In this document: positions 1 to 64,000 of the stretch, one piece after another | How positions within the stretch are numbered: the stretch's first letter is position 1 | How the letters are laid out: every line of letters begins with the position of its first letter | DNA from: a virus | IMG/VR virus record: IMGVR_UViG_3300021498_000001 | Coordinates: 1-64,000 of that record | Direction: 5' to 3' (one strand) | DNA: 64,000 nucleotides | Made by a program: the position numbers and the translations under genes | Notes under the pieces: generated by a model | The model's database searches: none | Seen by the model: only the letters and a program-made list of their open reading frames with translations | What the model was told of the DNA's origin: nothing

Positions 1-9
1 GACAATTTA

Positions 10-38
10 AAGCCCAGGGCAAAAGAAACCCTGGGCTT
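10..38 (-). terminator. Hairpin terminator after the leftmost minus gene
   Basis: A perfect 10-bp inverted repeat (AAGCCCAGGG / CCCTGGGCTT) with a 9-nt loop lies just beyond the stop codon at 44. Read on the minus strand the stem ends in a weak T-rich stretch, so it fits an intrinsic terminator. Confidence 0.65.
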
Positions 39-43
39 GGGAA

Positions 44-373
44 TTACCTTGTCCCTATAATGCACTCAATAGGGACATTGATTTTTTCCTCCACCGCCGC
101 TGGAAGGAATCGGCGGGGAAGGAATTTAATCCTTTTAAAATTGGAGTACTTGGCCAAGATTTGATTGGCCAAGTCTTTGGTGACATAAGCAAGTCTAGGT
201 GAAAAAGCCACCAATAGTATGCCGTGTCCCTCTCCTGTAGTGCTGTCAACAAACATCCGCACAGGGATGCTTGCCCAGGCCTTTGCGTTTGTACTATTCG
301 TGCTATTTGAGGACTTGGGCAACTGAGGGACATCTTTAAAACCCCTTACATAGTTACCGAGTTTAATCTGCAT
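44..373 (-). CDS. Hypothetical protein, 109 aa
   Basis: No family is recognised. The protein starts MQIKLGNYVRGF and ends with a basic stretch (KRIKFLPRRFLP) before VPIECIIGTR. A longer reading from a TTG near 454 is possible. I prefer the ATG at 373 because it follows a GAGGTG ribosome site, and because the upstream codons would lie inside a rho-independent terminator (437-480) and the conserved leader element (390-423). It is the last of three separately led and terminated minus-strand genes. Confidence 0.6.
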   Translation of the reverse strand: MQIKLGNYVRGFKDVPQLPKSSNSTNSTNAKAWASIPVRMFVDSTTGEGHGILLVAFSPRLAYVTKDLANQILAKYSNFKRIKFLPRRFLPAAVEEKINVPIECIIGTR

Positions 374-389
374 CTTGCACCTCTTAAGA

Positions 390-423
390 CTGGCCTTAGA
401 ATTTAAGGGCTTATGCCCACCAG
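390..423 (-). promoter_or_regulatory. Structured leader element, copy A
   Basis: Read on the minus strand this is CTGGTGGGC, a small loop, GCCC, TTAAA, a 7-nt variable part, then GGCCAG. CTGG at the 5' end can pair with CCAG at the 3' end and GGGC with GCCC inside, giving a compact double-stem RNA. It lies 16 nt before the ATG at 373. Two other copies (1060-1095 and 1606-1641) precede the next two genes. Confidence 0.6.
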
Positions 424-436
424 TCTGTTTGTCAAA

Positions 437-480
437 ACAAAAAAGGCCAGCCAACGGGTTTTAAACCCGTGACTGGCCTT
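437..480 (-). terminator. Strong rho-independent terminator
   Basis: A nested inverted repeat is present: AAGGCCAG pairs with CTGGCCTT outside, and ACGGGTTT with AAACCCGT inside. On the minus strand it is followed by a six-T tract (439-444 read as A on plus). It ends transcription of the gene at 518-1006. A second short GC stem at 486-502 overlaps the region directly downstream of that stop codon. Confidence 0.8.
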
Positions 481-517
481 GCTGTGAGGGCCCAAGGCCC
501 TCATTGCTTTGCCAAAA

Positions 518-1006
518 CTAACTTAACTTAACACCTAAGAAAACAGCAGTAGCAATGATATCACTGTTGCAAGATTTTCGTAATCTATCTTCAATACGTC
601 TACGGATTTTCTTTATATCTAAAGGCTGGACTGGATAAATTGAAGCAAGATACCGCTCATCTGGTCGTCTTTCCCAAGTACAATAGTTGAATTCCTTTTC
701 TATAATGTATGCTACATCTTGGTAATTAATACCTTCTTCTTTTAGGAATTCAGCAACTGTCATGCCATAATCATTATTCCACTGTTCTCCAGAACCAGTT
801 GAACCAGAAGAGTCGTAGGGCACTTCTAGTAGCTTGCCATCTTTAGTCAAGACATAATAAATCGTACCTTCTGCACTATTGCCGTCGCACCAACTGTAAC
901 TATCTTCATACCCCTTTGTACTCCACACACGATTAGGACAATAATCATGAACATCAACGTGGTAACCTCTGTCCCTTAGGTCTTTAATCACTTCTTGTAA
1001 GGTCAT
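518..1006 (-). CDS. Hypothetical protein, 162 aa
   Basis: No family is recognised. The protein is soluble and acidic in its middle, with a Gly/Ser-rich turn (SSGSTGSGEQW) and a basic C-terminal helix (KKIRRRIEDRLRKS). The start ATG at 1006 follows a long purine-rich leader (GGGAAGGGGAAGGGAGAGAAAAG) that serves as ribosome site. It is bounded by its own leader element (1060-1095) and terminator (437-480), so it can be controlled separately from its neighbours. Confidence 0.65.
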   Translation of the reverse strand: MTLQEVIKDLRDRGYHVDVHDYCPNRVWSTKGYEDSYSWCDGNSAEGTIYYVLTKDGKLLEVPYDSSGSTGSGEQWNNDYGMTVAEFLKEEGINYQDVAYIIEKEFNYCTWERRPDERYLASIYPVQPLDIKKIRRRIEDRLRKSCNSDIIATAVFLGVKLS

Positions 1007-1059
1007 CTTTTCTCTCCCTTCCCCTTCCCTTGCCTAAGCATTGGCTTGGGGAAGGAGTG

Positions 1060-1095
1060 CTGGCGGTGAACCTTTAAGGGCCTTTGGCCCACCAG
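1060..1095 (-). promoter_or_regulatory. Structured leader element, copy B
   Basis: On the minus strand it reads CTGGTGGGCC, AAA, GGCCC, TTAAA, a variable part, then CGCCAG. The outer CTGG/CCAG and inner GGGCC/GGCCC pairings are kept although the bases between differ from copies A and C. It lies 53 nt before the ATG at 1006. A second stem (CTTCCCC with GGGGAAG) sits between it and the start codon. Confidence 0.6.
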
Positions 1096-1104
1096 CCTCC
1101 TTTT

Positions 1105-1587
1105 TTAACCCGTCAAGCTGGCCTTATCAAACCACTCTTGTAAGACTTTTCCAGCCAAAAGCTGGCCCTTATAATTGGTCATATAAGGGCCGAAAGCAAT
1201 CGAGAAGAGTTCTCTAACAGTTCTTTCATCAACAGAGTCTCCAAATTTAACTTCAGAGACCTCAGAATTAAGAATTAACCCAGTTAAGATTTTATCCAAT
1301 TGATGAAATAAACAGAAAGAGCCTCTGGGTGCAAAGAAACGCACCTGAGGCTTTCTTTTTGAGATTTGGATAATTCTACCTGAGACGGTTTTAAAAATGA
1401 TGAGATTTTCATTTTCCTTAACTACGGGACTACAATCAAAATCTTCATCATAAAGAACCTCGGGAACTTTCCTATAATCAGTAACTCCCCAGACAACTGC
1501 CGAGACTGCATTGGCTATAGTCTCGGCATCGGGGATGCCCTTTTGACATCCCTGAACTTTCCATATAGCTTTTTTTACTTTTTTCAT
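1105..1587 (-). CDS. Hypothetical protein, 160 aa
   Basis: No family is recognised. The N-terminus is very basic (MKKVKKAIWKVQG). Later segments include IPDAETIANAVSAVVWGV and an FGDSVDERTVRELFSIAFGPY region that looks helical. ATG at 1587 has a good GGGAGG ribosome site. It is the first annotated full-size gene downstream of the strong minus promoter at 1761-1789, with a leader of about 165 nt that holds leader element C and a possible small ORF. Confidence 0.65.
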   Translation of the reverse strand: MKKVKKAIWKVQGCQKGIPDAETIANAVSAVVWGVTDYRKVPEVLYDEDFDCSPVVKENENLIIFKTVSGRIIQISKRKPQVRFFAPRGSFCLFHQLDKILTGLILNSEVSEVKFGDSVDERTVRELFSIAFGPYMTNYKGQLLAGKVLQEWFDKASLTG

Positions 1588-1605
1588 CTTTCCTCCCTTT
1601 TTAAT

Positions 1606-1641
1606 CTGGCCCTATAAGTTTAAAGCCCTTTGGGCTACCAG
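1606..1641 (-). promoter_or_regulatory. Structured leader element, copy C
   Basis: On the minus strand it reads CTGGTAGCCC, AAA, GGGCT, TTAAA, a variable part, then GGGCCAG. Relative to copy B the inner stem has changed on both sides (GGGCC/GGCCC to AGCCC/GGGCT), which is a compensatory change and supports a conserved RNA structure. It lies 18 nt before the ATG at 1587. Confidence 0.62.
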
Positions 1642-1754
1642 ACAAATAGTAAAAAAACAAAAAGGGAAGGGAATAACTCTTGCCTCTTTGGAGACCAGCT
1701 TTTTTTTGTCTCCATTTCGGCCGCCTTCCTCGTCCTCCCTTCCCTCATCCTCAT
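1635..1754 (-). CDS. Possible leaderless small ORF, 39 aa
   Basis: This open frame starts with ATG only 6 bp after the -10 box of the promoter at 1761-1789, where the transcript would begin. It codes an Arg/Lys-rich N-terminal half (MRMREGRTRKAAEMETKK) and a hydrophobic C-terminal tail (LFPSLFVFLLFVW) and ends inside leader element C. It could be a small basic membrane peptide or a leader peptide. The position relative to the promoter is the main support. Confidence 0.35.
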   Translation of the reverse strand: MRMREGRTRKAAEMETKKSWSPKRQELFPSLFVFLLFVW

Positions 1755-1760
1755 GCCTCC

Positions 1761-1789
1761 CTTATACCACACCCTCAGATTTTTGTCAA
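1761..1789 (-). promoter_or_regulatory. Strong sigma-70 promoter
   Basis: On the minus strand TTGACA (1784-1789) is followed after 17 bp by TATAAG (1761-1766). It drives the three minus genes toward the left edge. The predicted start is at about 1754, where an ATG occurs. Confidence 0.75.
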
Positions 1790-1885
1790 GCATTTTTTAT
1801 TAACCCAACTCAACGACTAGTTTAACTTAACAATCTTTCTTAGATAAACTAACTTAGACAATCTAACAAGGTTGATTCAGAAAAC

Positions 1886-2107
1886 ATGCCTCTAATTTCA
1901 AAAATAAGACTGAGAGAGTTAAAAGCTCAGTTTGGTGGTCAATTGCAAGTAGTCTTTACAATTCCTGGCAAGGATTATGAATTAGAACATTTTTTGCATG
2001 CTCGTTTTAGAAAGTATCGGTTTAGGTATAAGGATAGCAGGGAATGGTTTTATAATGTACCTGCTATCTGGCGTTACGTGCGCAAGTATAAGCGGTCTTC
2101 GGATTGA
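1886..2107 (+). CDS. Short T5orf172/Mug113-like protein, 73 aa
   Basis: The C-terminal half (ELEHFLHARFRKYRF then SREWFYNVPAIWRYV) resembles the end of the T5orf172/Mug113 domain, a GIY-YIG-related nuclease-like family in which a conserved Glu and an LH..F...R...EWF pattern occur. The N-terminal GIY-YIG strand motif is absent and an in-frame stop lies at 1850-1852, so this is a truncated or minimal version and activity is doubtful. It stands alone on the plus strand between two minus genes. Confidence 0.55.
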   Translation: MPLISKIRLRELKAQFGGQLQVVFTIPGKDYELEHFLHARFRKYRFRYKDSREWFYNVPAIWRYVRKYKRSSD

Positions 2108-2246
2108 TTTAAAAATAACATGCATTTAAACCATGATTAAAGGCCAGTTTCTTGCCCTTGTGAACCAATTATGCTGTCCCTCAAATCACCCCACCCTTAA
2201 ATTGCAAAATCGTTTAAAAGCTAGAATTGGAGAGAGTTTTGAGAGG

Positions 2247-2615
2247 CTAAAATTGACTAGAATTGTTTAATATAACATGACTATTTATTAGAGCTTCTTT
2301 CATTCTTTCAATTTCTTTTGACTTCATACCTTTTCCTTCAAGATATGCCTGGAAAATCCTGCATTTTACCCATTTATAAAGATTCACCTGCATTGCTGTC
2401 ATGTAATTAAACCGCTCTATTTGTTTATCTGTAAGTGCCTGCTGTTTAAGTTCATTTATCATTTCAATGCTTTGATTTTCTATATTATCAAGTTTATTTA
2501 TCAGGTATTCACAATATGCCTTGCAGAGTGCTTTGTCTGCTTGTTCTTCTAGGGCTTCTGAGATTGCTTTGTCAACTATCTTGTTTATATCTGCTTTGCT
2601 TATTACTTTAGGCAT
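2247..2615 (-). CDS. Hypothetical helical protein, 122 aa
   Basis: No family is recognised. The sequence is charged and almost wholly helical (KADINKIVDKAISEALEEQ, then a long amphipathic region). The ATG at 2615 lies 9 bp from the -10 box of its own promoter (2625-2653), so the mRNA should be essentially leaderless. No Shine-Dalgarno site is present, in keeping with this. Confidence 0.65.
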   Translation of the reverse strand: MPKVISKADINKIVDKAISEALEEQADKALCKAYCEYLINKLDNIENQSIEMINELKQQALTDKQIERFNYMTAMQVNLYKWVKCRIFQAYLEGKGMKSKEIERMKEALINSHVILNNSSQF

Positions 2616-2624
2616 GTCAATTTT

Positions 2625-2653
2625 AAGTTACGCTATTTAGTGCGGTGTGTCAA
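2625..2653 (-). promoter_or_regulatory. Promoter of the 122-aa gene, near-leaderless
   Basis: TTGACA (2648-2653, minus strand), 17-bp spacer, TAACTT (2625-2630), then 9 bp to the ATG. The -35 box lies within the first codons of the divergent gene at 2647. Confidence 0.55.
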
Positions 2654-2865
2654 GGCTATTTGGCTATTTGGCTAAATGGAATGGCAAACGATGGGTCAAG
2701 AGTGCTAGGAAGAGGGCTGATGGAGTTTATCTTTATTTTGACGATGGGGATGAAGGATATATAGCTAAAGCACATATAGAAAAATATCTCCCTGCCCCTC
2801 CCTTTGGATATACATACAAGTGGGAAGGTCCAGGGAAAATTATTACAGTAAGGGAGGTGAAATAA
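2647..2865 (+). CDS. Small tudor/SH3-like protein, 72 aa
   Basis: Starts with GTG and reads through a patch (KWNGKRWVKSARKRADGVYLYFDDGDEGYI) that looks like a small beta-barrel of tudor/agenet type. It then ends in a Pro-rich segment. This fold assignment is a visual impression only. It is the first of three closely spaced plus genes (2647, 2867, 3138). Each of the following two is preceded by a GGGAGGTG ribosome site, so they form an operon. Confidence 0.55.
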   Translation: MSRLFGYLAKWNGKRWVKSARKRADGVYLYFDDGDEGYIAKAHIEKYLPAPPFGYTYKWEGPGKIITVREVK

Positions 2866-2866
2866 G

Positions 2867-3136
2867 ATGGGAATGTCTTGTACATTAGAACAGGGTTTAG
2901 CTTTAGAAAAACTTTATAAACTGCATGATTCTAATGGATTGATTAAAGGTAGATACTTTATAGATACGCCTGGTAATAAGGACTATGGTACCGATGATAG
3001 GCATGATATGTGTTTACCTGTATTTGAGATTTTAAATGGCAATGGATATGTAAGACGTATAGGATATGTGAGGATTAAACCTAATGGTAAGATATATGTG
3101 CCTAGACAGATTAAAATGAAATTAAGGGAGGTGTAA
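2867..3136 (+). CDS. Hypothetical protein, 89 aa
   Basis: No family is recognised. It is a small soluble protein with a mixed alpha-beta pattern (EQGLALEKLYKLHD, then NGYVRRIGYVRIKPNGKIYVP). The start ATG at 2867 follows GGGAGGTGAAATAAG. It lies 1 nt after the stop of the upstream gene and 1 nt before the downstream gene. Confidence 0.6.
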   Translation: MGMSCTLEQGLALEKLYKLHDSNGLIKGRYFIDTPGNKDYGTDDRHDMCLPVFEILNGNGYVRRIGYVRIKPNGKIYVPRQIKMKLREV

Positions 3137-3137
3137 G

Positions 3138-3365
3138 ATGAATATTAAAGCATATCAATGGGACTATAAGACAAACCAAGGGATTAAAATCTCATCCAAT
3201 CAAAAACGGGTAAGGGATTTTGCTAATACTCTAGCTAAGACATGTAAAGAATTGTTTGGCCAATGTTTAATCTCATTATCTGTATTCTTTGCTAGTAATA
3301 CTGATTCTTATCCTTATCACTATGTGGGCATATTAGAAGATGGGCGCAAAGTATATGCGCCCTAA
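3138..3365 (+). CDS. Hypothetical protein, 75 aa
   Basis: No family is recognised. It has a basic N-terminal half (ISSNQKRVRDFANTLAKTC) and an aromatic C-terminal part ending DGRKVYAP. It is the third gene of the small plus operon, with GGGAGGTG ahead of its ATG and a hairpin terminator after its stop. Confidence 0.6.
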   Translation: MNIKAYQWDYKTNQGIKISSNQKRVRDFANTLAKTCKELFGQCLISLSVFFASNTDSYPYHYVGILEDGRKVYAP

Positions 3366-3373
3366 ATTTCCAA

Positions 3374-3397
3374 GCCTAGGCCATTATCGGCCTAGGC
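3374..3397 (+). terminator. Hairpin terminator after the small plus operon
   Basis: A perfect 9-bp inverted repeat, GCCTAGGCC and GGCCTAGGC, with a 6-nt loop, is followed by ATTATTTAT. It begins 8 nt after the stop of the gene at 3138-3365. Confidence 0.65.
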
Positions 3398-3399
3398 AT

Positions 3400-3712
3400 T
3401 ATTTATGCCACCAATCTTAGACACTCCTAACATTCTTAGACTAATCCTGAATTTGACATAAGATAACATTATCGGACCCTGTTAAGACAAGCTAAGTTAG
3501 TTAGTCTAATAAAACATTGTTTTGTAAACAAACATGATTAGGCAAACAAACTCAGTTTGACATAAACAAAGGCAAGCAAGCAAAGATTGATAAGTAAGCA
3601 AAGTTAGTTAGATTGAACTGAGTTAGTTGCATGAAACTAAGTAAAAGATTCGGAACAAAATTTGAATCTGCTCTATGCTGGTATCCCGCGAAAATTTTTT
3701 CATTTTTCTTGC
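3400..3712. other. Gene-free, repeat-rich convergent intergenic region
   Basis: No convincing gene is seen here. The stretch is rich in short direct repeats such as GTTAGTTAG (near 3496, 3603 and 3623), TTTGACATAA (near 3454 and 3558) and AAGCAAGCAAAG-like runs. Similar CTTAGAC/TTAGATAAAC words occur at 1835-1870. It lies between the ends of converging transcripts. It could be an accessory origin or a recombination remnant; the sequence alone does not decide. Confidence 0.4.
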
Positions 3713-3713
3713 C

Positions 3714-3969
3714 TTACCTTACCTCCACATACACCTTTATGTTCTTCTTTATCAGATCAGCTATTTCTCTTAACACCTCGAAATCAATATCAACTTGTTT
3801 GCCCCGCTCATCCACAATATTCAGAATTATCCCTATTTCTTCTCGACTAATTCTTATATCGGCAAATTAACCATCTATTCTGTGTCCCGCAGTGTTCTTT
3901 CAATACCTTTCGTACATTCCTTATTACAAATTCTTCAAATTCTTCAAATTCTTTGAGTTCATCTTTCAT
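3714..3969 (-). pseudogene. Small gene split by a +1 frameshift
   Basis: ATG at 3969 overlaps the end of the upstream gene and opens a 40-codon frame (MKDELKEFEEFEEF to ICRYKN, stop at 3847). A second, well-formed frame continues from about 3866 with RISREEIGIILNIVDERGKQ to KKNIKVYVEVR, stop 3714-3716, but has no ATG. Removing one T from the TTT at the junction joins the two into one protein of about 84 residues. It may be a mutated gene, a recoded gene, or two small genes with the second starting at a GTG (3815). Confidence 0.4.
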
Positions 3970-4408
3970 TTTCCATCCTCTCCACAACCTTCCTATACCA
4001 CTCATTTGGAAAGCATACCTCATCCCAAAACTTATCCTCTGTATAGACATCCCATTTTCTCCTTATTCCATGCACAATTCGACAGAAATCGCTTCTGCAA
4101 CCGTTTTTCAAATCCTCACAGCATCCATGTCTTTTCCCATATCCACATGTCTTACATCCCGACCAAAACCTACAATAACTTTGAAAGATACACCAAGGAC
4201 AAGTCCAAGAATTTAAACCTCTGCCTTCGTGATATATAACCTCTCTGCAAATTGCCTCCCATACCCCTTCTGCCTCTATTTCGCTCCATTTCTCTATCTC
4301 CTCTGCATCCTCAGGCCCATAGTACAAATGCCAATTCTTTATTCCCAGAACCCACATTCTCCTTGCCTTTGCTCCCATCAAGTATTTAAGTTTGTCCTTT
4401 GCGTTCAT
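3959..4408 (-). CDS. Cys-rich hypothetical protein, 149 aa
   Basis: No family is recognised. The middle is unusually rich in cysteine: CPWCIFQSYCRFWSGCKTCGYGK followed by CCEDLKNGCRSDFC, with CxxC pairs suggestive of a metal or iron-sulfur site. The N-terminal half is helical. The start overlaps the end of the upstream gene (4386-4571) by 23 nt, as expected for translational coupling. Confidence 0.6.
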   Translation of the reverse strand: MNAKDKLKYLMGAKARRMWVLGIKNWHLYYGPEDAEEIEKWSEIEAEGVWEAICREVIYHEGRGLNSWTCPWCIFQSYCRFWSGCKTCGYGKRHGCCEDLKNGCRSDFCRIVHGIRRKWDVYTEDKFWDEVCFPNEWYRKVVERMENER

Positions 4409-4571
4409 TTGCTTTCCTTACATGCCCTCTAATTTGAAGAAATCCTATAACCTGCAAGGCAATCTTCTCTATTATTTCTTTCTGCTCCTTACCCAGCAAA
4501 GGCAGTACTCCATTCTTCTCTGCCCATTCTACAAATTCACCCGCCAATCTTAACCTGTCTGAGAATAACAT
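4386..4571 (-). CDS. Hypothetical small helical protein, 61 aa
   Basis: No function can be given. It is a short helical protein (SDRLRLAGEFVEWAEKNGVLP) with GGAGAAG upstream of the ATG. It overlaps the downstream Cys-rich gene by 23 nt. A 26-codon open frame starting with TTG (4574-4654) lies between it and the next upstream gene and may be a degraded remnant. Confidence 0.55.
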   Translation of the reverse strand: MLFSDRLRLAGEFVEWAEKNGVLPLLGKEQKEIIEKIALQVIGFLQIRGHVRKANERKGQT

Positions 4572-4680
4572 ACTTATTTCTTCTCCATTCTATAATCCTT
4601 CATTATCTTTACCACATCTCCAAGATAGAACGAAACCAAGTTTCCCTTCTTCAAATTAGGAATATTGCTTTGCTCACTTA

Positions 4681-4914
4681 CTAACTCACCATAGCATAAC
4701 TCCCTGCCAACTTCACAACCTTACACCACAGCTCCTCTGCTCCTGCAATCTCACTCGAACCAAAGATAAGCTGCACAAAATCGCCTTCTTCTATTTCAAG
4801 CAATTGTTCTTTGGTAGGCAAATCATAATCCTTTGAAATGGGTGGCCTGCAAATATAATATCCCTGACTTGCTTCTGTTGAAGTTGTTGCAGTTTTAAAT
4901 TTATATTTGTTCAT
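4681..4914 (-). CDS. DUF2314-like small protein, 77 aa
   Basis: The segment EEGDFVQLIFGSSEIAGAEELWCKVV resembles the core of DUF2314-type domains (GDFVKLxF...ERMWVKV). These are small beta-rich proteins without a settled function that occur in phages and plasmids. The ATG at 4914 is preceded by an AAGGAGG ribosome site. This is a family resemblance, not a firm assignment. Confidence 0.55.
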   Translation of the reverse strand: MNKYKFKTATTSTEASQGYYICRPPISKDYDLPTKEQLLEIEEGDFVQLIFGSSEIAGAEELWCKVVKLAGSYAMVS

Positions 4915-4941
4915 TGCGCCCTCCTTTTTTTATTAAAAACC

Positions 4942-5391
4942 TTAATCTCTCCTTATAAGCAGCAAAGATTCAGCATATTTATCCTCTTCTGCCAGCAATT
5001 CGACTCTATCTAGAGCTCTGTCTCTTTGAAACATCAAATTCTCTGCATCAAGGAAAGAACGAAACATTTGATATGCCTCTTCTGCATTGCTTGCTATCAC
5101 ATAAGCCTGTTTCTTGCCCTTAACTGTTACCTTATAAAGTTTCATTTCAACCTCCTGTGTTAACTTTTCTCTCAGTTTCAAACGCTTCTCTGTTTCCTCG
5201 GCGGTCTTTTCCATATAAGTGCCTATTGCTAGGTTGACTAAATCTCCAATATCTCCTTCTACTTTCTCAATTTCAACAAACTGTTTCTTAGGGTGTTTCT
5301 CCTTTTCCAAGATAAGTTCCATAGTTCCATCTTCAATTATTCTTAGCTTCTTTCCTTCAATTGATATCCAAATTCTTGGTGGTACTATCAT
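4942..5391 (-). CDS. Two-part hypothetical protein, 149 aa
   Basis: The N-terminal half (to about residue 80) contains VEGDIGDLVNLAIGTYMEKTA, which matches a segment of the upstream gene product (VQGDVGDLVELALKTYENRAA); the two genes share an ancestral domain. The C-terminal half (MKLYKVTVKGKKQAYVIASN onward) looks like a separate small domain. I take ATG 5391 as start because it makes an ATGA overlap with the upstream stop and has a GGAGG site; a GTG at 5406 is possible. An in-frame ATG before MKLYKV has its own AGGAGG. Confidence 0.6.
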   Translation of the reverse strand: MIVPPRIWISIEGKKLRIIEDGTMELILEKEKHPKKQFVEIEKVEGDIGDLVNLAIGTYMEKTAEETEKRLKLREKLTQEVEMKLYKVTVKGKKQAYVIASNAEEAYQMFRSFLDAENLMFQRDRALDRVELLAEEDKYAESLLLIRRD

Positions 5392-6053
5392 TTCCTTTCC
5401 TCCCACTCAGAATATTTCCATATCTCAATCACAACAGGCTTTGCAAACCATTTGTTTATAAACTCTATCACTGCCTGTTGTATATCCTTGGACTTACCCA
5501 AATATAAAGTATTTTCTGGATGTGTGGGTTTTCCATCCACATTAGTTATATCCAATACATTTCTATTCAATACAATCCTTGCATATTTAAGTTTTTTCTG
5601 TTTGTTCATGCTCACTCCTAAAATCCCTGCCTCTCTGCTAATCCTTGCATTTATAGCTGCACGATTCTCGTATGTCTTCAAGGCAAGCTCTACCAAATCA
5701 CCTACATCTCCTTGCACTGTATAAATACAATAAAATTCTCCATCGGGAAAGGACTTCTGCAATTCTTGCCATTTCTCACAATCCTTTTCTATTATCAAAT
5801 CAGTCTTGTGCTTGCCTACTATTGCCAAGCAAATAGTTTTCATTCCTGCCTGCTTAGGTTTATTTGCCTCTTCCCAGAGTTTCTCATAGAGTTCTTCTGC
5901 TGTCGTGCCTTTATCTATGCCTCCTGGCTCCGTATATCCACATTTGCACCACCAATACCAAGGATATTGAGGTGGATAAGAAGGCAAATCATAATTCTCA
6001 TATCTCTTTATCATTTTCTTGCCACATTGGGGGCATATTTTGGTCTTTAACAT
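5388..6053 (-). CDS. Zinc-ribbon hypothetical protein, 221 aa
   Basis: The N-terminus has a zinc ribbon (CPQCGKK, then WWCKCGY) over residues 7-40. The middle holds the GDVGDLVELALKTY segment shared with the next gene, and the C-terminal part (NTLYLGKSKDIQQAVIEFINKWF) is mixed alpha-beta. ATG at 6053 follows AAAGGAGGAGAGTG. The stop overlaps the next start as ATGA. The role is unknown; the zinc ribbon suggests nucleic-acid or protein contacts. Confidence 0.6.
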   Translation of the reverse strand: MLKTKICPQCGKKMIKRYENYDLPSYPPQYPWYWWCKCGYTEPGGIDKGTTAEELYEKLWEEANKPKQAGMKTICLAIVGKHKTDLIIEKDCEKWQELQKSFPDGEFYCIYTVQGDVGDLVELALKTYENRAAINARISREAGILGVSMNKQKKLKYARIVLNRNVLDITNVDGKPTHPENTLYLGKSKDIQQAVIEFINKWFAKPVVIEIWKYSEWEERK

Positions 6054-6255
6054 CACTCTCCTCCTTTCTTAAAGACTTCATAACACTATCTGCCTTGTGC
6101 ACACAATATAAATTACACGCATGCCTAGATATGCCTTCCCTTATGCACTCAAGAAAGCATTGTTTGTAAGTTTGTCGCCATATCTCATCCTTGGGCATAT
6201 CGGGACTAAATACCAAGAGAGCCAAATAAGTTACGCAGACAATAATGATCCTCAT
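5998..6255 (-). CDS. Small secreted or membrane Cys-rich protein, 85 aa
   Basis: The first 17 residues (MRIIIVCVTYLALLVFS) form a signal peptide or membrane anchor. The following segment has CFLECIREGISRHACNLYC, a C-x3-C...C-x3-C arrangement typical of helical hairpins held by two disulfides (CHCH-like). The gene overlaps its upstream neighbour by 4 nt (ATGA) and the downstream zinc-ribbon gene by 56 nt. It may act at the host envelope; this is inference. Confidence 0.55.
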   Translation of the reverse strand: MRIIIVCVTYLALLVFSPDMPKDEIWRQTYKQCFLECIREGISRHACNLYCVHKADSVMKSLRKEESDVKDQNMPPMWQENDKEI

Positions 6256-6491
6256 TTACTTCTAAGCTCTATAAGCTCTATAAGCTCTATATAATTTCTA
6301 ATTGCTGTTTCAATTCTCTCAAAATTAGAAACTCCACACCAAGGTATAAATTCATCTAGCATCAATCCAATTTTATATGCCCAGAAACTCATTAATTCTA
6401 CTTGCTTACTGCAGGGCAGGTCTTTAAATTTATCTAATCCTTTAGTGTCCAAGGAATACTGCTTGCTAATTGGTGCAATTTCTTTATTCAT
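6252..6491 (-). CDS. Hypothetical protein, 79 aa
   Basis: No family is recognised. It is small and helical and ends in a repeated NYIELIELIELRSK stretch. That stretch comes from a run of AGCTCTATA-like DNA repeats at 6264-6290, a likely slippage hot spot. It overlaps the next gene by 4 nt. Confidence 0.55.
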   Translation of the reverse strand: MNKEIAPISKQYSLDTKGLDKFKDLPCSKQVELMSFWAYKIGLMLDEFIPWCGVSNFERIETAIRNYIELIELIELRSK

Positions 6492-6502
6492 CTTCTATTA
6501 CC

Positions 6503-6730
6503 TTATAAATCTCCAGTCCAATCTGTTCTTTCGGGATGTTCTCTTCCATTATACTGTACCAAAATAAACAAAGAAGGCTGACATGCTCCATATTGACTGT
6601 CATTCCCTACAACAACTTGCATTTGCACAGATTCAATCTTGCCCTGAATACTGTCAAGGAATTCATTCACCTTTTCTTCTACAATCCAACGACTTTCACT
6701 CAAATCAAAGGCTTTGAATATTGCTTTCAT
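6503..6730 (-). CDS. Cse60-like small protein, 75 aa
   Basis: The pattern of a short strand, a helix (EKVNEFLDSIQGKIESVQMQ) and a final strand (PSLFILVQYNG) loosely recalls small Cse60-type proteins of firmicutes and phages, whose role is unknown. The match is weak. The gene sits in the minus accessory run with short spacing on both sides. Confidence 0.5.
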   Translation of the reverse strand: MKAIFKAFDLSESRWIVEEKVNEFLDSIQGKIESVQMQVVVGNDSQYGACQPSLFILVQYNGREHPERTDWTGDL

Positions 6731-6739
6731 TTTACCCCT

Positions 6740-7120
6740 TTATCTAATATCTCTTAATACAGAATCATATCTTTCCTTCAAGTATATCAACTGTTCCTCA
6801 CTTAATACAGCTAGATATGTTTTCTTGCCAACATGAGCATATTTCACAGGCTTGCCTTTTATTTTAAAACGACTAAGACCTCTTATTTCTAATTCCTTTG
6901 CTACAAGTCCAAGAATACAATTTTTGAGATAATCCCTTAATTGGTCTAAATGAGTCTTTTTTGCTTCTTCTGTTAATGCATTCCAAGGTTTTATTCCATA
7001 CTCTTCATACACCTCAAATTGAATCGAAGCCCTAGTATAAATCCGTGAATAAGGTTCATGATATTCTATTGTATCTATTTCGATAGCATTGTCCAATGTT
7101 TTTAGCTTCCTAATATCCAT
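6740..7120 (-). CDS. Hypothetical protein, 126 aa
   Basis: No family is recognised. The protein is basic in its C-terminal half (RFKIKGKPVKYAHVGKKTY). The ATG at 7120 follows AAGGAGTGAATT, and the AAGGAG lies in the last codons of the upstream broken gene, so translation is coupled to it. Confidence 0.6.
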   Translation of the reverse strand: MDIRKLKTLDNAIEIDTIEYHEPYSRIYTRASIQFEVYEEYGIKPWNALTEEAKKTHLDQLRDYLKNCILGLVAKELEIRGLSRFKIKGKPVKYAHVGKKTYLAVLSEEQLIYLKERYDSVLRDIR

Positions 7121-7123
7121 AAT

Positions 7124-7593
7124 TCACTCCTTCATAAATATTTCTTTACTCTCAAGCCATTCATCCACATATTTCTTATATTCTCCAGCCAGCTCTTTGA
7201 TTTTATTTTCTTGCCAATCTTGTGGCTCTAGGAGTACTCTGATGATATTTGCGACCTTGGGATAAAAATATTCCCAAGCATACATAATGTGAGATAAATA
7301 ATGACGATAATCATCCAGTTGTTTGGAAATTGCTAAAATCCTTCTTCTATTTCACGTTGTTTTAAGTATAGATACTCATTTACATCACAGGAAAGCAAAC
7401 AAGCTTTCCCTCTCAAAGGACATGTAAAGATAAATTTTATATAGTGAATGTCACTTTCTTTAATATCAGGTCCTCTCAAAGCAGTCACATAAGCCCAGAG
7501 TAGATCGTTTCCACAGTCTGCTGGAGGTTTAAGTTTATTACCCATACAGGCATTCAACAATTCTATCCAAGTTCGTTCCATATTTCTAGCCAT
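7124..7593 (-). pseudogene. Frameshifted paralogue of the 161-aa gene at 10591
   Basis: The first 86 codons (MARNMERTWIELLNACMGN to REIEEGF, stop at 7333) match the N-terminal half of the product of 10591-11076, sharing WIE, LWAY, ALRGPDI and FTCPLR. The matching C-terminal half (ISKQLDDYRHYLSHIMYAWEYF to YKKYVDEWLESKEIF, stop 7124) continues in the -1 frame. The break is at a TTTT run, and the total length fits a 156-aa protein after one -1 step. Either a one-base deletion inactivated it or the ribosome shifts frame here. Confidence 0.75.
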
Positions 7594-8278
7594 TGCTACT
7601 CCTTAACAATCTATTCAAATTTGGCTTGATATATACTCTAGTGAATTGCTTAAGTGCTGCTATTAGCTCTTTAATCTTTTCACCAGGAGGCTCAGGCAAA
7701 TTGCACTTCTTAGAATCAGCACCAATGCTTACAAAGCTAGGATTGATATATTCAAGAATCAATACAAATTTATCCAAATCAAAATCCATAATAGGCTCTA
7801 TGCTTACCATAGATTTAAAGTCTTCACTATACTCTGAGAATGTTGCAACTCTTTCCTCTGGGCAAGGTGCTTTGGATATATTATAATTTCTGTTTGATTC
7901 TAAGGTTATGCCTAAAACTACTTTAGGAGGTAACTTAAGAAGCCAGTTTCTTAATCTCTCGGGATTTTTAGTTTGAAAGAAGTAAATATTTTCAGGATAT
8001 TTGTTGCAATGCTCTATAATGCAATGAATGTATCTAGCATTTACCCACCATCCAAATAAATCTGTACAACTACAAACAAATATGACCTTATCTCTGCTAA
8101 GGTTTATGAATTCCTTTTCAATCAATCTGGCAGGGCCTTTATATTTCTCCAATCTAGCAAGTCTGGGGCTTCTTTTAACATAGCAATATTTACATCTATG
8201 CATGCATTCTCCACCAAGTGGATTCCATGTATGCGTTGTCCAGCTGTACATGTTGCCACTAGACTTGACTAAACTCAT
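7586..8278 (-). CDS. Radical SAM protein, phage Gp37/Gp68 (DUF5131)-like, 230 aa
   Basis: The N-terminus reads WTTHTWNPLGGECMHRCKYC, with the CxxxCxxC motif (Cys25, Cys29, Cys32) that binds the 4Fe-4S cluster of radical SAM enzymes. The TWNP start is typical of the DUF5131/Gp37-Gp68 phage family. Further strand motifs (VIFVCSCTDLFG, YFFQTKNPERL, VVLGITLES, SIEPIMDFDL) fit the TIM-barrel. Members of this family are common in phages but their substrate is not established. It is coupled to its neighbours by an 8-nt overlap downstream and 1-nt spacing upstream. Confidence 0.8.
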   Translation of the reverse strand: MSLVKSSGNMYSWTTHTWNPLGGECMHRCKYCYVKRSPRLARLEKYKGPARLIEKEFINLSRDKVIFVCSCTDLFGWWVNARYIHCIIEHCNKYPENIYFFQTKNPERLRNWLLKLPPKVVLGITLESNRNYNISKAPCPEERVATFSEYSEDFKSMVSIEPIMDFDLDKFVLILEYINPSFVSIGADSKKCNLPEPPGEKIKELIAALKQFTRVYIKPNLNRLLRSSNG

Positions 8279-8279
8279 C

Positions 8280-9260
8280 CTATACCAATCTCCAAGAAGA
8301 ACCTGACCATCCTCCCTTGATTACTCCCTCATTCTTCACAAGAATTACATCATCAAACAGAGCAATAAAGTCTCTATAATTCACTTGCAATCTTGCAGAT
8401 GTATCGATTACTTCTGTAGTATAATTGCACCAAAACGAACATCCAGCAACTTTATCTCCCAAAGAAACTTCATGTATGGGATGCAAAAATGAATAACCCT
8501 CTTGCTGAATGTACTTGGCCTTACAAATGACTCCTACTTTCTCACTGCCACCAAAAAGAAGTCCTATAATTGGACGGTCAGGTGGAATAGAATTATCTGC
8601 ATATCTATCTACATGCTCAATTGTAGGATAATAAACTGCAAAATCAATATGGTTGACTGGCTCTCCTTGCGCAGTGAAATAAGTAGAGCTACCTAAGAGT
8701 TTGGCAAAAAGATTCAAGACAAAGAGAATGGCTTTAGAAATTGGACAAACCTCTGTAATAGGCACAACTCTTTTATGCCAAGCATATTCTCCACAAACTC
8801 TGCAAGGCTTGTGGTGATATGGGCCTGGCTGGCATATTCTTTTTTCTGTCACTTCTTCGGGCTTTAGAGACGCATTGGGCGTGAGTACGTGCGCATTTGA
8901 ACAAGCATACATTTGGCTATCTTTTACACAAAGTAGCCCTAAAGAACCTGCGGTAATATCTTTGTGCCCCACAGAAGTGCCTAAAGGTATAGGCTCAAAA
9001 GGCTTGGTTTTATCTACTTTCTCTCCCTCTAATGCGTTAACCTCACCTATCTCTACAACATCTACTCTAATTCCTTCAATTTCTCTAGGAATGATATCCT
9101 TCTTATGCAGATACTCCACAGGCACTTTCTTTTTCACATAGACTCTAATCCCTTTCTCTGCAATAGGCTTTCCTTCTACCAGAATTGGCATTAGTGTCTT
9201 GGAGCAACCAATCACATTGCGCTTAGTTTTTAATTTGCGATATACATTGTCAATTTTCAT
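8280..9260 (-). CDS. Trypsin-like serine protease, 326 aa
   Basis: The domain from about residue 90 has the signs of a chymotrypsin-fold protease: TAGSLGLLCVKDSQMYACSNAHVL with candidate His124, HIDFAVY with Asp206, and the C-terminal GGWSGSSW with Ser319 in a GxSG motif. The N-terminal 85 residues (KLKTKRNVIGCS onward) form an extra strand-rich domain, which with the QPGP motif recalls bacterial Nal1-like peptidases. I start at ATG 9260, after AAGGAGG and 2 nt past the upstream stop. Target unknown; possibly a virion or host protein. Confidence 0.75.
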   Translation of the reverse strand: MKIDNVYRKLKTKRNVIGCSKTLMPILVEGKPIAEKGIRVYVKKKVPVEYLHKKDIIPREIEGIRVDVVEIGEVNALEGEKVDKTKPFEPIPLGTSVGHKDITAGSLGLLCVKDSQMYACSNAHVLTPNASLKPEEVTEKRICQPGPYHHKPCRVCGEYAWHKRVVPITEVCPISKAILFVLNLFAKLLGSSTYFTAQGEPVNHIDFAVYYPTIEHVDRYADNSIPPDRPIIGLLFGGSEKVGVICKAKYIQQEGYSFLHPIHEVSLGDKVAGCSFWCNYTTEVIDTSARLQVNYRDFIALFDDVILVKNEGVIKGGWSGSSWRLV

Positions 9261-9262
9261 TT

Positions 9263-9841
9263 TTAATCCTCCTTCTTTATGCAATCTGTTCCTAACATTG
9301 TGCATATAATAGGATTCGTAGGCTTCTCAGGTTCTGTTTGTGGACATTCAAGTCCAAGTTCATTTGCAAGATACAAATCTCCTTGATTATATCGCTTATA
9401 CTCTTTAAACTCTGGAATTTCATTTTTATCCAAAGGAAAATAAGGATTTTCAGGCAAGGTCATAAGCCATTTTCTGAATAATTGAATCGTCTTATATTTA
9501 ACTCCAACCCATTTATCACCTACAAATCCATAGCAACCTATGCCAAATAGTGCTCTCGTAATATTCTTAGACCAATCCTTATAAATAGCTACCAGAAAGA
9601 CAGAAACCTGAATACTGCGTTTTCCAAATAAATATAGATTTCTGTATTGTACAAAGCCATCCCAAAAATGCATGATATAAGGCTTAATAAACCGCCCTTC
9701 TGGCCTCCATGCTTTCTTATCTTGAATACTAACCCAATTCTTATAAATCTCTACTTTGACTCCATCAGGACACTCTAAGACGCCTTTAGTAGGTTCTCCT
9801 CTCTCATTCCAAGCTATTGTATCCCAATTAGAAAGTCCCAT
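9263..9841 (-). CDS. Hypothetical protein, 192 aa, paralogue of 63222
   Basis: The N-terminus MGLSNWDTIAWNERGEP and the pattern of the following 120 residues match the broken gene at 63222-63625 (MALSNWDYAAWNEKGEP). The two shared blocks are an EIYKNW segment and a later FGIGCYGFVGDKWVGVK segment. The C-terminal 50 residues are specific to this copy. Function unknown; the fold looks beta-rich. It sits in the same operon as the protease gene. Confidence 0.65.
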   Translation of the reverse strand: MGLSNWDTIAWNERGEPTKGVLECPDGVKVEIYKNWVSIQDKKAWRPEGRFIKPYIMHFWDGFVQYRNLYLFGKRSIQVSVFLVAIYKDWSKNITRALFGIGCYGFVGDKWVGVKYKTIQLFRKWLMTLPENPYFPLDKNEIPEFKEYKRYNQGDLYLANELGLECPQTEPEKPTNPIICTMLGTDCIKKED

Positions 9842-9845
9842 CTTA

Positions 9846-10619
9846 TTACACTAAGTTCTCAAATAACTCACACCAAACAGCAGGATCGATTATCAAAGGC
9901 TTGTTGTTTTCTCTTAAAGGAAAAAGATTTGTAAGTTGTGCTAATGTTATCGCTTTGGGTTGGAGTTCCCTATCCATCTTGTTTATCTGGTCTTTATCTT
10001 TGCATAGAATCCAACAATCTTTATTCTTTGCTGCTGACAGCATAAATTGAAAATGTGATTCTATTCCTGTAACTTTATAATACTCACATATTTCCTTAAA
10101 TGCAGTGTAATAGGCTCTCAAATACTTGCCTTCTCTGTTTATGCGGTCTTGTTCTTCTTTCAGCACCTTAGTAGAATGCATCCAAATATCGACTGCCTTA
10201 ATATAATCTCTTGCAACATTTCGCTTTGTCTTATCGGGGCAATTGCCTTCCCATGTTCTAATTAAATTCTTAATTGCTATTTCCACTTCCATGTTGAAAT
10301 TATTCCAGCAATACATCAGTGACAAGGCATATTCGTAAAAATCATCCCAGCATTGAGTTGCTTCATTCATTGCTGCTATCACGATATCTTCTTTCTGATA
10401 ATAGTGAAATTTGTACCAACGATGTTCATTCTCAATTGGGTCTTTACCTCGTAGAGGGACTTGAAAGGCTGCAGAAATATGGCTTGGTTTGCCAAAATAT
10501 TTATCGAATCTTCTTAACGCTTCACAATAATACAATGCTACATGCTCTTTTTGTTTACACTCATCAAAAATTTCTATCCAAGACTTATCTTTATTTTTCT
10601 TCTCCAATTGCTCCTCCAT
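9846..10619 (-). CDS. Hypothetical helical protein, 257 aa (three-member family)
   Basis: The N-terminal part (DKSWIEIFDECKQKEHVALYY, then FQVPLRGKD) is related to the products of 10591-11076 and 7124-7593, which share WIE....C and FTCPLR. This member has an extra C-terminal region of about 120 residues ending PAVWCELFENLV. It is helical with many Trp, Tyr and Phe. Nothing points to an enzyme. It overlaps the upstream family member by 29 nt, consistent with tandem duplication. Confidence 0.6.
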   Translation of the reverse strand: MEEQLEKKNKDKSWIEIFDECKQKEHVALYYCEALRRFDKYFGKPSHISAAFQVPLRGKDPIENEHRWYKFHYYQKEDIVIAAMNEATQCWDDFYEYALSLMYCWNNFNMEVEIAIKNLIRTWEGNCPDKTKRNVARDYIKAVDIWMHSTKVLKEEQDRINREGKYLRAYYTAFKEICEYYKVTGIESHFQFMLSAAKNKDCWILCKDKDQINKMDRELQPKAITLAQLTNLFPLRENNKPLIIDPAVWCELFENLV

Positions 10620-11076
10620 ATTCCTGATTGATTACTCTTTCACTGTTCAACCATTCATCTACATATTCCTTATATTTGCAAGCCAGTGCTTTTGCTCGGT
10701 CTTCTTGTTCATCTAATATTGTTCCCATTAATTCACTGAGAATATCTGCAACCTTTGGATTTAAGAAACTCCATGCAAACCTAACATATTCTAAATAATG
10801 TAAATATTTATATTTATTATTTGTGTCACTTAGATAAATGAATACTGATTCTATGTCTTTCAATGATAAGCGCTTATATTCCTTTACATCTATGAATATT
10901 TCATTTCTAACTCTCAATGGACATGTAAATATTGTCTCAAGACGTCTATCATTCATAGTGATGGATTCCATAATATCAGGTCCTCTCAAAGCTGAGGCAT
11001 AAGCCCAAAGTGCCTCTTTACTATGATTTCTACATATTTCCATGACTTCTATCCAAGGTTTATCCTGATTTTTCAT
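10591..11076 (-). CDS. Hypothetical helical protein, 161 aa (intact family member)
   Basis: This is the intact counterpart of the frameshifted gene at 7124-7593. Conserved blocks are PWIEVMEICRN, ALWAYASALRGPDI, TIFTCPLR, a central YVRFAWSFLNPKVADI helix and the C-terminal YKEYVDEWLNSE. The third relative is directly downstream (9846-10619). ATG at 11076 follows AGGAGG. No function can be assigned. Confidence 0.65.
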   Translation of the reverse strand: MKNQDKPWIEVMEICRNHSKEALWAYASALRGPDIMESITMNDRRLETIFTCPLRVRNEIFIDVKEYKRLSLKDIESVFIYLSDTNNKYKYLHYLEYVRFAWSFLNPKVADILSELMGTILDEQEDRAKALACKYKEYVDEWLNSERVINQEYGGAIGEEK

Positions 11077-11092
11077 TGAAGCCTCCTACTGA

Positions 11093-11566
11093 TTATTGCA
11101 ATATCTTCTTTGTCTTTGTCTCCATTTGTATCATTTGCTCGAGCATTGCAACTTTTTGAGCCAACTTAGCAGTAGCCTCGCTTAGGTTAGATAACAAATC
11201 ACATATCTTAGAAACATCCTTAGCTAGATTTGCTGTTTGCCTTTCTGCAATATTCACTCTGCTCTTAGTTAATGTTTCCTTCAAAAATGATTCAGCCATT
11301 CTGCATCCAGCCTTATCCTCTTTTAAAATCAACTTTATTGCCTCATGTCTTGTAAATCCTTGCTTTGTTAAGTGCTTAAACATTTCACTGTACAACTTGG
11401 CTCTTTTCTCAGATAGATTTGTCAAACCATCTAAAATTGAATCTGTCACTGTGTAAGCAATATCTTTGAGCAACTGCCATGTTTCATTGACTAGTTTCCT
11501 TATCTCTGGGTTATTTCTCAATTGCTCCAATGCTATTGTTGCTTCATTAAGGTCATCAAATTTCAT
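11093..11566 (-). CDS. Coiled-coil hypothetical protein, 157 aa
   Basis: Almost wholly helical, with heptad-like spacing through the last 60 residues (ANLAKDVSKICDLLSNLSEATAKLAQKV onward), so it probably oligomerises. An AAGGAGGC site precedes the ATG. It is the second gene of the minus operon that starts at 11761. Confidence 0.6.
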   Translation of the reverse strand: MKFDDLNEATIALEQLRNNPEIRKLVNETWQLLKDIAYTVTDSILDGLTNLSEKRAKLYSEMFKHLTKQGFTRHEAIKLILKEDKAGCRMAESFLKETLTKSRVNIAERQTANLAKDVSKICDLLSNLSEATAKLAQKVAMLEQMIQMETKTKKILQ

Positions 11567-11575
11567 TTTGCCTCC

Positions 11576-11761
11576 TTATTGATTTGCACTTGATATAAAA
11601 TTACTGCTTTCGTCCTTCCAAAGTTGAATTGCTATATCCAAGGCTCCTTTCATTTGAGAAGGAGTGTAATTAAATTCTTTCATTAGCTCATAAAGCCTGT
11701 AAGCTAAGTCACTAATTTCTGGACTTGCCATAAATGCATAGAAATGGAGGAAGTTATCCAT
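11576..11761 (-). CDS. Hypothetical protein, 61 aa, first gene of the long minus operon
   Basis: Small helical protein (SPEISDLAYRLYELMKEFN, then SQMKGALDIAIQLWKDE). It has no Shine-Dalgarno site; its ATG is 9 bp from the -10 box of the promoter at 11771-11799, so the transcript should be nearly leaderless. As first gene behind the shared operator it could be a regulator or anti-repressor, which is inference only. Confidence 0.6.
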   Translation of the reverse strand: MDNFLHFYAFMASPEISDLAYRLYELMKEFNYTPSQMKGALDIAIQLWKDESSNFISSANQ

Positions 11762-11770
11762 CTTAATTGT

Positions 11771-11799
11771 AAGATACTATATTAAGATTAACCTGTCAA
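11771..11799 (-). promoter_or_regulatory. Leftward promoter of the accessory operon
   Basis: On the minus strand TTGACA (11794-11799), 17 bp, TATCTT (11771-11776), then 9 bp to the ATG at 11761. It is back to back with the rightward late promoter and overlaps the shared operator. Confidence 0.75.
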
Positions 11800-11829
11800 G
11801 TCAAATCAATTCTGTAAGCTAGTCTTGAC
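11795..11829. promoter_or_regulatory. Shared 35-bp operator, copy 1
   Basis: GTCAAGT, 4 bp, TCAATTCTGTA, 5 bp, then GTCTTGAC: an inverted GTCAAG/CTTGAC pair whose starts are 29 bp apart around a fixed 11-bp core. The same element with identical spacing is at 48672-48706. Both arms form part of the -35 boxes of the divergent promoters, so a bound repressor would block both directions. Confidence 0.7.
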
Positions 11830-11853
11830 TTTTCAAGCCTTCTATGTTACATT
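11825..11853 (+). promoter_or_regulatory. Rightward promoter of the head gene operon
   Basis: TTGACT (11825-11830), 17-bp spacer, TACATT (11848-11853), then 6 bp to the ATG at 11860. The predicted transcript starts at or within a base of the start codon, so it would be leaderless. Confidence 0.7.
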
Positions 11854-11859
11854 TAAGAC

Positions 11860-12108
11860 ATGCCAAAGAATGTTAGACAGTCCAAAACAAGCAAAGCCAG
11901 AAGCCAGACCACTCAATCTAAGACTGAATTGAAAACTCAAACTCAGTCTAAAGCTGTCAAACCTAAAAAGAAGCCTATCAAGACTCTGAGTGACGCACTA
12001 ATCCATATAAATGTTGCAGGCTCTAATGTTCGCAGTGTGCATGAGTTTGAAGACAAATTCGTGATTGACCTAAAGACTGGCGAAAGGCTTGTTGTAAAGA
12101 AAAGCTAA
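11860..12108 (+). CDS. Small basic protein ahead of terminase, 82 aa
   Basis: The N-terminal half is a disordered Lys/Thr/Gln/Ser-rich tail (PKNVRQSKTSKARSQTTQSK onward); the C-terminal 40 residues form a compact strand-turn domain (HINVAGSNVRSVHEFEDKFV). Its stop overlaps the terminase start (TAATG). Its place suggests a DNA-packaging helper or small-terminase substitute, but no terminase small-subunit motif is visible. Translation appears leaderless. Confidence 0.6.
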   Translation: MPKNVRQSKTSKARSQTTQSKTELKTQTQSKAVKPKKKPIKTLSDALIHINVAGSNVRSVHEFEDKFVIDLKTGERLVVKKS

Positions 12109-13673
12109 TGCTACTTGAAAGTTCTGGCAACAAGCAATTAGTTGCTTCATTGTGTAAAGTCTTCCAAAAAGACCCTTTAGTATTCCCAGAAAAAGTCCTA
12201 GGCGTTACTCTTTGGGATAAGCAAAAAGAAATAATTAGAGCAGTATTTGAGAATGAAAGAGTAGCTGTACCTGCATGCAATCATGCAAGCAAGACTCATA
12301 CTGCTGCATGTCTGGCTCTTGCATTCTTATTTACATATTATCCTTCCAAGGTTATTACTACCTCTGCATTCAAAGAGCAAGTCAAGGATGCTTTGTGGAG
12401 TGAAATCAAGTCAAGGATAAAATATTCTATTGTCCCTTTGGTAGAAGATAAATACGTTACATCAATGGGTCTTTATTTAGGCCCAGATTGGTATGCTATA
12501 GGTTTAAGACCTCAGGATAATTCACAAGAGGCATTTCAAGGGAGGCATAGTGAGAATATTTTGATAGAATTTGATGAAAGTAGTGGGATTAGTGAAAATA
12601 TCTGGGAAGCAGCCGAAGGATTAATGACTTCTACTAACTGTCACTGGGTAGCTCTTGGAAACCCATTCGATCCTCTATCTCCTTTTGGCGAGGCATGTCA
12701 CAGCGATGATTGGGTAACCATACACATCTCTGCTTATGATACTCCCAATGTCAAAGCAGGTAAAAATATCTATCCAAAACTAATGCCTTGGGACTGGCCC
12801 GAAAAGAAAAAAAGACAATGGGGCGAAGATAGTGCAATATATCAAGTCAGGGTTTTGGGCAGATTCCCAGACAAACAAGAAGAGAGACTTATACCCTTTT
12901 CTCTTGCCAAACAAACTGTGGAGAGAAAGTATGAGAGAAATTCAAGTGAGCCTTTAATAATAGGTCTTGATCCTTCTGGTTTGGGAAGGGATAAGACTGT
13001 TTGGGTTATGAGGCAAGGACTTTCTATTGTTGCAATTAAATGGGTCTTGAGTGCTACAGATGAAGCAATAGGAAGGAAGACCTTGGATTATGCAAGAATT
13101 TACAAAAGCTCTGATAATCCTACAGTCATAAATATAGATGCTGGATGGGGCAAAGGGATATATGAATATTTGAAAAAGCATGCAGATCCAGAGAAAGTCA
13201 AGGTCAATGCTGTATATCTTTCTTCTCAAGCTCAAGAGAAAGAAGAGTTTTATAATCTAAGGACAGAAGCTGCTTTTAGACTTAGAGAGTCAATAGAAAA
13301 AGGCTTATGTTTGTCTCCTTCTGCAAGAGTTGTTAAAGATATGTGGCTTGAGGATATAACTGCTCCTAATTTTGAAGAGGATGCTAAGAGTGGCAAAAAG
13401 AAATTAGAAAGTAAGAAGCATTTAAAGAAGAGATTGGGCCGTTCTCCAGACTTTCTAGATGCTACATTGCTTACATTTGTCTCGGATTATCGTGTTGCTC
13501 CAATTATGGTCTCTGCTACTCATTTTGAGCTAGAAAACAAGACTCAAGAGCAAGAGCGAAGCGAGGGTTCAATCTATTCTGTTTTCCCCTCCGCTGTGCG
13601 GCAATTTAAGGTTATAAGAAGAGCGCCTCTATTCTATTTTAGGCGAAATATACGCAGTTCATTTGGAGGATAG
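12108..13673 (+). CDS. terL: Terminase large subunit, 521 aa
   Basis: This is the ATP-driven motor and nuclease that packages phage DNA into the prohead. The ATPase half shows a divergent Walker A (ACNHASKTHT, residues 56-65, with Lys62) and a Walker B strand (ILIEFDE, Asp156, Glu157). The RNase H-like nuclease half shows acidic residues Asp288 (IIGLDPSG), Asp344 (INIDAG) and Asp448/Asp451 (SPDFLDATLL). Length is normal for the family. It starts on the overlapping TAATG with the preceding small gene and is followed by head genes in the usual order. Confidence 0.93.
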   Translation: MLLESSGNKQLVASLCKVFQKDPLVFPEKVLGVTLWDKQKEIIRAVFENERVAVPACNHASKTHTAACLALAFLFTYYPSKVITTSAFKEQVKDALWSEIKSRIKYSIVPLVEDKYVTSMGLYLGPDWYAIGLRPQDNSQEAFQGRHSENILIEFDESSGISENIWEAAEGLMTSTNCHWVALGNPFDPLSPFGEACHSDDWVTIHISAYDTPNVKAGKNIYPKLMPWDWPEKKKRQWGEDSAIYQVRVLGRFPDKQEERLIPFSLAKQTVERKYERNSSEPLIIGLDPSGLGRDKTVWVMRQGLSIVAIKWVLSATDEAIGRKTLDYARIYKSSDNPTVINIDAGWGKGIYEYLKKHADPEKVKVNAVYLSSQAQEKEEFYNLRTEAAFRLRESIEKGLCLSPSARVVKDMWLEDITAPNFEEDAKSGKKKLESKKHLKKRLGRSPDFLDATLLTFVSDYRVAPIMVSATHFELENKTQEQERSEGSIYSVFPSAVRQFKVIRRAPLFYFRRNIRSSFGG

Positions 13674-13675
13674 AG

Positions 13676-13972
13676 ATGGATAATGATGAGCTTTTGAAGA
13701 CAGTTAAAGAAATGCTAGGAGAAATAATTGAGACTCATATCGGGTATATCAAGCGGGATTTACAACGCTTTGATAGAAATTTCCAAGTTTTATTCAATAA
13801 GCATGATGAGGCAATGAGGCAGATAACGGGTCTAGACTCTGCAAGAATCAATCACGAAAAGCGATTGGAAAAATTAGAAAATAAAAGTAGGTTTAATACA
13901 TTCATTTCTGGAGTATTTGGGTTTTTAGGTGGTTTGTTTTGGCAGGCCTCAAGGTGGTTTTGGAATAAATAA
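13676..13972 (+). CDS. Coiled-coil protein with C-terminal membrane helix, 98 aa
   Basis: The N-terminal 70 residues are a charged coiled coil (ELLKTVKEMLGEIIETHIG, then RINHEKRLEKLENKS). The last 25 form a hydrophobic segment (FISGVFGFLGGLFWQASRWF) that can span a membrane. The layout is like phage XhlA/holin-associated proteins, yet it lies between terminase and portal. It may be a holin-like or membrane-tethering protein. Confidence 0.65.
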   Translation: MDNDELLKTVKEMLGEIIETHIGYIKRDLQRFDRNFQVLFNKHDEAMRQITGLDSARINHEKRLEKLENKSRFNTFISGVFGFLGGLFWQASRWFWNK

Positions 13973-13990
13973 GCAACAAGGAGGCAAATT

Positions 13991-14218
13991 ATGAAGAGGG
14001 CTTATTCAGAAGTGAGCCAAGAAGAATTTAAAGAATTGATGGGCGATGTGCTGCCTTCAGATGCACAGATTTATGCATTTGAGATAGTGCCAAACACATC
14101 GAGCATAAGAATTTATTTTTACAGTGACGAAGCTCCAGATGTGCCTGAAAATACTACAAGTGCATATTACTTCAGGGCAGGCAGCACAGTAGAAGTAAAG
14201 CCCAAACGAAGAAGATAA
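13991..14218 (+). CDS. Hypothetical protein, 75 aa
   Basis: Small alpha-beta protein (SQEEFKELMGDVLPSDAQIYAF, then SSIRIYFYSDE) ending in a basic KPKRRR tail. An AAGGAGGC site precedes the ATG. It lies between the terminase and portal genes; role unknown. Confidence 0.6.
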   Translation: MKRAYSEVSQEEFKELMGDVLPSDAQIYAFEIVPNTSSIRIYFYSDEAPDVPENTTSAYYFRAGSTVEVKPKRRR

Positions 14219-14245
14219 TGAACAGTTAAATAGTAAGGAGAGATT

Positions 14246-15565
14246 ATGCCTTATTTCATTAAAAAATCTCCTGAAAAACCTGCACGTTTCTACGAAGCAA
14301 CTTCTACTAGACTCTCTTTGCCTGGACAAGAGGAAACCAAATCTGAGGATTGGCCTGGGTGGAGAAGATTAACAGGTGCAGCTCCTCTTAGAGAACTTAA
14401 GCCTGGAATCTTTGAAAGAATGAGTCGTATAGCCAAATGGCTGTATGACTCTAATCCTCTTGCAAAGAGAATTATTGAATATATCAAGAATTTTGTTGTA
14501 GGTGAGGGTATCTACTTTGATGCAGAGGATGCCAGAGTTAAAGAGATACTGGATGCATTTTGGTATGATGATGTTAATAATTGGCCTCTAAGACAGCATG
14601 ACAGAATCTTAGAGCTCTGTTTATATGGAGAGAGTATCTGGCCTGTCACAGTAAATCCTTCTAATGGACATGTAAGATTGGGATTTATTGACCCTTTAGA
14701 TGTAAAAGAAGTCGTGCCTAATGAGGACAATTGCTTGATTCTAGAAAAGATAGTCTTGGCAAGGCCAATTCATGGAAAGACAGAGCTGTCTATTATAAGG
14801 CGAGATGAAAATCCAAATAGCGATACTTTTGGATATCTCTCAGGTGAATGTTTCTTCTTCGCAATCAATAAAGTAAGTAATGCAACAAGAGGAGCAAGTG
14901 ACCTCTTGCCTCTAATAGATTGGATAGATGCCTACGACCAGTTTCTCTTTACAAGACTAGAGCGACAAATGAATATCAATAACTTCTGCTGGGATGTTAC
15001 ATTAGAGGGAGCAGATAAGTATGAGATAGAGCAATTTCTTAAGAATCTGCCTCCACCTACTCCAGGTACAGTAAGAGTTCACAATGAAAAGGTAACTTGG
15101 AATGTTGTTGCGCCTAAACTTGAGGCAAGAGATGCAAACCAAGAGAGCAGGCTTATAAGAAACCATATCCTAAGTGGTGCAGGTTTTCCTCCTTACTATT
15201 TTGCAGATACAGAAGGTGTGAGAGCTGTTGCTTATGAGCAGGCATTTCCTACAGAGAAAATGCTTATTACCAGACAGAAATACTTCAAAGCAATGATTGA
15301 GTATGTCTTTAACTTTGTTATAGACCAAGCCATTATTCACAAAAGACTGCCTGCAAATGTAAATCGCAAGTTTGAAATTGTATTTCCAGAAATATCTCTA
15401 AGGGATGTAGAGAGATTAAGCAGGGCACTTAAAAATGTAACTCTTTCTTTAGAGCACTTACAGCAAAATGGATTGGTTACAAATAGAGAGGCAAAAAAGA
15501 TAATAAGAAACTTGCTTAGTCAAATGGGATTGGAGTTAGAGGAGTTAAATGGAAGAAAAGGATAA
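14246..15565 (+). CDS. Phage portal protein, 439 aa
   Basis: This forms the dodecameric ring at the capsid vertex through which DNA passes. Evidence is its place after terL, its length, and portal-like features: an N-terminal wing (WLYDSNPLAKRIIEYIKNFVVG), a central crown/stem region (LPLIDWIDAYDQFLFTRLERQMNI), and a GVRAVAYEQAFPTEKMLITRQ segment like that in SPP1/HK97-type portals. Its end overlaps the start of the next very large gene by 17 nt. Confidence 0.85.
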   Translation: MPYFIKKSPEKPARFYEATSTRLSLPGQEETKSEDWPGWRRLTGAAPLRELKPGIFERMSRIAKWLYDSNPLAKRIIEYIKNFVVGEGIYFDAEDARVKEILDAFWYDDVNNWPLRQHDRILELCLYGESIWPVTVNPSNGHVRLGFIDPLDVKEVVPNEDNCLILEKIVLARPIHGKTELSIIRRDENPNSDTFGYLSGECFFFAINKVSNATRGASDLLPLIDWIDAYDQFLFTRLERQMNINNFCWDVTLEGADKYEIEQFLKNLPPPTPGTVRVHNEKVTWNVVAPKLEARDANQESRLIRNHILSGAGFPPYYFADTEGVRAVAYEQAFPTEKMLITRQKYFKAMIEYVFNFVIDQAIIHKRLPANVNRKFEIVFPEISLRDVERLSRALKNVTLSLEHLQQNGLVTNREAKKIIRNLLSQMGLELEELNGRKG

Positions 15566-18500
15566 TTTAGATAGGCTAAGCGAGCTTCATTTAGAGCAGT
15601 TTAGAAAAGAAGGGATTGATTACGACCTTAAGAATCCTCAAACTAGATGGAAACAACTCTATGCAGACCTTCGTTACATCTTTGACTCTGGTCTGCCTAG
15701 AATTTGGAAAGGGAAAAAATGGGGAGATTGGACAGAAGAAGACTGTCTTAGATATGCAGGCAAGATTATAGATGCCTTGCGTTCAGTTTATTTTCCTTTA
15801 ATCCCACCTTCCAAGAATGACCCCAGATACAACACAAGCTACTGGAAAGCCTATCGCAAGGCAGAAGAGAAGGGATATGTCAAATCCAAGCCTCCCAAAT
15901 CAGAAGAACTACCTGAATGGGATAAAAAGCGCAAAGAGATAATCAAGACCTCTTTAGAAGAAGCAGAGAGAAAATTAGATGGACTTTATTTAACACCTCC
16001 ACATGGTGAGCTTTTCTGGACTGATGAAAAGAAGTTGCTCGTGAAAACAAAGGAGTTTGACTTATCCAAGCCTCATTATCTTATAGAAGATGGATACTGC
16101 TATGGCATTATCTCATTTAAGAAGCCTAAAGAAATAACTAAACAGCAATTCTTCTCTGAAGAGTTTAAGAAAAAACATCGCATTTTGGATACAGAAGCTT
16201 GGCAATGGTGGAGAATGACGAGGGACAATGCAGTGGAGCCTAAGCTGTATGCTTATGAGATAAAAGAATTCAAACCTTTTGATGTACCTAGAAGAGTGAG
16301 AGTGCCTAAGGGCATACAGGTTATTGTGAAGGCAGACAATATTGAATTTGTGAGTGAAGATGAAGAGAAACCTGCAAAGATTGATTGGCCTACAATGGCA
16401 GCAAAGGAGGCAAAGACTGATTTTATTAAATTCTATGGTACAAAAGGATATATAGAAGAGGAGAGTGAAAGACATAAATATCATACCTGTATTTTATTTT
16501 CTCTAAATGACACAAATATCTTGTTAGATTATGGAGAAAGGCATCCAGCAGAGATAGAAGAAAGAGTGGATGTAGTATTGAACTCGCATCGGCACGTCGA
16601 TCATATATGCCCTGAAACAGTCAACTTTGCTTGCCCTTTATATGTATCTCAGCAAACTTTAGAAAGAGTAGATTTTCCTCTGCCTGAAGACATTAGAGTC
16701 TATCGGCCCAGAGAACCTTTTAAAATCGACAATATAGAAATCACTGCCTATCCAGTTTACCACTCTATTCGTGCTCCTATGCATATCTTCAAAATCGAAA
16801 CAGACAATCTTGCCATAGGAGTAATGACTGATTTTTTGGGATTTAGAGACAAGAATGATGAGGACTCCTTTTATCCAGATTTAGACATTGTAATTATAGA
16901 TGGCAGTAGCATTACAAGAGATTTAAGGCGATGGAGAGAAGAGCATGACGAGCCTTTTGGACATGAGAGTGTAATACACCAGATAGAAAGGATTAGAGAT
17001 AAGTGTGAGAAAAATCCTGTAATAATCCTCACTCATATAGGCAATGAAGGACTTGAGCTAGGTGATGAGAGAATTCTAGAGTTATTGTCAGAGCAATTTC
17101 CTAATATGAGGATATATGTTGCCAAAGATGGCAGTATATTTGATTTGAAGACAAAGCGATTTACAGAAGCATTCAAAGGAGAACAAATCTGCAAAGATAT
17201 AGTTGCAAACTTGCCTTCCTTTACATGGATACCTGAATTTGTAAGCATAACAGGCTCTACCTTATTTACAAAAGACCATGCGCCTAGAGATTTAGATGTG
17301 ATGTGCAAGGCAGAAGAAATAAATGGAAAGTGGTATATACCTGTGGATACTTCTTTATTACTTAAACTGCAACGAGCGTATCAATATGCAACAAAGAAAG
17401 TATTAGGTAAGGCAATTAAAGCTGACTTTCCTCCTCCCTCGTTGATAGGCCCAAATTGGTGTGTTGATGATAAAACTGAGATTTTAACCAAGGATAGAGG
17501 TTGGGTATTATTCAAAGACTTAAAGGAATCAGACTTAGTAGCTACAGTATCAAAGGACGACTATTTAGAATTTCAGAAACCAATAAGATATTTCTCTAAT
17601 TTCTATAAAGGAAAAATGATTCATATCAAGAATAAGAATATAGATTTATTGGTCACTCCAGAACATAAGGTTATCTATTATCCATGTTTCACGAGAAATA
17701 AAAAACGAATCATATCTGAAGAATGGCAGATGATAGAAGCTCAGAAACTCCTTGAAATGAAAGGAAGAATTTATTTGAAACTAGGATGCAAATGGAAAGG
17801 TGATGGTGATTCAATATTTTGGATTCCACCCTGTATTGGATACAACATGAAGTTAGAACCGCCAGTACCAATTGATATGGAAGATTTTGCTATGTTTATG
17901 GGATGGTATTTATCTGAAGGAAGTGTTCACATTACACCAAAACAAGTTTACTCCGTCTGTATTGCACAATATGAAGACTCTCCTAAGTTTCAAGAATTAA
18001 AGGAATTACTATCTCGCTTGCCATTTGACTTTAAAGAAGTAAGAGGGAACCAAGACAATCCAGAAAAGATTACTGGATTTTGTTGCAAATCGAAACAGTT
18101 AGCTTTATATCTTAAACAATTTGGTAAATGTTATGATAAGTTTATTCCTAATGAAATTAAGAATCAAAAACCAGAAATACTGAAAAGATTTTTAGAATGT
18201 TATTTCTATGGCGATGGACATTTGAGAAAAAGAGCAAAAGGACTGTATGTTGCTAAAACTGTATCTGAACGCTTAGCTGGTGACCTGCAAGAAATTGGCT
18301 TGAAGCTAGGAATTAGAGTCTCCTATAATAAGGAAGGAAATGGAAAACGAAGAAGAATCTACATTGGTAATTTCACTCTTGAATCTAAGTGGAAAAGCAA
18401 AATGAGGCAATTATGTCGTGTTTGTCTTGAGCTTGGACATGTAAAGGAAGTACCATATGAAGGAATGATATATGCAGTTGAAGTGCCTAATGGTATTGTT

Positions 18501-21500
18501 ATTGTTAGGAGAAACTTTAGATTTTGTGTGACTGGTAACTCTTCCATTCCTGCCTACGATTTAAAACTTGTCCCCAGAAAAAATCCAGAAGTAAGAAGGA
18601 CAGGAGAAGAAGAGTTTGAAGAGAAGGTTTATGGAGTGGATTTTAAAGAAAAGCTACGCCTTCGCACCAAATCCAAAGATATTGAAAAAATGGCTCAACA
18701 GTCCCTAGAAGAAGATAAAGTTAAACCTCTTCGCTTCTTTATGCCTCTCAAACCTATAAGAGTGCAGGGCAAACATGGAGAAAGGAATACGCCTGAAAGA
18801 TTGGTAGAGCTATTTGAGCCTCAGCATTATCCTGTATATAACTCAGTCAAGAGGGATGGTTTCAGGGCCATCCTAATGTACGATGGAAATAAGGTTGTCA
18901 TTTACTCAGAAGATGGCAATGACATTACAGACCAATTGCCTACAATTGTAGAAGCAATCAAAAAACTCAAGGTTAAATCAGTCATTCTGGATGCTGAGAT
19001 TGAACTCTGGGAAAATGGACAGCATCATCCAAGAGAGGCAGCAATTGCTAAAATTCACTCCAAAGCAATAGAAGATGAGAATTTGATTGCCAATATTTTT
19101 GACTGTGTCTATCTAAATGGCCAAGACTTACACAAAGAACCTTTTGAAAAGAGATGGAAGGCATTAAATTCTATTGGCATTAAATATTCAAAGGAGACCA
19201 GCCTAGACCCAAAGCAGAAACTCAATATCATACCTCATATCCCATGCAATACACCCAAAGAGCTTCTTAAAGAGACAGAACGAATGAGAAGAGTGAAATC
19301 GAGTGAAGGATGTGTGGCCATTGCACACAATGCTGTATATCCTTTGGATGGAAAGCCAGAAGGTAACTCTTTCTGTAAGTTTCATAATAATGTGGTTGTG
19401 AGAGGGATAGTAGTACAACCAGTCGAAACACGAACCAGCGGCGTATTTAATTTGACCTGGGGTTGTTTAGCAGAAGGCCACGAAATCTTAAAGAAAGACC
19501 AGACAGAAGTAGGGCCTTATGAAAAGGTCTTAGTTATAGGCAGCACTTTTGCAGCACCTTATGTAAAAAGAGGAGCTGTTATTGAGGTTGAGTGTGAGAC
19601 AATCAATCATATCATCCATGAAGATATAGAAGGCAAACCTATAGAGATTACAGCTTGGGCACCCAGATTTATGCGAGTGGTACCTGGAGCAAAGCCAGAC
19701 AGCATAGATGATATTTTAAGAAAAGCAAGGAAAGAAAATCATGTTTTGCAGATTAAAATAGTTAAACCTGATGGCACAGTAGAGTACAGAGAGTCAAAGA
19801 AAGAACTCCTTTGCTTTCTTACAGAAGAACCTACTTTAGAGAGTCAGATAAGCGATAGATTTGGCGCAGCCAAATATGCTGTGTTCTTTGAACCTGCTAC
19901 TTATCACTTTGAAGCAGTAGATTTGTCTAATTTTAGAACAGGTGTAGAGATTGCAGATTTAATAAAGCAGCATCAGGCAACTAAAGTCATTACAAATCAA
20001 ATAGGAAGATTTAGCAGAGACGAATTAGAAAAAGCTGGCATTGAGATTGATTTTGCAGAGGGAAGGGTGAGTGATTATTTGAAAAAGGAGCTGGGAGAGA
20101 GTCCTTTGGTAAAGGAGGCAGAAATAAGGGAGCAGGGTGACCCATATATGCAGTATTTCGATGAGGATAAAGAGCATAGAGTGTGCAACCAGAGGCATTA
20201 TAGATTTGCTCTTAAGGACATACTCAAAGAGACTGGAATGGAAGATGAATGGCCTGATGAGTGGACAGAAGAAGATTGGCGAAAAAATTGGGATTCTTGG
20301 AAAAGAAGAGTATATCCAAAATTAAGGAAATATTTTGAAACTCATCCTGAATATGAGCATAGTCCTTCAACTCATGTAGATCAAAGATATGAGACAGATA
20401 GTGGTGCATTGATTGGATGGACTATATTGGATTCACTGCCAGATAGACCTAAAGTGCCTCCTCTTTCTTTGGAGGATGCCAAAAAGTTTGATAGAGATCC
20501 TTCTAATTGGAAGATTGATTGGAACACAGGTGAATGGGCTTGGCGTGAAAAAAAAGGTGGAGCAAAGGCAAGAATTTCAATTGTAGTAAGGAAAAAGTCA
20601 CCAGAGCCCCTAGACTGGCTCACTTTTGAGGGTGAACAGCCCCCCAAATCGGTTGGTGCAACAGCTTATGGCCCTGCTATCTTTACTCACATTACTCCTT
20701 TAGGAGTAGTTGAGACGCTCAGCCAGAAAAGTTACATGCATGAATACTATCTCACATTTCCCAATTTTAAATGGCATATAGTATTTCGTCTTTTGAGGAA
20801 ACCATTTGTGCAGAAAGAATCATTTAAGGAAGCACTGAGAACACAAGATTATGAGCGTCTTTCAGAAATGGTTGAATTAGAAGAAGGCGAATCTTTAGAA
20901 GAAGGCTTGTATCTAGAAGCTAAGAGATTTATTCCAGTTTCTAAGGGCGGGTGGGGGCTGGAGGAAAGTGGATGGGTAGCTATTTATGTCACAAGAGAAC
21001 CCTATGTTATTTCAAAGCGTGCAGTACAATTGAAATGGATTCCACCTTATCCCTACAGCGCCCTCCCTCGCCATATCAAGAAACAAATCCCACCTGAATA
21101 TCACTACTGGAAAGAAAAGGATATGCAAAAGCGCATAGAGATAAGGGATGCTCTTGTTAAAGCTATCAAAGAAAAGAAAGTTGTATTGAAGGAGAGTATT
21201 GTAAGAGACTTTAAACTTGACTTTCACTGGAGCGAACCTGCTGAGTTGGTGAAGCGTCGCAGCCCCGCCCACAAACATTGGGACCTTCGAATCGATGGCG
21301 ACCTCAAAAAGAAAACAGGTTATATCTTCCACGCAGTCTTAGAACTCAATCCCTTAGAAGTTGACTCTACTTCTGCATATCTCAAGAAATGCAAAGGAGA
21401 TGAAGGCGGCATTGATTGGATGAACGTGGGCAAAGAAAAGACAGTTAAATTCACAAAGGGCCCAGGAACATTTGAAAAGAATGAGCCAGGGTACATAAGA

Positions 21501-21659
21501 GCATTGGATTGGGGCAGAGTTTTAGTGCTTGAAGACTCTCCTCTCTTTAAGAAGTTTCAATTTAAGGGCAAAAAATTAAAAGGTATCTGGATTATGTACA
21601 GAAGCAGTCCAGATACAGATATTTGGATATTTGAAAAGAGTAAGAATATAGGCAAATAA
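15549..21659 (+). CDS. 2036-aa multidomain protein: MBL nuclease, nucleotidyltransferase, intein, DNA ligase, NifX-like, LigD-PE-like
   Basis: Domains in order: an unrecognised helical N-terminus (1-300); a metallo-beta-lactamase domain with HxHxDH at 347-352; a pol-beta-type nucleotidyltransferase with GS at 569-570 and DLD at 581-583; an intein at 638-997; an ATP-dependent ligase/nucleotidyltransferase core (KRDG with Lys1101, LDAE with Glu1150, EG motif IV near 1253, Lys1277); a NifX/dinitrogenase-cofactor-like domain at about 1420-1512; then two LigD phosphoesterase-like motifs, THVDQR (1608-1613) and HKHWDLR (1908-1914). The combination suggests DNA end processing and sealing. It overlaps the portal gene and precedes the capsid gene, so it is expressed late and might be packaged. 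Mature length after splicing would be 1676 aa. Confidence 0.8.
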   Translation: MEEKDNLDRLSELHLEQFRKEGIDYDLKNPQTRWKQLYADLRYIFDSGLPRIWKGKKWGDWTEEDCLRYAGKIIDALRSVYFPLIPPSKNDPRYNTSYWKAYRKAEEKGYVKSKPPKSEELPEWDKKRKEIIKTSLEEAERKLDGLYLTPPHGELFWTDEKKLLVKTKEFDLSKPHYLIEDGYCYGIISFKKPKEITKQQFFSEEFKKKHRILDTEAWQWWRMTRDNAVEPKLYAYEIKEFKPFDVPRRVRVPKGIQVIVKADNIEFVSEDEEKPAKIDWPTMAAKEAKTDFIKFYGTKGYIEEESERHKYHTCILFSLNDTNILLDYGERHPAEIEERVDVVLNSHRHVDHICPETVNFACPLYVSQQTLERVDFPLPEDIRVYRPREPFKIDNIEITAYPVYHSIRAPMHIFKIETDNLAIGVMTDFLGFRDKNDEDSFYPDLDIVIIDGSSITRDLRRWREEHDEPFGHESVIHQIERIRDKCEKNPVIILTHIGNEGLELGDERILELLSEQFPNMRIYVAKDGSIFDLKTKRFTEAFKGEQICKDIVANLPSFTWIPEFVSITGSTLFTKDHAPRDLDVMCKAEEINGKWYIPVDTSLLLKLQRAYQYATKKVLGKAIKADFPPPSLIGPNWCVDDKTEILTKDRGWVLFKDLKESDLVATVSKDDYLEFQKPIRYFSNFYKGKMIHIKNKNIDLLVTPEHKVIYYPCFTRNKKRIISEEWQMIEAQKLLEMKGRIYLKLGCKWKGDGDSIFWIPPCIGYNMKLEPPVPIDMEDFAMFMGWYLSEGSVHITPKQVYSVCIAQYEDSPKFQELKELLSRLPFDFKEVRGNQDNPEKITGFCCKSKQLALYLKQFGKCYDKFIPNEIKNQKPEILKRFLECYFYGDGHLRKRAKGLYVAKTVSERLAGDLQEIGLKLGIRVSYNKEGNGKRRRIYIGNFTLESKWKSKMRQLCRVCLELGHVKEVPYEGMIYAVEVPNGIVIVRRNFRFCVTGNSSIPAYDLKLVPRKNPEVRRTGEEEFEEKVYGVDFKEKLRLRTKSKDIEKMAQQSLEEDKVKPLRFFMPLKPIRVQGKHGERNTPERLVELFEPQHYPVYNSVKRDGFRAILMYDGNKVVIYSEDGNDITDQLPTIVEAIKKLKVKSVILDAEIELWENGQHHPREAAIAKIHSKAIEDENLIANIFDCVYLNGQDLHKEPFEKRWKALNSIGIKYSKETSLDPKQKLNIIPHIPCNTPKELLKETERMRRVKSSEGCVAIAHNAVYPLDGKPEGNSFCKFHNNVVVRGIVVQPVETRTSGVFNLTWGCLAEGHEILKKDQTEVGPYEKVLVIGSTFAAPYVKRGAVIEVECETINHIIHEDIEGKPIEITAWAPRFMRVVPGAKPDSIDDILRKARKENHVLQIKIVKPDGTVEYRESKKELLCFLTEEPTLESQISDRFGAAKYAVFFEPATYHFEAVDLSNFRTGVEIADLIKQHQATKVITNQIGRFSRDELEKAGIEIDFAEGRVSDYLKKELGESPLVKEAEIREQGDPYMQYFDEDKEHRVCNQRHYRFALKDILKETGMEDEWPDEWTEEDWRKNWDSWKRRVYPKLRKYFETHPEYEHSPSTHVDQRYETDSGALIGWTILDSLPDRPKVPPLSLEDAKKFDRDPSNWKIDWNTGEWAWREKKGGAKARISIVVRKKSPEPLDWLTFEGEQPPKSVGATAYGPAIFTHITPLGVVETLSQKSYMHEYYLTFPNFKWHIVFRLLRKPFVQKESFKEALRTQDYERLSEMVELEEGESLEEGLYLEAKRFIPVSKGGWGLEESGWVAIYVTREPYVISKRAVQLKWIPPYPYSALPRHIKKQIPPEYHYWKEKDMQKRIEIRDALVKAIKEKKVVLKESIVRDFKLDFHWSEPAELVKRRSPAHKHWDLRIDGDLKKKTGYIFHAVLELNPLEVDSTSAYLKKCKGDEGGIDWMNVGKEKTVKFTKGPGTFEKNEPGYIRALDWGRVLVLEDSPLFKKFQFKGKKLKGIWIMYRSSPDTDIWIFEKSKNIGK
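17460..18539 (+). mobile_element. LAGLIDADG intein, 360 aa, inside the multidomain protein
   Basis: The intein begins with Cys638 (CVDDKTEILTKDRGW, block A). It has a block B TPEH motif (LLVTPEHKVIY), two LAGLIDADG helices (MFMGWYLSEGSVHI and FLECYFYGDGHL) of a homing endonuclease, and a C-terminal block (EGMIYAVEVPNGIVIVRRNF then FCVTGN). It ends in Asn997 with Ser998 as the first extein residue. The residue before the terminal Asn is Gly rather than the usual His, a known variation that can slow splicing. The insertion point lies between the nucleotidyltransferase and ligase domains. Confidence 0.92.
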
Positions 21660-21660
21660 C

Positions 21661-21981
21661 ATGAGTGAGATGAAAGAGGTTGATTTAGGCAATAAGATTG
21701 AGATGAAGCTAACCCTAGATAAGTTTCTTGAATTACTCAAACAGCAATGTGGAGAGAAATGTCAAATCTCAGCGATTGTAAGAAATCCAGATATGCATAC
21801 ATTTCAATGTCTTGCATACAATTCTGATTCGTTGCAAGATTTTTATTTCGATGTGTTAGGTGGTTTGATTACAATATATCTTAGAATGGGACAGAATATT
21901 GATTTTGAAGAATACTTGGCAGCAGTAATTGGACATTTACGATTGATGAAAGATAATCTTGTTCCTATAAAGAGGCAGTGA
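21661..21981 (+). CDS. Hypothetical protein, 106 aa
   Basis: Starts 1 nt after the stop of the giant gene. Acidic N-terminus (EMKEVDLGNKIEMKLTLDKF), then an alpha-beta pattern. No family is recognised. Its stop region overlaps the next start (ATGATGG). Confidence 0.6.
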   Translation: MSEMKEVDLGNKIEMKLTLDKFLELLKQQCGEKCQISAIVRNPDMHTFQCLAYNSDSLQDFYFDVLGGLITIYLRMGQNIDFEEYLAAVIGHLRLMKDNLVPIKRQ

Positions 21982-22169
21982 TGGATTTTAGCAGATTTAG
22001 ATGTCCAAAGGACAAACACTTTCTGTTTGCACAGTGCATAAAGGATGGGATGATTGAGGTAAAATGTAGATACTGCAAGACTACTTATCAGCTTAAGTTT
22101 AAGAATGGTAAACTTGTATCCCTTAAAGAAATTTATGTGCCTTTAAAGCAAGAAGACTTGACAAAATAA
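21978..22169 (+). CDS. Small zinc-finger-like protein, 63 aa
   Basis: The pattern FRCPKDKHFLFAQC, then VKCRYCKTTYQL, resembles single zinc-ribbon proteins such as phage Com, although the first pair is C-x10-C rather than CxxC. It may bind RNA or DNA. It overlaps the preceding gene by 4 nt and is followed by a 90-bp untranslated region with hairpins before the capsid gene. Confidence 0.6.
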   Translation: MMDFSRFRCPKDKHFLFAQCIKDGMIEVKCRYCKTTYQLKFKNGKLVSLKEIYVPLKQEDLTK

Positions 22170-22251
22170 ATTTCAAAATATAAAATATGTTAGATAAATA
22201 GAACTTTGTGAATTGCCTCGCATTCAGGGCAAAGAATCTATTGGATTAAAG

Positions 22252-22283
22252 GCCCAGTAAGTGGAAGAGGCAACTTGCTGGGC
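22252..22283 (+). promoter_or_regulatory. Hairpin with SD-like loop at the capsid gene start
   Basis: GCCCAGTAAGT can pair over 11 positions (one G-U) with ACTTGCTGGGC. The 10-nt loop is GGAAGAGGCA, a Shine-Dalgarno-like sequence, and the helix ends one base before the ATG at 22285. The structure could display or gate the ribosome site of the capsid gene. A possible GTG start (22261) would lie inside the helix. Confidence 0.55.
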
Positions 22284-22284
22284 T

Positions 22285-24639
22285 ATGAATGTTTTAAGTA
22301 CAAGCGATTTCTTAGAAACCTTTCAAGGCAAATTCCTTCCTTTATTAGAGTCTTCTAAAACAGGCGAAGAGTGGGATGTTGTCTTAATAGAAGCAGGCAG
22401 AAGCAAAGGAGGCAGTCAGGGACAAATCCTTTATCCAGAAGAAGTATTGAAGAAAGCAGTCCCTCTCTTTGAAAATGCCAAATGCTATGCCTTTGAATTC
22501 AGCGGTCAAATCTATGACCACCTACCAGAAAATATCAAACAGGCAGTACCTCAAGGTTTTGCAAAGAACCTTGTCGGTTATTTCACAAATCCAAAGCTAA
22601 AGAAACTCCCTAACGGCAAAAAGGGCATTGTAGCAAGATTTCATGTCATTGCAGATTGGCTTAAATCTGCTCTCAAGAATGCAGGCAAAAAACTGCCAGA
22701 GCTGCTGGGATTCAGTATAGATGCTGAGGGTGTAGTGGATAAAGAAAATCAGGTTGCCTTGTCAATTGACAGAGTAGATAGTGTGGACTTGGTAACATAC
22801 CCAGCAGCAGGGGGCAGATTTTTAAGAATGGTTGCGTCAAGGCTTGCTGCGAGTTTGCAACAGCAGGCTAATTTAAAGACATCAAACAAAGGAGGGTTGG
22901 ATATGGTAGAAGGCAGAATGTTGTTAATGATGAAAGGTTTGCAGAGTGGTCTTAAGGAGGGACAAGAGCTAGAAATCACAGATGATGTTGTCAATGCTAT
23001 CTTCTCAGAGGCTCTAGAGAAAGAGGAGATTGAGGAGTCTAGGGATGAGCTGAAAGAGATTATCTCACAATGCATTGGATTCTTGAAAGAAGGCAAAGAC
23101 CAGTTTGCAGAAGCTCTTTTGAATGGGATTGTTGAGGCTAAGAAGAAAAAGAGGAAAAAGAAAGAGGAGTATCCTAGCCCTGAAGAAGAGTATCCTAAAC
23201 CTCAGAAGGCTTCTATGCCTGAGCCTCAAGCTGAGCCTAAACCTGAGATGAAACCTGAGCTTGAAGAGGCAAAGAAAAAGAAGAAAGAAGAATATCCTTA
23301 TCCTGAAGTACAGAAACAGTCTCAGGAATTACAGGCTCTTAAAGATGAAATTACTCGCCTCAAATTAGAGAAGTACTTAGAAGAAGCTCTTAAGGAATCT
23401 GGTCTTACCAATGTTTCCAAGAACCAGATCAGAAGCATGAGATTTAGCTCTGTAGAGGAAATTGATAAGGCTATCCAGAACATGAAGGACTTAGAAGCTA
23501 AGTTTATGCAGGAAGCTGGCATTTCAAGCAGGGTAGAAGCAGGTGAAACTGAGGGCGAAAAGGCATTGAAACTGCTTGAGGATGTTATTGAAGGTAAAGC
23601 TCACAGCATTAAAGAGGCTTATGTCAGGTTTACAGGTGATACTAGAGTCACAGGCTTAATAAGAGAGTGCAGAGGTAGGGGCAAGGAAAGAATTACAGAG
23701 AGCTTAACTACTTCAGATTGGGCAGAGGCATTGGGCGATACCTTGAGGCGTAAGCTCATAAAAGAATATCAAGTTTCTGGCTTAGATGACTGGAAGAAAA
23801 TCGTATCTGATATAGTGCCTTTACCTGACTTTAGAAGCCAGCATTGGATTAGATTGGGTGGATACGGTGAGCTTCCTTCTGTATCTCAAGGTGCAACTTA
23901 CACAGAGCTAACTAGCCCAACAGATGAAGAAGTGACCCTGTCTGTGAGCAAAAAAGGTGGCCTTGAATCGGTCACTATTGAGATGATAAAGAATGATGAC
24001 ATAATGGCAATTAGGCAGATTCCTAGAAGGTTGGCAAGAGCTGCTGCTCAGGCTCTTTACAATGCTATATTTGATGACATTCTCAAAGACAATGCAACAA
24101 TATATGATAGTGTTGCCCTATTCCATTCAAGCCACAATAACTTAGGAAGCTCTGCTCTTTCTGCTTCTTCATTTATGGCAACAAGAAAGGCAATGGCACA
24201 GCAAACTGCTTATGGAAACAGCGAAGAATATCTAAACCTCTATCCAAAATGGTTGATTGTGCCAGTGGATCTTGAGGATACAGCATTCAAGATTTGCCAT
24301 TCTCCTGTGTATGTAAGTGCAGCTTCTTATTACAGCGGTGGTACTGCTTCAGAGGCTGCAACCACTCCAAATATTGTACCTCAGAAATTTAAGACAGATT
24401 ACATTGTTGTGCCTAGATGGACAGATGCAAATGATTGGATCGCAGTAGCAGATCCTAATATGTGTCCTACAATAGTTGTAGGCTTCTTGGATGGGAAAGA
24501 AGAGCCTGAGATATTTATTCAGGATCAGCCTTCAGTCGGTAGTTTATTCTATGCTGATAAGATAGTGTACAAGATTAGGCATATTTGGGGCGTGGCTGTA
24601 TTTGATTACAGGCCATTCTATAAGCATGTAGTGAGCTAA
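22285..24639 (+). CDS. Fused prohead protease, scaffold and major capsid protein, 784 aa
   Basis: Residues 1-190 resemble Mu/HK97-type head maturation proteases (LPELLGFSIDAEGVVD, VDSVDLVTYPAAGGRFLR). Residues about 200-480 are a charged scaffold region with a Lys/Glu/Pro linker containing repeated EEYPxPE. The last 300 residues form a capsid domain like phage Mu gpT or HK97-type subunits (ESVTIEMIKNDDIMAIRQIPRRLARAA, LIVPVDLEDTAFKI). I prefer ATG 22285, just after the hairpin, over GTG 22261. Self-cleavage would release the capsid subunit. Confidence 0.82.
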   Translation: MNVLSTSDFLETFQGKFLPLLESSKTGEEWDVVLIEAGRSKGGSQGQILYPEEVLKKAVPLFENAKCYAFEFSGQIYDHLPENIKQAVPQGFAKNLVGYFTNPKLKKLPNGKKGIVARFHVIADWLKSALKNAGKKLPELLGFSIDAEGVVDKENQVALSIDRVDSVDLVTYPAAGGRFLRMVASRLAASLQQQANLKTSNKGGLDMVEGRMLLMMKGLQSGLKEGQELEITDDVVNAIFSEALEKEEIEESRDELKEIISQCIGFLKEGKDQFAEALLNGIVEAKKKKRKKKEEYPSPEEEYPKPQKASMPEPQAEPKPEMKPELEEAKKKKKEEYPYPEVQKQSQELQALKDEITRLKLEKYLEEALKESGLTNVSKNQIRSMRFSSVEEIDKAIQNMKDLEAKFMQEAGISSRVEAGETEGEKALKLLEDVIEGKAHSIKEAYVRFTGDTRVTGLIRECRGRGKERITESLTTSDWAEALGDTLRRKLIKEYQVSGLDDWKKIVSDIVPLPDFRSQHWIRLGGYGELPSVSQGATYTELTSPTDEEVTLSVSKKGGLESVTIEMIKNDDIMAIRQIPRRLARAAAQALYNAIFDDILKDNATIYDSVALFHSSHNNLGSSALSASSFMATRKAMAQQTAYGNSEEYLNLYPKWLIVPVDLEDTAFKICHSPVYVSAASYYSGGTASEAATTPNIVPQKFKTDYIVVPRWTDANDWIAVADPNMCPTIVVGFLDGKEEPEIFIQDQPSVGSLFYADKIVYKIRHIWGVAVFDYRPFYKHVVS

Positions 24640-24706
24640 TAGGCTTATTTAATAAACAAGGCACAGAGATTGGTGCTTAACTTGAGAATTAAAGAGGAGG
24701 TATGCT

Positions 24707-25123
24707 ATGGCTAAGATTATAGCAGGTGATTTGCCCTCTCATAGACAGTCAGTATTGTTTGAGGTAGCAAGCAGAGCTGCAACAGATGATAAATACAGCA
24801 ATCTTATGTTCAGAGCACCTCATGACCTCACAGTCAAAGCAGCTTATGTAACCTTTCTTTCTGCTGTAACTGGAGCTGCAGATAATTATTTCACAGTAAG
24901 AGTTAGGAATTTAGGCACAAATGGCAGTGGTACTACTGACCTTGCTACAAAGGCTTTCAGTTCAACTTCTGTGACTGCTTCTGCAAAAGTCCCAGTAGCT
25001 TTGACTTTAGCTTCTACTCCTACAATGAGTGAAGGTGAAGTAATGGTTGCTTATATAGACCATGCTGGAAGTGGTAAGGCTAGTGATATAGCAATTTTAC
25101 AGGTAGATTATACTTGGACATAA
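24707..25123 (+). CDS. Putative capsid decoration protein, 138 aa
   Basis: Small Ser/Thr/Ala-rich beta protein directly after the capsid gene, with a strong AGAGGAGG site. The composition (LTVKAAYVTFLSAVTGAADNYF, then ATKAFSSTSVTASAKVPVAL) and position fit a head decoration or fibre protein. No signature motif is present, so the role rests on context. Confidence 0.6.
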   Translation: MAKIIAGDLPSHRQSVLFEVASRAATDDKYSNLMFRAPHDLTVKAAYVTFLSAVTGAADNYFTVRVRNLGTNGSGTTDLATKAFSSTSVTASAKVPVALTLASTPTMSEGEVMVAYIDHAGSGKASDIAILQVDYTWT

Positions 25124-25126
25124 TAA

Positions 25127-25200
25127 AGAGCAGCCTAGACTGGACTAATTGGCAAAAAGAAGCCTCTAATAGCAGTACTAGGCTGCTCTAAAAGAGGCTT
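25127..25200 (+). promoter_or_regulatory. Attenuator-like overlapping hairpins
   Basis: A perfect 12-bp inverted repeat, AGAGCAGCCTAG (25127-25138) with CTAGGCTGCTCT (25178-25189), overlaps a second pairing of AAGCCTCT (25160-25167) with AGAGGCTT (25193-25200). The two helices cross, so they form a pseudoknot or are alternatives, as in transcription attenuators. The element directly follows the putative decoration gene and could reduce read-through into the sugar/sulfate gene pair. Confidence 0.55.
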
Positions 25201-25226
25201 AGTAATAAAGGCTAGGTTGGCTTTAA

Positions 25227-26429
25227 ATGGCACTAGCAACAGAATTTGAATACATCAATCCATCTCCATCCTTCTTTATTGTAACAGGTTGTCCTCGTTC
25301 TGGCACTACATTTTTGATTGAACAAATCAAAGAACACCTTAAAGTGCCAGTCTTGGGATATGATGACCTAGTCTTACATAGAGAATGGAAAACAGCAATA
25401 GAGGCCAATGCTATTCTTTTAGGAGATGTGTTTGCAGACCTTAGTAAAGGAGCACCTAAGGCTGAGGAAGTAGAAAAGCAATATCCAGAATTCAAAGAAT
25501 TTCTTGAGTCACATAAAGATGAGTTCAGTGAATATGGTCTTTATTTCTTCAAAGACCCAAGAATATGCTACACATGGCCATTCTGGATGAGATTATTTGA
25601 AATAAGAATAATTCACATTGTGAGAGATTTTGAGGGTGTCTTTAACAGCATAGACGAAATGGATAAAGTAGGAGATAAAGAGGTTAGATTCAGATGGATT
25701 AGACCAAGAGAAGAATGGCATGAGATTTGGGAAAATCATGTAAATGGAGCAAGAGAAAGCAATAAGTATGTGCCCTATCTAGAGATCCCATTTGAGTCAT
25801 TTGTGAAAGATCCTAAGCCTTGGCTTATAAAAATAGCAAAATTCGTGAAAGCACCTGAAAAGTGCCTCAATCTAGGAAGTGGTCTTGCACCCAGAGCAGG
25901 CAGTGAATGGGTAAATGTGGATTACAACAAGGATTATATACCACCTACCAAATATGATGTTTATGGAGTAGTTGCAGATTTGGAAAATCCCTTGCCTTTT
26001 AAAGATTATACTTATTCATTCATAGTTGCAAATCATGTCCTTGAGCATATCAAGAATTATGAACAATTGATGTGTGAAATATACAGAGTGCTCAAAATTG
26101 GAGGAAGATTAATTATCAGAGTTCCTTATGCATTCTGTCGTGCAGCGATTGCAGACCCCACTCATGTAAGACAATTTGTACCTGAGTCATTCTTTCATTT
26201 TTTACCAGAAAATTTAGGGCCAGTAGCTAATCCTAAGTTTTGGGGCACATTTAAGATTATAGATTTGGAAGTGATTAAGCATGACAGGCCAGAGATAGAC
26301 AGGGGTGAGGTAGGCAGCTACTATTCAGAGGTGTTTTGTGAAATGGAGAAAATCCCTAAACAACAACCTCCTAAGCCAAACTGGACTATAAGGCAAGAAG
26401 ATGAGCAAAGGCAAAGCAATCATATTTAG
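25227..26429 (+). CDS. Sulfotransferase-methyltransferase fusion, 400 aa
   Basis: Residues 15-200 form a PAPS-type sulfotransferase with the P-loop GCPRSGTTFL at 21-30 and a later IIHIVRDFEGVFNS motif like the 3'-phosphate binding region. Residues 210-385 form a SAM-dependent methyltransferase: LNLGSGLAPRAG, an acidic VNVDY, VADLENPLPF, and the type-11 signature VANHVLEHIKNYEQLM with RVLKIGGRLIIRVP. The enzyme could sulfate and methylate a glycan or virion surface group. It overlaps the next gene, a GT9-like glycosyltransferase, by 29 nt. Confidence 0.82.
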   Translation: MALATEFEYINPSPSFFIVTGCPRSGTTFLIEQIKEHLKVPVLGYDDLVLHREWKTAIEANAILLGDVFADLSKGAPKAEEVEKQYPEFKEFLESHKDEFSEYGLYFFKDPRICYTWPFWMRLFEIRIIHIVRDFEGVFNSIDEMDKVGDKEVRFRWIRPREEWHEIWENHVNGARESNKYVPYLEIPFESFVKDPKPWLIKIAKFVKAPEKCLNLGSGLAPRAGSEWVNVDYNKDYIPPTKYDVYGVVADLENPLPFKDYTYSFIVANHVLEHIKNYEQLMCEIYRVLKIGGRLIIRVPYAFCRAAIADPTHVRQFVPESFFHFLPENLGPVANPKFWGTFKIIDLEVIKHDRPEIDRGEVGSYYSEVFCEMEKIPKQQPPKPNWTIRQEDEQRQSNHI

Positions 26430-27426
26430 AGGTTATAAGGCAATAGGAGATGCACTTTACACTTCTCCTTTGCCTAGGCTTATGAAAGAAGATGAATATG
26501 AGCAAGTAGATGTTGCATGCTGGGAATCAAACCAGCAAGTGTTTTGGAACAATCCTTATGTGGATAACATCAGGGTATTTCCAGATGACCTAAGCGAAGA
26601 AGAATTTGAGCATTACTACAATGAATGGCACAAAGAATATGATGTGATTGTAGATTTGAGATATACAATAGAAAGCAAGTATCTCTTTCGCACAGATGCT
26701 CCTTTGCCCTCTTTAGAGGAAAGAAGAAAGAAAAATAAAGGAGTGAATTATTACAAAGAGACAATGAGAGTTGCAGGATATAAGTTAGATAAAGGAAGGC
26801 CAGAATTATATCTTTCCAAAGAAGAAGAAAAGATATTGCAAGACTTCAAAAAAGAGAATCCAAAATTTGTAATTTGGCAGTTGTATGGCTCATCCAATGC
26901 AAAACAGCTTGTTCGTGCTCCTTTATGGATAACTGAGATTATGAAAAGAGTGCCTGACTGCAAACATTACTTGGTAGGTCATGCTCATTTCAGCACTAAA
27001 AGATTATTTGGCTCAGATAAAGTCAAATGCATGGCGGGTATTTGGGGCTTGAGAACATCTATGCTTATGTGCAAATATGCAAATTTAGTAGTCGGGCCTG
27101 AATCTGCTATAACTAATGCTTCGGGTGCTTTTGATACACCGAAATTTATAATGTATTCAGGCACTTTGCCAGAAAATTTAGGCGGAGATTTTGAAAATCA
27201 CTTTGCATTTTGCCCTAAATGTGAATGTTATCCCTGCTACAAAATAAGCATAAGCCCAAAAGAGGTTTGGAACTTGAAGAAAAGAAGGCTTGCTTATGCA
27301 AACATGGAAGAGTGCAGAGTGAAAGACCCATTTGATTGTTACAGATATTTAGGATTTAAATGCACACTAAGCCTTCCAGAACAAGAAATTATAGAGAAGG
27401 CTGTGGATATATTAAAGCATAGTTAG
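26401..27426 (+). CDS. GT9-like (heptosyltransferase family) glycosyltransferase, 341 aa
   Basis: The start (AIIFRGYKAIGDALYTSPL, then VDVACWESNQQVFWNNPYVDNI) and the C-terminal VVGPESAITNASGAFDTPKFIMY match glycosyltransferase family 9, which uses nucleotide sugars in the ADP-heptose transferase fold. A Cys-rich CPKCECYPCYK insert near residue 275 resembles that of other phage and host GT9 proteins. With the upstream fusion enzyme it probably modifies glycans of the virion or the host surface. Confidence 0.78.
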   Translation: MSKGKAIIFRGYKAIGDALYTSPLPRLMKEDEYEQVDVACWESNQQVFWNNPYVDNIRVFPDDLSEEEFEHYYNEWHKEYDVIVDLRYTIESKYLFRTDAPLPSLEERRKKNKGVNYYKETMRVAGYKLDKGRPELYLSKEEEKILQDFKKENPKFVIWQLYGSSNAKQLVRAPLWITEIMKRVPDCKHYLVGHAHFSTKRLFGSDKVKCMAGIWGLRTSMLMCKYANLVVGPESAITNASGAFDTPKFIMYSGTLPENLGGDFENHFAFCPKCECYPCYKISISPKEVWNLKKRRLAYANMEECRVKDPFDCYRYLGFKCTLSLPEQEIIEKAVDILKHS

Positions 27427-27435
27427 GAGGATAAT

Positions 27436-27741
27436 ATGATTGGTGGAGTTACTATAGAAGAATACGATGCTTATGATAAAGAAACAATTACTGTAAGTTC
27501 GTCAGTAGTTGGATTTTCGAGCAGCAAGATTACAAATTGTAAGATTGCATACTGTACTCTTGATCCAAGTGCTGGCGCTATAAGATATTGGATGGACGGG
27601 TCAAATCCCACTTCAAGCGAAGGACATTATGTAGCTGCAGGAGGCAGTTTTACTATCTCGGGAAACAATAATATTCGCAATTTCAAAGCTATAAGAGCGG
27701 GTGCTGATGACGGTAAATTACAGGTAACTTACAAGAAATGA
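27436..27741 (+). CDS. Small virion-type beta protein, 101 aa
   Basis: Beta-rich protein with IRYWMDGSNPTSSEGHYVAAG and NIRNFKAIRAGADDGKLQV. This pattern (DGxxPT...G...GG.F.I.G...F.AI) is often seen in small phage structural domains of the head-tail region. The stop overlaps the next start as ATGA. Confidence 0.6.
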   Translation: MIGGVTIEEYDAYDKETITVSSSVVGFSSSKITNCKIAYCTLDPSAGAIRYWMDGSNPTSSEGHYVAAGGSFTISGNNNIRNFKAIRAGADDGKLQVTYKK

Positions 27742-28274
27742 GAATCCCAGCTAAATTAGAAAATATAAGCAGAGTTTTGGAACAAATTAAAAAGAATATA
27801 ACTATGGAAATTGAAAAAGCAGGCAGGGAAACAACAGAAAATATTACCCAATCTGCAATGGATTTAATGAAAGAACATGCTCCTGTTGCTTTTGGTGCAT
27901 TGAAAGACTCCATAGGAAAGAGACTTGTGTATGGATATCCTGTTATGTATGGCATAAGTGCAACAGGTTTAAAAAGACCTTCTGTAGGATATGCGGAAGC
28001 AGTTGAATATGGAGTAAAAGCAAGTGCTTATGGATATACAGTACATGGAAGGCATTATGAAGGTGTGCCTCCTTGGGGCAGAGGTTCAAGACTTTATGAA
28101 TGGGTAAGACTAAGAGGACTTGCTCCTTTCTTATCAACCTCTGCAAGGATAGCTAGAAAGATAGGAGAGAAAGGGATACCTGCAAAGCACTTTGTGAAAA
28201 AATCTCATTCTGTTTTGGTTGGACTTGTGCCAGATACTGTAAAGAGAGTTTTTGATAAACACTTGCATTTTTAA
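27738..28274 (+). CDS. HK97 gp10-like head-tail component, 178 aa
   Basis: A helical start (ISRVLEQIKKNITMEIEKAG) is followed by APVAFGALKDSIGKRL and GYAEAVEYGVKA, the pattern of HK97 gp10/minor capsid-tail completion proteins, where strands follow an N-terminal helix. Its place ahead of a terminator-type and tail tube gene fits. Overlaps the upstream gene by 4 nt. Confidence 0.68.
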   Translation: MRIPAKLENISRVLEQIKKNITMEIEKAGRETTENITQSAMDLMKEHAPVAFGALKDSIGKRLVYGYPVMYGISATGLKRPSVGYAEAVEYGVKASAYGYTVHGRHYEGVPPWGRGSRLYEWVRLRGLAPFLSTSARIARKIGEKGIPAKHFVKKSHSVLVGLVPDTVKRVFDKHLHF

Positions 28275-28283
28275 GGCAAGGCA

Positions 28284-28733
28284 ATGAGTTTAAGTACAAT
28301 TAGAAGTGAGATTAAATCGATTTTAGAAGGCATAAGTGGAATAGGCAAGGTGTATGACTATCTGCGATGGGATACAAGAGATTGGAAGGGATTCTTTAAC
28401 TTATTCAAATCCAATGGCTCTTATCATGGATGGATGATTACAAGAACAAGCACAACAGAAAATAGAAGGTTTGAAACAGACCATAATTTGAGGACTTATA
28501 CATTTAAAATAGTAGGCTTTTATCCTTTGAACGATGCAAAGGCAACAGAGAAGACATTTCAAGACTTAATAGAGTCAATATGCACAACATTTAGAACAAA
28601 TTACAATTTAAATGGAAAGTGCTTAGATTCAGACCCACCTGAAGTGAGTGTTGTAGAAAATAGAATGTTTGGCTCTATTGTTGCACACTATGCAGAGATT
28701 ATACTTAGAGTAAGAGAAAGAATTACACTATAA
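28284..28733 (+). CDS. Putative tail terminator protein, 149 aa
   Basis: The alpha-beta pattern (STIRSEIKSILEGISGIGKV, DWKGFFNLF, RTYTFKIVGFYPLNDAKATE, YAEIILRVRE) and its place before the tail tube gene match tail terminator/neck proteins of siphophages. No unique motif exists for this family. Confidence 0.6.
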   Translation: MSLSTIRSEIKSILEGISGIGKVYDYLRWDTRDWKGFFNLFKSNGSYHGWMITRTSTTENRRFETDHNLRTYTFKIVGFYPLNDAKATEKTFQDLIESICTTFRTNYNLNGKCLDSDPPEVSVVENRMFGSIVAHYAEIILRVRERITL

Positions 28734-28744
28734 GGAGGCTTGAA

Positions 28745-28876
28745 ATGGGCAAGATGAAATTTCAAAGCAGAGCAGGTGGACATTACTCTCCTGCTCCTCC
28801 TAAGCCTAAAGCAAAGACTAAAGCAAAGAAAGAAGTCAAAGCAAAGAAAGAAACAAAGGAAGGAGGTGACAAGTAA
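28745..28876 (+). CDS. Small Lys/Ala-rich protein, 43 aa
   Basis: ATG at 28745 follows AAGGAGGC. The frame codes SRAGGHYSPAPP followed by repeats of KAK, KKE and KET and ends on TAATG shared with the tail tube gene. The AGGAGGTG in its last codons is the ribosome site of that gene. It may be a tail tube cofactor or simply a coupling ORF. Confidence 0.6.
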   Translation: MGKMKFQSRAGGHYSPAPPKPKAKTKAKKEVKAKKETKEGGDK

Positions 28877-29850
28877 TGTCCTTATTAACAAGAAGAAGTG
28901 TTGTATTGGCAAAGATTGAGAGCAATTATGGAACGGATGCAAGCCCAGGAACAGCGGATGCTATTCTTTGTACCGCTCCTAGTGTTACTCCTTCGGGTGA
29001 CTTGCTCACAAGAGATTTTGTAAGAAGCTCTATCTCTCCTTATCCTCATGTTATCGGTGCAAAGACAGTAGAGGTTACATTTGATACTGAGATTAAAGGT
29101 TCAGGTACAAACTCAAGCACTTCTACAAGTGACATTATTCCTGAAATAGGAGTCTTATTCAGGGCATGTGGATTGAGCGAAAGCGTGACTTATGGCTCTA
29201 CTTCAGGTACTCCTACTACTTATTCAGATTTAACTGCTTCTTATCAGCCAATTTCTACAAACTTTGAGAGCGCCACTCTCTATGTCTATTTCGATGGTGT
29301 GTTGCATAAGGTTGTAGGTTGCAGAGGTACTTGTGTATTGACACTCGATGCAGGTGCATTTCCTAGAATTAGCTGGACATTTAGAGGTCTGTATCAGGAT
29401 GTTGTCGATGCCAGCTTGGTGACAGGAGAATATGACGATACTCAGCCACCTATTGTTGAATCCTTGAACCTGAAACTCGATTCTTTCTCCCCCAAAGTAC
29501 AGTCAATTACTCTTGATTTGGCAAATACTCTTACTGAGATTAGAGATGTCAATTCAAGCGAAGCCATGCGTGAGATTACAATTACAAACAGGGATGCAAA
29601 TGGAAGAATCAATCCTGAGATGGAACTTGTTGCTACTTATGACTTCTTTGGAATCTGGAAAAATGCAACAAAGAAATCTCTAAGCTGTACCATTGGAAGC
29701 GCAGGTGGAAATAAGATTATAATCTCTTGTCCTACAATTCAGGAGAACAGTTTGGCTTATGCAGATAGGGATGGAATCAGGGCACTAGATATTCCTATCA
29801 AGTTGGCAAGTGAGAGTGGAGATAATGAGATAACAATTAAATTTGTATAA
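28876..29850 (+). CDS. Major tail tube protein, 324 aa
   Basis: A Ser/Thr/Gly-rich beta protein (TRRSVVLAKIESNYGTDASPG, then DLLTRDFVRSSISPYPHVIG, TVEVTFDTEIKG) in the place of the siphophage tube gene, before the chaperone pair and tape measure. The N-terminal pattern VLAKIESNYGTDA is typical of long tube proteins. A hairpin follows its stop, as for abundant structural genes. Confidence 0.78.
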   Translation: MSLLTRRSVVLAKIESNYGTDASPGTADAILCTAPSVTPSGDLLTRDFVRSSISPYPHVIGAKTVEVTFDTEIKGSGTNSSTSTSDIIPEIGVLFRACGLSESVTYGSTSGTPTTYSDLTASYQPISTNFESATLYVYFDGVLHKVVGCRGTCVLTLDAGAFPRISWTFRGLYQDVVDASLVTGEYDDTQPPIVESLNLKLDSFSPKVQSITLDLANTLTEIRDVNSSEAMREITITNRDANGRINPEMELVATYDFFGIWKNATKKSLSCTIGSAGGNKIIISCPTIQENSLAYADRDGIRALDIPIKLASESGDNEITIKFV

Positions 29851-29870
29851 TTGCCTCTGTTTGAGGCAAT
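29850..29870 (+). terminator. Hairpin after the tail tube gene
   Basis: ATTGCCTC and GAGGCAAT form a perfect 8-bp stem with a 5-nt loop directly at the stop codon of the tail tube gene. It has no T tract, so it is more likely a partial terminator or a 3'-end stabiliser. Confidence 0.5.
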
Positions 29871-29892
29871 AAGATTAAATAGGAGGTAAGGG

Positions 29893-30351
29893 ATGCCAAA
29901 TTATGAAGGTTTTGACTTATCTTTAGATGAAGAGGTAATCGTGCTTATAGATACACAGCACGGAAAGGAATTTGAACTCAAGCATTATGTAAGAAGGCCC
30001 AAGACCTCAGAGTTTAAAGAATATAGAAAGAGAATGAGTGAATTTAGAGGCGGATTGAGACGATTTAAGTGGGAAGATAGAACAACAGATGCTGCAGAGT
30101 GGTTGTATAGAAAGATTATACAAAGAGTAGAGGGCTACACTCTTTCTGCTTATGGAAATAAAAGTGTAATGGATATTACAAGAGAAGAATTAGAAGAAAT
30201 AAGTCAGCGTCGTGGAGAGAGATATGAGTCTTGGGTGGATTTAATCCCACCTAGGCATAAGATGTTTGTAATAGATAGAGTTGCTGGCTTGGTGGTTGAA
30301 GGTGAGACTGAAATGGAGGAGCAATTGGGGGAATCTTTAAGCGGAGCCTAA
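29893..30351 (+). CDS. Tail assembly chaperone, short form (G-like), 152 aa
   Basis: Located between the tube and tape measure genes, where siphophages code the chaperone that coats the tape measure during assembly. The sequence is charged (FELKHYVRRPKTSEFKEYRKR, then ITREELEEISQRRGERYESW). ATG follows AGGAGG. A G5 run at 30327-30331 near its end allows a -1 shift into the longer product. Confidence 0.72.
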   Translation: MPNYEGFDLSLDEEVIVLIDTQHGKEFELKHYVRRPKTSEFKEYRKRMSEFRGGLRRFKWEDRTTDAAEWLYRKIIQRVEGYTLSAYGNKSVMDITREELEEISQRRGERYESWVDLIPPRHKMFVIDRVAGLVVEGETEMEEQLGESLSGA

Positions 30352-30635
30352 GATACAGCTGCGATCCCAAAACTTGTGATGCATATAGGATTTCAGGTGG
30401 AAAGGCTTGTAAAAGTTGTCCCAACAATCCAGAGAATTGGCAAAAAGACCTTGACCCAAATTGGATTGCTTATTCAAACTACATAATTTGGTTGCATACT
30501 CTAAAGAGTATAGGGTGCACCTTCTTAATGGATGACCTATCTCTTTCTGAGTGGAAGGCACTAGAGATTCTAGAGAGAGAAATCAAACTTAAAGAAAAAG
30601 AAGAAATGGAGAAAATTAAGAAAGGAAGGAAGTAA
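29893..30635 (+). CDS. Tail assembly chaperone, -1 frameshift form (GT-like), about 247 aa
   Basis: The -1 frame stays open from the G5 run (30327-30331) to TAA at 30633-30635, which overlaps the tape measure start as TAATG. The extension adds SLRYSCDPKTCDAYR, KACKSCPNNPENW and a helical charged end. It has no start codon of its own, and 743 nt fits one -1 step. It contains four cysteines in C-x4-C...C-x2-C spacing that may bind metal. This matches the conserved programmed frameshift in tail chaperone genes. Confidence 0.78.
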
Positions 30636-33600
30636 TGGCTGGCTATGACGTTAGTATCACCATAACCACACGCTGGAGAGAAGCAGGCAAACCTCCTTCT
30701 CCTGAGCCTGTTCAAAAAACAGAGCAGGCAGTAAGGCGTACTACGGCTGCACTCAAGGAGCAGCAGAGTATTCTGGCAAGATTCATCCGCAATTGGAAAA
30801 ACACCTTTGCTGTTTTCGCTGCAGGATATGTAAGCGTTGTAGCTTTCCTAGAAGTGTTGCGTCTTATGAGTCAGACTATTGCGGGTGGAATCCAAAAAAT
30901 TGCAGAATTTGAGTCTGCTGTCGCTTCTCTTACAGCAAGATTAATGTCATTGATAGGAGTTAGGCCTGGAGAAAGTCTGTCTGCAGGTTGGGATAGACTA
31001 ACAGAGTATGTGAAGAATGTCTATAATTGGGCTATCAAGTTGGATGCTCAATTTAGCGGGACTACTGAAGAATTAATGGAGGCATTTAGAGCATTGGCAG
31101 ATCAAGGCATTATTTTAAATGTTCAAGCCGAAGAACATCGCAAGGCTTGGCTTGCTATTGCAGAAGCTGCTAAAGCTGTGAATCCTCATATCAGAAGACA
31201 GGGACAAATGTATCAAGAAATTAGAGCTTGGGTGCAAGGAATTGTGAGACAGGGAAATGAGCTTGCAAGACAATCAGAAGCAATGATTCCTAACTATAAA
31301 GAGCAAGTCAAGCTACTTGCAAGTGCTGATGAGTGGGTGCAGTTTATCAATACTCATTTCTTAGGTTACTTAGTCTTGTCCAAAAAGATAGGTGATACTT
31401 GGGATGCAGTAGTTTCAACTTTTGAAAGCTACTTTACTCTCCTGCAAAGAATGGGACTCAGGCCCTTGTTTGAAACATTGAAGAATATCATTGCCAGCAT
31501 GGCTGATTATCTAAGAAAACATCTTGTGCCTCTTAGTCTCAATTTTGCTGCTATCTGGAAAGCAATTGGGCCTGCAATTCAATTGATAGCAGATATTTTT
31601 GGAATCATATTTAAGACAGTAAGTGCCTTGTCTCCTATTATTGCTGCATTCACTCATGCGGTTGGCACTTTGGCATCCTTATTCAGAGTGCCTCTAAAAT
31701 TATTCTCTATGCTTTTAGATAATGCAATAGAATATGAAACTCATTTATATAAGATTGAAGAGCAGCAGAAAAAGACTTTCGCTATAAGTGAAGAAGAAAG
31801 AAGACTATTGGAATTAAGAAAAAAGGAAGAACAGATTGATTTAACTAAACCTCTACAATTAGCAGAAGAAGCAGAATATGAATTATTAGCAGCAGCTAAA
31901 AGTGCTACTTATGCAAGAATAGAACTAAAGCGAAGAGAAGTCAAAGACGCTATTGAGGCCATCCAGAAGAAAATAAAGGCATTGCTATTGGTGGAAGAAC
32001 TGGAATCTAAGGTAGCTAAGCAAGGCATGAAGGAAGCAGAAGAAAGGCGCAGGAAATGGGAGAGTGACTATAAAGAATGGGTTAGACTCAATTCAGAGCT
32101 TAGTCAATTGCAACAGAGATTATATCGAATGCCTCTTGGAGGTGGAGCTGAAGCGGGAGAAATCATGTCTCGAATAAGGCAAATTCAATCTAGAATATTA
32201 GGACTATCAGAAAGCCTCAATAAATATAATAAAGCTCAAGAAGACTATGTAGAGCATGCTGAAAAGGCCAAAGAAGCTGATGAAAAAATAGCAACACTCA
32301 GAAAAAAACTCGTTACATTAAATAAATATCTTGCACTTCTCAATGAAAAATTAGCAGAGGAAGAAAAAAAGATAGCAGAAGAAAAGGAGAAAAATGCACA
32401 AAAAGAGTTGCTGAATATTAAGAAACTTTCTGATGCTTATGCTGCCTTGGCAGCAGATTATGAAAGATATCAAACTCAAATGGCTACAGTTACAGAAGAC
32501 CTAGCAACAGAAAGATTGAGAATAGAATCTGAATTGACAGGCAGTCTAGAGGCTCAATATCGCTATCGAGTACAACAAGTGGAAAGATGGGAAGCTGAAA
32601 AATGGAATCGAGTCAAATCTATTCAAGAGAGCATGCTGAAAAAAATAGATAATATGAGGCGTCAAATAGAAGAGCAAAGAGCTAAGGAAAACAGAGAGCT
32701 TAGACTGGATGAAGCTGCCACGCTTGTTGACCTCGAAATAAAGGAAATGGAGATTTATAAGGATGTGCAAGAAAAGAAAGTTGAGATAGCAAGAATTGCT
32801 GCTGAAAAGGAGAAGCAGATTTTTCTAGATACGTATGGGTATGCAATTAATTTGGGAGAAATGCTTGAAAGTACTGTTGCAGATGCTTTCGAAGGAATAG
32901 TTCTAGGTACTCGTAAACTCGAAGATGTGTTTACAGCTATGAGAGATGTGATTGTGGAACGCTTTTCTAGAATGTTTGCAAGAATGATAAGAGACAAACT
33001 AGATTTTGATACATTTTGGGTTGTCAATGTGGAGAACATGCCAAAACAGTTTGAAAAGTCTGTCTTTAATATAAGAAGTATCTGGAACTCCCTGATGAAC
33101 TGGATGACAAGCTCTATAGGTAAACTCACAGGAGCAATTGGCACCATTGGATATGGCATTGCTGGAATGGTGGGAGGAGAGCCTTGGAGAGCAATAGGTG
33201 GAACAGCTGCAACAGCAGCTATGCTTACAGGGCATCCTGTTATTGCAGTCGCTACAATTACAACAGCAGAGATTGCAAGAGCAATATTTAAGGGAAGAGT
33301 AGAATGGGTATCTGTAGGAGCACCTGCTGCAGGAATGGCGGGAACAAGAATCGGACTTGAGAGAGGATGGTGGGAAAGCATGTCCACCTTCTGGAAGATT
33401 AGTTTGTCATTTCTTACTGGATGGATACCTATATTTGGTAGTATTTTTGGCAGAAAATGGCCTACAATTAGAGGTACTCTAGAAGCCTCTCTAACCTTCT
33501 TAACAGAAGCATCTCAAATAGCAGATGAATATGCAGAAGAAATAAGCAAGGTTTCAGGTGGAACAAAGGGACGAGTAAGATTTGAAGAAGCCACAGAAAA

Positions 33601-36600
33601 TGTCAGAGTCATTATCCTTCAGTGGCGTGATGTAAAAGGAAGCATGGATGAGTTATCATTAGCATTCCTTAAGTTTACTCAGGATGTCATAGATACATAT
33701 AATGCCTATTTTGCAATGTTACCTGAAGACATAAGAGAGGCACTTATAGAATCTTTACCTCAAATAGAATTTGCCTTTGCTGGTGGACGCAAAGATATGG
33801 AAATATTAGGAAAAAAGGTTGCCACCAAGATGTTGATAGAGACATATCTTTCCTGGGGCGTGCCGTTAATAGAAGAGTTTAATAAATTATTGGGCATAGA
33901 TTTATTTGAAAAATTTGGCTTGGAAAAGACTTGGGAAGAATTGATAGAAAAGGCTGGAGTTGACATATTTAGAGAGTTTGGTCGAGCTTCGCATAAACGC
34001 AAAGAGGAAATAGAAGAACTTTATGAGTACGTTACCCAAGAACTTCAGACTACTGTAGATGTTGTACTCAGAACTGCTGGAACCTTATACAATTTGATGA
34101 AAGTGTATGGAGATGGAGTTGAAATTTATTTTGATAGCATATTAAATTATGTAAAGGATATTGTAGATAAATATACCGCTGAAATGTCAGGCTTAAAAGA
34201 AGAAGAGGTAGCGAAAAAGGCCGAGGAGTTAGGAAAGACAGTAGATGAATATTTATCAGCAGTAGTTTCTTTCATAGAAGACATAGAAGATACAATTGCT
34301 GAATATACTCTGGCTCCTGCTGCAAGAGAAATCAGAGACATAGAAAAATGGTATCAAGAAAGAATTGCAGAAGCGGAGTCATTAGGTTTATCTATCGAAA
34401 GACTTAACCAAGCAATGGCTCTCAAATTCTTTAAGCCCATAGAAGATATTATAGATACCAGAAGTGATTTTGAAAAAGCCATAGATGAGCTCAATGAATG
34501 GTATTTAGCAGCAACAGATTTCTTTGAGAGACACCAAGAAGTATTAGAATCCTTAGGCTATTCTATTGAAGAGATAATCCTTGCATACAGAACACAATTG
34601 GAAAGGTTATTCTTATCTCCTTTAGAAGAACTCAGAAAAAGGATTGCATCAATAGGTGGCGGTGTACAGATTACACCTGAAGAACGTGCTGCTGAGATAT
34701 CCAGAATTCTAGATGAAATTATGACTTTGCTTGCTTCAGATACAGAAACCCTTGCTTCTCAATGGGAGCATCTCCTTGAGCTCTTAAATGAATATATTAA
34801 TTTACAGGAGCAAGCATATGAGGAACAAATAGAACAATTACGCGATGAGTATGAAAAGCGGAAAGAATTGACTCGCAAGGCTTACGAAGAAGAAATGGAA
34901 AAAATCAGAGAAGAATATCAAGCTAGAATCGATGCAATTCAAGACGAGATTTCACAGGTAGAAGAATTAATGAGTGCATGGGAGTCCATCCAAGATAGAG
35001 TGGATGACCTTATTGAACAGATTGAAGAAGCAGGCAAAACGCCTGTAGAATCTTTGGAGTCTGCTTGGAGTGAATTTCAAGATTTATTGAGAGAAATAAT
35101 GGAGGCTCCTCCAGAAGAAAGACCTGAGCTCATAGAGGAACTCTTGGATTTAATGCCAGAGATATTGAATCTTGCAGAAGATATTTTTGGTCAGGGAGAA
35201 ATTCTTAATCAATTACAACAATATTTCTTGGATATTTTAGAGCACATAGGAGCAGAAGCTGAATCTCAACTGGATGTATTGAAAGAAACAAGAGATGCTT
35301 TGGAAGCACAAAAAGAGCTGTTGGAAGATGAATTGGATATGAGATTAAGCGAATTAAATGAGTCAATGGAAGCAGCCTTGAATGCCTTAGATGAGGATTT
35401 ACAGTCTAAGATTGATGAACTTACTCAATCAACCATTGATGCATTAATGTCATTGATAGACACTGTCGAAGAAGCAGGAGAAGGCATTATAGATTCTATG
35501 ACTGGAGGCGAATTTGCTGGCATTTCAGAAGAAAAACTTGAGGAATTAAGAGAAAGTTTAGAATCGTTACAAAGCAGTTTTGAGGGACTGGATTTAGGAA
35601 CTATCAATGAAAATATAAGTACATTGACAGAAACAACTACCGATCTAATACCAACGATGAGTGAAAATCTTGCTAATGAGGTTGCGTTGATGAATGACCA
35701 GATCTTACCACTATTGCAACATATAGACGAAGGCATCAATACAGTCCTTGTAAATGTTATAAACAGTGCAGTTTCTACATTGTCTGAAGCAGTTGGAACT
35801 GGAGTTGCATCTATTAATGGCCAGATTGCAAGTACAGGTGCATCTCTCGGCAATGCAATCTCAAGTGCTGCATCCTCAATTTCATCTGCTATATCTAGTG
35901 CAGCGAGCTCAATATCTGCTTCTATTTCTGCCATTCAATGTGTCTGTGAGAGTCATTGTCATTGTGACTGTTCATGCACCTGTAATGTTAATACAGAATC
36001 AGCACAGGCAGGTGGAATTGTAACTCGTCCAACATTACTCATGGTAGGAGAAGCAGGTCCAGAAGCAATAATACCCTTATCTCGATTGAGTCAATATGTA
36101 CCTACTTCGAGATATACTTATCCTGCTTATTATGAGCCATTTATAGATCCATGGAAATTATGGGATGAGATAAGAGATTTAGTTGATGCAATAAGAGAAC
36201 TCACAGAAGAATTGGCGGATTGGATAGAAGAAGCACTCAATCCTTTGTATGATTTTGAGAAAGATCTAGATGAGATAATAGAAGAAACCAAAGAGTGGAT
36301 AAAATTATTAGAAGCACATAGAGATTATCTTGAGAGCATTGGGTACAATGTTGACCAGCTTATCGATTTAGTAAAACAAACAGCTTGGGAGAAAATTTTG
36401 GATTTGATTGAAGATGATATAGAAGAAGTGAGAAATCTTGTAAACTATACTTCTGATTGGGAACAGGAAATTGCTGATATTCTAGATTGGTATGAAGAGT
36501 TAACAAGGAAGACAGAAGATATATTAGATATACTGGAGGAGACATTAATTCCAACAGTTTTAAAGAAATATGGAATTACTACTATTCAAGATTTGGAAGA

Positions 36601-38938
36601 AGTAATCAAGGATTTGGAGAAGATAGAACCTTATTGGGAAAAACTGCGAGATTTAATACCACAGGTATTGGGCGATCCATTGAATGAATTTCTGAAGCGG
36701 CTTTATTGGGAAAGGTATAAATGGGATATTGCAGCTAATACTATAGAAGACTTCTTTAACGAGTTTTTAGAGTCTTTAGCCCCACATCCAGCTGATGTAG
36801 AGCGGCTTCAGGAAGAGTATGGTGCTTATTTGAATGCTTGGCTTTCATATTTAGAGAAAGTGAGAGAAGGACTTTGGGATTGGGCTACATTTCTTAGGAT
36901 GATTCATGGAGATATAATTGAGATAGAATCTTTGGAATGGTTTAAATGGATGGGAACGTGGGAGCCATATGAATCTAATATTGAAATTGAAGACGTAAGA
37001 AGGTGGTTGTTAACTGTTTTGTCACGTCATTTAAGAGATTTCACAGATGAGTTTATAGGCACTTTGGATGAAATAATTGGTCGTTTGATATATCCTTATC
37101 TCCCTGAAAGAATCAAACAGGTGGTTTCCAAGATGTCACCAGAAGAAATCTGGAAATACTTAATTGAGAATCTTGATAAAACTATTGAATATCTGAGAAA
37201 TCTGCTTACTGACTTGGGAGATACTCTTAAAGAAAGACTGGAGTATCTCGATAAAATCAGGCAAGCAGCTGCCAGAAAAATATCAAACGTTTTGTACGAG
37301 GTCTTTGTTGAGCCTATGGAAGACTTAAGAGAAAAGATTGAAAGATTCTCACTGGGCGAAGAGTATGTTGCAAAGGCATTGGAAGATGCAGAAGCACAAT
37401 GGAATAGAATAGCAGATACTTGGCAGAGGATAACTGAAACTGGAAATGAAGAGGCACTTAGAGCAATGGCTTCTAATTGGGAAAGAATTTTAGAAGATGC
37501 AGAGAACTATATTGATTTGCTAGAACAGGCTTACGAAAGAGAAGTAGATGCTCTTGAGAAAGAATATGAAGCAAGAATGGAAGGCTTCAATAAAGAAACA
37601 GGAGAAATCTACAGCACTTGGCAAGATATAGCAGACCTTTTGACAGAAAGAGGATATGATGTAGGAGAACAATGGGGCGAGGCTTGGGAGAAGGCACAAG
37701 CGGTAGGTGAAGGAGTAAGCGAGGCATTTGATATATGGAGAGATTGGCAAGAAGAACAGCTCGATGCTTTGGAAGATTTGAAATCTGATTGGGAAGATGT
37801 GATGGAATCTGCACAGGAATTAATAGATGAATTGACAACAGTAAGTGAGCTTGCACCTGTTCAGAGCTGGGAAGCAATTCAAAGAAGATGGGAAGAGCTA
37901 AGAGAACGCATGATTTCTGGAGATGTTGAAGCAGCAAGAGCACTTATTGACTTTACAGAGACTTATTTGGAGATGGCAAGAACGCTAACGCCAAGTCAAT
38001 ATGTTAATATATATCAAGACGTTCTTGGAACGTTACAACAATCCAGAGACATAGCAGAAGACCAGATATCAACACTAGGGGATTTGGCAGACAGTATTCG
38101 TGAAACAGTAGAAGCAGCAGAAGTTGCATTAGAAGACATAATGGAACGGTTAAATGATGAATTAGAGCAAAGGATAGAGGACTTAAGGCAGGAGTATGCA
38201 GCAAGAATGGATGAAGTCTACTCACTACTTGAAGATATGAGGGTGAAAATAGTTACAGAAGTTGTACCTCCAGAATTCAGGGATGATGTACTCAGGGAAC
38301 TAGGCTATCAGATTGATTACCTTTCAAGAGTCGAGGAAATTTTGAATAATGCAAGTACTGCTGATAATCAGATTAAGGTATGGAAACTTGAGGATGTAAG
38401 TGATTACTTAAACAAGATTGCATCATGGAATCTTGACGAACTCATGAAGGATATCAAGGAATGGGACTTAGGCAATAAAGTTAAAACTCTCTTCAGTGTG
38501 CTTCGAAGACAATCAGAAACCATCAGAGTTTGGGTTCCTAGAATTGCTAGTTTAATACAACATACAGAGTTAATTCATGCATTGGATATACAACGAAACG
38601 AATATTTGAAGCAATTGTGCGATCTTCTCCAAGAAAATAAAGGCGCAGGCGAAGTTCCTTCTTTGCAAACAGGTGGCATTATAGGTCAAGAAGGCATATA
38701 TCGTCTCCATCCAGGAGAAATCGTTATACCTCGCAATGCTAATATTAGAGTGGAAATAGACGCAGATAAATTAGGTGAGTCCATTGCCTCTTCTTTGATT
38801 CGTGCAGGTATAGCTTCAAAAGAGACCTCTTCTATACACTTGCATATAGACGGCAGAGAAATAGCAGCAGTTACAGCAGAACAAATAAGAAGAGGTCATC
38901 CAGAATTGGTGAAGCAAGTAAGAAGAATTACACATTAA
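30635..38938 (+). CDS. Tape measure protein, 2767 aa
   Basis: This protein sets tail length and is ejected with the DNA. It shows long helical and coiled-coil stretches, a hydrophobic glycine-rich zone near residues 830-900 (TGAIGTIGYGIAGMVGGEPW), and two copies of the GG-I/V ... P(G)E...IPL/IP motif that normally marks the C-terminus of tape measures (about 1792-1815 and 2678-2700). Between them a Cys/His cluster lies at 1769-1783. Related helical units recur (about 1365-1430 and 2250-2310), pointing to internal duplication. By the usual 0.15 nm per residue, tail length would be near 415 nm. Confidence 0.9.
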   Translation: MAGYDVSITITTRWREAGKPPSPEPVQKTEQAVRRTTAALKEQQSILARFIRNWKNTFAVFAAGYVSVVAFLEVLRLMSQTIAGGIQKIAEFESAVASLTARLMSLIGVRPGESLSAGWDRLTEYVKNVYNWAIKLDAQFSGTTEELMEAFRALADQGIILNVQAEEHRKAWLAIAEAAKAVNPHIRRQGQMYQEIRAWVQGIVRQGNELARQSEAMIPNYKEQVKLLASADEWVQFINTHFLGYLVLSKKIGDTWDAVVSTFESYFTLLQRMGLRPLFETLKNIIASMADYLRKHLVPLSLNFAAIWKAIGPAIQLIADIFGIIFKTVSALSPIIAAFTHAVGTLASLFRVPLKLFSMLLDNAIEYETHLYKIEEQQKKTFAISEEERRLLELRKKEEQIDLTKPLQLAEEAEYELLAAAKSATYARIELKRREVKDAIEAIQKKIKALLLVEELESKVAKQGMKEAEERRRKWESDYKEWVRLNSELSQLQQRLYRMPLGGGAEAGEIMSRIRQIQSRILGLSESLNKYNKAQEDYVEHAEKAKEADEKIATLRKKLVTLNKYLALLNEKLAEEEKKIAEEKEKNAQKELLNIKKLSDAYAALAADYERYQTQMATVTEDLATERLRIESELTGSLEAQYRYRVQQVERWEAEKWNRVKSIQESMLKKIDNMRRQIEEQRAKENRELRLDEAATLVDLEIKEMEIYKDVQEKKVEIARIAAEKEKQIFLDTYGYAINLGEMLESTVADAFEGIVLGTRKLEDVFTAMRDVIVERFSRMFARMIRDKLDFDTFWVVNVENMPKQFEKSVFNIRSIWNSLMNWMTSSIGKLTGAIGTIGYGIAGMVGGEPWRAIGGTAATAAMLTGHPVIAVATITTAEIARAIFKGRVEWVSVGAPAAGMAGTRIGLERGWWESMSTFWKISLSFLTGWIPIFGSIFGRKWPTIRGTLEASLTFLTEASQIADEYAEEISKVSGGTKGRVRFEEATENVRVIILQWRDVKGSMDELSLAFLKFTQDVIDTYNAYFAMLPEDIREALIESLPQIEFAFAGGRKDMEILGKKVATKMLIETYLSWGVPLIEEFNKLLGIDLFEKFGLEKTWEELIEKAGVDIFREFGRASHKRKEEIEELYEYVTQELQTTVDVVLRTAGTLYNLMKVYGDGVEIYFDSILNYVKDIVDKYTAEMSGLKEEEVAKKAEELGKTVDEYLSAVVSFIEDIEDTIAEYTLAPAAREIRDIEKWYQERIAEAESLGLSIERLNQAMALKFFKPIEDIIDTRSDFEKAIDELNEWYLAATDFFERHQEVLESLGYSIEEIILAYRTQLERLFLSPLEELRKRIASIGGGVQITPEERAAEISRILDEIMTLLASDTETLASQWEHLLELLNEYINLQEQAYEEQIEQLRDEYEKRKELTRKAYEEEMEKIREEYQARIDAIQDEISQVEELMSAWESIQDRVDDLIEQIEEAGKTPVESLESAWSEFQDLLREIMEAPPEERPELIEELLDLMPEILNLAEDIFGQGEILNQLQQYFLDILEHIGAEAESQLDVLKETRDALEAQKELLEDELDMRLSELNESMEAALNALDEDLQSKIDELTQSTIDALMSLIDTVEEAGEGIIDSMTGGEFAGISEEKLEELRESLESLQSSFEGLDLGTINENISTLTETTTDLIPTMSENLANEVALMNDQILPLLQHIDEGINTVLVNVINSAVSTLSEAVGTGVASINGQIASTGASLGNAISSAASSISSAISSAASSISASISAIQCVCESHCHCDCSCTCNVNTESAQAGGIVTRPTLLMVGEAGPEAIIPLSRLSQYVPTSRYTYPAYYEPFIDPWKLWDEIRDLVDAIRELTEELADWIEEALNPLYDFEKDLDEIIEETKEWIKLLEAHRDYLESIGYNVDQLIDLVKQTAWEKILDLIEDDIEEVRNLVNYTSDWEQEIADILDWYEELTRKTEDILDILEETLIPTVLKKYGITTIQDLEEVIKDLEKIEPYWEKLRDLIPQVLGDPLNEFLKRLYWERYKWDIAANTIEDFFNEFLESLAPHPADVERLQEEYGAYLNAWLSYLEKVREGLWDWATFLRMIHGDIIEIESLEWFKWMGTWEPYESNIEIEDVRRWLLTVLSRHLRDFTDEFIGTLDEIIGRLIYPYLPERIKQVVSKMSPEEIWKYLIENLDKTIEYLRNLLTDLGDTLKERLEYLDKIRQAAARKISNVLYEVFVEPMEDLREKIERFSLGEEYVAKALEDAEAQWNRIADTWQRITETGNEEALRAMASNWERILEDAENYIDLLEQAYEREVDALEKEYEARMEGFNKETGEIYSTWQDIADLLTERGYDVGEQWGEAWEKAQAVGEGVSEAFDIWRDWQEEQLDALEDLKSDWEDVMESAQELIDELTTVSELAPVQSWEAIQRRWEELRERMISGDVEAARALIDFTETYLEMARTLTPSQYVNIYQDVLGTLQQSRDIAEDQISTLGDLADSIRETVEAAEVALEDIMERLNDELEQRIEDLRQEYAARMDEVYSLLEDMRVKIVTEVVPPEFRDDVLRELGYQIDYLSRVEEILNNASTADNQIKVWKLEDVSDYLNKIASWNLDELMKDIKEWDLGNKVKTLFSVLRRQSETIRVWVPRIASLIQHTELIHALDIQRNEYLKQLCDLLQENKGAGEVPSLQTGGIIGQEGIYRLHPGEIVIPRNANIRVEIDADKLGESIASSLIRAGIASKETSSIHLHIDGREIAAVTAEQIRRGHPELVKQVRRITH

Positions 38939-38954
38939 TTTGGAGGTGTTTGAT

Positions 38955-39518
38955 ATGGAAGAAAAGTTTAAGCAAGGAATGAATATAGGAGCGAGTGTTA
39001 TTTCAAAACGAGGAGTTCATTTCAGACCTCTTTGGGGCGCACATTACAGAGTAGAATGCTATGACAAAAATGGCAATCTCAAATGGGTAGATGAATTTGA
39101 CAATCTGGTAGTGGATGAAGGACTGAATGACAATCTGGATAAATATTTCAAAGGAAGCAACTACACAGCCTCATTTTATGTAGGACTTACAGATGGCTCT
39201 CCCACACCTTCTGCAAGTGACACTATGTCTTCTCATTCAGGTTGGAATGAAGTTACTGCTTATGATGAATCTGCAAGACCCTCTCTTGTTCTTGGTACTG
39301 TGTCAAATAAATCTGTAGATAATTCTGAAAATAAAGCTCAATTCACAATAAATGCAAACAATACAACAATAGGTGGTGCATTTGTGACAACTGACAGCAC
39401 AAAAGGAGGCACAACAGGCATTTTATATGGTGTGGGAGCATTTTCTGCAGGTGACAAAACATTGGACAGTGGAGATGTTTTGCAAGTAACAGTTACTCTT
39501 ACTGCAAGTGCAGCATAG
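38955..39518 (+). CDS. Tail or virion surface protein, 187 aa
   Basis: The segment FRPLWGAHYRVECYDKNGNLKW followed by DEGLNDNLDKYFKG and a Ser/Thr-rich beta region resembles small phage tail-tip or fibre proteins with a KNGxxKWxxxxxNxVxxxGLN motif. I take ATG 38955, which follows TGGAGGTG; a TTG at 38940 is in frame. It directly follows the tape measure gene. Confidence 0.65.
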   Translation: MEEKFKQGMNIGASVISKRGVHFRPLWGAHYRVECYDKNGNLKWVDEFDNLVVDEGLNDNLDKYFKGSNYTASFYVGLTDGSPTPSASDTMSSHSGWNEVTAYDESARPSLVLGTVSNKSVDNSENKAQFTINANNTTIGGAFVTTDSTKGGTTGILYGVGAFSAGDKTLDSGDVLQVTVTLTASAA

Positions 39519-39537
39519 CAGGATATAACAATAAAGA

Positions 39538-41736
39538 ATGAGCAAAAAGTTTGAGTTAAAACATAGGCGTTCACTTAACTCTAAGGTATTTTACAATGGA
39601 GATGGGACTTTCACTCTTCGTGCGCATGTGGGGCATATCCATTACAAAGACAAACAGACAAGAGAGTTTGAGGATATAGACCCCACTTTGATTCCTACTG
39701 AAAATGGCTGGGAAATGCGAAAGTCCAATTACGAGGCTGAGATTCCTAAATATGCTGATGGTGAGTTTAAATTTATTCACTCTTGCCTAATAGATATTAA
39801 CACAAAGAAGGATTTGGAACTGCCAGAGGAGTGTATCTCCTTTATTCCTTTGGGTGTGTCTCATGTTGATGGTAGATTGGATGAAGGCAAGAGGAAAGTT
39901 ACATATCCAAATGCATTTGGAGATGGGATTGACTTGGAAATCGAGACAGGCAAACTAAGCCTCAGAAAATATATTGTCATTAGAAAACAGCCTGAAGAGT
40001 TGACCAAAGATTTGGAGTTTTCATTTGTGGTATCCCTTCCCCATATGGATGCTAAGGTCAAATGGAAAGACAGAGAGACAGGTAAGTTTGTAGAATGGAG
40101 GAAAGACAAGGATGTTGAAATTCTTGGAGATGTACCTCTTACTCTGGGCAAGAATCGTGAGACTTGGATTCGTCCTTTAAGGATTTGGGATTCTGCGGGT
40201 AATAAGGCTTATATTAAAGTCAAATTAAGGATAATAAATAACAAACCAGTTCTTACCAAAATTCTGCCTAAAGACTTTTTACTCAAAGCTACGTATCCAG
40301 TTTATACAGATACCACGACAAGTTATTATTCAGGAAGTGGGGATGGATATGTTGAAAATTCTAACAGCAATTGGAATATTTGCCATGATGCTACATCGGG
40401 AAGTGATAGTGACTATATTTACGCTGCTACCTTTATCTCTTCTCATGTTGAATCGAGCAACTATGTTATAAGGAGAGCGTTTTTTCCTATTGATACCTCT
40501 AGCATACCTGATAATGCTGAGATTCAATCAGCAACCTTTCATTTTGATATTTATTCGATTGATCAAAAAAAGGGCACAAATTATTTTGCATTAGTTCAAA
40601 CATCTCAAGCGTCCGTGACATCATTAACAAATGATGATTTTGACCAATGCGGAGCCGTGAATAATCCTACTGAAGGAGCAGATAGACTACAAGTGCCTTC
40701 TTCTACTGGATGGTATTCATTTTCGTTAAATTCTACTGGTTTGGGTTGGATTAATAAGACTGGATACACCAAATTGGGCATCAGGTCTGGAGATTTAGAT
40801 TGTGATGATGTTGCTCCTACCGATGGATCTCATGAATTTTGTGTTCAAGTTTATACTTCGGAGAGTTCTTATGACCCTTACTTAGAAGTAACTTATGGCT
40901 TTTTTGGTGATGTAACCTTAGCAATGTCACAGTCTCAGTCTCAAGAAAGCCTAGCAACATTTCAGGGTGATATCTCACTGTCTCATTGCTTATCTCAACA
41001 ACAAAATGGCCTGATATCGTTTTTCGCATCTATTTCTCTAGACCATGCCATGTCTCAGGCACAAGATAGAGTAAAAATATCTCTAGTGAATCTTCCACTT
41101 TCTCATTCTTTATCTCAAACTCAATCTGGACTAGCCCAATCACAGTCTCAAGTGGGTTTATCTCACTCTTTATCTCAGGCACAATCAGGTTTGGCTCAGG
41201 CAAAATCGCAAATAAGTTTGTCGCATTCTTTATCTCAACTTCAATCTAGCATTAAATTAGTACAACGTCAAATTGGGTTATCTCATTCTTTATCTCAATC
41301 CCAAACTGCACTGTCTTATGCATTGGCAGGATATATGGCAAGTTATCTTTCTCAAAAAACGCCAGACTATGATGCCTTCTTACCTAACTTGCCAGTATCT
41401 TCCTTCAGTGAAAGTGTTACTGTTACGACTAACATTCTTGAAGTTGACAGTGGAGATGAGGAAAGAATACAAATATCACAACCAGACTTTAGAGTTACAC
41501 TAAATTTATCCAAATTAACAAGGAGTCAAATTGAGGAATTAATTGAGTTTTACACAAATGAAACTAAAGCCAATGGCAAGATGCGTTCTTTTAAATGGAC
41601 TCATCCAGTAGATGGGCATACTTATGTTGTGAGATTTGATACAGACTTGATTGATGTAGTTAGGCATGGATTATTTACAGATGAATTAAGCATTACTCTA
41701 AGAGTTTTAGGATACTCAAGTTTGGGTTGGTCTTAG
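39538..41736 (+). CDS. Tail tip protein with DNRLRE-like domain and SHSLSQ repeats, 732 aa
   Basis: The N-terminal 230 residues are beta-rich (SLNSKVFYNGDGTFTLRAHVG). Residues about 260-460 resemble a DNRLRE carbohydrate-binding-type domain (TSYYSGSGDGYVENSNSNWN, RRAFFPIDTSSIPDNAEIQSA). Residues about 477-591 are six imperfect 20-residue repeats around LSHSLSQxQSGLAQ. The last 100 residues are homologous to the next gene (41746) and to small phage tail proteins of DUF2460 style. Likely an adhesion or tail-tip component. Confidence 0.7.
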   Translation: MSKKFELKHRRSLNSKVFYNGDGTFTLRAHVGHIHYKDKQTREFEDIDPTLIPTENGWEMRKSNYEAEIPKYADGEFKFIHSCLIDINTKKDLELPEECISFIPLGVSHVDGRLDEGKRKVTYPNAFGDGIDLEIETGKLSLRKYIVIRKQPEELTKDLEFSFVVSLPHMDAKVKWKDRETGKFVEWRKDKDVEILGDVPLTLGKNRETWIRPLRIWDSAGNKAYIKVKLRIINNKPVLTKILPKDFLLKATYPVYTDTTTSYYSGSGDGYVENSNSNWNICHDATSGSDSDYIYAATFISSHVESSNYVIRRAFFPIDTSSIPDNAEIQSATFHFDIYSIDQKKGTNYFALVQTSQASVTSLTNDDFDQCGAVNNPTEGADRLQVPSSTGWYSFSLNSTGLGWINKTGYTKLGIRSGDLDCDDVAPTDGSHEFCVQVYTSESSYDPYLEVTYGFFGDVTLAMSQSQSQESLATFQGDISLSHCLSQQQNGLISFFASISLDHAMSQAQDRVKISLVNLPLSHSLSQTQSGLAQSQSQVGLSHSLSQAQSGLAQAKSQISLSHSLSQLQSSIKLVQRQIGLSHSLSQSQTALSYALAGYMASYLSQKTPDYDAFLPNLPVSSFSESVTVTTNILEVDSGDEERIQISQPDFRVTLNLSKLTRSQIEELIEFYTNETKANGKMRSFKWTHPVDGHTYVVRFDTDLIDVVRHGLFTDELSITLRVLGYSSLGWS
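40970..41310 (+). repeat. 60-bp tandem repeats coding SHSLSQ units
   Basis: Six imperfect copies of a unit of about 60 bp (TCTCACTCTTTATCTCAGGC-like) code the Ser/Gln/Leu-rich spacer of the tail tip protein. Copy number may vary by slippage or recombination, which would change the spacer length. Confidence 0.75.
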
Positions 41737-41745
41737 GAGTTAATT

Positions 41746-42102
41746 ATGACTCCAGATTACAATGCTTTTTTGCCAGTTGAGCCTCAAGAAGCGGTAGAGG
41801 AAACAGAGCAGCCTTGGCAAAAGATACTGGAAGGCTCTGGGTATGAGGAGAAAAGGATTGAGCTTGGGGATATGAAATCTTATGTGCAGTTGAGATGGAC
41901 TGTATTGACAAAGAGCCAAGCAAGACAGTTGTTCAAGTTTTTTCTTGAAGTAAAGAAAAATAAAACTTTTAAATGGACAAATCCAAGAAACAGCATTACT
42001 TATGTTGTAAGATTTGACAGTGACTTTAAGAGAAATATAATAATGAGTGAGGTCTTTTCAGTTGACCCAATAAGACTCAGAATTTTAGGCGTAGCAACTT
42101 AG
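41746..42102 (+). CDS. Small tail protein homologous to the end of its upstream neighbour, 118 aa
   Basis: Shares with the C-terminus of the 39538 product the sequence pattern PDY(N/D)AFLP at the start, a LTKSQARQLFKFF helix, FKWTNP and YVVRFDSD. One is a duplicate of the other. Both likely pack in the tail tip or baseplate. Spacing to both neighbours is about 10 nt. Confidence 0.68.
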   Translation: MTPDYNAFLPVEPQEAVEETEQPWQKILEGSGYEEKRIELGDMKSYVQLRWTVLTKSQARQLFKFFLEVKKNKTFKWTNPRNSITYVVRFDSDFKRNIIMSEVFSVDPIRLRILGVAT

Positions 42103-42111
42103 GAGTGTAAA

Positions 42112-45100
42112 ATGCTTAGTTTGACAGATTCACAATTAGAGCTACTGCAAAACACTTATAAATCCATAATTTGGCTTTTCGATGTTACAGACAAAAACAA
42201 CAATGCTTATTATTGGTCAACAAGGGATTATACTTATGACTCAACAAGCTATACATTTAACATAGTTGAGTTTTCTGGTATTTCTTTAAATAGAAGTCGT
42301 TCAGAAGAAAACATAATTGCACCCAGTGAGGTAAGAATCAAGATAGGCAATGTTGGCAATACCTATTCTGCAGATGATTTCACAAACGGAGAGGTTTTGA
42401 TTTCGCTAATAGTAGATGACAGTTTTATTGCCAAATGGAAGTTTAATATTATAAAGGCCTATGGCAGTTATCAAACTATCACACTGGAATGTGAGGATTT
42501 TTTGCAAAAATATCTAGAAGGAGCATATCCCAATACTCAACTTATTAAGGCTCTTTTCCCTGATGAATACTATGAAGAGGAAGATGTTTGTGTGCCTGTA
42601 TGTTTTGGCACGGCATACATTCCTCTTAGGCCTGTAGAAATAGAAGGATCAAGATATTATCTTCTTGGTCCTACAGATAGAACATATACAATAACAGAAG
42701 TTCATACTCCTTCAGAGTGGGGCATAAAATATTCTTGGTCTTCTTCGAGTTACTCCTTCAATCAATATACAAAAGAAGACCAGTTTGGTAACTCATGGCA
42801 GGTATTTCAGCCGATAATCGCGGACTCAAATTTGGATGGAACACCAGATGCATGCGGCTTGTGGATTGAAGGACAGCGAATATTAGATATGCCTACTCAA
42901 TTTAGTTATAACTCCATAACCAATCCAGCAGATGTGATAAAAGAAATTCTCAAGGATTTTGGTGTACCCGAAAATGAAATAGACAGTGATTCTTTTAGCG
43001 ACGCTGCAACTACATTTAATAATTGGGGTTTAACCTTTAATGGTGGACTGTGGACGAAGTCAGATAGAAAGTCTATCTTATCAATGCTTCTTAACTCATG
43101 CCACTCAAGAATTTTAGTAAGGGATAAATTGTATTTGTCTGTCTTGTCCAAGACAAGCCAAAAGACTATCACAACATCTCTAGTGGCAAAGGAGAGCTTT
43201 GATTATTCTAAGTTATCTGAGGAGCTATCTGACAGTGGATACGTAGCATGGCAAAAAGAGGGAGAGCCTCAAGATAATATGTTGAAGGCACTTGTGCCAG
43301 GCAAAGGAACAACAACTGATTATATAAGTGATGAGATTATATACATACCTTGGGTGCAGAATGCAGTTCATGTGCAAAAATTAGCATGCCTTGTATTCCA
43401 GAGAAAATTTTTCAAAATTGCAGAGTTAACCTTTGAAGGCAGAAGTGAGCTTCTGACACTAGAGCCAGGAGATGTTATCACAATAAATGGAGATAATTAT
43501 GGCGGCACTTATAAGGCGATTGTAGATGAAGTAGAAATAAAAAATGACCTAACTGTAAGAATTACTGCTACAAGGCATTCTATTGAATTTGATGATTGGG
43601 ATGATTTAACGCAGTTTACAGATATAACTGTATATACAACTGTTCCTTCTGCGTGGGAAGCCCTACCTTCAGGTTATGGATATGGAATTAGATGGGATAG
43701 GGAGCAAGCTACCTTATTCGTAGAAGGCACAATTAGAGTTACGGGTGGATTTATTGCAGATTCAGGTGGATTTTTTAGGTCAGGCCAAACAGCTTTTGAT
43801 ATGGGTACAGGATTTTGGATCGGGAATAGCAATGGTACTCCTAGGTTATCTATCGGTGACAGCTCAGGTGTGAAACTTACTTGGGACGGTGCAAGTTTGA
43901 ACATTGTTGGAGCATCTATAAAGACAACAAGTTCTGGAGCAAGAGTGGAGATTTTCCCTACAAGCAATATAGGTATAGTTGCCTATGATGGTGGAGATGG
44001 TGAGGTTTTCAAGATTGTAGTAGGCGGTAATGATACAGGCGATGTAATCATAGGCCATTATGCAGCAAATCAGGGATGTAAGTGGGATAGGAGTGAAAGT
44101 ACATTTTATGTAAGAGGTAAACTAAATGCAGATGATTTGGTTGCTGGGATAGTAAGCATGGATAGGATTGAAGCAGGGAGCATTACAGGAGATAAGATAG
44201 CTGCAGATAGCATTACTACAGAGCATCTACAAGCTAATTGTGTTACAGGAACTGAAATAGCTGCAGATTCTATTACAGCTACTCATATACAAGGAGACCA
44301 ATTGGATGTACTTGCTACAAAAACAGGTACTCTAACTGTGGATGAGGCAATTTATTCAACGAATAAAACTTCTTATAGTGATACAACTGCAGGATTTTGG
44401 CTGGGAAATGATGGCGGGACATATAAGGTAAACATTGGAAATGATACAAAATATTTGAAATGGGATGGAAGCGATTTGGAAATCAGAGGAATGGGACATT
44501 TTGGAGACGACAATGATTATATTTTAGTGGGAGTGAGTAGTCCAGGGTATGACCATATATCATTTTATTCAGGCGGTAGTTGTCGGGGCTATATTTGGGG
44601 AAGCACTAATGGACTGAATATTGGGACTTTATCTGGACTTAATGTACGACTCATTGATAGTACGGGAGCAATATCTTTGATTGTTAAAACTGATAGAATT
44701 GAATTTCGACATCCTCCATATCCCACTGTAGATAACAACCTCGATTTAGGAGCTTCTGGTTTCTATTGGAAGAACGGATATATTACTACTATTTATACTG
44801 ATTTACTAAGACCAAAGGCGTCCACTTCTGATATTGGTGACTCTGATAACTATTGGGAAAATGCATATATTAGCACCATTTACACTGATTTGCTCAAACC
44901 AAAAACATCCGCTTCTGATATTGGTGAATCTTCAAATGCTTGGCACTTTGCATACCTTAGTACCTTACATGTTACAAATATAAGAGTATTATCAGTTACG
45001 GGCACTGACTCTAATATTGGTGCATCTGATTCTCGTTTTGACAATATTTATGTCTCCACAGTCAATTATTGCAACACGAATGACTACTGTTCTCTTGTAG

Positions 45101-45447
45101 ATTTATCTGAGATTCTTTCTAAGCCTGCCTGCGATCTCTTGTTTGACCTGAGAACAGATGATTTTACTGTGCAAGCAGGCAAACATATCGCGCATAATTC
45201 TTGGCCTAGGTTTGTCCGTAACTTACATTATGTTGAAGTTGCAGAAGATGAAAAAGATAAATTAGAAGAAATAGCTAAACTTGTCTCAAGAAAGGTGGGA
45301 GAAATAGAAAAGGACAGCAAAAAATATTTCACCTTTGAAATTTCCTCTGTAAATGCAGATTTAATCGACTCTATTATCCTGGCAGCACTCAAAGAATTGA
45401 TATTGAAAATTAAGGAATTAGAGGGTAAAATAAAATTAAGGAGTTAA
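42112..45447 (+). CDS. Baseplate hub and tail fibre protein, 1111 aa
   Basis: The N-terminal 480 residues resemble phage baseplate hub proteins (IIWLFDVTDKNNNAYYWSTRDY, then a GDVITINGDNYGG strand). The middle (500-850) is a beta-rich fibre with SITGDKIAADSITTEHLQA-type repeats common in side-tail fibres. Residues 866-986 hold three copies of a repeat around TIYTDLLKPKTSASDIGES. The last 110 residues are a helical end (EEIAKLVSRKVGEIEKD) in the position of an intramolecular chaperone. Likely the host receptor-binding protein. Confidence 0.75.
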   Translation: MLSLTDSQLELLQNTYKSIIWLFDVTDKNNNAYYWSTRDYTYDSTSYTFNIVEFSGISLNRSRSEENIIAPSEVRIKIGNVGNTYSADDFTNGEVLISLIVDDSFIAKWKFNIIKAYGSYQTITLECEDFLQKYLEGAYPNTQLIKALFPDEYYEEEDVCVPVCFGTAYIPLRPVEIEGSRYYLLGPTDRTYTITEVHTPSEWGIKYSWSSSSYSFNQYTKEDQFGNSWQVFQPIIADSNLDGTPDACGLWIEGQRILDMPTQFSYNSITNPADVIKEILKDFGVPENEIDSDSFSDAATTFNNWGLTFNGGLWTKSDRKSILSMLLNSCHSRILVRDKLYLSVLSKTSQKTITTSLVAKESFDYSKLSEELSDSGYVAWQKEGEPQDNMLKALVPGKGTTTDYISDEIIYIPWVQNAVHVQKLACLVFQRKFFKIAELTFEGRSELLTLEPGDVITINGDNYGGTYKAIVDEVEIKNDLTVRITATRHSIEFDDWDDLTQFTDITVYTTVPSAWEALPSGYGYGIRWDREQATLFVEGTIRVTGGFIADSGGFFRSGQTAFDMGTGFWIGNSNGTPRLSIGDSSGVKLTWDGASLNIVGASIKTTSSGARVEIFPTSNIGIVAYDGGDGEVFKIVVGGNDTGDVIIGHYAANQGCKWDRSESTFYVRGKLNADDLVAGIVSMDRIEAGSITGDKIAADSITTEHLQANCVTGTEIAADSITATHIQGDQLDVLATKTGTLTVDEAIYSTNKTSYSDTTAGFWLGNDGGTYKVNIGNDTKYLKWDGSDLEIRGMGHFGDDNDYILVGVSSPGYDHISFYSGGSCRGYIWGSTNGLNIGTLSGLNVRLIDSTGAISLIVKTDRIEFRHPPYPTVDNNLDLGASGFYWKNGYITTIYTDLLRPKASTSDIGDSDNYWENAYISTIYTDLLKPKTSASDIGESSNAWHFAYLSTLHVTNIRVLSVTGTDSNIGASDSRFDNIYVSTVNYCNTNDYCSLVDLSEILSKPACDLLFDLRTDDFTVQAGKHIAHNSWPRFVRNLHYVEVAEDEKDKLEEIAKLVSRKVGEIEKDSKKYFTFEISSVNADLIDSIILAALKELILKIKELEGKIKLRS

Positions 45448-45471
45448 ATACTTAAAAGAAGGAGGAGACAG

Positions 45472-45837
45472 ATGAGGAGAAAGGTTAGTGTATTGTTAGT
45501 CCTTGCTTTTCTTTTAATGTTCTTCTGTCAAACTATTTGGGCAAACAGTTCTAAAACATGTCCTCAAATAAGCTCAGTCACTTTATGGGGCTGCGAGTTC
45601 ACGGTAGAAAATGTTGAACAGATTTTCTCATTTGAGGATAAACTTATTTGCCATTACACTCTGATGAATTGTGACCTTGCATCAGAATACCTAGTAGGAA
45701 ATGAATTGAAGCCCATAATGTCCGATTTGTTAGATTTAGTAAGTGATTGGGAAATAGGCTGGATCAAACTCAACCAATATGTATTTGCTAACCATCGCTC
45801 GATTATTATCGACATAGGAATAGCTAGAAAACATTAA
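45472..45837 (+). CDS. Small secreted protein, 121 aa
   Basis: A clear signal peptide (RRKVSVLLVLAFLLMFFCQTIWA) precedes a mature domain with four cysteines (SKTCPQ, LWGCEF, LICHY, MNCDL). Directly downstream of the receptor-binding gene and preceded by GGAGGAG. It may act in the periplasm or outer surface, for example in superinfection exclusion; this is inference from position. Confidence 0.65.
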   Translation: MRRKVSVLLVLAFLLMFFCQTIWANSSKTCPQISSVTLWGCEFTVENVEQIFSFEDKLICHYTLMNCDLASEYLVGNELKPIMSDLLDLVSDWEIGWIKLNQYVFANHRSIIIDIGIARKH

Positions 45838-45846
45838 TAAGTAACA

Positions 45847-46254
45847 GTGAAAACAACTAAAAAGAAAATAAGCATAAAAAACTCATTTTTTGAGTCTTTC
45901 TTATTAGAATCTCAAAAGCTCGAGCGTAAAGACCTGCCTATATCCTTTGCGTTTTGGATAAGTAAAAACTTTGAAAAGTTGAAACAAGAGTCTCAGGTTT
46001 ACTTTGAAATGAAGCGAAAAATTGCAGAGAAATACAGTGCAAAGGACGATAAAGGCAAACCAAAAATAGACTCAAGAGGCAATTATGAAATTGAAGACAT
46101 GTCAAAGTTTGTGAAAGAGCTAAGAGAATTGCAGGAGCAGGAGATAGAGATGGAGCTAGATGTAATCAAAGTTAAATTGCAAGACTTAGATGGTATTAAA
46201 ATGACACCTGCTGAAATGTCTTGTCTAATGCCCTTCATTGAGATAGAGGAATAG
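45847..46254 (+). CDS. Hypothetical phage protein, 135 aa
   Basis: Starts with GTG. Helical and charged, with DDKGKPKIDSRGNYEIEDMSKF in the middle and a final LTPAEMSCLMPFIEIEE-like end. The KYSxKDDKGKPKxDxxGNYE pattern is familiar from uncharacterised phage proteins near tail genes. No role is known. Confidence 0.6.
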   Translation: MKTTKKKISIKNSFFESFLLESQKLERKDLPISFAFWISKNFEKLKQESQVYFEMKRKIAEKYSAKDDKGKPKIDSRGNYEIEDMSKFVKELRELQEQEIEMELDVIKVKLQDLDGIKMTPAEMSCLMPFIEIEE

Positions 46255-46263
46255 GAGGCTTAT

Positions 46264-46509
46264 ATGGCAGATATAAGCGAAGAAATTATAAGCAGTGAGT
46301 TATTAAGAAAGAAGAGAAGAGTACAATTCAAGGCACCTTCTGCAAGTACAAACGATACAATCACGTTGGGAGATTATACAACTGTGCATGGATGTTGCTT
46401 GATGAAAGAGGATGGCACTAGTGTTGCATGCTCTGTGTCTGGCAATGTCATAACAATAACAGGCAGTGTTAGTTCAGAAGACCTATATGGCTTTGCAATT
46501 GTAAGCTAA
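46264..46509 (+). CDS. Small virion-type beta protein, 81 aa
   Basis: A short helical start followed by a beta sandwich pattern (FKAPSASTNDTITLGDYTTVHGC, then SVSGNVITITGSVSSEDLYGFAI). The pattern is seen in small phage structural proteins. An AGGAGGC site precedes the ATG. Confidence 0.55.
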   Translation: MADISEEIISSELLRKKRRVQFKAPSASTNDTITLGDYTTVHGCCLMKEDGTSVACSVSGNVITITGSVSSEDLYGFAIVS

Positions 46510-46515
46510 TCTGGA

Positions 46516-46746
46516 TTGATTGTGAAATCTCAAGTTGTTGAAACAGATTTAAAATTCTTAGAAGAGCTTGAGCTAACAGCAAAGTCTATATCTCAATATC
46601 TCAACAATATCTTGCTAGAATTGGATGATCTGGGAGATAAGCTGTTAAAGAATAAGTTAACCTTGCAAGAGTTTACAAAATTGGATAAAATAAGAAGTGT
46701 ATTGAATCAAACCAAAATCTTAATGGAGTCCTTAGAGGAGTTATAG
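46516..46746 (+). CDS. Small coiled-coil protein, 76 aa
   Basis: Helical leucine-rich protein (LKFLEELELTAKSISQYLNNILLELDDL) with no cysteine. The start is uncertain between TTG 46516 and GTG 46522. It ends 1 bp before the adaptor gene. Confidence 0.5.
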   Translation: MIVKSQVVETDLKFLEELELTAKSISQYLNNILLELDDLGDKLLKNKLTLQEFTKLDKIRSVLNQTKILMESLEEL

Positions 46747-47421
46747 ATGACTAGGCAAGAGTATTTAGATGCCATAGATATAGAGCTAAAGGATACTGGC
46801 TCATTTTTATCTACAAATGATAAATCTCAGGCACTAGATAATGCAATTCAGCAGTACTCAAAAGATAGACCTAGAATTAAAATGAAAGAGTTTGATGGAG
46901 ATGGGAGCAGTTATGATTTTCAATTGCCTGATGATTATATAGGCGGTTTTAGCTGGATTGTTATGGTTGAGTATCCTGCAGGTAAACAAGAGCCTAAGAT
47001 TATAAGAGAAGATAGATATGCTGTTTATTTTAAGAATGACCTTTATTATTTAAGAATGAAATACAATGTGCCTTCTTCTAGTGAGTCATTAAGAGTATGG
47101 TACACAACTTTACACAATGAAGGCACAATCCCAGAAACAGATACAAGACTCATTGTAAAACTTGCAACCTCTTATTGCTTTAGAATGCTTGCAGCCAAGT
47201 TTGCTCAATCTAAGGATAGTATTATAGATGCAGATGTTGTGGATTATAAGAGCAAAGTGGAGCAATATACAGCCTTAGCAGATAAATTAGAAGCAGAATA
47301 TAATAGAATTATAGGCAGAGGAGAGAAGGGACATCCACCTGCTTTTGCAGTCAAGGATTGGGATAGGAGCTTGAGCGAAGCAATGGGCCATTTTTTGTAT
47401 CACAAGCCTCTTTATAGATAA
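46747..47421 (+). CDS. Head-tail adaptor-like protein, 224 aa
   Basis: The N-terminal helix bundle (TRQEYLDAIDIELKDTGSFLS, ALDNAIQQYSKDRP), a strand region (SYDFQLPDDYIGGFSWIVMVEYP) and a long final helix (KSKVEQYTALADKLEAEYNRII) match phage head-tail adaptor/connector proteins (gp6/gp15-like). Its position after the tail genes is unusual; such proteins are normally next to the portal or capsid gene. Confidence 0.6.
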   Translation: MTRQEYLDAIDIELKDTGSFLSTNDKSQALDNAIQQYSKDRPRIKMKEFDGDGSSYDFQLPDDYIGGFSWIVMVEYPAGKQEPKIIREDRYAVYFKNDLYYLRMKYNVPSSSESLRVWYTTLHNEGTIPETDTRLIVKLATSYCFRMLAAKFAQSKDSIIDADVVDYKSKVEQYTALADKLEAEYNRIIGRGEKGHPPAFAVKDWDRSLSEAMGHFLYHKPLYR

Positions 47422-47429
47422 GTGCTTAG

Positions 47430-47606
47430 ATGCTTGAAGTAGAAAAGTTATTGAAGCAAGAGATTAAGCGCATTAGAAAAATACAGATGGAACAGATAAA
47501 TACTTTACATGAGCTTTACATAGGCAAGAAGGGACGTATAAGTAAAAAATTGAAAAAGGGCATAAATAGTATCTTGAAATCTAAAGATAATGCTCAAATT
47601 GCATAA
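47430..47606 (+). CDS. Small basic protein, 58 aa
   Basis: ATG at 47430 opens a Lys/Ile-rich helical protein (LEVEKLLKQEIKRIRKIQMEQ, then GKKGRISKKLKKGINSILK) that overlaps the next gene by 17 nt. No Shine-Dalgarno site is obvious. High basicity suggests nucleic-acid or membrane contact. Confidence 0.5.
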   Translation: MLEVEKLLKQEIKRIRKIQMEQINTLHELYIGKKGRISKKLKKGINSILKSKDNAQIA

Positions 47607-47817
47607 GATACACAGTCAACTTTTAGAAGAAGAAATAGTTAAGCCTCAATTGGAAAGACAGCTAGGCTGGATTAACAACCTAACCTTTCAACAAACTCCT
47701 TGGAATAAAGACCTAGCATATCTTAATTGCTCCTTTGATTTGAACGAAGAAGGACATGAGAGTGAGGATTTAGATAAGTTATCTTCATTATACAAATCTC
47801 GAATAACTGTATTCTAA
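47590..47817 (+). CDS. Hypothetical protein, 75 aa
   Basis: Small protein (KLHKIHSQLLEEEIVKPQLER, then NLTFQQTPWNKDLAYLNCSF) that overlaps its upstream neighbour and ends 2 bp before the lysin gene. No family is recognised. Confidence 0.5.
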   Translation: MLKLHKIHSQLLEEEIVKPQLERQLGWINNLTFQQTPWNKDLAYLNCSFDLNEEGHESEDLDKLSSLYKSRITVF

Positions 47818-47819
47818 AC

Positions 47820-48239
47820 ATGGATTTTTCAAAACTACCCGAGGTAATTTTGCTTGCTCTTTGTATATTTGGAGAGGCAAGAGGAGAGCCTTTACAAGGA
47901 AAGATAGCAGTGGGGCTTGCTGTTAGAAATAGAGTAGAGAAACACCATAGCTCTTATCGCACAGAAATTCTCAAGCCTTATCAATTTTCTTGCTTTAACA
48001 AGAATGATCCCAATTACAAAAAGTTATGTCTCTATGCTTCTAAGAGTGAAAAGGAATGGATGCGTTCTAAGACTCTAAGAGACTGCCTTCTTGCTGCTAA
48101 GATTGTAATGGAAGGGATTACTGATTTTACACATGGCGCCACTCATTATTTTGCAACTTATTGCCCTGTTCCTAGTTGGCTCAAGGGATTTAAATTCTGT
48201 GGACAATTTGGGAGGCATTTATTTTGGAAAAAGAGTTAA
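47820..48239 (+). CDS. SleB-type cell wall hydrolase (endolysin), 139 aa
   Basis: This is a lytic transglycosylase-like enzyme of the Hydrolase_2/SleB family that degrades peptidoglycan for host lysis. It shows the family motifs IFGEARGEP with the catalytic Glu19, GKIAVGLAVRNRV, YQFSCFNKNDP and THGATHYFA. It lacks a signal peptide, so it needs a holin. Length is that of the bare catalytic domain. Confidence 0.85.
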   Translation: MDFSKLPEVILLALCIFGEARGEPLQGKIAVGLAVRNRVEKHHSSYRTEILKPYQFSCFNKNDPNYKKLCLYASKSEKEWMRSKTLRDCLLAAKIVMEGITDFTHGATHYFATYCPVPSWLKGFKFCGQFGRHLFWKKS

Positions 48240-48433
48240 TATGTACATTTCCATTTGTTTATCCTTTTCATAATTGCGAATACAGAAGATTAATGGCAGA
48301 TGGCCTTCCTCGATGTATTTGCAATAATGGACAGTGCAAGAAATGCCAAAGATATTATGCTAAGCCTAAGTGGGAGTTGCCTGAATCGGTTTTAGAATAC
48401 TTGAGACATGTGGTTTTGAAGAATCGAGATTAA
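48224..48433 (+). CDS. Small Cys-rich protein, 69 aa
   Basis: Starts with TTG inside the end of the lysin gene. It carries PFHNCEYRR, LPRCICNNGQCKKCQRYY, with CxC and CxxC pairs that likely hold a zinc ion. It ends in a 4-bp overlap with the convergent repressor gene. Confidence 0.55.
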   Translation: MEKELICTFPFVYPFHNCEYRRLMADGLPRCICNNGQCKKCQRYYAKPKWELPESVLEYLRHVVLKNRD

Positions 48434-48633
48434 TTCTCTTTACTTTCTAGCTGAATCATAGGATTGGGATATTTATCTGGCCAAAGCCAATGGGTTTCTG
48501 GGATGCCTGTAATTTCTGCTAATTTTGCTGCTAATTGTGGACTTGGTCTTCTCTTGCCGTGTCTTATTCTAGAAAAATGTACTTGAGAGATACCTGCTTT
48601 GAATGCTATTTCTTTTCCTGTAAGTTTTTCCAT
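48430..48633 (-). CDS. XRE/Cro-family repressor, 67 aa
   Basis: A single helix-turn-helix domain of the XRE/Cro type (TGKEIAFKAGISQVHFSRIRHGKRRPS, then AAKLAEITGIPETHW) makes up nearly the whole protein. It lies at the divergent switch 48634-48739 and is the natural candidate for binding the 35-bp operator there and its twin at 11795-11829. Its own promoter (48648-48676) overlaps the operator, so it is likely autoregulated. Confidence 0.85.
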   Translation of the reverse strand: MEKLTGKEIAFKAGISQVHFSRIRHGKRRPSPQLAAKLAEITGIPETHWLWPDKYPNPMIQLESKEN

Positions 48634-48647
48634 GACTTTCTAAGCAA

Positions 48648-48676
48648 AGGATAAACAATTTAGCCTGATTTGTCAA
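48648..48676 (-). promoter_or_regulatory. Promoter of the XRE repressor gene
   Basis: Minus strand TTGACA (48671-48676), 17 bp, TATCCT (48648-48653), 14 bp to the ATG at 48633. The -35 box is one arm of the shared operator. Confidence 0.75.
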
Positions 48677-48706
48677 GTTATGTCAATTCTGTATGGATGT
48701 CTTGAC
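48672..48706. promoter_or_regulatory. Shared 35-bp operator, copy 2
   Basis: GTCAAGT, 4 bp, TCAATTCTGTA, 5 bp, GTCTTGAC: the same arrangement and spacing as at 11795-11829. The outer arms extend to a perfect 9-bp inverted repeat, TTTGTCAAG (48669-48677) and CTTGACAAA (48701-48709). The arms coincide with both -35 boxes. Confidence 0.75.
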
Positions 48707-48730
48707 AAATTTAACCTCTTAGGTTATCTT
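48702..48730 (+). promoter_or_regulatory. Rightward early promoter
   Basis: TTGACA (48702-48707), 17 bp, TATCTT (48725-48730), then 9 bp to the ATG at 48740. It drives the recombination and replication genes from a near-leaderless transcript. Confidence 0.8.
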
Positions 48731-48739
48731 AGGGTTAGA

Positions 48740-49240
48740 ATGGGACATGAACTGACAGTCTTAGCGATTGACCCAGGCCCAGAACAATCTGCTTGGGTTC
48801 TCTGGAATGGCAGATTTATATTGGGTAAATCCATTGAAGATAATGAGTCTTTGCTTTCAAAAATTCACAATCTCATGGTGCCTGTTGTTCCTAATATTCT
48901 TGCTCTTGAAGAGGTTAGAAATACTTATGGCATGCCTGCAGGCATCTCTTTATGCAAAACTATATTCTGGACAGGGAGATTTTATGAGGCATGGAAGTTT
49001 ACTGTGCCAAACTCACTCATAGTGCTGATACCCAGAATGGATATTAAAATGCATATATGTAAATCGCCAAAGGCGAAGGACTCTAATATTAGGCAAGCAT
49101 TAATAGATAGATTTGGCAATCCAGGAAGGAAAAATAATCCAGGCATTTTGTATGGAGTAAAGAAAGACATGTGGCAAGCATTGGCATTGGCAGTTTATGT
49201 GCATGATAAATGGACTTTGGTGGAGAGCAACAATGTCTAG
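48740..49240 (+). CDS. RuvC-like Holliday junction resolvase, 166 aa
   Basis: RNase H-fold resolvase with LAIDPGPEQSAWVLW (Asp11), LALEEVRNTYGMPAG (Glu57/58) and a C-terminal KKDMWQALALAVY acidic site. It would cut branched DNA during recombination or before packaging. A GTG/ATG-type extension to 48680 is in frame but lies in the promoter, so I use the ATG 9 bp after the -10 box. It overlaps the next start by 8 nt. Confidence 0.82.
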   Translation: MGHELTVLAIDPGPEQSAWVLWNGRFILGKSIEDNESLLSKIHNLMVPVVPNILALEEVRNTYGMPAGISLCKTIFWTGRFYEAWKFTVPNSLIVLIPRMDIKMHICKSPKAKDSNIRQALIDRFGNPGRKNNPGILYGVKKDMWQALALAVYVHDKWTLVESNNV

Positions 49241-49451
49241 AGCATTTTCAATGAAATCTAAAAACAATATTTTATATGAGATTCAACACAAGCTATCTTT
49301 ATTAAAGCATGATATTATATCAGGCCAAATTCATCCAAGAGCAGCTATCTCCAAAATAGAAGAAATTGAGTCACTAATAGGTGAGTATAAGAATAAGTAT
49401 CTTTCTACTGAGTATGCAGTGTTAGATGAAGAAAATGGATGGCCTGATTGA
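49233..49451 (+). CDS. Small helical protein, 72 aa
   Basis: Starts at ATG inside the stop region of the resolvase gene (AATGTCTAG). Helical (KNNILYEIQHKLSLLKHDII, ISKIEEIESLIGEYK). No family is recognised; it may be an accessory factor of the neighbouring recombination proteins. Confidence 0.55.
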   Translation: MSRAFSMKSKNNILYEIQHKLSLLKHDIISGQIHPRAAISKIEEIESLIGEYKNKYLSTEYAVLDEENGWPD

Positions 49452-50008
49452 GCTTTGATATGGACTACCCAAGCGTGACACAAATAATAAATGAGTTTGC
49501 TGATTACAGCATGGTTTCTACAATGAATTTCAACCTCTCAATCTCTAGAGGCAATGTTGTACACAAACACTGCCTTGCAATTGCAAGAGGTCTTACTGTG
49601 CCAGAATTAAATGGAGAAGCACAAGGATATGTTCAGTCTTTTCAAAAATGGATAGATTATGTTAAGCCTGAGATTATAGCTGTTGAGCCAGAAGTCAAAA
49701 ATGACAAATTTGGATATATAGGCCATCCAGATTTGATTTATAAAAAGAATGAGCAAGTGTATTTGATGGACATAAAGACAGGACAAACTCCCTGCTGGAC
49801 ATGGATAATACAGTTAGCTGCTTATTATTATTGTGACTTGCCAAATAATCCTATAAGTGCAGTTGAAATTTTGAGTCCTCATCCTTTTGGGGATATACCG
49901 AGGGTTTTTAGGTATTCTAGAGATTCAATTAATAAAGCATATTCTATTTTTATAAACATGCTTAATGTTTATCGCTATAAGAATTCTAAAGAATGGATGC
50001 CAAGATAA
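49448..50008 (+). CDS. PD-(D/E)XK nuclease, RecB/Cas4-like, 186 aa
   Basis: The core reads GYIGHPDLIYKKNEQVYLMDIKTG with acidic residues in GHPD95 and D108-I-K110, then WIIQLAAYYY, the QxxxY helix of the RecB/Cas4 nuclease family. His40 in GNVVHKH is a further family feature. It probably makes the single strands used by RecT. Start is TTG 49448 (4-nt overlap) or ATG 49460. Confidence 0.78.
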   Translation: MSFDMDYPSVTQIINEFADYSMVSTMNFNLSISRGNVVHKHCLAIARGLTVPELNGEAQGYVQSFQKWIDYVKPEIIAVEPEVKNDKFGYIGHPDLIYKKNEQVYLMDIKTGQTPCWTWIIQLAAYYYCDLPNNPISAVEILSPHPFGDIPRVFRYSRDSINKAYSIFINMLNVYRYKNSKEWMPR

Positions 50009-50316
50009 GCAAAAGTAATATTGAGAACAATCATTCATCAAATTTTAAGATGTACTATTATAATCAGACTAAGCATACTCATCTGGTATTTGAATTGGTT
50101 CAAGTTAATCCTCAATCAGACTATATTCTTACAGTTGATTGTTGGAGTGATTTAGCAGATCCTTCTTTCAAGAGTGTTGTCTTCTCATCGTTCAGAAAAG
50201 CACTTAAATGTATCAAAAAAATTTTGATGTGCAAGAGACTGTATATCAATAAGCCTCGTATTGGACAATTGAGATCATGTATTAAAAATGCAATTAAAGG
50301 AGATCACAATGAATGA
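49993..50316 (+). CDS. Hypothetical protein, 107 aa
   Basis: Overlaps the nuclease gene by 16 nt and the next gene by 8 nt. Contains strand-rich SDYILTVDCWSDLADPSF and a basic Cys-containing end (LKCIKKILMCKRLYI). No family is recognised. Confidence 0.5.
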   Translation: MDAKISKSNIENNHSSNFKMYYYNQTKHTHLVFELVQVNPQSDYILTVDCWSDLADPSFKSVVFSSFRKALKCIKKILMCKRLYINKPRIGQLRSCIKNAIKGDHNE

Positions 50317-50962
50317 GTTCCAATACCAGCTCGCTATAGCTCAGGCCAAACAAAGTCTTTCCTCATTTATGGAAACAGGCGAAGCCTTATTAAATCAAGC
50401 TCAATCAATTGAGATACTAGATAAACCTGAATATGAAGAAGGAGCTAAATTATTTGCTCAAATCAAGTCTTTCAAGAAAACGATAGACACTCAGAGAAAG
50501 GAGCTAATTAAATTACCTTATGATTATGTAAGAAGAGTAAATGCTTTCGCCAAAGAGATTTCTAAGCCTTTAGACGATGCAGAGACAGTAATCAAACAAA
50601 AGCTAATTGATTATGAGGCTAAAAAGGAGTTGGAGAGAAGAGAGCAAGAGAAGAAGGCAGAAGAAGAGAGGAAGAGACTACAGGAGCGACTAAACAAAGA
50701 GGCTCAGGAGAAAGGTGTAGAAGCTGTTATCCTTCCTGAGGTTATGTTTCCTAAAGAGGAAAAGAATATAGTGCATACAGAGAGTGGTGACACTGTTTAT
50801 ACTCGCAATGTTTGGGATTTTGAGATTGTGGATTTTGCACAAGTGCCAGATGAGTATAAAGTTATAGATGAAAAGAAAGTGAGGCAAGCTATAAATAGAC
50901 TGGGGATAAGAGAGATCCCTGGATTGAGAATATTTCAAAAGAAGACTATTGTGAAAAGATAG
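50309..50962 (+). CDS. RecT-associated coiled-coil protein (DUF1351-like), 217 aa
   Basis: A long coiled coil (SFKKTIDTQRKELIKLPYDYV onward to EEERKRLQERLNKEA) followed by a C-terminal PDEYKVIDEKKVRQAINRLG and GIREIPGLRIFQKKTI motif. This end is characteristic of phage proteins of the DUF1351 type coded next to RecT. ATG 50309 follows AAAGGAG. Likely supports recombination. Confidence 0.72.
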   Translation: MNEFQYQLAIAQAKQSLSSFMETGEALLNQAQSIEILDKPEYEEGAKLFAQIKSFKKTIDTQRKELIKLPYDYVRRVNAFAKEISKPLDDAETVIKQKLIDYEAKKELERREQEKKAEEERKRLQERLNKEAQEKGVEAVILPEVMFPKEEKNIVHTESGDTVYTRNVWDFEIVDFAQVPDEYKVIDEKKVRQAINRLGIREIPGLRIFQKKTIVKR

Positions 50963-50971
50963 GAGGCAACC

Positions 50972-52219
50972 ATGAAAAAACAAAGCCTTGCGAAAATCGA
51001 TGAAGTAATCCATTCACCTGAGATTAAGAAAGGATTAGACTTATTGCCAGAAAGAATTAATAAAAAGCTCTTTATAATGACATTTTATAATGCTGTTATG
51101 AGAAATCCACAATTATTGAATTGTACTAAAGAAAGTCTAATCAATGCGTTCTTACAATGTTGCGAGTGGAGACTTGAGCCTAGCTTGGGCAAGGTATATC
51201 TTGTACCTTATAAGAACAATAAAAAGCCAGGTAATCCATTAGAGTGTCAAGCTCAAATAGGGTATAAGGGTTTAATTGAGTTGGCTAATAGAATTGAGAA
51301 TGTACAAGTCAGTGCACACATTATTTATGAAAATGATGAGTACGATATTCAATACGCACCCGAAGAGAAGATATTTCATAGGCCCAAGATTACAGGAGAC
51401 AGAGGCAAGCCAATTGGAGTCTATTGCATTTGGAAAAGAAAAGACTCTACATCATATTTGTTTATGACTTTGGATCAAGTCTATAAAATAAGAGAGCATA
51501 GCATTTCTTATCGCACAGCCGAAATGAAAGGCACTAAAGACTCGCCTTGGCATGTCTGGCCTGAGGCAATGATAAAGAAGACAGTAATAAGACAGAAAGC
51601 TAATTATGAAAGACTCCAATCAAGTTTTGCAGAAATACTTGAGAAGGAAGAAGCCTTTGAATTTGGAGATACATCAATAGCATTGAATGAAGAACCTAAA
51701 CCTATTGAGATGCCAGAGAACAAGACAACAGAGTCATTAGAAGAAGTCTCATTTGAGGATAAGCTAAATGAATTCTGCACCACTCATAATCTAGATATAC
51801 AACTTGTTAATGCCTATCTAGATGAGTGTATAGAAATGTTTGAAATGTCTAAAGAAGCAGTATTGGAAAGGGCCATAAACAATCCAGATGAATTCAAAGA
51901 GCAATTTGATAGGTGGCTCAAGATAAATGAGGCTATGCAAAAGAATGCTGAGGGAGGGTCGTTTTTAGAGAAATTGAAAGAGGCACAAAGTAAGCCTAAG
52001 GAGAATGCAGAGAATATATTTGATGTTAAAGGCAAGCTAGAAATGTGGCAGAAGCAATTTATAAATGAGCTGAAAAATGCTGTGAAACAAGGATTAGTAA
52101 CAGAAGAAGCAATTAAAGCCAAGATGATGGAACAAGGTTTAAAGAGCCTCTTAGACTTGCCTTCTTTAAATGATGCTGTGAAGTTTTACATGAGTTGTGT
52201 TTCAGATAAAGCCAAATAG
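50972..52219 (+). CDS. recT: RecT single-strand annealing protein, 415 aa
   Basis: RecT family signature regions are visible: NPQLLNCTKESLINAFLQCCEW, LEPSLGKVYLVPY, CQAQIGYKGLIELANR, and PWHVWPEAMIKKTVIRQ. It pairs complementary single strands in phage recombination. The C-terminal 180 residues are an acidic, helical extension beyond the usual RecT core of about 270 residues. AGGAGGC precedes the ATG. Confidence 0.9.
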   Translation: MKKQSLAKIDEVIHSPEIKKGLDLLPERINKKLFIMTFYNAVMRNPQLLNCTKESLINAFLQCCEWRLEPSLGKVYLVPYKNNKKPGNPLECQAQIGYKGLIELANRIENVQVSAHIIYENDEYDIQYAPEEKIFHRPKITGDRGKPIGVYCIWKRKDSTSYLFMTLDQVYKIREHSISYRTAEMKGTKDSPWHVWPEAMIKKTVIRQKANYERLQSSFAEILEKEEAFEFGDTSIALNEEPKPIEMPENKTTESLEEVSFEDKLNEFCTTHNLDIQLVNAYLDECIEMFEMSKEAVLERAINNPDEFKEQFDRWLKINEAMQKNAEGGSFLEKLKEAQSKPKENAENIFDVKGKLEMWQKQFINELKNAVKQGLVTEEAIKAKMMEQGLKSLLDLPSLNDAVKFYMSCVSDKAK

Positions 52220-52227
52220 AATGAATA

Positions 52228-53187
52228 ATGCCAAAACTAAAAGTACCTGTGAGTCTTATGGTTTTAGATTATCTTGATAGCAGGCCCAGTGGGTTTACTT
52301 TCTCTATAAAAGAGCTTATGGATACATTGGGTCTTCCTGCTTCTGTTAGGGCATCAGTGCACAGAATTATAAACGATGCCCTCGATGAGCACCTTGTAGA
52401 AAAGCTAAGTTTTGGGTGGTATCAAATAACAAAAGAACCTAAGGTGTTGAGCCTTGATGAGATGCAGGGCAAGAAGCTAAAAATACCCCTGCCTTTTAAT
52501 CTTGGATTTAAATTTGACTTATATCCTGGAGCAATTGTATTGTTTATTGCCTTGCCAGGTAAAGGAAAATCATATTTTGCTGTGAATTTGTGTAAGTTTT
52601 GGGCTGAAAGAGGTTTTGCGCTGGACTATTACTTTTGTGAAGCGAAAGAAAGTATTGTGGACAGGCTTTTGAGAATGACCTCAGAAGGATTTTGGGTAAA
52701 TAAGGATGTGCGATTTATAGAGATTGAAAATCCAAGCATGAGAATGAGAGATGACTCTAGAAATAGAATTGTGATCTGGGATTGGCTTGACTTGACTGCA
52801 CAGTATCACAAAGTGCCCCTGATTATGAGACGAATGCAGAAAGACCATAAAAGTCTTATTGTTATCTTTATGCAAGGAAGACCAGGAGAAGAAGGTATCA
52901 TGCCTTTTGGCAAGTTAGGAGGGTTACATCCTGTAAGTGTTGCATTTGCTATAACACATGATGAGAAAGATAAACGCAAAGAGTATCCTATATTGAAAGT
53001 TAAAAAGGTTAGAGACTCGAGCTGGTTTTGCGAAGGAGATGAGATTTATCTTAAATTTGATTCTTCTACAGGTGAGATAAAACCTTTAGATATAAGAAGT
53101 AGAGATGAGTTAAAGAAACTGATAACAGGCGAAATCACAGAAGAGGATTTGTATGGAGCGCCAGATCAGGATGGAATACCTTTCTAA
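52228..53187 (+). CDS. Winged-helix plus RecA-fold ATPase, 319 aa
   Basis: Residues 1-75 form a winged helix (MVLDYLDSRPSGFTFSIKEL, GWYQI). Residues 95-290 form a RecA/DnaB-like ATPase with Walker A PGKGKSYF (110-117) and a strand KSLIVIFMQGR in the Walker B region. It may be a phage replicative helicase, a helicase loader or a RadA-like factor. It lies between recT and the CHC2 gene in the replication module. Confidence 0.7.
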   Translation: MPKLKVPVSLMVLDYLDSRPSGFTFSIKELMDTLGLPASVRASVHRIINDALDEHLVEKLSFGWYQITKEPKVLSLDEMQGKKLKIPLPFNLGFKFDLYPGAIVLFIALPGKGKSYFAVNLCKFWAERGFALDYYFCEAKESIVDRLLRMTSEGFWVNKDVRFIEIENPSMRMRDDSRNRIVIWDWLDLTAQYHKVPLIMRRMQKDHKSLIVIFMQGRPGEEGIMPFGKLGGLHPVSVAFAITHDEKDKRKEYPILKVKKVRDSSWFCEGDEIYLKFDSSTGEIKPLDIRSRDELKKLITGEITEEDLYGAPDQDGIPF

Positions 53188-53198
53188 CCAGTGTTCAA

Positions 53199-53426
53199 AT
53201 GTGGACAGAGGTTAGTGTTTTAGAAGCAGTAAATTTGAACATGATAGAATCTCTCAAGGTTGAGAAACTTGAAGATTATGGATGGGCTTTAGTAGCCCAT
53301 GGAGTGAAGAAATCTTATGTGATATACTATGCAGGTGATAAAATTGAGCCTGTGATAGAAAGGTTGGAAGAGCTTGTTAGGGAATTGAATAAAGAAAATC
53401 GAGTTATTGTAACCACTCAGACATGA
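53199..53426 (+). CDS. Hypothetical protein, 75 aa
   Basis: Small alpha-beta protein (TEVSVLEAVNLNMIESLKVEK, SYVIYYAGDKIEPVIERLEEL). It overlaps the next gene by 4 nt (ATGA). No family is recognised. Confidence 0.55.
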   Translation: MWTEVSVLEAVNLNMIESLKVEKLEDYGWALVAHGVKKSYVIYYAGDKIEPVIERLEELVRELNKENRVIVTTQT

Positions 53427-53623
53427 GTAAAATCATAAATTCTAAGAATAGAATATCAGCAAAGATTTTGATGAGATTTGTTAAAGAAGATTGGAATGCT
53501 GAAACTTATTGTGTCTCGGACTTCTCTGGAGTTTCTTTGGAGGCTGTTTTCATGTTTCTGAATGAACTTAGATACTCCAGAATGGCTGGACAATTCGTGG
53601 GAAGTGACAAATGCTTGCAATAA
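53423..53623 (+). CDS. Small helix-turn-helix-like protein, 66 aa
   Basis: The segment KILMRFVKEDWNAETYCVSDFSGVSLEAVFMFLNELRYS has the spacing of a winged helix. It overlaps the neighbouring genes on both sides. Function unknown. Confidence 0.5.
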   Translation: MSKIINSKNRISAKILMRFVKEDWNAETYCVSDFSGVSLEAVFMFLNELRYSRMAGQFVGSDKCLQ

Positions 53624-54102
53624 GAAAACATAAAGACTTATTTAAACAAATAAGACAGTGCCAACAACGAATAAAGCTGTATGAGGACTTAAAGGCCAAA
53701 AACTGCTCAGATTTTCAAAACTATATATGTGACCAAAAACTACTAGAACTTAAAAACGAGAAGAAAAACTTAACATTAAAGCTAGACATAGCCTATGCCA
53801 AGTATGATGAGTTTTGGCAAGGCAAGCTAGAATCAAATAAAGACAGAAAAATTGAGAAAATAGATATAGATAAGGCTAAAAATGTGCCTTTTGATAAATT
53901 ATTAGAATTTAACAAATATGGCTTCACATTGTGTCCTTTTCACGGAGATACTAAGCCTAGCATGAAATGGTATAAAGAGGATAATATTGTGCATTGTTTT
54001 GGATGTGGAGTGCATTCAGATACAATTGAATATATGAGAAAGAGATACAATTTGAGCTTCAAAGAAGCAGTATTAACCTTGTTAAGGAGGAATAATGTTT
54101 GA
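53611..54102 (+). CDS. CHC2 zinc-finger (DnaG primase-type) protein, 163 aa
   Basis: The C-terminal 60 residues are a DnaG CHC2 zinc domain: LCPFHGDTKPSMKW with Cys108 and His111, and HCFGCGVHSDTIEY with Cys129 and Cys132. This domain recognises template DNA for primer synthesis. The N-terminal 95 residues are a coiled coil. No TOPRIM polymerase domain is present here or in the next genes, so it is a stand-alone template-recognition part or relies on a host primase. Confidence 0.8.
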   Translation: MLAIRKHKDLFKQIRQCQQRIKLYEDLKAKNCSDFQNYICDQKLLELKNEKKNLTLKLDIAYAKYDEFWQGKLESNKDRKIEKIDIDKAKNVPFDKLLEFNKYGFTLCPFHGDTKPSMKWYKEDNIVHCFGCGVHSDTIEYMRKRYNLSFKEAVLTLLRRNNV

Positions 54103-54274
54103 ACTTAAACTTAGGTGTTTGTTTTGGGATGATGAAATTACTATTCCAATAACTGTATCTGATGGATGGGAGACTTATTATAAAGGAGATGAAATAGAAA
54201 CATGTCTATGTCCTAAACATGCTGAATGTCTTAAGTTTTTCAAGGATCAATGCCCCAGATTGCCCTTTATTTAA
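54095..54274 (+). CDS. Small Cys-rich protein, 59 aa
   Basis: ATG at 54095 follows AAGGAGG. It codes FELKLRCLFWDDEI, then ETCLCPKHAECLKFFKDQCP, with five cysteines after residue 37 that suggest a metal site. It overlaps its neighbours on both sides. Confidence 0.6.
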   Translation: MFELKLRCLFWDDEITIPITVSDGWETYYKGDEIETCLCPKHAECLKFFKDQCPRLPFI

Positions 54275-54479
54275 GGATATATATCATTATAAAATTACTC
54301 AGTTGGATTTGAAATGCATTGAAGATGGAAAGTGTCCCAGAAGGGTATCGGGTACATTATTTGTTAAAAGCAATAAAGATGGACTTGATATGGAAGTAAT
54401 TGATATGAGTACAACATCCGAAGCAGGTAAGGCCTTAGCAAAAGCAATCAAAGAATATCTTGCAAGAAAGCCGAGATGA
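54219..54479 (+). CDS. Hypothetical protein, 86 aa
   Basis: Cys-containing N-terminal half (APDCPLFKD, LKCIEDGKCPRR) and helical end (SEAGKALAKAIKEYLARK). The overlap of 56 nt with the upstream small gene leaves the exact start open. It overlaps the next gene by 4 nt. Confidence 0.5.
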   Translation: MLNVLSFSRINAPDCPLFKDIYHYKITQLDLKCIEDGKCPRRVSGTLFVKSNKDGLDMEVIDMSTTSEAGKALAKAIKEYLARKPR

Positions 54480-54664
54480 AAATATTTAAAGAAGCTATAT
54501 GTTTTATCTGCACAAAGTGTGGCAAGAAATATTTTGAGATGAAAATCCCAGATATGCCTTGTCCTAAATGTGGTGGTAAATTGATACCTATAGATTGCTG
54601 GGATGAGAATCCAAATAGAGAATTTAAAGACCCAAATAAAGTTAAATGGGAAGAGTTCTTTTAA
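54476..54664 (+). CDS. Zinc-ribbon protein, 62 aa
   Basis: Two CxxC knuckles (ICTKCGKKYFEM and MPCPKCGGKL) form a rubredoxin-like zinc ribbon over residues 10-35, followed by an acidic tail. It ends 3 bp before the tRNA gene. Confidence 0.65.
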   Translation: MKIFKEAICFICTKCGKKYFEMKIPDMPCPKCGGKLIPIDCWDENPNREFKDPNKVKWEEFF

Positions 54665-54667
54665 TAA

Positions 54668-54738
54668 GCGGAGGTAGCTTAAAGGCAAAGCATTTGGCTT
54701 CCAGCCAAAGGATACAGGTTCGAGTCCTGTCCTCCGCT
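54668..54738 (+). tRNA. tRNA-Gly (anticodon TCC)
   Basis: A full cloverleaf can be drawn: acceptor GCGGAGG/CCTCCGC, D stem GCTT/AAGC, anticodon stem TTTGG/CCAAA with loop CTTCCAG (anticodon TCC, reading GGA and GGG), T stem ACAGG/CCTGT with loop TTCGAGT, and discriminator T. The CCA end is not encoded. A T8 tract follows. It may help decode GGA-rich phage genes. Confidence 0.92.
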
Positions 54739-54778
54739 TCTTTTTTTTCTAAAATCGAAAAGAAGAGGAAGGGGCTAG

Positions 54779-54973
54779 ATGACATCAAGAATTGTACCAA
54801 CTAATACCTCTGATGAGGCTTCTTTAAGATATGGAATCGATATTTATAGTGATTGTTGCACTTGTCCTCCAATCTATACCTGCCCTAATTGTGGTATGGC
54901 GTTTGTACCTAGTATTTGGATTGAAATAAATGGTCATTTAAGACCAATTTGTCCTTATTGTGGAGACCCTTAA
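54779..54973 (+). CDS. Zinc-ribbon protein, 64 aa
   Basis: Cysteine-rich: CCTCPPIYTCPNCGMAF and ICPYCGDP, giving a zinc ribbon across residues 26-62. A GAGGAAGG site precedes the ATG. Role unknown; one of several small zinc proteins in the early region. Confidence 0.6.
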   Translation: MTSRIVPTNTSDEASLRYGIDIYSDCCTCPPIYTCPNCGMAFVPSIWIEINGHLRPICPYCGDP

Positions 54974-54987
54974 GAGGTAAGGAGGTA

Positions 54988-55302
54988 ATGAATAAAATAG
55001 ATAAATATTGGTTGGTCAAAATTGGGCCTAGTTGGCAAGATCCTCTTTGGATATTTGTAGCAGAAAATTATGAAACAGCGAAAGATTTTGTCTTTGAGAT
55101 AATGAAACGGTCTGCTTATAACGATTGGAGTATAGATGAGTCTAAAGATTTGCTAAATGTATATAGTGATAATCTAAAAATATGGATTGAGGTAGAACAA
55201 GCTGAATATTTAAGCAAGTCCTCAATAAATGCCTTATTGGGTTCACTTGCAAACGTGTTTGCCTTTAAGACTCTTGATAAGGAGAAACATAGCAATGCCT
55301 AG
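54988..55302 (+). CDS. Hypothetical protein, 104 aa, paralogue of the gene at 63626
   Basis: The product (MNKIDKYWLVKIGPSWQDPLW, ETAKDFVFEIMKRSAYNDW, LKIWIEVEQAEYLSKSSI) matches the partial gene at the right edge in order and spacing of strands and helices. I start at ATG 54988 after TAAGGAGG; an upstream in-frame ATG is less likely. Function unknown. Confidence 0.65.
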   Translation: MNKIDKYWLVKIGPSWQDPLWIFVAENYETAKDFVFEIMKRSAYNDWSIDESKDLLNVYSDNLKIWIEVEQAEYLSKSSINALLGSLANVFAFKTLDKEKHSNA

Positions 55303-55762
55303 AAAACAACCTATATGGTACCGCAAAGGCTTTTCTACAGGTGGCAGATATGATTGGGAATTAGAGGCAGAAATAAGAGGTTATTCTTCTGTTAAGGAAA
55401 TGCTTGAGGATTTATACATCAAAAAAAACATGACTTATTATCAAGTTGCAGATTATCTGGGGGGCATTAGTGCTGGCGGTGTATTTAATAAACTCAAACG
55501 ATTGGGAATTTCAAAAGGATATAAGAGACATTTTAACAATAAATTTGAAGAACTTTTCCCCAAAGTCAAAAAGTGTTTAGAACAAGGACGATATTTGAAA
55601 GACTGTCTTGCACTAATAGGCTATAAATCTTGCGGCAATTGCAATGAAGGGTTTGTGGGATGGATGAAAAGGCATAAAGGATTAGTAAATAAAGGGTGCA
55701 GAAAATATCCTAAATGGGTGTTTGAAGAAAATAAACAAGGAGAACAGGATGCCAGAAAATAA
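55295..55762 (+). CDS. Helix-turn-helix protein coupled to tasA, 155 aa
   Basis: The region MLEDLYIKKNMTYYQVADYLG, then SAGGVFNKLKRLGISKGY, is a helix-turn-helix of the kind found in phage DNA-binding and homing-associated proteins. Four cysteines follow (YKSCGNCNEGF and GCRKYPKW). ATG 55295 follows AAGGAG and overlaps the upstream gene by 8 nt. Its end overlaps the Tas start by 14 nt, so the two are co-translated. It may regulate the TIGR locus; this is inference. Confidence 0.6.
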   Translation: MPRKQPIWYRKGFSTGGRYDWELEAEIRGYSSVKEMLEDLYIKKNMTYYQVADYLGGISAGGVFNKLKRLGISKGYKRHFNNKFEELFPKVKKCLEQGRYLKDCLALIGYKSCGNCNEGFVGWMKRHKGLVNKGCRKYPKWVFEENKQGEQDARK

Positions 55763-56645
55763 AATACAGAAACCTATAAGGCAATTAGTGCGAAGCATTT
55801 ATGATTTACAAGAAGATAGAAAGAGAATTGGTCTTAGGCTAGTGAATCATTTTATGGTGAAAATGGGAATTGCGCCTTCCCAGAAAAGAGGCAAAGCGAG
55901 GCAGTTATTAGACCAGTTAAAGCAAGAATATAAGAGAATCACAGACGGTCTCCTAGAAGAGCCTAATGTTAGAAAGCTGTTGAAAGAGAAAGGATTGATT
56001 ACCGATGAAGCAGAGATGATTTTGGTATCCATGTATTTTGATTTGTTGAAGAGAGAAGAGCAACAAGTTAAGGCTTTAGAAAAGGTATTGGAACAAGAGC
56101 GTATTTATACAACCTTTCTGAAGAATATCAAAGGTATTGGACCTCTACTAAGCGGTGTGCTTATATCGGAGATAGATATAACAAAGGCTAAATATGCAAG
56201 CTCTCTTTGGAAGTATGCGGGCCTTGATGTAATCACTTATTATGATGAAAATAAGAAGCAGTGGATAACAGAAGGCAGGCGAATGAAAACAACCCATTTA
56301 GAGGAGAGAGAGTATATAGACAAAGATGGGAAGAAGAAAGTTAAGAAGACTCTCACTTTCAATCCATTCCTAAAAAGCAAGTTGGTAGCAGAAAAGGGTG
56401 TAGCTCACAACTTCATAATGCACAGAACAGAACCTTATTATAGCATGTATTTGAACTACAAGTTTAGAGTGAGAAATAAGCCTGAGTATAAAGATGAATC
56501 TGATGGGCATATTCATAATATGGCTAAGAGGTATATTGCAAAGCAGTTTTTAATTGTGTATTATAAGAAGGCAAGAGAACTGGCTGGATTGCCTGTATAT
56601 AATCCTTATGCAGAGGCAAAGCTAGGAATAAAGCATGCTGTATAG
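55749..56645 (+). CDS. tasA: TIGR-associated protein, TasA type (Nop/IS110-like), 298 aa
   Basis: Residues 1-120 are a long helical region; 121-160 hold the helix-hairpin-helix-like NIKGIGPLLSGVLISEI and a KYAGLD motif as in the IS110 Transposase_20 domain and Nop-type RNA-binding proteins. The region 200-280 (FLKSKLVAEKGVAHNF, HIHNMAKRYIAKQFLIVYYKKA) is the matching C-terminal helix set. No IS110 DEDD catalytic domain, HNH or RuvC nuclease is present. The gene ends at the first unit of the 36-bp array. Together they match TIGR-Tas systems, in which the Nop protein binds processed 36-nt guide RNAs and finds DNA. ATG 55749 follows AAGGAG. Without a nuclease it would bind DNA, for example to repress or mark targets. 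Confidence 0.85.
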   Translation: MPENKIQKPIRQLVRSIYDLQEDRKRIGLRLVNHFMVKMGIAPSQKRGKARQLLDQLKQEYKRITDGLLEEPNVRKLLKEKGLITDEAEMILVSMYFDLLKREEQQVKALEKVLEQERIYTTFLKNIKGIGPLLSGVLISEIDITKAKYASSLWKYAGLDVITYYDENKKQWITEGRRMKTTHLEEREYIDKDGKKKVKKTLTFNPFLKSKLVAEKGVAHNFIMHRTEPYYSMYLNYKFRVRNKPEYKDESDGHIHNMAKRYIAKQFLIVYYKKARELAGLPVYNPYAEAKLGIKHAV

Positions 56646-57590
56646 CCATATGGATGAAGTTTCCCGCTGCATTCTAGCGAGCCATAGCTTTATAGGCAAC
56701 CATGCTTTTGAAGCGAGCCATAGCGGAACTGATAACCATGTTGCTTGAGCGAGTCATGCTATTAGAGTTATCCACTGCCAAGAAGCGGGTCCTAATTTTT
56801 CAGGTAACCTTGATAACATAGCGAGCCTTATTGACTGAGACAACCAAGATAAAGGAGCGAGCCTGATTTTCCAAGATAACCTCGATAAAATAGCGAGCCA
56901 GAAAATTTTAGACATCCACAATTGAAAAGCGAGCCACATGTACCCAGATATCCATTATTACAGAGCGAGCCGCAATAACACAGACGACCATGATTTGTGA
57001 GCAAGCCACTCTTTTCCAGTTGACCATTAAAGTTGAGCGAGCCATAGACAAATAGTTAACCATGATGTATAAGCGAGCCATGTACACTAAGTCAACCATT
57101 CGTTATTAGCGAGTCGCAGATGGTAAGTTAGCCATGTTGATATAGCGAGGCCATATTTGAATAGTCAACCATCTGAGAGAAGCGAGCCATATAGATTAAG
57201 GCAACCGAAATTTCCTAGCGCCATTAGAAAGGAGTTAGCCAAGGTGATTGAGCGAGTGGTAGATATCCCTGAATCTTAAGCGAGTCATTTTAAAGGAGGC
57301 AACCACGTCTGGTGAGCGAGCCACTTTCGCACAGATAACCACCCAAGGCAAGCGAGCCATTTGATTTAAGACAACCATTTTGTGATAGCGAATGCCATAA
57401 TTCCTGAGCTAACCCACGATAATGAGCGAGTCATGATTAGTTAGACATCCCATAGAGACGAAGCGAGCCATTATTGTCAAGACACCCATTATGTTTTAGC
57501 GAGCCCTTAATGCCAAGATAACCATTTTCCCATAGCGCAATCTAAGCCATATCAGTTAAGCTACCCAAGCCTTTAGAGCGAAACTCCCTT
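56641..57590 (+). repeat. TIGR array: about 25 units of mostly 36 bp with paired 8-nt spacers
   Basis: From 56677 the sequence repeats with a period of 36 bp, 13 times without a slip and about 25 times in all. Each unit is GCGAGCCAT, 8 variable bases, AGNYAACCAT, 8 variable bases, A. CCAT recurs every 18 bp. Variable segments differ in nearly every unit. A degenerate unit lies at 56641-56676, overlapping the tasA stop codon, and a partial one (GCGAAAC) ends the array. Irregular units: 57145 (37), 57218 (34), 57252 (28, one spacer missing), 57388 (38), 57426 (37), 57535 (43). The array is not coding, because the indels break all frames. Expected product: 36-nt tigRNAs with two spacers each. 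Confidence 0.9.
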
Positions 57591-57599
57591 ACCTTCTTT

Positions 57600-57990
57600 T
57601 TATTTTGATACACTTGAGACAGTTATCACACTTAGTACATTCGAAACACTTGATACAGTTGAGACAGTTAGCATAGAATATACAGAAATATCACAGTAAT
57701 CCTTGAAAATCCAGAAATATCAAGCATGATACACTATGCAACACTTTGATACAGTTATGGACATAAGACACATCGGATTTTTCTCTCAAAATCAAGATAT
57801 AATCTATAAAATCAGGGACACCCTTTCAACCTTTGATACAGTTTGAGACATTATGGACATAAGACACATCGGGATTTAGCTAGATATAGCAAGGAAAATC
57901 CAGGATTTTGGAGAATTTTTTGATACACCTGTGTGTGTGTGTATCAGTGTATCTTGGTTTATATAAATATAAATATATATAACGGCCTAG
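57600..57990. other. Iteron-like repeats and AT-rich stretch, candidate replication origin
   Basis: No gene is seen. TTGATACAGTT-like words recur at about 57650, 57740 and 57832, with variants such as TTGATACACTTGAGACAGTT. A 19-bp direct repeat (TGGACATAAGACACATCGG) occurs at 57762 and 57851. A (GT)n hairpin with arms TGATACAC and GTGTATCA spans 57921-57946, and a pure AT stretch (TTTATATAAATATAAATAT) follows at 57958. Iterons plus a duplex-unwinding element is the usual layout of a phage or plasmid origin. It lies between converging genes. Confidence 0.5.
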
Positions 57991-58557
57991 CTATGGAGTT
58001 TGAATCGAATTTAATTGGTTCCTCAAAGACTCACGATACTTTATCTCATTTTCATCCAAGTTTGCCCTTCCCCTCTTTATAACTCTATTCTCAAACTCAA
58101 AGGCTATCTTTGCCTGTTTTCTCTTTGCTCTAAGATAAGGATACAAGAATTGCAAAACAGCACCTGCTTTATACCCATAAGCTACCCAATAATATGTAGG
58201 CTTTTGAATATCTAACCTGCGATAAACCTTGCCTATTTCTAGGACTTTCTTTATTTGTCTAGGGACTTCCCTATCTTCATGTTTAATAAGGATCTCCAAT
58301 TGATAAGAAGGACATTCCCTGTCTTTTCTATTTCTCTTTGCAATCCTTATTATGCCATATTTCTCAAACAGATCTCCCAAATACATGCTCTGAGACTTCT
58401 TCTGCAATAATTTTCTTTTTAGATTGCCCAAGAAAATCTGAGTTTTGCCCATTGTATTTCTATGCTTGCATTTGGGGCATATTGCGCTTAGGTGACCTTT
58501 TCTACTTTGGGAGTAGTATAGAAATTTATGACCACAGAGTCCACATTGTATCTGCAT
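57991..58557 (-). CDS. Zinc-ribbon plus LAGLIDADG-like protein, 188 aa
   Basis: Residues 5-36 are a zinc ribbon (CGLCGHKF and CPKCKHRNTM). Residues about 58-165 resemble a single LAGLIDADG domain: YLGDLFEKYGIIRI at the place of the LAGLIDADG helix and the typical end YGYKAGAVLQFLYPYLRAKRKQAKIAFEF. The second acidic residue of the motif is replaced by Tyr, so it may bind DNA without cutting. The gene starts 8 bp after the -10 box of its own promoter and reads toward the possible origin. Confidence 0.65.
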   Translation of the reverse strand: MQIQCGLCGHKFLYYSQSRKGHLSAICPKCKHRNTMGKTQIFLGNLKRKLLQKKSQSMYLGDLFEKYGIIRIAKRNRKDRECPSYQLEILIKHEDREVPRQIKKVLEIGKVYRRLDIQKPTYYWVAYGYKAGAVLQFLYPYLRAKRKQAKIAFEFENRVIKRGRANLDENEIKYRESLRNQLNSIQTP

Positions 58558-58565
58558 CTAATTAG

Positions 58566-58594
58566 AAGATAACATGAAGCCCATTATTTATCAA
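58566..58594 (-). promoter_or_regulatory. Near-leaderless promoter of the zinc/LAGLIDADG gene
   Basis: Minus strand TTGATA (58589-58594), 17 bp, TATCTT (58566-58571), 8 bp to the ATG at 58557. Confidence 0.65.
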
Positions 58595-58628
58595 TCTCAT
58601 ATTATTTATCTCTGTATCTTATACCTTC
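58595..58628. repeat. Direct repeat, left copy, flanking the modification cassette
   Basis: 34 bp beginning TCTCATATTATTTATCTCT and matching 31 of 34 bases of 60566-60599 in the same orientation. The two copies bracket the zinc ribbon-methylase-nuclease operon. Confidence 0.7.
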
Positions 58629-58696
58629 GCAACTTGACATAATATTAGAAAATGCGACATTTAAATTTATCAGATTAAATTGACTAGTGCTTTACA

Positions 58697-59197
58697 TTAG
58701 AAAGTTTGAGACATTTCTTTAGATATTGCTTCTAACAAGACATTGGTTGGTATAGCAATGCTCTTGGTTGTATAAGTTTTGTTGTTAGCACTTATAATAT
58801 CATAACTCTTTATCCAATTCTTTCCATTCATGATCCAAGCTCGTTTTAACAACAAGACTGGTAATAGGTAAACCTTCTTGGAGGACATAATAGCATAAAC
58901 TATATAGTCAGATTGACAAGTGTAAAGCCAACCAGGTTTGCGTTGTTCCCAGATACTCCATATTTCTAACAATATGTCACCATAATCCTTTCTTCGTTTC
59001 TTCTCATCAATCGTTAAAATTCTTCCATCTTTGAAATATAAGATTTTATCTATTCCTTTCTTTTGTAAATCTAGATCTTCTACAAGTTTAATTCTCCTCA
59101 AACCAGGAAATATGCGATAGTAGAAACTATCAAATAATTCATTCTCTCGTTGATCTAGTGAATATTGTAAATCTACATCAAAATCGTTATATTTCAT
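58697..59197 (-). CDS. PD-(D/E)XK endonuclease-like protein, 166 aa
   Basis: The core KGIDKILYFKDGRILTIDEKKR has the PD-(D/E)XK arrangement with Asp50 and Glu65-x-Lys67, followed by DYGDILLEIWS. This form is seen in phage and restriction-type nucleases. I start at ATG 59197, which overlaps the methylase stop by 11 nt; the longer frame to 59275 lies within the methylase gene. Next to a DNA adenine methylase it may be a restriction partner. Confidence 0.72.
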   Translation of the reverse strand: MKYNDFDVDLQYSLDQRENELFDSFYYRIFPGLRRIKLVEDLDLQKKGIDKILYFKDGRILTIDEKKRRKDYGDILLEIWSIWEQRKPGWLYTCQSDYIVYAIMSSKKVYLLPVLLLKRAWIMNGKNWIKSYDIISANNKTYTTKSIAIPTNVLLEAISKEMSQTF

Positions 59198-60332
59198 TGC
59201 CCCATGCTTTCCAGCCCTGTCGAGTCTCTCGTGCAAAAAGCTCAAGATACTTTCCTTTGGGGCACATTTTTTCAATCATTTCATATATTAATTTGGGTTT
59301 TTCACTATGCTTGCCTCTTCTCTCACGAATTATCGAGCTAAATCTTGAATCTGGTGGAGGAACAGGGTAGTTCCCTTTAACACCTACTAATAATAACTCA
59401 TGCTGTATTCTGAACCAAAATCCCATACCTATAACTTCTTTATCCCATACAGCGCAAGTGCGATATTTGAAGCCCCAGGCTCTCATAACTTCCAAAGCTT
59501 CTTCTAACTTTGGAGCAGTTGCCCACAAAAATAATACTGCATTTTCTGCAGATGGTATTTGTAATTGCTTTATTTCATCTAGAGTCATAGTTGGGTACTG
59601 ATTTTCGATTGCTCTATTGATTGCCATTGAAAACTCATATTGCCAAGGAGGATCGGCAAGTATAACATCATATTTTTCATTATTTGTCAAAATTGATGGC
59701 TCGGTGTATAAATCTCTTATTATCTTTTGTCTTGCTTTCTTGATTGATAATCTATCCTCCTCAATAACCTTGATTATCTTTTTCTTCTCTTCAGGTGGCT
59801 TCTTATAAAGCTCAATAATATCCTGTTTTGGGTTTTGTTTGAGGATTTCTCTAGGTATGTGTTGTGTTAACTCTTCTACTGCTTGGGCTAGAAGGGCGTC
59901 GTTATAAACTGTTCTGCTTGTTACTCCTGTTTCTTCAGCTATCTTTTGAGCAGTCTCAGAAGGATCTGAAATTTTTTCAGATCCCTTACTGTAAGGTATT
60001 TGGCCCCCATGACTCTGTTTCTCCAGCAAATACTTCTTGCCTCTTAAAACACTCACCTCAAAAGGATCCAGATTTCTCCTACTTAATTGGTTATCAATAA
60101 CCCAATTAATAGCTGATTTTCTATCAGGCAAGGAGATATACCTAAAGGTTGGTTTAATATTGTGTTTTTTACAAATCTCTAATCGGTGGTGTCCATCCAA
60201 TAATATATCTTGCTCTTTCCATACAACTAATGGTTCAGTAAGGCCTTCATTTAAAATTTTTTGCTCGAGTCCCTGAAATTCATCTGGCTTTAATGGTGGT
60301 ATCAAATTCATAATATCTGGATCGATTTTCAT
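59187..60332 (-). CDS. ParB/Srx-like plus MT-A70 adenine methyltransferase, 381 aa
   Basis: Residues 1-110 form a ParB/sulfiredoxin-like domain (DILLDGHHRLEICKKHN). A helix-turn-helix follows at about 125-145 (SETAQKIAEETGVTSRTVYND). Residues 218-381 form an MT-A70 methyltransferase with DPPW at 227-230 and the RIQHELLLVGVKGN strand, of the N6-adenine family. It likely methylates DNA. It follows the small zinc gene with AAGGAGG and is coupled to the nuclease gene. Confidence 0.88.
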   Translation of the reverse strand: MKIDPDIMNLIPPLKPDEFQGLEQKILNEGLTEPLVVWKEQDILLDGHHRLEICKKHNIKPTFRYISLPDRKSAINWVIDNQLSRRNLDPFEVSVLRGKKYLLEKQSHGGQIPYSKGSEKISDPSETAQKIAEETGVTSRTVYNDALLAQAVEELTQHIPREILKQNPKQDIIELYKKPPEEKKKIIKVIEEDRLSIKKARQKIIRDLYTEPSILTNNEKYDVILADPPWQYEFSMAINRAIENQYPTMTLDEIKQLQIPSAENAVLFLWATAPKLEEALEVMRAWGFKYRTCAVWDKEVIGMGFWFRIQHELLLVGVKGNYPVPPPDSRFSSIIRERRGKHSEKPKLIYEMIEKMCPKGKYLELFARETRQGWKAWGNEI

Positions 60333-60353
60333 AAGGCCTCCTTAATAGTGAAA

Positions 60354-60515
60354 CTATTTAGCATTCTTTCGGTCTTTAAATCTCTTTCTTTCATAATCTC
60401 TGTTCCAATAAGGACTGCCACATTTAGGGCACCTAAGAGGCAATCTTTCACTCCTTGGAATCCATTCTTTACCACATCTTTTGCATCTTAATCGAGGCAA
60501 TCGGAGCCGCTTCAT
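60354..60515 (-). CDS. Small zinc-ribbon protein, leaderless, 53 aa
   Basis: Basic start (KRLRLPRLR), then two knuckles, CKRCGKEW and CPKCGSPYW, and a basic tail (RKRFKDRKN). The ATG lies 7 bp after a perfect TATAAT box, so translation is leaderless. As first gene before a DNA methylase it recalls the arrangement of Com and Mom in phage Mu, where Com is a zinc protein controlling translation of the modification gene. That parallel is inference. Confidence 0.7.
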   Translation of the reverse strand: MKRLRLPRLRCKRCGKEWIPRSERLPLRCPKCGSPYWNRDYERKRFKDRKNAK

Positions 60516-60522
60516 GTTAGGC

Positions 60523-60551
60523 ATTATACCTTTGTCTTGTTACAATGTCAA
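60523..60551 (-). promoter_or_regulatory. Consensus sigma-70 promoter of the modification operon
   Basis: Minus strand TTGACA (60546-60551), 17 bp, TATAAT (60523-60528), 7 bp to the ATG. Both boxes are perfect, so expression should be strong and constitutive. Confidence 0.85.
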
Positions 60552-60565
60552 GATATAACACTTAT

Positions 60566-60599
60566 TCTCATATTATTTATCTCTTTCTCTTATCCCTTC
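60566..60599. repeat. Direct repeat, right copy, flanking the modification cassette
   Basis: 34 bp matching 31 of 34 bases of 58595-58628. See the left copy. The cassette between the repeats is about 1.9 kb. Confidence 0.7.
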
Positions 60600-60632
60600 C
60601 GCGTCTAACTTTGTTTGATTTGCCTAAGATTC

Positions 60633-60661
60633 TTGCAACAGCTTAAATTGCATGCTATCAT
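60633..60661 (+). promoter_or_regulatory. Short-leader promoter of the permuted papain-fold gene
   Basis: TTGCAA (60633-60638), 17 bp, TATCAT (60656-60661), 10 bp to the ATG at 60672. Confidence 0.5.
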
Positions 60662-60671
60662 ATTCTTTTAA

Positions 60672-61175
60672 ATGAAGGAAGTCAAATTCTTAGCTTACAA
60701 AGGCACAGACTGGCTTGCAAAAGTCATAAGGTGGCAAACTCAATCTGAGTACAGCCATATTGCTTATATTTATGACAAAGAGCACACCATAGAAGTCTGG
60801 CCAGACAGCTTCAAAGAGTTATTTAATTGCAGGTGGAAAATAAGAAAGATATTTCAAGGCTACAAACAAGGCGATGAGTATGAGATTTGGAGTTTAAAAG
60901 TCAGTAATGCCCAATTTGTAGTAATAGACAACTTCTTTGTAAGCCTTGTCAAAATGCATGCCAAGTTTGATTATATTGCTGGATTTGGACTGTTCACAAA
61001 GTGGAATAAACAAAAAGAGAATCAATACTTTTGCAGTGAGGGTTGCATTTGGCCCTTAGTAAGAGCATTTAATTGGTATAGCATTACTCCTTGGAAGGTT
61101 ACACCTGTTGCCTTTGTTTGGATTATTCAAGCAGCGGGTGCAGAATGCATAGAAAAGGGCATAATTAGGTCTTGA
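60672..61175 (+). CDS. Permuted papain-like (NlpC/P60-YiiX type) enzyme, 167 aa
   Basis: The start FLAYKGTDWLAKVIRWQTQSEYSHIAYIY carries the conserved His29, and a later NQYFCSEGCIWPL carries Cys121; this order (His before Cys) marks the circularly permuted NlpC/P60 superfamily of peptidases, amidases and acyltransferases. In phages such proteins may act on cell wall or lipid linkages. The stop codon lies in the -35 box of the next promoter. Confidence 0.75.
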   Translation: MKEVKFLAYKGTDWLAKVIRWQTQSEYSHIAYIYDKEHTIEVWPDSFKELFNCRWKIRKIFQGYKQGDEYEIWSLKVSNAQFVVIDNFFVSLVKMHAKFDYIAGFGLFTKWNKQKENQYFCSEGCIWPLVRAFNWYSITPWKVTPVAFVWIIQAAGAECIEKGIIRS

Positions 61176-61200
61176 CTTATCGGGTTAAAGAGTGTATCTT
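61172..61200 (+). promoter_or_regulatory. Promoter within the end of the papain-fold gene
   Basis: TTGACT (61172-61177), 17 bp, TATCTT (61195-61200). Unlike most others it has a leader of about 14 nt with AAAGGAGG before the ATG at 61221. Confidence 0.7.
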
Positions 61201-61220
61201 AGATTTAGAAAGGAGGCACA

Positions 61221-61448
61221 ATGCAGGTAAAGGTGCTTTTGGAGAGTCAAGAAGTTGCATTAAATGCAGAGCAATTAGGTATCAATATGGATACACCTGA
61301 GGATGAAATATTAAAAAATTGCGCACCTGTTATCTTGGAGCAGACAGGTGTGAATATAGAATCTGATACGGGTGGCTATATTTACACAGTGCGCAAAATG
61401 ACAGATTCAGATACAATTTATATTTTGCCTAAGGCGGAGGCAGTCTAA
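61221..61448 (+). CDS. Hypothetical protein, 75 aa
   Basis: Small acidic alpha-beta protein (QVKVLLESQEVALNAEQLGIN, then SDTIYILPKAEAV). It has an ideal ribosome site and its own promoter. No family is recognised. Confidence 0.65.
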   Translation: MQVKVLLESQEVALNAEQLGINMDTPEDEILKNCAPVILEQTGVNIESDTGGYIYTVRKMTDSDTIYILPKAEAV

Positions 61449-61498
61449 TCAATTCAAATAATTTCCAAGTCAAAGAAGCTGGTTTTTGTGTAGAAGGC

Positions 61499-61585
61499 AT
61501 GGATAATATTCTATCTCTAAAGAGTATGGTATTAACTGCTCAAGATTTCATAGAGAAGGATTTGATTTATAAGACGAGATATTAG
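61499..61585 (+). CDS. Possible small protein, 28 aa or longer
   Basis: From ATG 61499 the frame codes DNILSLKSMVLTAQDFIEKDLIYK. The same frame is open back to 61438 with plausible sequence (NNFQVKEAGFCVEG) but no ATG, GTG or TTG. A GGAGG at the end of the preceding gene could serve an ATC start near 61449. It may be a gene fragment. Confidence 0.35.
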   Translation: MDNILSLKSMVLTAQDFIEKDLIYKTRY

Positions 61586-61594
61586 GAGGTCTAA

Positions 61595-62050
61595 ATGATT
61601 TGGATAATTTTACCTATGATTAGTATCATTCTTTTGGTATATTCTTTCAAGAAAGATAAGTTTGGGCTTGGATTCGTTTCTTTTCTTAGCTCAATCGGTT
61701 CTATCATAATATTGATAACATGCATTGTTTCAGGAGTGACTACTTATCCTTATTTAATTGGCAAATATCAAGAGATTAAAGCACTTCATCAAAGAATTGA
61801 AGACATTAGAGCTGCTGCTTATCCAGAACAACCAGAACCAGGCAAACTTATTGCAGGCAGTTTAACTAATTTACAACAATCTTCTAGACTAAGTGAGTAT
61901 CTGCGCCTTGTTGCAACAAATGAGGCTGAATATAACGCTGATTTAACTAAGGCTCGATTTTACAAAACAGATTTAACATGGATCTTATTTGGTCATGGAT
62001 TGTTTATTTCAAACAAAGTATTTCAATTGCCTGAGATAAAACATGAGTAG
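61595..62050 (+). CDS. Membrane protein with two N-terminal helices, holin-like, 151 aa
   Basis: Two membrane helices (WIILPMISIILLVYSF and GFVSFLSSIGSIIILITCIVSG) are followed by a soluble helical domain. The topology suits a holin or an envelope protein. Near a papain-fold enzyme it may take part in lysis, but the SleB lysin is elsewhere. TTAGGAGG precedes the ATG. Confidence 0.6.
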   Translation: MIWIILPMISIILLVYSFKKDKFGLGFVSFLSSIGSIIILITCIVSGVTTYPYLIGKYQEIKALHQRIEDIRAAAYPEQPEPGKLIAGSLTNLQQSSRLSEYLRLVATNEAEYNADLTKARFYKTDLTWILFGHGLFISNKVFQLPEIKHE

Positions 62051-62325
62051 TTTCAAAGCCGCAAATTATTGACTGGATTAACTATTCCTACCCTACACTT
62101 AGCTTATTCTGCTCAAAAACATTTGAGGTTGTTTGGGATGAGCAATTTAAACCTCAGAAGGCACAGGATGAATTTGATATATGCACATGGCGAGGAGGAA
62201 AAACATTTATTTGTCTTGTTGCTGCTTTGGGTGGGATTGCGGTGAATCAATGGATGCTGTATAATATTAAAATAAATTTTCTAGGTAATGAAAGAACAAT
62301 TAGGTCATGGTATCACCTGAGGTAG
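62043..62325 (+). pseudogene. Broken gene with P-loop-like TWRGGKTF, about 93 aa
   Basis: ATG 62043 overlaps the preceding stop (ATGAGTAG) but its frame ends after 9 codons. The +1 frame is open from 62047 to TAG 62323-62325 and codes a sensible protein (PQIIDWINYSYPTLSLFCSKTFEVV, FDICTWRGGKTFICLVAA), without a start codon. Removing one T from TTT near the start joins them. The motif recalls the Walker A of a terminase or helicase fragment. Confidence 0.45.
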
Positions 62326-62474
62326 AAATCTTAGAACCTAAGAAGCAAGAAGAAGAAGGCAAGATAGAAAATGTTACTGTTACTGAAGATTCTACAACCA
62401 TTCCCATAGGAGGCATTTTTGTGACAAAAACTGTTCCTTTCTTTACGTTTACAGGTGATAATTATAATGAATAA
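62307..62474 (+). CDS. Hypothetical protein, 55 aa
   Basis: Acidic start (SPEVEILEPKKQEEEGKIENV) then Thr/Phe-rich strand end (GGIFVTKTVPFFTFTG). ATG 62307; overlaps the end of the broken gene and the start of the next. No family is recognised. Confidence 0.5.
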   Translation: MVSPEVEILEPKKQEEEGKIENVTVTEDSTTIPIGGIFVTKTVPFFTFTGDNYNE

Positions 62475-62775
62475 GAATCTAATTCATGAGATACTTATTC
62501 TAGTAAGAGATATCATTGAATTAGAAGAATACATCGAAAAAGTCAAGGACAAGAAATGGGATGATGCTATCTTTACTGTTATATCCAATAACAGAAAATC
62601 AATCTTCAATCGTGCAAAAATGATTTGGGAGAATATTCATTCATTATCATTATCCAAGAGCATACCAGATGAAGTTCTCTTTAAGGTAAGAAGGAATCCA
62701 TATTGGAGTAACGATAAAATTGCAATATATGTTTGGGAAGAATGTTATAAAAGATGTTTAGCATTAAGAGAGTAA
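62467..62775 (+). CDS. Hypothetical helical protein, 102 aa
   Basis: Helical throughout (NLIHEILILVRDIIELEEYIEKV, SNNRKSIFNRAKMIWENIH). I start at ATG 62467, overlapping the preceding stop by 8 nt; a GTG at 62455 is possible. No family is recognised. Confidence 0.55.
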   Translation: MNKNLIHEILILVRDIIELEEYIEKVKDKKWDDAIFTVISNNRKSIFNRAKMIWENIHSLSLSKSIPDEVLFKVRRNPYWSNDKIAIYVWEECYKRCLALRE

Positions 62776-62803
62776 TATACAGGTCATTATAAGGAGGCAA
62801 ATT

Positions 62804-63205
62804 GTGAAATATAAAATTTTAAGTCTAATGTTAGTTTTCTTATTTCTTTTGCCTCTGAGCTGTATTTCTCATAACTCTTTCAATCTGAACCAATCCATTG
62901 AATTTTATAATAACACTATGCAACAAGCCGATGAATTGGCAAAAGTCTTATGTGAGCACTCTGCCTTTTCTGTCTGTTTTTGGAGAAATCTATTGGGTGA
63001 AGATGTAATATCTCAGCTTCCTCATGGTGCTTATGAAGCTCTAGAGACTATTGAGAAGACGATAGAAGGCAAGAGATATGAAGACCTTACTGAATGTGAG
63101 AAAGGCACAATTCTGGCATGCTGGCTTAGATTTACAGGTATGCTTACTGCTGAAATGATGAAGAAAATGCCTTCTTGGGCAACTAAATTTATTGCTTTGT
63201 TCTAA
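62804..63205 (+). CDS. Lipoprotein, 133 aa
   Basis: Starts with GTG after AAGGAGGC. The signal peptide (KYKILSLMLVFLFLLPLSC) ends in a lipobox LPLSC, so a lipid anchor at Cys20 is likely. The mature part is helical with conserved-looking cysteines. Phage lipoproteins of this size often block superinfection; no direct evidence is seen. Confidence 0.65.
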   Translation: MKYKILSLMLVFLFLLPLSCISHNSFNLNQSIEFYNNTMQQADELAKVLCEHSAFSVCFWRNLLGEDVISQLPHGAYEALETIEKTIEGKRYEDLTECEKGTILACWLRFTGMLTAEMMKKMPSWATKFIALF

Positions 63206-63221
63206 TAGAGGTAGTAAGTAA

Positions 63222-63625
63222 ATGGCCTTATCGAATTGGGATTATGCTGCTTGGAACGAAAAAGGAGAGCCAATCCCTACTTATATTGACTGTTCTGGCA
63301 CTATAATAGAACTATACAAAGATTGGATATACATAAAAAAAGAAACCAGATAGAAAGACCTATTTCTGTATATAATGGAGAAATAGAAGGAGATGGTTTT
63401 TATCTTTATGCAGAGCGTGCTCCTCAAGATGGTATATTTGTTGCTGTTAGGGATTGGAAAACAGATAAGATATTTCTTGGCATAGGTGTATATGGTTGGG
63501 ATGTATGTTGGGTTGGCATCAAGAATGAAACAAAAGAAGCCTTTATAAAATGGCTAAAATCTTTGCCTGATAAAACAATTAATTTAATTATTTCAGAAGA
63601 TGAAATACCTAGGAGGCTAGAATAA
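63222..63625 (+). CDS. Paralogue of the 9263 gene split by a -1 shift at A7, about 134 aa
   Basis: The first frame (MALSNWDYAAWNEKGEP to IYIKKETR, stop 63352) aligns with the start of the 9263-9841 product, and the -1 frame (RNQIERPISVYNGEIEGDGFYLYAER to EIPRRLE) aligns with its continuation. The switch point is ATA AAA AAA G, a classic A-AAA-AAA slippery heptamer. 404 nt fits one -1 step. It is either programmed frameshifting, transcript slippage or a one-base deletion. Confidence 0.65.
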
Positions 63626-64000
63626 TTGAGATATTTGTACCTAATTAGAATAGGTAGCTTGCATTATCCAAGTCATAATTCTTTAGTATTTAAGGATTAT
63701 GCAATGGCTTATGAATTTATCTCAAGTTTGATTAGTGATTTAATGAATCAAGGATTTAAAGAATGGCATTTTAAGGAGTCAATAGAGAAATTTCATGCCA
63801 ATAATAGTGACCTTCAAATATGGATTGATATTGAACGAGTCATGTATATTGATTCTACTCATCTATTTCTTTCTTTATTGACTTCAATCAAAAATCCGAA
63901 AGACTTTATCGATTATCCTTGGAAGCGCAAATGGAAAGAAGAAGATATTAGAGTCCTGCCTAATCCCAAAAATCGAACATTTAAAATCGGTGATGTTGTT
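63626..64000 (+). CDS. Paralogue of the 54988 gene, partial at the right edge (at least 125 codons)
   Basis: TTG at 63626, directly after the previous stop and behind AGGAGG, opens a frame that runs off the window. The product (RYLYLIRIGSLHYPSHNSLVFKD, AYEFISSLISDLMNQGFKEW, LQIWIDIERVMYID) matches the 104-aa protein at 54988-55302 over its length and then continues with a new C-terminal part (PWKRKWKEEDIRVLPNP). Function unknown. Confidence 0.65.
   Translation, partial: MRYLYLIRIGSLHYPSHNSLVFKDYAMAYEFISSLISDLMNQGFKEWHFKESIEKFHANNSDLQIWIDIERVMYIDSTHLFLSLLTSIKNPKDFIDYPWKRKWKEEDIRVLPNPKNRTFKIGDVV

Follow-up and report, generated by a model that had tools for sequence, protein, structure and literature searches.

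Why should three unrelated genes of one phage carry the same short, foldable sequence ahead of their start codons? The question arises near the left end of a stretch of 64,000 nucleotides (here called the window), which forms part of the 72,622-base IMG/VR virus record IMGVR_UViG_3300021498_000001. An earlier note, made from the letters of the window, described three copies of a motif and took them for a cis-acting RNA through which one regulator acts on three separately terminated genes. We report here a computational analysis of this motif, of its further copies in the record and in related phages, and of the explanations that compete to account for it.

The phage is a tailed one, as its terminase, portal and capsid/protease genes indicate, and the top-ranked terminase among annotated phages is just 32% identical. 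The window also holds, at 15549-21659 (plus strand), a 2036-aa open frame in which weak stretches recall the DNA ligase, thymidylate synthase, metal-dependent hydrolase and PhoH families; the protein may be composite or may contain inserted domains.

Five copies of the motif in the phage record

The copies in the window are 34 to 36 nt long and share one layout. After CTGGT comes an inner stem with 4-5 pairs and an A-rich loop; TTAAA follows, then 7-8 variable letters, and GCCAG comes last. The first (c1, 423..390, minus strand) reads CTGGT-GGGC-ATAA-GCCC-TTAAA-TTCTAAG-GCCAG and precedes gene C (44..373, minus; 109 aa). The second (c2, 1095..1060, minus), CTGGT-GGGCC-AAA-GGCCC-TTAAA-GGTTCACC-GCCAG, starts 9 nt past the stop of gene A and precedes gene B (518..1006, minus; 162 aa), while the third (c3, 1641..1606, minus), CTGGT-AGCCC-AAA-GGGCT-TTAAA-CTTATAGG-GCCAG, stands before gene A (1105..1587, minus; 160 aa). 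The distances to the respective ATG codons are 16, 53 and 18 nt, within the 16-53 nt given in the earlier note, whose sequences, coordinates and pairings for these copies proved exact. All three genes encode orphan proteins. Two further copies lie in the record outside the window, also on the minus strand and 5' of a start codon: c4 (record 71778..71745) begins 20 nt past a stop codon and precedes a paralogue of gene C (record 71390-71725; 57% identity), and c5 (record 72424..72390) precedes a paralogue of gene B (record 71799-72332; 56% identity).

As RNA, the element has two stems. The outer one, of at least four pairs, is followed by a single U and then by the inner one, four or five pairs long under an A-rich loop of 3-4 nt; on the 3' side there is a one-sided internal loop, which opens with UUAAA. 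The inner stem is GGGC/GCCC with an AUAA loop in c1, GGGCC/GGCCC with an AAA loop in c2 and AGCCC/GGGCU with an AAA loop in c3, each followed by UUAAA, and these are the pairing-preserving changes on which the first description had been built. The outer stem is longer than was then thought. Its next outward pair is U-A in c3, G-C in c2 and A-U in c1, a compensatory series, and in c1 the stem CUGG/CCAG can be extended to GACUGG/CCAGUC. With a few flanking bases included, c1, c2 and c3 fold as described at 37 C (z -3.1, -2.0 and -1.4 against shuffles), and folding energy by itself is only modest evidence for their structure.

Recurrence is the stronger argument that the motif did not arise by chance. 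A search pattern with no requirement on the inner stem, CTGGT(10-16)TTAAA(4-12)GCCAG, has five matches in the 72,622-base record; these are exactly c1 to c5, every one of them on the minus strand and with an inner stem of 4-5 pairs. Two hundred dinucleotide shuffles of the record gave three matches altogether, or 0.015 per record, and this test, together with the blind pattern scans described below, leads us to reject a chance origin of the copies.

Copies in related phages and in wider scans

Scanning viral contigs with the motif letters, the inner stem again left free, gave five matches, of which one has both stems. This copy (L008), from the 47,550-base contig of a related phage, precedes a gene that has its C-terminal tail in common with gene B. 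A covariance model (R1) built from c2, c3 and L008 recovers the held-out c1, c4 and c5 at 33.5 to 37.3 bits (E 4e-6 to 3e-5; in another search c1 scored 33.5 bits, E 4.5e-5), and it also matches a divergent form in another contig, L019, at 25.6 bits (E 0.0037 over 244 kb). The earlier note had staked its reading on further copies existing in relatives, and the covariance model recovers such copies there. A weak match of model R2, which falls within a coding region at window 9183-9213 (minus; 18 bits, E 0.099), is probably due to chance.

In the divergent form, first seen in L019, the outer stem has become AUUGG/CCAAU. When this form was searched for, 15 matches came up, four of them with both stems (L109, L113, L118 and L119); L113 is the same contig as L019, and L118 and L119 share 99.8% identity over 12.9 kb, which leaves at most three independent divergent sequences. 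They precede a fourth gene family, D, whose proteins are 80-81% identical, and stand 20-23 nt from the start in the three measured. This form overlaps the end of the upstream coding region, which could alone explain the conservation of the L019 copy; between 15 and 37 of 1131 sequence windows in the region are as well conserved as the motif. A 13-base gap beside the motif in L109, which shifts the upstream reading frame and leaves the motif letters in place, favours a constraint on the RNA. We regard the divergent form as a probable, not a certain, version of the element. A scan for the form with an AUAA loop gave five matches, none with the inner stem.

A genome collection yielded 75 pattern matches, among them Erwinia/Pantoea/Kluyvera loci (L057, L083, L094, L096, L097 and L100). 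Three of the 75 have a 4-pair inner stem, one of these (L096) has the outer pair as well, and none of the three is followed by a Shine-Dalgarno-like sequence. The best scores there were 28.9 bits for R1 (L049) and 28.4 bits for R2 (L094); with R1 the divergent phage copy had scored lower, at 25.6 bits, but the genome-collection loci had been preselected for 18 of the fixed letters. None of the 75 is a convincing cellular copy of the element. Taking all 100 blind-scan matches from the viral and genome collections together, both stems and a Shine-Dalgarno-like sequence occur in only five, and the contigs of all five are homologous to this phage group at the nucleotide level.

The whole window was compared with Rfam 15 (4227 families) at the gathering threshold, and a tRNA alone matched; in evalue mode, region 370-1800 gave seven sub-threshold matches, all to unrelated families. 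Searches of open-licence papers turned up no account of such an element, which, on the strength of these papers and of Rfam 15, is previously uncatalogued. In the collections scanned it is a new RNA family of one phage lineage.

Both stems covary on the sense strand

Nine rows, representing eight distinct sequences, were aligned (alignment A4). All 75 cells (100%) hold standard pairs, against a shuffle mean of 80.6%, in an alignment that was fitted to the structure and thus leans toward pairing. Changes on both sides occur in 6 of the 10 pairs (shuffle mean 3.2), and the covariation score is 0.568 (shuffle mean 0.191). When the partners are slid by 1-3 columns, 19-55% of cells remain paired and at most one pair has changed on both sides. 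Less exceptional is the count of further pair types, which 47 of 500 shuffles also reached. For the inner stem there are checks free of such fitting, namely the inner-stem-free pattern in the record and the blind scans of the collections. The copies are few, and c1/c4 and c2/c5 stand before paralogous genes, which lowers the number of independent observations. Across the alignment, the outer core CUGG/CCAG is invariant in the six close copies and becomes UUGG/CCAA in the divergent ones, extended in each case by covarying pairs.

Two cells hold G-U pairs, one in the inner stem of L008 and one in the outer stem of c5. On the opposite strand these would be C-A, from which it follows that the folded molecule is the sense RNA. 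All nine copies measured lie on the coding strand, 16-57 nt 5' of an ATG. On the grounds of covariation, sense-strand pairing and fixed position, we are highly confident that the element is a cis-acting RNA. Compensatory changes in both stems, G-U pairs possible in the sense only, the constant place before start codons and the copies in relatives bear out this part of the original proposal.

Promoter, terminators and the layout of the cluster

A sigma-70-like promoter, TTGACA-17-TATAAG, lies upstream of c3 (1761..1789, minus); our consensus promoter scan omitted it because that scan demands T at the last place of the second hexamer. The surrounding block of about 147 bases (window 1723-1867) is repeated with 96.6% identity, in the same orientation, at the right end of the record (L101:8477-8622), which suggests a tandem duplication of the gene cluster in a circularly permuted genome. 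We infer the circular permutation; the record belongs to a group in which end repeats may not have been detected by IMG/VR. If the genome is so arranged, the five copies precede five consecutive genes, A, B, C, B' and C'.

Folding revealed, between gene B and c1 (443..478, minus), an intrinsic-terminator-like hairpin with a T-rich stretch behind it. Similar hairpins are found upstream of c5 and L008, a long-range one is predicted upstream of c3, and another follows gene C; none is seen upstream of c2 or c4, which lie between co-directional genes. The claim of three separately terminated genes therefore holds in part: there is a hairpin between genes B and C and one after C, but none was seen between A and B. 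A simple terminator scan listed neither the c1 nor the c5 hairpin, and the promoter and terminator consensus scans showed no excess over shuffles except for terminators in L008. The element itself does not have the stem-plus-T-run form of an intrinsic terminator, none of the nine copies measured being directly followed on the 3' side by a T-run. Two other candidate functions were rejected. A promoter inside the motif is suggested in c1 and c4 by a TTGA-like sequence 14 nt before CATAAG, which c2, c3 and L008 do not have; and upstream terminator arms (GGCCAG) that could pair with the motif have the required letters before c1, c2 and c5 only, these being absent before c3, c4 and L008.

A candidate translational operator

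We tentatively favour a translational operator bound by a protein regulator, to which we assign a probability of slightly under one half. A copy precedes each cistron, even in pairs that are apparently co-transcribed, which speaks against an action on the initiation of transcription and for one on each translation start or each stretch of mRNA. Since c2 and c4 lie between co-directional genes where no terminator is seen, a switch at the translation start is a better fit than transcriptional control. Invariant letters, found in stem and loop alike, speak for recognition by a factor. Five copies sharing these letters before three unrelated gene families make it plausible, judging from sequence, that one regulator acts on three genes, as had been proposed. 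We infer all three components of this reading: the action on translation, the protein ligand and the single regulator for all copies. A trans-acting factor, probably an RNA-binding protein of phage or host, would read the invariant letters in their two-stem context, and the element, which at genes A, C and D stands 16-23 nt ahead of the ATG, would modulate 30S binding cistron by cistron.

At gene B the element stands 53-57 nt from the ATG, and direct occlusion of the ribosome is less certain there. It would act there from behind a second hairpin that pairs with the Shine-Dalgarno sequence (1014..1057, minus), of the form CUCCUUCCCC-AA-GCC...GGC-AA-GGG... and reaching the Shine-Dalgarno region. 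This hairpin, CCUUCCC-AA-GCC...GGC-AA-GGGAAGG followed by GGAAGGAGG or similar, is kept in six gene-B leaders (c2, c5, L008, L018, L019 and L012). Five were folded at 37 C. The leaders of c5, L008, L018 and L019 pair CCUUCCC with the distal GGGAAGG and so cover the Shine-Dalgarno sequence; for c2 the covering hairpin is optimal at 65 C and a different fold is optimal at 37 C. The second hairpin is thus predicted to be able to sequester the Shine-Dalgarno sequence of gene B. Sequestration by the motif itself in all leaders was considered and rejected, as it was unseen in the folds of c1 and c4, and c3 has a competing fold at 37 C.

The main rival to the operator, though in our judgement an unlikely one, is an RNA-processing or mRNA-stability element, at which an endonuclease or a stabilising factor would separate or protect the cistrons of a polycistronic transcript. 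It accounts readily for one copy per gene, co-directional neighbours included, and for a fixed sequence within a hairpin that either kind of factor could read; moreover, the terminator-like hairpins upstream suggest that the ends and beginnings of transcripts matter. In role it would resemble the RNase III sites that lie between the early genes of T7, but typical RNase III substrates are much longer than the present element, with its 10 bp or so in all. Its placement follows start codons and Shine-Dalgarno sequences, and the invariant unpaired UUAAA and loop letters suggest specific binding. We place the translational operator ahead of it.

Gene exchange and a predicted alternative structure in relatives

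At the gene-B-type loci (window 518-1006, minus; L101:7799-8332, minus; L008:217-675, minus; L018:10001, plus; L019:9011, plus; L012:2204, minus), relatives have exchanged the body of the protein and kept its C-terminal end, some 32 residues long (KIRRRIEDVLRKS...VKLD), along with the hairpin in the leader. The gene-B-type leaders of L018, L019 and L012 are missing the motif and have instead ACCCGC..CCUACCGU..GCGGGU..ACGGUGGG (L018:9898-9940, plus; L019:8907-8951, plus; L012:2308-2265, minus). These segments may fold into an H-type pseudoknot where the motif would otherwise stand, a prediction made by eye from complementary segments, of a kind that ordinary folding cannot show and for which the three sequences are too alike to covary. 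The predicted pseudoknot is possibly a second, alternative RNA operator. A relative of gene A in L018 (49% identity over 144 aa) also has a leader without the motif, in which a terminator is directly followed by the Shine-Dalgarno sequence, with neither the motif nor the alternative structure. Related genes thus do without the motif, which must be dispensable or replaceable. The viral-contig query returned no relatives of gene A, the gene C alignment likewise found none, and neither gene had a match in phage records. L012 also contains, at about 2511-2490 (minus), GGGCTAGTATTTGCCAGCCAA after a terminator region that also precedes the L008 copy, perhaps a decayed copy minus its inner stem.

Such exchange could be read as the sign of a mobile regulatory cassette or recombination joint, a hairpin that marks the borders of gene shuffling and regulates only secondarily, as with the PeSLs discussed below. 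The 96.6% duplication of the promoter block, the gene-B leader and tail kept around an exchanged body, and the substitution, in three relatives, of a different structure at the very site of the element are all in its favour. A joint, however, needs sequence identity, whereas the inner-stem arms differ while their pairing is kept, and the element includes neither the promoter nor the T-run that a promoter-plus-terminator unit of the PeSL type would bring. We consider this explanation improbable.

Still less credit is due to a riboswitch, in which the UUAAA internal loop would be a pocket for a metabolite or ion and would alter access to the Shine-Dalgarno sequence. Invariant unpaired letters do adjoin covarying stems, and the gene-B leaders do have a neighbouring hairpin that pairs with the Shine-Dalgarno sequence, but no expression platform is common to all leaders. 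Furthermore, the element belongs to one phage group, with nothing convincing among the 75 genome-collection matches, and the orphan phage proteins behind it gave no family match to transporters or enzymes. As to a double-stranded DNA operator or promoter element for a DNA-binding regulator, a short repeat with invariant blocks upstream of genes is what one would expect, but the compensatory changes in both stems, the G-U pairs confined to the sense strand, the asymmetric arms and the copies between co-directional genes with no recognisable promoter make it scarcely tenable.

Comparison with known systems

Type III toxin-antitoxin systems consist of tandem repeats of a structured RNA of about 36 nt, then a terminator and then the toxin gene. 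The element resembles such antitoxin RNAs in that a structured RNA of about 36 nt, a terminator and a gene are close together; it differs in occurring as single copies, before several genes, and 3' of the terminator-like hairpin where there is one.

The closest parallels to a translational operator are found in phage T4, where, as PMC3014915 describes, gp32 (at a pseudoknot leader) and gp43 (at a hairpin) bind structured operators on their own mRNAs. The element shares with these a leader structure near the ribosome-binding site of a phage gene. Each T4 operator, in that account, is read by a phage protein and serves that protein's own gene. The present element, by contrast, is repeated in front of three or more unrelated gene families, and it folds neither like the gene 32 pseudoknot nor like the simple hairpin of gene 43. 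RegA, in the same account, represses many T4 mRNAs at A+U-rich sites that include the AUG and have no apparent structure. The likeness lies in one regulator at the translation starts of many phage mRNAs, which in our case is a proposed one; unlike the RegA sites as described there, the element has two G+C-rich stems and lies upstream of the Shine-Dalgarno sequence.

Two candidate phage cis-regulatory RNAs from comparative genomics, manA and wcaG, come from marine metagenomes and T4-like cyanophages, where they lie by metabolic genes (PMC2864571). They are of the same kind as the present element and belong to other lineages; for the present element Rfam gave no meaningful match. The PeSLs of T4-like myoviruses are mentioned in PMC4503421 as promoter-terminator units; like them, the element is a repeated stem-loop between shuffled phage genes. 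Unlike the PeSLs as mentioned there, it contains no promoter or terminator, its stems covary, and a neighbouring terminator is not present at all copies (PMC4503421).

Implications

A wider picture can be drawn, which we think rather unlikely to hold as a whole. The phage may possess an RNA regulon, in which one phage factor would recognise a two-stem operator before every cistron of an orphan-gene cluster and switch their translation together, and in which relatives would swap in a different RNA structure, the predicted H-type pseudoknot, so that whole operators would be exchanged like the DNA immunity regions of temperate phages. Taken simply as a translational operator, the element would join, in one system, a structured operator, as used by T4 gp32 and gp43, with the many targets of RegA, as PMC3014915 describes them. 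With a short structured RNA before each of its genes and an alternative structure in the corresponding position in relatives, the cluster would be a compact system for studying both the coordination of unrelated phage genes at the level of translation and the swapping of RNA operators, and the covariance model can be used to find and name this uncatalogued RNA family in uncultured phages.

Follow-up and report, generated by a model that had tools for sequence, protein, structure and literature searches.

Bacterial LigD and the archaeal NHEJ set (POL, PE, LIG and Ku) bring an ATP-dependent DNA ligase and a phosphoesterase (PE) fold together in one chain. The mycobacteriophages Omega and Corndog circularise their genomes by combining a phage Ku with the LigD of the host, in the account of Pitcher 2006 that is cited in PMC7719229. 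For uncultured tailed viruses there is little to explain how a linear phage genome comes through its first minutes in a hostile cell, or how it is closed when neither Ku nor host end-joining is used.

Polyvalent proteins of phages and conjugative elements, in the passages of Iyer et al. 2017 (PMC5512222) on which we draw, are large chains with several enzymatic domains per polypeptide, found in portal-terminase viruses, with genes that accompany or are fused to those of head proteins; where those passages turn to ligases, they concern RNA ligases. In the cultured phages PaP1 and Lactococcus 62501, the XkdF (Peptidase_S78_2) protease occupies the interval between portal and capsid genes, and in both it is short and lacks ligase or PE domains (PaP1 gp48, 156 aa; Lactococcus 62501, 350 aa). 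We considered the 'DNA methyltransferase' labels on PaP1-like XkdF proteins as a precedent for fusing a DNA enzyme to a head protease and dropped the idea: gp48 is so short and so nearly all protease that its label looks like a misannotation. One protein from a named virus comes closer to our subject. AJP62006 of ANMV-1 (KP703175), 866 aa long and encoded directly 3' of the portal gene (Phage_portal_3), is annotated as 'ATP-dependent DNA ligase' and nothing more; the ANMV-1 paper mentions neither ligase nor portal, and AJP62006 goes undiscussed there.

A long open frame in the head module

The window, as we call the whole stretch analysed here, is 64,000 nucleotides of a viral record (IMG/VR IMGVR_UViG_3300021498_000001, positions 1 to 64,000). 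Within its head module, a single open frame of 2036 codons follows the portal gene, whose 3' end overlaps its start by 17 nt, and is followed by a gene fusing head maturation protease to major capsid protein. A sequence-only reading had described this frame as a fusion with metallo-beta-lactamase (MBL), nucleotidyltransferase (NTase), intein, ligase and PE-like motifs, set between portal and capsid genes and overlapping the former. All of those motifs are present as described, and the neighbours are as it had them. Four domains had escaped it: a small helical domain (HEL), an ASCH domain, a NifX-like domain and the first of two PE domains (RHY..THVDQR). The features, in order along the DNA, are these.

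12108..13673, +, terminase large subunit, start of the head module (phrog_2, 1.3e-32)
14246..15565, +, portal protein (phrog_10963, 6.8e-41)
15549..21659, +, whole ORF, 2036-aa multidomain protein
15585..15794, +, helical domain HEL, residues 13-82 (local HMM)
15981..16334, +, ASCH-like domain of PUA-like fold, residues 145-262 (profile A8 against PDB 2dp9/1wk2, TTHA0113, E 2e-4)
16425..17153, +, MBL domain, residues 293-535 (Pfam; structure; PDB profile 1.6e-9)
17190..17459, +, putative Pol-beta-superfamily NTase, N-terminal part (GS..DLD)
17460..18539, +, intein of 360 aa, Cys638-Asn997, with LAGLIDADG endonuclease (Pfam/NCBIfam)
18540..18578, +, putative NTase C-terminal strand with third acidic residue (AYDLKLV)
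18735..19670, +, ATP-dependent DNA ligase, adenylation and OB domains, residues 1063-1374 (Pfam 2.6e-20)
19848..20093, +, NifX/dinitrogenase-cofactor-like domain (Pfam 3.6e-6)
20145..20795, +, PE1, candidate LigD-phosphoesterase-like domain (profile A10, best 3p43, E 0.0013)
20979..21161, +, MID, conserved family-specific segment (RAVxxKWxPP..YSALP..HYWKEK)
21210..21638, +, PE2, second candidate PE-like domain (HKHWDLR at 1908)
22261..24639, +, head maturation protease-major capsid fusion gene (PHROG matches; Phage_capsid_4, 4.1e-47)

A Pfam scan of the ORF returned DNA_ligase_A_M (2.6e-20), Lactamase_B_3 (9e-9), LAGLIDADG_3 (2.5e-7) and Nitro_FeMo-Co (3.6e-6). It found no Peptidase_S78_2 (XkdF) domain; in the window the ORF and the protease are separate. 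The ORF is not a chance open frame, since dN/dS is about 0.1 overall and homologues occur in more than 50 contigs. In each window domain with an estimable dS the ratio is about 0.2 or less, and purifying selection acts on the domains. Kinship with ANMV-1 suggested an archaeal host for the window, which we do not adopt: the window encodes a Hydrolase_2 cell-wall hydrolase, a zinc finger of DnaG type and RecT, and TBP was not found in it. Its host is quite possibly bacterial.

Domains and their catalytic residues

The ligase is the best defined of the domains. Its motifs read SVKRDGF (1099, with the motif I lysine at K1101), ILDAEIE (1146), SSEGCVA (1251) and FCKFHNN (1275), so that motifs I, III, IV and V are all present in the window, with the second lysine of motif V changed to His. 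Across the family conservation is close to absolute (motif I Lys 21/21, motif III Glu 22/22, motif IV Glu 23/23, first motif V Lys 21/21). The modelled fold aligns with human LIG1 at Z 25.7 over 308 residues and is that of a DNA ligase, not an RNA ligase; the domain matches DNA ligases throughout, and we do not adopt an RNA ligase identity, while allowing that RNA substrates may be used. DNA_ligase_A_M has a match in 16 of 19 records, and on each of these the family ORF is the sole match.

The sequence-only reading had spoken of an MBL nuclease. The MBL fold is certain, with the motif NSHRHVDH at residues 345-352, a complete set of metal ligands, and that set conserved (8/8); the word nuclease fares less well, as the nearest kin are of YhfI, PhnP and RNase Z types, with Apyc1 among the matches. 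By structure the domain matches 1zkp (Z 22.6) and PhnP (Z 22.2), and it shares with RNase Z and PhnP-type proteins the fold, the HxHxDH motif and further metal ligands. A beta-CASP or Artemis-type identity was dropped, the top matches being single-domain YhfI, PhnP and ELAC types. Foldseek and VIA lists for the protein were each filled by one domain (MBL or ligase), so the absence of other folds from them is uninformative. The top BFVD match, A0A516LT18, is 827 aa long, with 830 aligned columns.

The NTase is modelled with low confidence. Its motif ITGSTL..PRDLDV lies at residues 567-584, and the window retains GS..DLD..YDLKL, third acidic residue included; in the family the G and DxD are kept in 23 of 23, the third Asp in about half (11/22). 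Its profile search matched a single member of the superfamily, Pol mu, at a weak E of 1.3, so a Pol-beta-type NTase is a provisional assignment. The intein sits within this domain, directly before the third acidic residue. Inteins usually occupy conserved active-site regions. This one is missing as one clean block from two relatives that are 75-81% identical (L002/L004), and it has the residues from which splicing is predicted (C638, and N997 followed by S998); its penultimate residue is Gly. Elsewhere in the family, inteins or intein-like insertions occupy several different sites.

The two PE assignments are likewise suggested by motifs and weak profile matches; the only structures matched by the PE1 profile (A10) were LigD-PE. 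The metal triad His42/His48/Asp50 and Arg52 of LigD-type PE are present in PE1, in the window as RHY (placed by eye, in a stretch bearing an insertion that separates the metal His from the next motif) and HVDQR; His48 and Asp50 are kept in 26 of 26 family members and Arg52 in 25 of 26. His84 and Tyr88 are essential in Pseudomonas aeruginosa LigD (PMC8656161). Both are replaced in PE1, by E/Q and W across the family and by E and W in the window, so PE1 is LigD-like and not a LigD, and LigD-PE does not stand as the functional assignment earlier given to this part of the protein. An invariant His and Tyr within YFHEYF might stand in for His84 and Tyr88; PE1 would in that case probably be active. 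In PE2 the metal ligands are gone from ANMV-1 and five contigs (L020, L021, L029, L032, L048).

The model of the ASCH region has a pLDDT of about 90 across most of its length. HEL is a mobile module, found at other chain positions in L023, L032 and L042, and the NifX-like domain is confined to the window and the close relatives L002/L004.

A family tied to portal and head protease

Beyond the window, the family has members in 52 IMG/VR contigs, in archaeal MAG contigs and in a single named virus, ANMV-1; no other record among 50,697 phage records has the module. Alignments were needed to find it, as an IMG/VR pattern scan with the ANMV-1 protein alone gave no match. We found no described protein with this domain order, as had been supposed, and the modular family is apparently undescribed. 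An earlier worry, that catalytic residues might prove lost in all relatives, was unfounded: they are kept across the family. Ligase, NTase and PE make up its invariant core, around which peripheral domains vary (HAD, 2H, DUF6884, methyltransferase, NifX-like). One relative, L021, gains a PNKP-type 3'-phosphatase (PNK3P) and a 2H phosphoesterase, both above Pfam cut-offs.

The module adjoins the portal gene, the head maturation protease gene or both across some six different portal types. The portal lies directly or nearly directly upstream in the window, ANMV-1, L009, L010, L013, L021, L023, L026, L030, L031, L032 and L082. In eight contigs module and head protease form one chain, which includes the ligase in six. 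The order is NTase-PE-LIG-XkdF in L020, L085 and L088, NTase-LIG-PE-XkdF in L032 and L082, and PE/NTase-XkdF in L013/L044 and L029; L027 joins LIG-PE to another head-protease C-terminus. Pfam places Peptidase_S78_2 in the chains of L013, L020, L029 and L032. On a PE1-MID tree the protease fusion needs three changes, of which well-supported branches force only one. In two further contigs, L017/L018, ASCH is fused to the portal.

What the protein may do

With about even confidence, we favour a procapsid-borne, Ku-less enzyme that processes and seals DNA ends, is part of the head module and is ejected with the genome. Head proteases of the fused type act inside the procapsid, which is why we think the module is built into it. 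Maturation proteolysis would release the module (the window protein being completed by intein splicing as well), which would be enclosed with the DNA and then ejected with it. On arrival in a new host, PE and MBL domains would trim ends that are damaged or blocked, nucleotides may be added by the NTase, and nicks would be sealed or the genome ends joined by the ligase, in repair or circularisation, without Ku. The family and its place in the genome are observed; we infer packaging and ejection from gene position and fusions only, and DNA ends are the presumed substrate. Against all this stand the missing His84 and Tyr88 of PE1, the third NTase Asp kept in only about half of the family, the PE2 metal ligands lost in ANMV-1 and the five contigs named above, the weak profile matches of NTase and PE, the separation of module and protease in the window, and the lack of Ku. 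Ku (PF02735) was found in none of 19 records, which may be fragments, with a positive Bacillus subtilis control; we therefore reject Ku-dependent NHEJ. The sequence-only reading had proposed end repair, by a packaged enzyme or by one acting during packaging. Its observations hold, and end repair is now partly supported by the ligase fold and the end-healing domains of L021; the fusions of module to head protease and of ASCH to portal lend weight to both roles, each of them still conjectural.

Of these roles, the second is unlikely but deserves a hearing. The protein could work at the portal of the producing cell, repairing a nicked or gapped concatemer and its broken or blocked ends before these stall the terminase, with no need to enter the next host. 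T4 ligase and endonuclease VII are linked to packaging, and adjacency to different portal types, the portal-ASCH fusion, and a DNA ligase fold that is the sole ligase on its record would all suit such work. Fusion to a head protease, however, points to the procapsid interior and not the motor, and PNK3P, 2H and PE domains fit damaged ends better than packaging nicks.

Rather improbable is a counter-defence protein of polyvalent type, whose domains would undo several host defences after injection: the MBL would degrade a cyclic nucleotide as Apyc1 does, the ligase, NTase, PE, 2H and PNK3P domains would mend RNA or DNA cut by the host, and ASCH would bind RNA. Variable peripheral domains on a constant core are what one would expect, YhfI/PhnP-type kin with Apyc1 among the matches are in keeping, and the passages cited above on polyvalent proteins describe a concept that fits. 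Yet the invariant core is an end-repair set, no typical polyvalent marker is among the domains that Pfam recognises in the window ORF, and the Apyc1 match (E 0.001) is weaker than those to RNase Z and ELAC types.

That the ORF is just the virus's only replicative ligase, shuffled into the late operon with passenger domains, strikes us as quite improbable. There is one ATP-ligase domain per record, and it is always in the family ORF; but ordinary phage ligases are located elsewhere (StopSmel, for example), and domains that recur beside portal and head protease, join them in single chains and are under purifying selection do not look like mere passengers. Enzyme folds exapted as catalytically silent parts of the procapsid can be all but dismissed: PE2 and the third NTase Asp are degenerate in part of the family and PE1 has lost His84 and Tyr88, but the metal and nucleophile residues of ligase, MBL and PE1 are nearly invariant.

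If the ejected end-processing enzyme is the right reading, the family could represent a new class, virion-borne and Ku-independent end-joining machines in which an NTase-ligase-phosphoesterase core, carried by protease or portal, heals genome ends and breaks on arrival. We hold this a little less firmly than an even chance. Such machines would be spread over a range of tailed viruses, one or more of them archaeal, that are known almost only from metagenomes. A gene family known formerly only through the ANMV-1 'ligase' recurs in uncultured viruses, and in more than 50 virus contigs a DNA ligase and an NTase, along with two or three end-healing folds, are tied to portal and head protease, the catalytic residues of the main enzymes being kept. 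End repair as a possible function of the capsid is thus a testable claim, and the family is a possible source of single-chain end-joining enzymes.

How does the protein compare with what is known? The ANMV-1 protein is homologous over the whole core, NTase-ligase-PE1-MID-PE2, at about 30% identity in alignment A1, but lacks ASCH, MBL, NifX and intein. The union of ATP-dependent DNA ligase and PE fold is shared with LigD, as are the Mn triad and Arg52; the ORF differs in having a putative Pol-beta NTase in place of the AEP polymerase, no AEP-type domain being matched in Pfam and NCBIfam scans, and in its place in the head module. Omega and Corndog, as PMC7719229 relates, bring only Ku; in the present family the virus itself encodes the ligase and healing domains, and Ku was not found in 19 records. 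The module shares the portal-capsid interval with the XkdF proteases of cultured phages, and in relatives the protease becomes the C-terminal domain of the module chain. Like polyvalent proteins, the window ORF joins several enzymatic domains in one polypeptide and is tied to virion components, by portal adjacency in the window and by protease or portal fusion in relatives. Its core, in contrast, is a DNA ligase and end-healing set, and its carrier is a head protease or a portal-ASCH fusion where the polyvalent proteins, in the passages cited, have MuF.

Anatomy of the window protein

The frame at 15549-21659 (plus strand) is a single unbroken run of 2036 codons, and all four motif groups that the sequence-only reading assigned to it are found there. 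Its start overlaps the portal gene by 17 nt. Matches to the neighbouring genes (terminase large subunit and portal on the 5' side, a head protease-major capsid fusion on the 3' side) confirm the place between portal and capsid genes proposed earlier. The IMG/VR virus record carrying the window has 72,622 bases. We took domain limits from local iterative profiles, with Pfam, predicted structures and PDB profiles as cross-checks.

Domains of the window protein (residues)
13-82: helical domain
145-262: ASCH (PDB 2dp9/1wk2, E 2e-4)
293-535: metallo-beta-lactamase (MBL); every metal ligand is present, and Z is 22 against structures of YhfI, ELAC and PhnP
548-637 and 998-1010: Pol-beta-type nucleotidyltransferase (NTase), split by the intein
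638-997: intein
1063-1374: ligase, DNA ligase fold
1434-1515: NifX-like
about 1533-1749: PE1, LigD-phosphoesterase-like
1811-1871: MID, a family-specific segment
1888-2030: PE2

The ligase aligns with human LIG1 (Z 25.7 over 308 residues) and Pyrococcus ligase (Z 25.0). The PE1 family profile matched five PDB sequences, all LigD-type phosphoesterases (3p43, 3p4h, 5dmp, 3n9b, 2lj6). The best E was 0.0013; 5dmp, 3n9b and 2lj6 were not significant on their own. In the PDB the NTase profile found DNA polymerase mu only, at a non-significant E of 1.3. The intein is missing from the close relatives L002 and L004 (75-81% identical), where the chain runs cleanly from PNW into (S/A)SIPAYD.

A family with mostly conserved catalytic residues

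By tblastn, 50,697 phage records held one core homologue, AJP62006 of ANMV-1; the remaining full-ORF matches were intein or general ligase similarity. Alignment-based scans of IMG/VR yielded 52 further contigs, and archaeal MAGs three, from two MAGs. Among 294 sampled genomes of the same archaeal phylum, four have a member, one being a MAG already counted.

The core order is (ASCH)-(MBL)-NTase-ligase-PE1-MID-PE2-(PE3), spread over one ORF or two to three adjoining ones. Domains shuffle: MBL and ASCH exchange places, the ligase sometimes follows the PE block, and the helical domain is mobile. The window's own order, ASCH-MBL-NTase-ligase-PE1-MID-PE2 in one chain, is shared by contigs L023, L024, L026 and L060, besides the close relatives. 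L021 adds PNK3P (3.7e-5) and 2H (6e-7), and L027 adds DUF6884 (9e-7, slightly below its cut-off); in L027:5355-9749 the DUF6884-type domain(s) lie N-terminal to the ligase and the C-terminus is head-protease-like. In six contigs (L014-L018, L025) the ligase is consistently broken between motifs IIIa and IV: its N-terminal part follows a methyltransferase in one ORF, and its C-terminal part opens a second, overlapping or adjoining ORF that continues with NTase-PE1-MID-PE2. This may be a ligase that is naturally split, or the product of a frameshift. Large insertions near ligase motif I, near motif V or within PE1 in L034, L038, L045, L060 and L095 are probably inteins; the one within PE1 of L045 has clear intein sequence.

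Catalytic residues of the main enzymes have not been lost across the relatives; those of the ligase and MBL and the PE1 metal residues are nearly invariant. Counting members non-redundant at 90%, gaps excluded, the ligase keeps its catalytic Lys and the first Lys of motif V in 21/21 each, with the Glu of motif III in 22/22 and that of motif IV in 23/23; the second motif V position is Lys in 14/21 and His in the remainder, the window included. MBL is conserved in 8/8 at seven positions, and the NTase Gly and D-x-D are invariant (23/23). The LigD-PE likeness claimed for the protein holds for the PE1 profile but not for every residue. P. aeruginosa LigD needs His42, His48, Asp50, His84 and Tyr88 (PMC8656161); PE1 retains the first three (22/23, 26/26, 26/26) and Arg52 (25/26), but has another residue, mostly E or Q, at His84 in 25/26 and W at Tyr88 in 25/26. 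The His (24/25) and Tyr (25/25) of a family-specific YFHEYF motif are fixed. The PE2 motif HxH..HWDLR is present in the window, L004, L014, L023, L026 and L027 and lost from ANMV-1, L020, L021, L029, L032 and L048.

Between the window and its relatives, dN/dS is 0.04-0.2 per domain where estimable and 0.1 overall. The part of the window that encodes PE1 and the linker before it (20094-20795) is only about 55% identical to L002/L004, against about 85% in flanking domains, as if exchanged by recombination.

Position in the head module, and host

The portals upstream of the module fall in different families.

Portal families upstream of the module (L numbers, compared contigs)
phrog_10963: window
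Phage_portal_3: ANMV-1, L009, L048
Portal_Mu: L010
Phage_portal/phrog_12: L013, L020, L021, L032
phrog_113: L023, L026
phrog_18178: L030, L031

Where no portal was identified, the head maturation protease adjoins the module in most contigs; neither was found within the available flank of L033, L036, L039, L047, L070, L072, L076, L091 and L095. Module and XkdF-type protease share one chain in L013, L020, L029, L032, L082, L085 and L088, and L027 fuses the module to another head-protease type; the fused chain includes the ligase in L020, L027, L032, L082, L085 and L088. Portal ORFs L017:2144-4465 and L018:2153-4465 end in the family ASCH domain.

Some labels nearby need revision. In ANMV-1 (L007), AJP62005 (1913-3193) is annotated as a 'MutT-like phage hydrolase' but is a portal of the Phage_portal_3 family (3.2e-22), and AJP62007 (5868-9368) is a repeat protein of 1166 aa, rich in cysteine, whose C-terminus looks MuF-like by eye. 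PaP1 gp48 (L100:3905-4375), labelled 'N6 adenine-specific DNA methyltransferase', has 156 aa and is a head protease of the XkdF type; on it and its relatives the label looks like a propagated misannotation.

ANMV-1 and the family MAG contigs are archaeal. Judged from its genes, the window would suit a bacterial host, with no TBP found in it and these features:

47820-48239: cell-wall hydrolase
50972-52219: RecT
53611-54102: CHC2 DnaG-type zinc finger

It also holds:

30635-38938: ORF of 2767 aa, 3' of the head genes
55722-56645: IS110-type transposase-like ORF (Transposase_20, 1e-4), close to tRNA-Gly 54667-54740
59187-60332: MT-A70

Function and known systems

The protein combines enzyme folds and intact key residues in ligase, MBL and PE1 with a head-module position and, in relatives, fusion to protease or portal. 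We envisage that it would enter the procapsid, then be released and ejected, and in the next host may repair DNA ends or close the genome. As rival readings, the enzyme could also serve replication or packaging, because no Ku was found on the record and, where a record has a DNA_ligase_A_M match, the family ligase is the sole one.

In cultured PaP1 and Lactococcus 62501 the portal-capsid interval holds a plain XkdF protease instead of the module, and in StopSmel an ordinary phage ligase sits outside the head module, unlike the family ligase. Text searching across 5.39 million open papers turned up no ligase described in such a setting, in line with the earlier remark that no described protein was known to have this order; the ANMV-1 paper leaves the AJP62006 gene unmentioned. 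With LigD the protein shares a ligase and PE composition, but we do not class it as LigD because it lacks three defining features: AEP polymerase, PE His84/Tyr88 and Ku. With polyvalent proteins it shares the testable features. Its variable outer domains suit a protein of that kind (PMC5512222), but the ligase-mentioning passages of that paper describe no DNA ligase/PE core. Relative to polyvalent proteins, core and carrier are new, and there is a substantial chance that the family is a separate class.

What the first reader, a model, noticed from the sequence alone, without database searches (positions are those of the whole stretch)
55749..57590. A phage TIGR-Tas locus: Nop/IS110-like TasA followed by a 36-bp dual-spacer array
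Seen: tandem units of 36 bp with two conserved blocks (GCGAGCCAT and AGNYAACCAT) and two 8-nt variable segments per unit, starting at the stop codon of a gene whose product has the IKGIGPLLSG and C-terminal helices of IS110/Nop proteins. Known: TIGR-Tas systems of phages and parasitic bacteria combine a Nop-domain protein with an array processed into 36-nt guide RNAs carrying two spacers. Inference: this is a nuclease-free TasA-type system used by the phage for DNA-binding control of host or rival DNA.
Basis: partly seen in the sequence, partly recalled or inferred. Interest (0 to 1): 0.96.

Follow-up and report, generated by a model that had tools for sequence, protein, structure and literature searches.

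The report
Phage TIGR-TasA guide-RNA locus
This phage carries a nuclease-free member of the recently described TIGR-Tas family, a protein next to 26 short RNA-guide units that should steer it to matching DNA; it is a clear new example of a known kind, and what the guides aim at is still unknown.

Summary
At 55749-56645 a 298-aa protein matches solved TasR (9mty, E=2.7e-21; profile 3.1e-41) and TasH, NCBIfam TIGR_Tas_endo (1.9e-28, 99.9 bits against a cut-off of 100), and by predicted fold TasH/TasR ahead of IS621 and Nop5. It has no RuvC or HNH domain, so it is a TasA. Directly after it, from within its stop codon (56644) to 57581, lie 26 units of edge repeat AGCGAGCCA, spacer A, loop repeat AGNYAACCA and spacer B; all four segments are 9 nt, so the spacers are 9 nt and not 8. 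About 100 non-redundant arrays from related phages show the same 9-9-9-9 plan, with edge-pair covariation and edge/loop matching as the TasR structure predicts. Guide targets were sought and not found: not the phage itself, not 3.1 Mb of related phage DNA, not 1.27 Mb of one relative's host genome. Two side results bear on array evolution: guide content is largely replaced by the time tasA has diverged about 5%, and A and B halves recombine separately. New member of a known kind. RNA-guided DNA binding without cleavage is very likely; a role against rival elements is inference.

The parts
55749..56645 (+). tasA, 298 aa, solo Nop-type Tas protein; AGGAG ribosome-binding site just upstream; overlaps the end of the upstream ORF by 14 bases
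56644..56648 (+). 5'-truncated edge repeat (AGCCA) overlapping the tasA stop codon TAG (56643-56645)
56644..57581 (+). dual-repeat TIGR array, 26 units: edge AGCGAGCCA / spacer A 9 nt / loop AGNYAACCA / spacer B 9 nt; 20 units exactly 36 nt
56676..56684 (+). first complete edge repeat AGCGAGCCA
57577..57581 (+). 3'-truncated edge repeat AGCGA ending the array; no hairpin terminator found after it
55229..55762 (+). upstream ORF, 177 aa, weak HTH/HNH-type matches; overlaps the start of tasA, so probably co-transcribed; no ParB match

Best explanation
This is a dual-repeat TIGR-TasA locus in the early/replication region of a tailed phage. TasA and the array are probably one transcript, since the array starts in the stop codon. 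A Tas-dependent host RNase would cut the array in the edge repeats into about 26 tigRNAs of 36 nt. A TasA dimer would hold one tigRNA by box D (AG) and box C (CCA) of the edge and loop repeats. Spacers A and B would pair with opposite strands of an 18-bp target, which is unwound and bent but not cut because there is no nuclease domain. Shown here: protein family and fold, array anatomy, covariation of the repeats, absence of RuvC/HNH. Inferred from the characterised relatives (PMC12045711): processing, dimer, two-strand targeting, DNA bending. Inferred more loosely, my estimate about 0.45: the bound complex blocks transcription or replication of rival mobile elements in the same host. The confidence below is for the family, subtype and RNA-guided binding, not for that role.
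For: Protein: PDB phmmer TasR 9mty E=2.7e-21 and TasH 21kl E=1.5e-8; 12-row profile 3.1e-41 and 5.7e-23; NCBIfam TIGR_Tas_endo 1.9e-28; AlphaFold2 model pLDDT 85.6, best PDB folds TasH 9w04 and TasR 9mty (TM 0.58), then IS621, then Nop5. Array: 9-9-9-9 plan, truncated edges at both ends. Relatives at 26-54% identity have the same arrays. In about 90 array consensuses edge positions 2 and 7 are A-T 40, G-C 36, G-T 7 and never A-C; positions 3 and 6 are C-G 77, T-A 4; edge and loop first bases always agree where both are defined, A/A 78 and T/T 12, as the TasR-tigRNA structure requires. Role against others: no self target, and guide content turns over much faster than tasA, as expected if targets change.
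Against: No target identified for any guide. No RNA data. The NCBIfam score is 0.1 bit below its cut-off. Repeats are degenerate and six units have wrong lengths, so some guides may be dead. No rho-independent terminator follows the array, unlike most described loci. Rapid guide turnover could also come from neutral recombination.
Confidence: 0.9

Rival explanations
1. A truncated IS110 transposase with a decayed bridge-RNA or end repeat, not a Tas system.
For: Pfam Transposase_20 9.4e-5, NCBIfam IS110 1.6e-8 but 34 bits against a cut-off of 140; IS621 is the next fold after Tas.
Against: Tas proteins score far better by sequence, profile and fold; no DEDD domain; a 26-unit dual array, which IS110 lacks; the same pairing recurs in dozens of phages.
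Confidence: 0.02
2. TasA-tigRNA targets the phage's own genome, as a regulator or packaging or replication aid.
For: The gene sits in the early/replication region; paper authors list gene regulation and integrase help as options.
Against: For 20 regular units the best tandem match in the rest of the 72.6-kb genome has 3 of 18 mismatches, the same as mispaired controls, in both geometries; guides change between phages whose own genes are 95-99% identical.
Confidence: 0.08
3. TasA-tigRNA targets the host chromosome to shut down or reprogram host genes.
For: Would suit an early phage gene; nothing here excludes it for this phage, whose host is unknown.
Against: In the one case with a likely host sequence (L096, Planctomycetota, flanked by secretion/pilus genes), 16 guides had no match better than 2 mismatches in 1.27 of 3.9 Mb, no more than mispaired controls. 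Fast guide turnover fits conserved host genes poorly.
Confidence: 0.2
4. A box C/D-like RNA-guided system acting on RNA rather than DNA.
For: Nop fold; Nop5 and Nop56/58 among weaker structural matches.
Against: No kink-turn or L7Ae-binding feature is apparent in the compact 9-nt repeats; the closest relatives TasR and TasH are solved on DNA.
Confidence: 0.07

Closest known systems
TIGR-TasA, dual-repeat type, e.g. Flavonifractor plautii FpTIGR (Faure et al. 2025, PMC12045711)
   Same: Solo Nop protein without nuclease; adjacent array of alternating short repeats with two 9-nt spacers per 36-nt unit; truncated edges at both ends; such loci are found in phages
   Different: 26 units where 5-15 are usual; repeats degenerate with several indel units; no terminator found; box D is AG rather than the UG of TasR arrays
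TIGR-TasR (9mty) and TasH (21kl, 9vzx, 9w02-9w04)
   Same: Homologous Nop-type and C-terminal regions, same box C/D logic in the array
   Different: No RuvC or HNH domain here
IS110/IS621 RNA-guided transposases
   Same: Distant Nop-type RNA-binding fold
   Different: No DEDD domain; array of many guides instead of one bridge RNA
Archaeal box C/D RNP (Nop5)
   Same: Weak fold match, box C/D-like anchors
   Different: No sign of an L7Ae kink-turn or fibrillarin; expected DNA target

Membership tests
TIGR-Tas | Nop-domain protein of the Tas family | tested here: met
   (99.9 bits, cut-off 100)
TIGR-Tas | Adjacent array of two alternating 8-12-nt repeats with about 9-nt spacers, about 36-nt unit | tested here: met
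TIGR-Tas | Truncated edge repeats at both array ends | tested here: met
   AGCCA at 56644-56648, AGCGA at 57577-57581
[quoted passage not shown]
   AG...CCA in both repeats here; covariation across related arrays
TIGR-Tas | Predicted rho-independent terminator after the array (typical, not defining, in the paper) | tested here: not met
   No candidate on the + strand between 57581 and 58259
TIGR-Tas | 36-nt tigRNAs bound by the protein | not testable with these tools
   Needs RNA sequencing
TIGR-Tas | DNA targeting by spacers A and B on opposite strands | tested here: inconclusive
   No natural target found
TasA subtype | No RuvC or HNH nuclease domain | tested here: met
   298 aa, helical N-terminus in the model; no nuclease match
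IS110 family | DEDD RuvC-like transposase domain | tested here: not met

The most novel reading that the evidence does not exclude
TIGR-TasA arrays are fast-evolving guide cassettes in an arms race between mobile elements: guides are gained and replaced along the whole array, without the one-end polarity of CRISPR, and the A and B half-guides can be swapped separately by recombination at the 9-bp repeats, giving new dual-strand specificities without an adaptation module. This would address how TIGR arrays grow, which the discovery paper leaves open.
Probability: 0.4. Interest if true: 0.75.

Novelty: new member of a known kind. Interest (0 to 1): 0.45.

Why it matters
It adds a well-defined phage TasA with a long array to a family described only in 2025. 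TasA is the commonest Tas type, and its function and targets are unknown. The related loci collected here give a measure of guide turnover and of half-unit recombination, which makes the question of how such arrays evolve directly testable.

Tried and rejected
Self-targeting: none. Targets in related phage DNA: 1381 distinct guides against 2.4 Mb around tas genes and 0.7 Mb more of TasA phages, two geometries, mispaired-guide controls: no excess. Small excesses at 2 mismatches in one geometry did not repeat and were dropped. Host chromosome of L096: none in 1.27 Mb. Idea that variant guides follow synonymous changes of coding targets: some pairs looked striking, but overall phase coherence was 136 against 132 +/- 4 expected, so rejected. 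Collection-wide exact searches for 18-mers were not done because chance matches would swamp them. IS110 as the family: rejected. Rfam: nothing above threshold but a tRNA. Plasmids: no relative; named phages: only Microcystis phage Mvi-JY20 at 27% identity.

Full report
What is there. The window is bases 1-64000 of a 72,622-base phage contig. At 55749-56645 a 298-aa protein is encoded with an AGGAG ribosome-binding site. The upstream ORF 55229-55762 overlaps its start. Around it lie a RecT-like annealing protein, a weak match to a DnaB-like helicase, a CHC2 primase zinc finger and a tRNA-Gly, that is, a replication/early region.

Array. Reading in 9-nt blocks, the sequence from 56644 to 57581 splits into 26 units of edge AGCGAGCCA, spacer A, loop AGNYAACCA, spacer B. 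Twenty units are exactly 36 nt; the others carry small indels. A 25-step chain of CC at 18-nt spacing never arises in 1000 shuffles, maximum 6. The first edge is truncated (AGCCA) and overlaps the stop codon; the last is truncated (AGCGA). The paper describes such ends as typical. No hairpin terminator follows.

Protein family. phmmer against the PDB finds only two sequences, TasR 9mty (2.7e-21) and TasH 21kl (1.5e-8); a profile of 12 relatives raises this to 3.1e-41 and 5.7e-23. NCBIfam TIGR_Tas_endo scores 99.9 bits, a hair below its cut-off of 100, while two relatives pass it. The AlphaFold2 model (pLDDT 85.6, pTM 0.79) matches TasH and TasR first, then IS621, then weakly Nop5. No nuclease domain is found, so it is TasA.

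Relatives. Searches of IMG/VR and of GTDB genomes gave well over a hundred contigs with related proteins; those aligned are 26-54% identical to this one. In 101 non-redundant arrays (median 14 units) the same plan recurs. The edge repeat covaries as the TasR-tigRNA structure demands: positions 2 and 7 are A-T (40), G-C (36) or G-T (7), positions 3 and 6 C-G (77) or T-A (4), and where both are defined the first base of edge and loop always agrees, A/A 78 or T/T 12 (structural rule). The array detection is automatic and a few loci had shifted registers; those were left out of this count.

Targets. Tandem targets were built in both possible orders (A then reverse complement of B, or reverse complement of A then B) and compared with guides in which A was paired with a B from another unit of the same array. 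The window's 20 regular guides have no match in the rest of the phage genome better than 3 mismatches of 18, no better than controls. 1381 guides from all arrays show no consistent excess over controls in 2.4 Mb around tas genes or in 0.7 Mb of further phage DNA. For L096, whose tasA sits on a contig with secretion/pilus genes, 16 guides show none in 1.27 Mb of the host assembly. So guides of these TasA systems do not, in this sample, aim at themselves, at each other or at the tested part of a host. By elimination other mobile elements are the best guess, but that is inference.

Guide turnover. Arrays with tasA at 99.5-100% nucleotide identity share 98% of units; at 97-99.5% 38%; at 94-97% 10%; at 90-94% 5% (this count includes duplicate contigs). 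In non-redundant arrays, even allowing 3 mismatches, sharing is 40%, 23% and 16% for 97-100, 94-97 and 90-94%. L028 and L032 have tasA 98.7%, upstream flank 94% and downstream flank 96% identical but share 3 of 22 and 28 units; L007 and L008 (tasA 95%) share none. Shared units keep their order in 357 of 406 comparisons and lie evenly along the array, so turnover is not concentrated at one end. Within single arrays 8 pairs of units share A but not B and 10 share B but not A, against 0.19 expected, which points to recombination at the repeats. These pairs are not all independent lineages and I did not test selection.

Verdict. The observation and the family call hold; spacer length is corrected to 9 nt. 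The mechanism of RNA-guided, two-strand DNA binding without cutting is carried over from characterised relatives. The biological role and targets are unknown. New member of a known kind, with a side result on array evolution worth following.

Noticed in passing
related arrays, e.g. L028 vs L032, L007 vs L008/L208: Guide content is replaced far faster than tasA and flanks diverge; shared units are mostly collinear and not concentrated at one end.
   Followed up: partly
L156, L164, L025, L116 and others: Units in one array share spacer A with different B, or the reverse, about 90 times more often than chance: half-guides seem to recombine separately.
   Followed up: partly
57603-57975: AT-rich stretch right after the array with degenerate short repeats (TTGATACA, TGAGACAGTT, GACATAAGACACATCGG); L002 780-990 near its tasA has a similar cluster of AGTAACTG/CAGTTAC. 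Possibly iterons or operator sites.
   Followed up: no
58697-60332, strand -: An MT-A70 adenine methyltransferase (N-terminal part looks ParB-like to me, not tested) next to a 192-aa ORF with a possible PD-(D/E)XK-like motif by eye: perhaps a phage modification pair. Not in the tas operon.
   Followed up: no
57991-58557, strand -: Probable homing-endonuclease ORF (LAGLIDADG-like, PADLOC HEase 1.2e-5, PHROG 5046 7.9e-16) beside the array.
   Followed up: partly
15549-21659: A 2036-aa ORF joins a metallo-beta-lactamase fold, an ATP-dependent DNA ligase domain and a LAGLIDADG domain that looks like part of an intein, in a phage.
   Followed up: partly
25227-26429: Sulfotransferase and methyltransferase domains fused in one phage ORF among structural genes.
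   Followed up: no
L097: 522-aa Tas-like protein from an Uhrbacteria MAG with a long N-terminal region, like the inactive-RuvC TasR clade of CPR bacteria described in the paper; no dual-repeat array detected near it.
   Followed up: no
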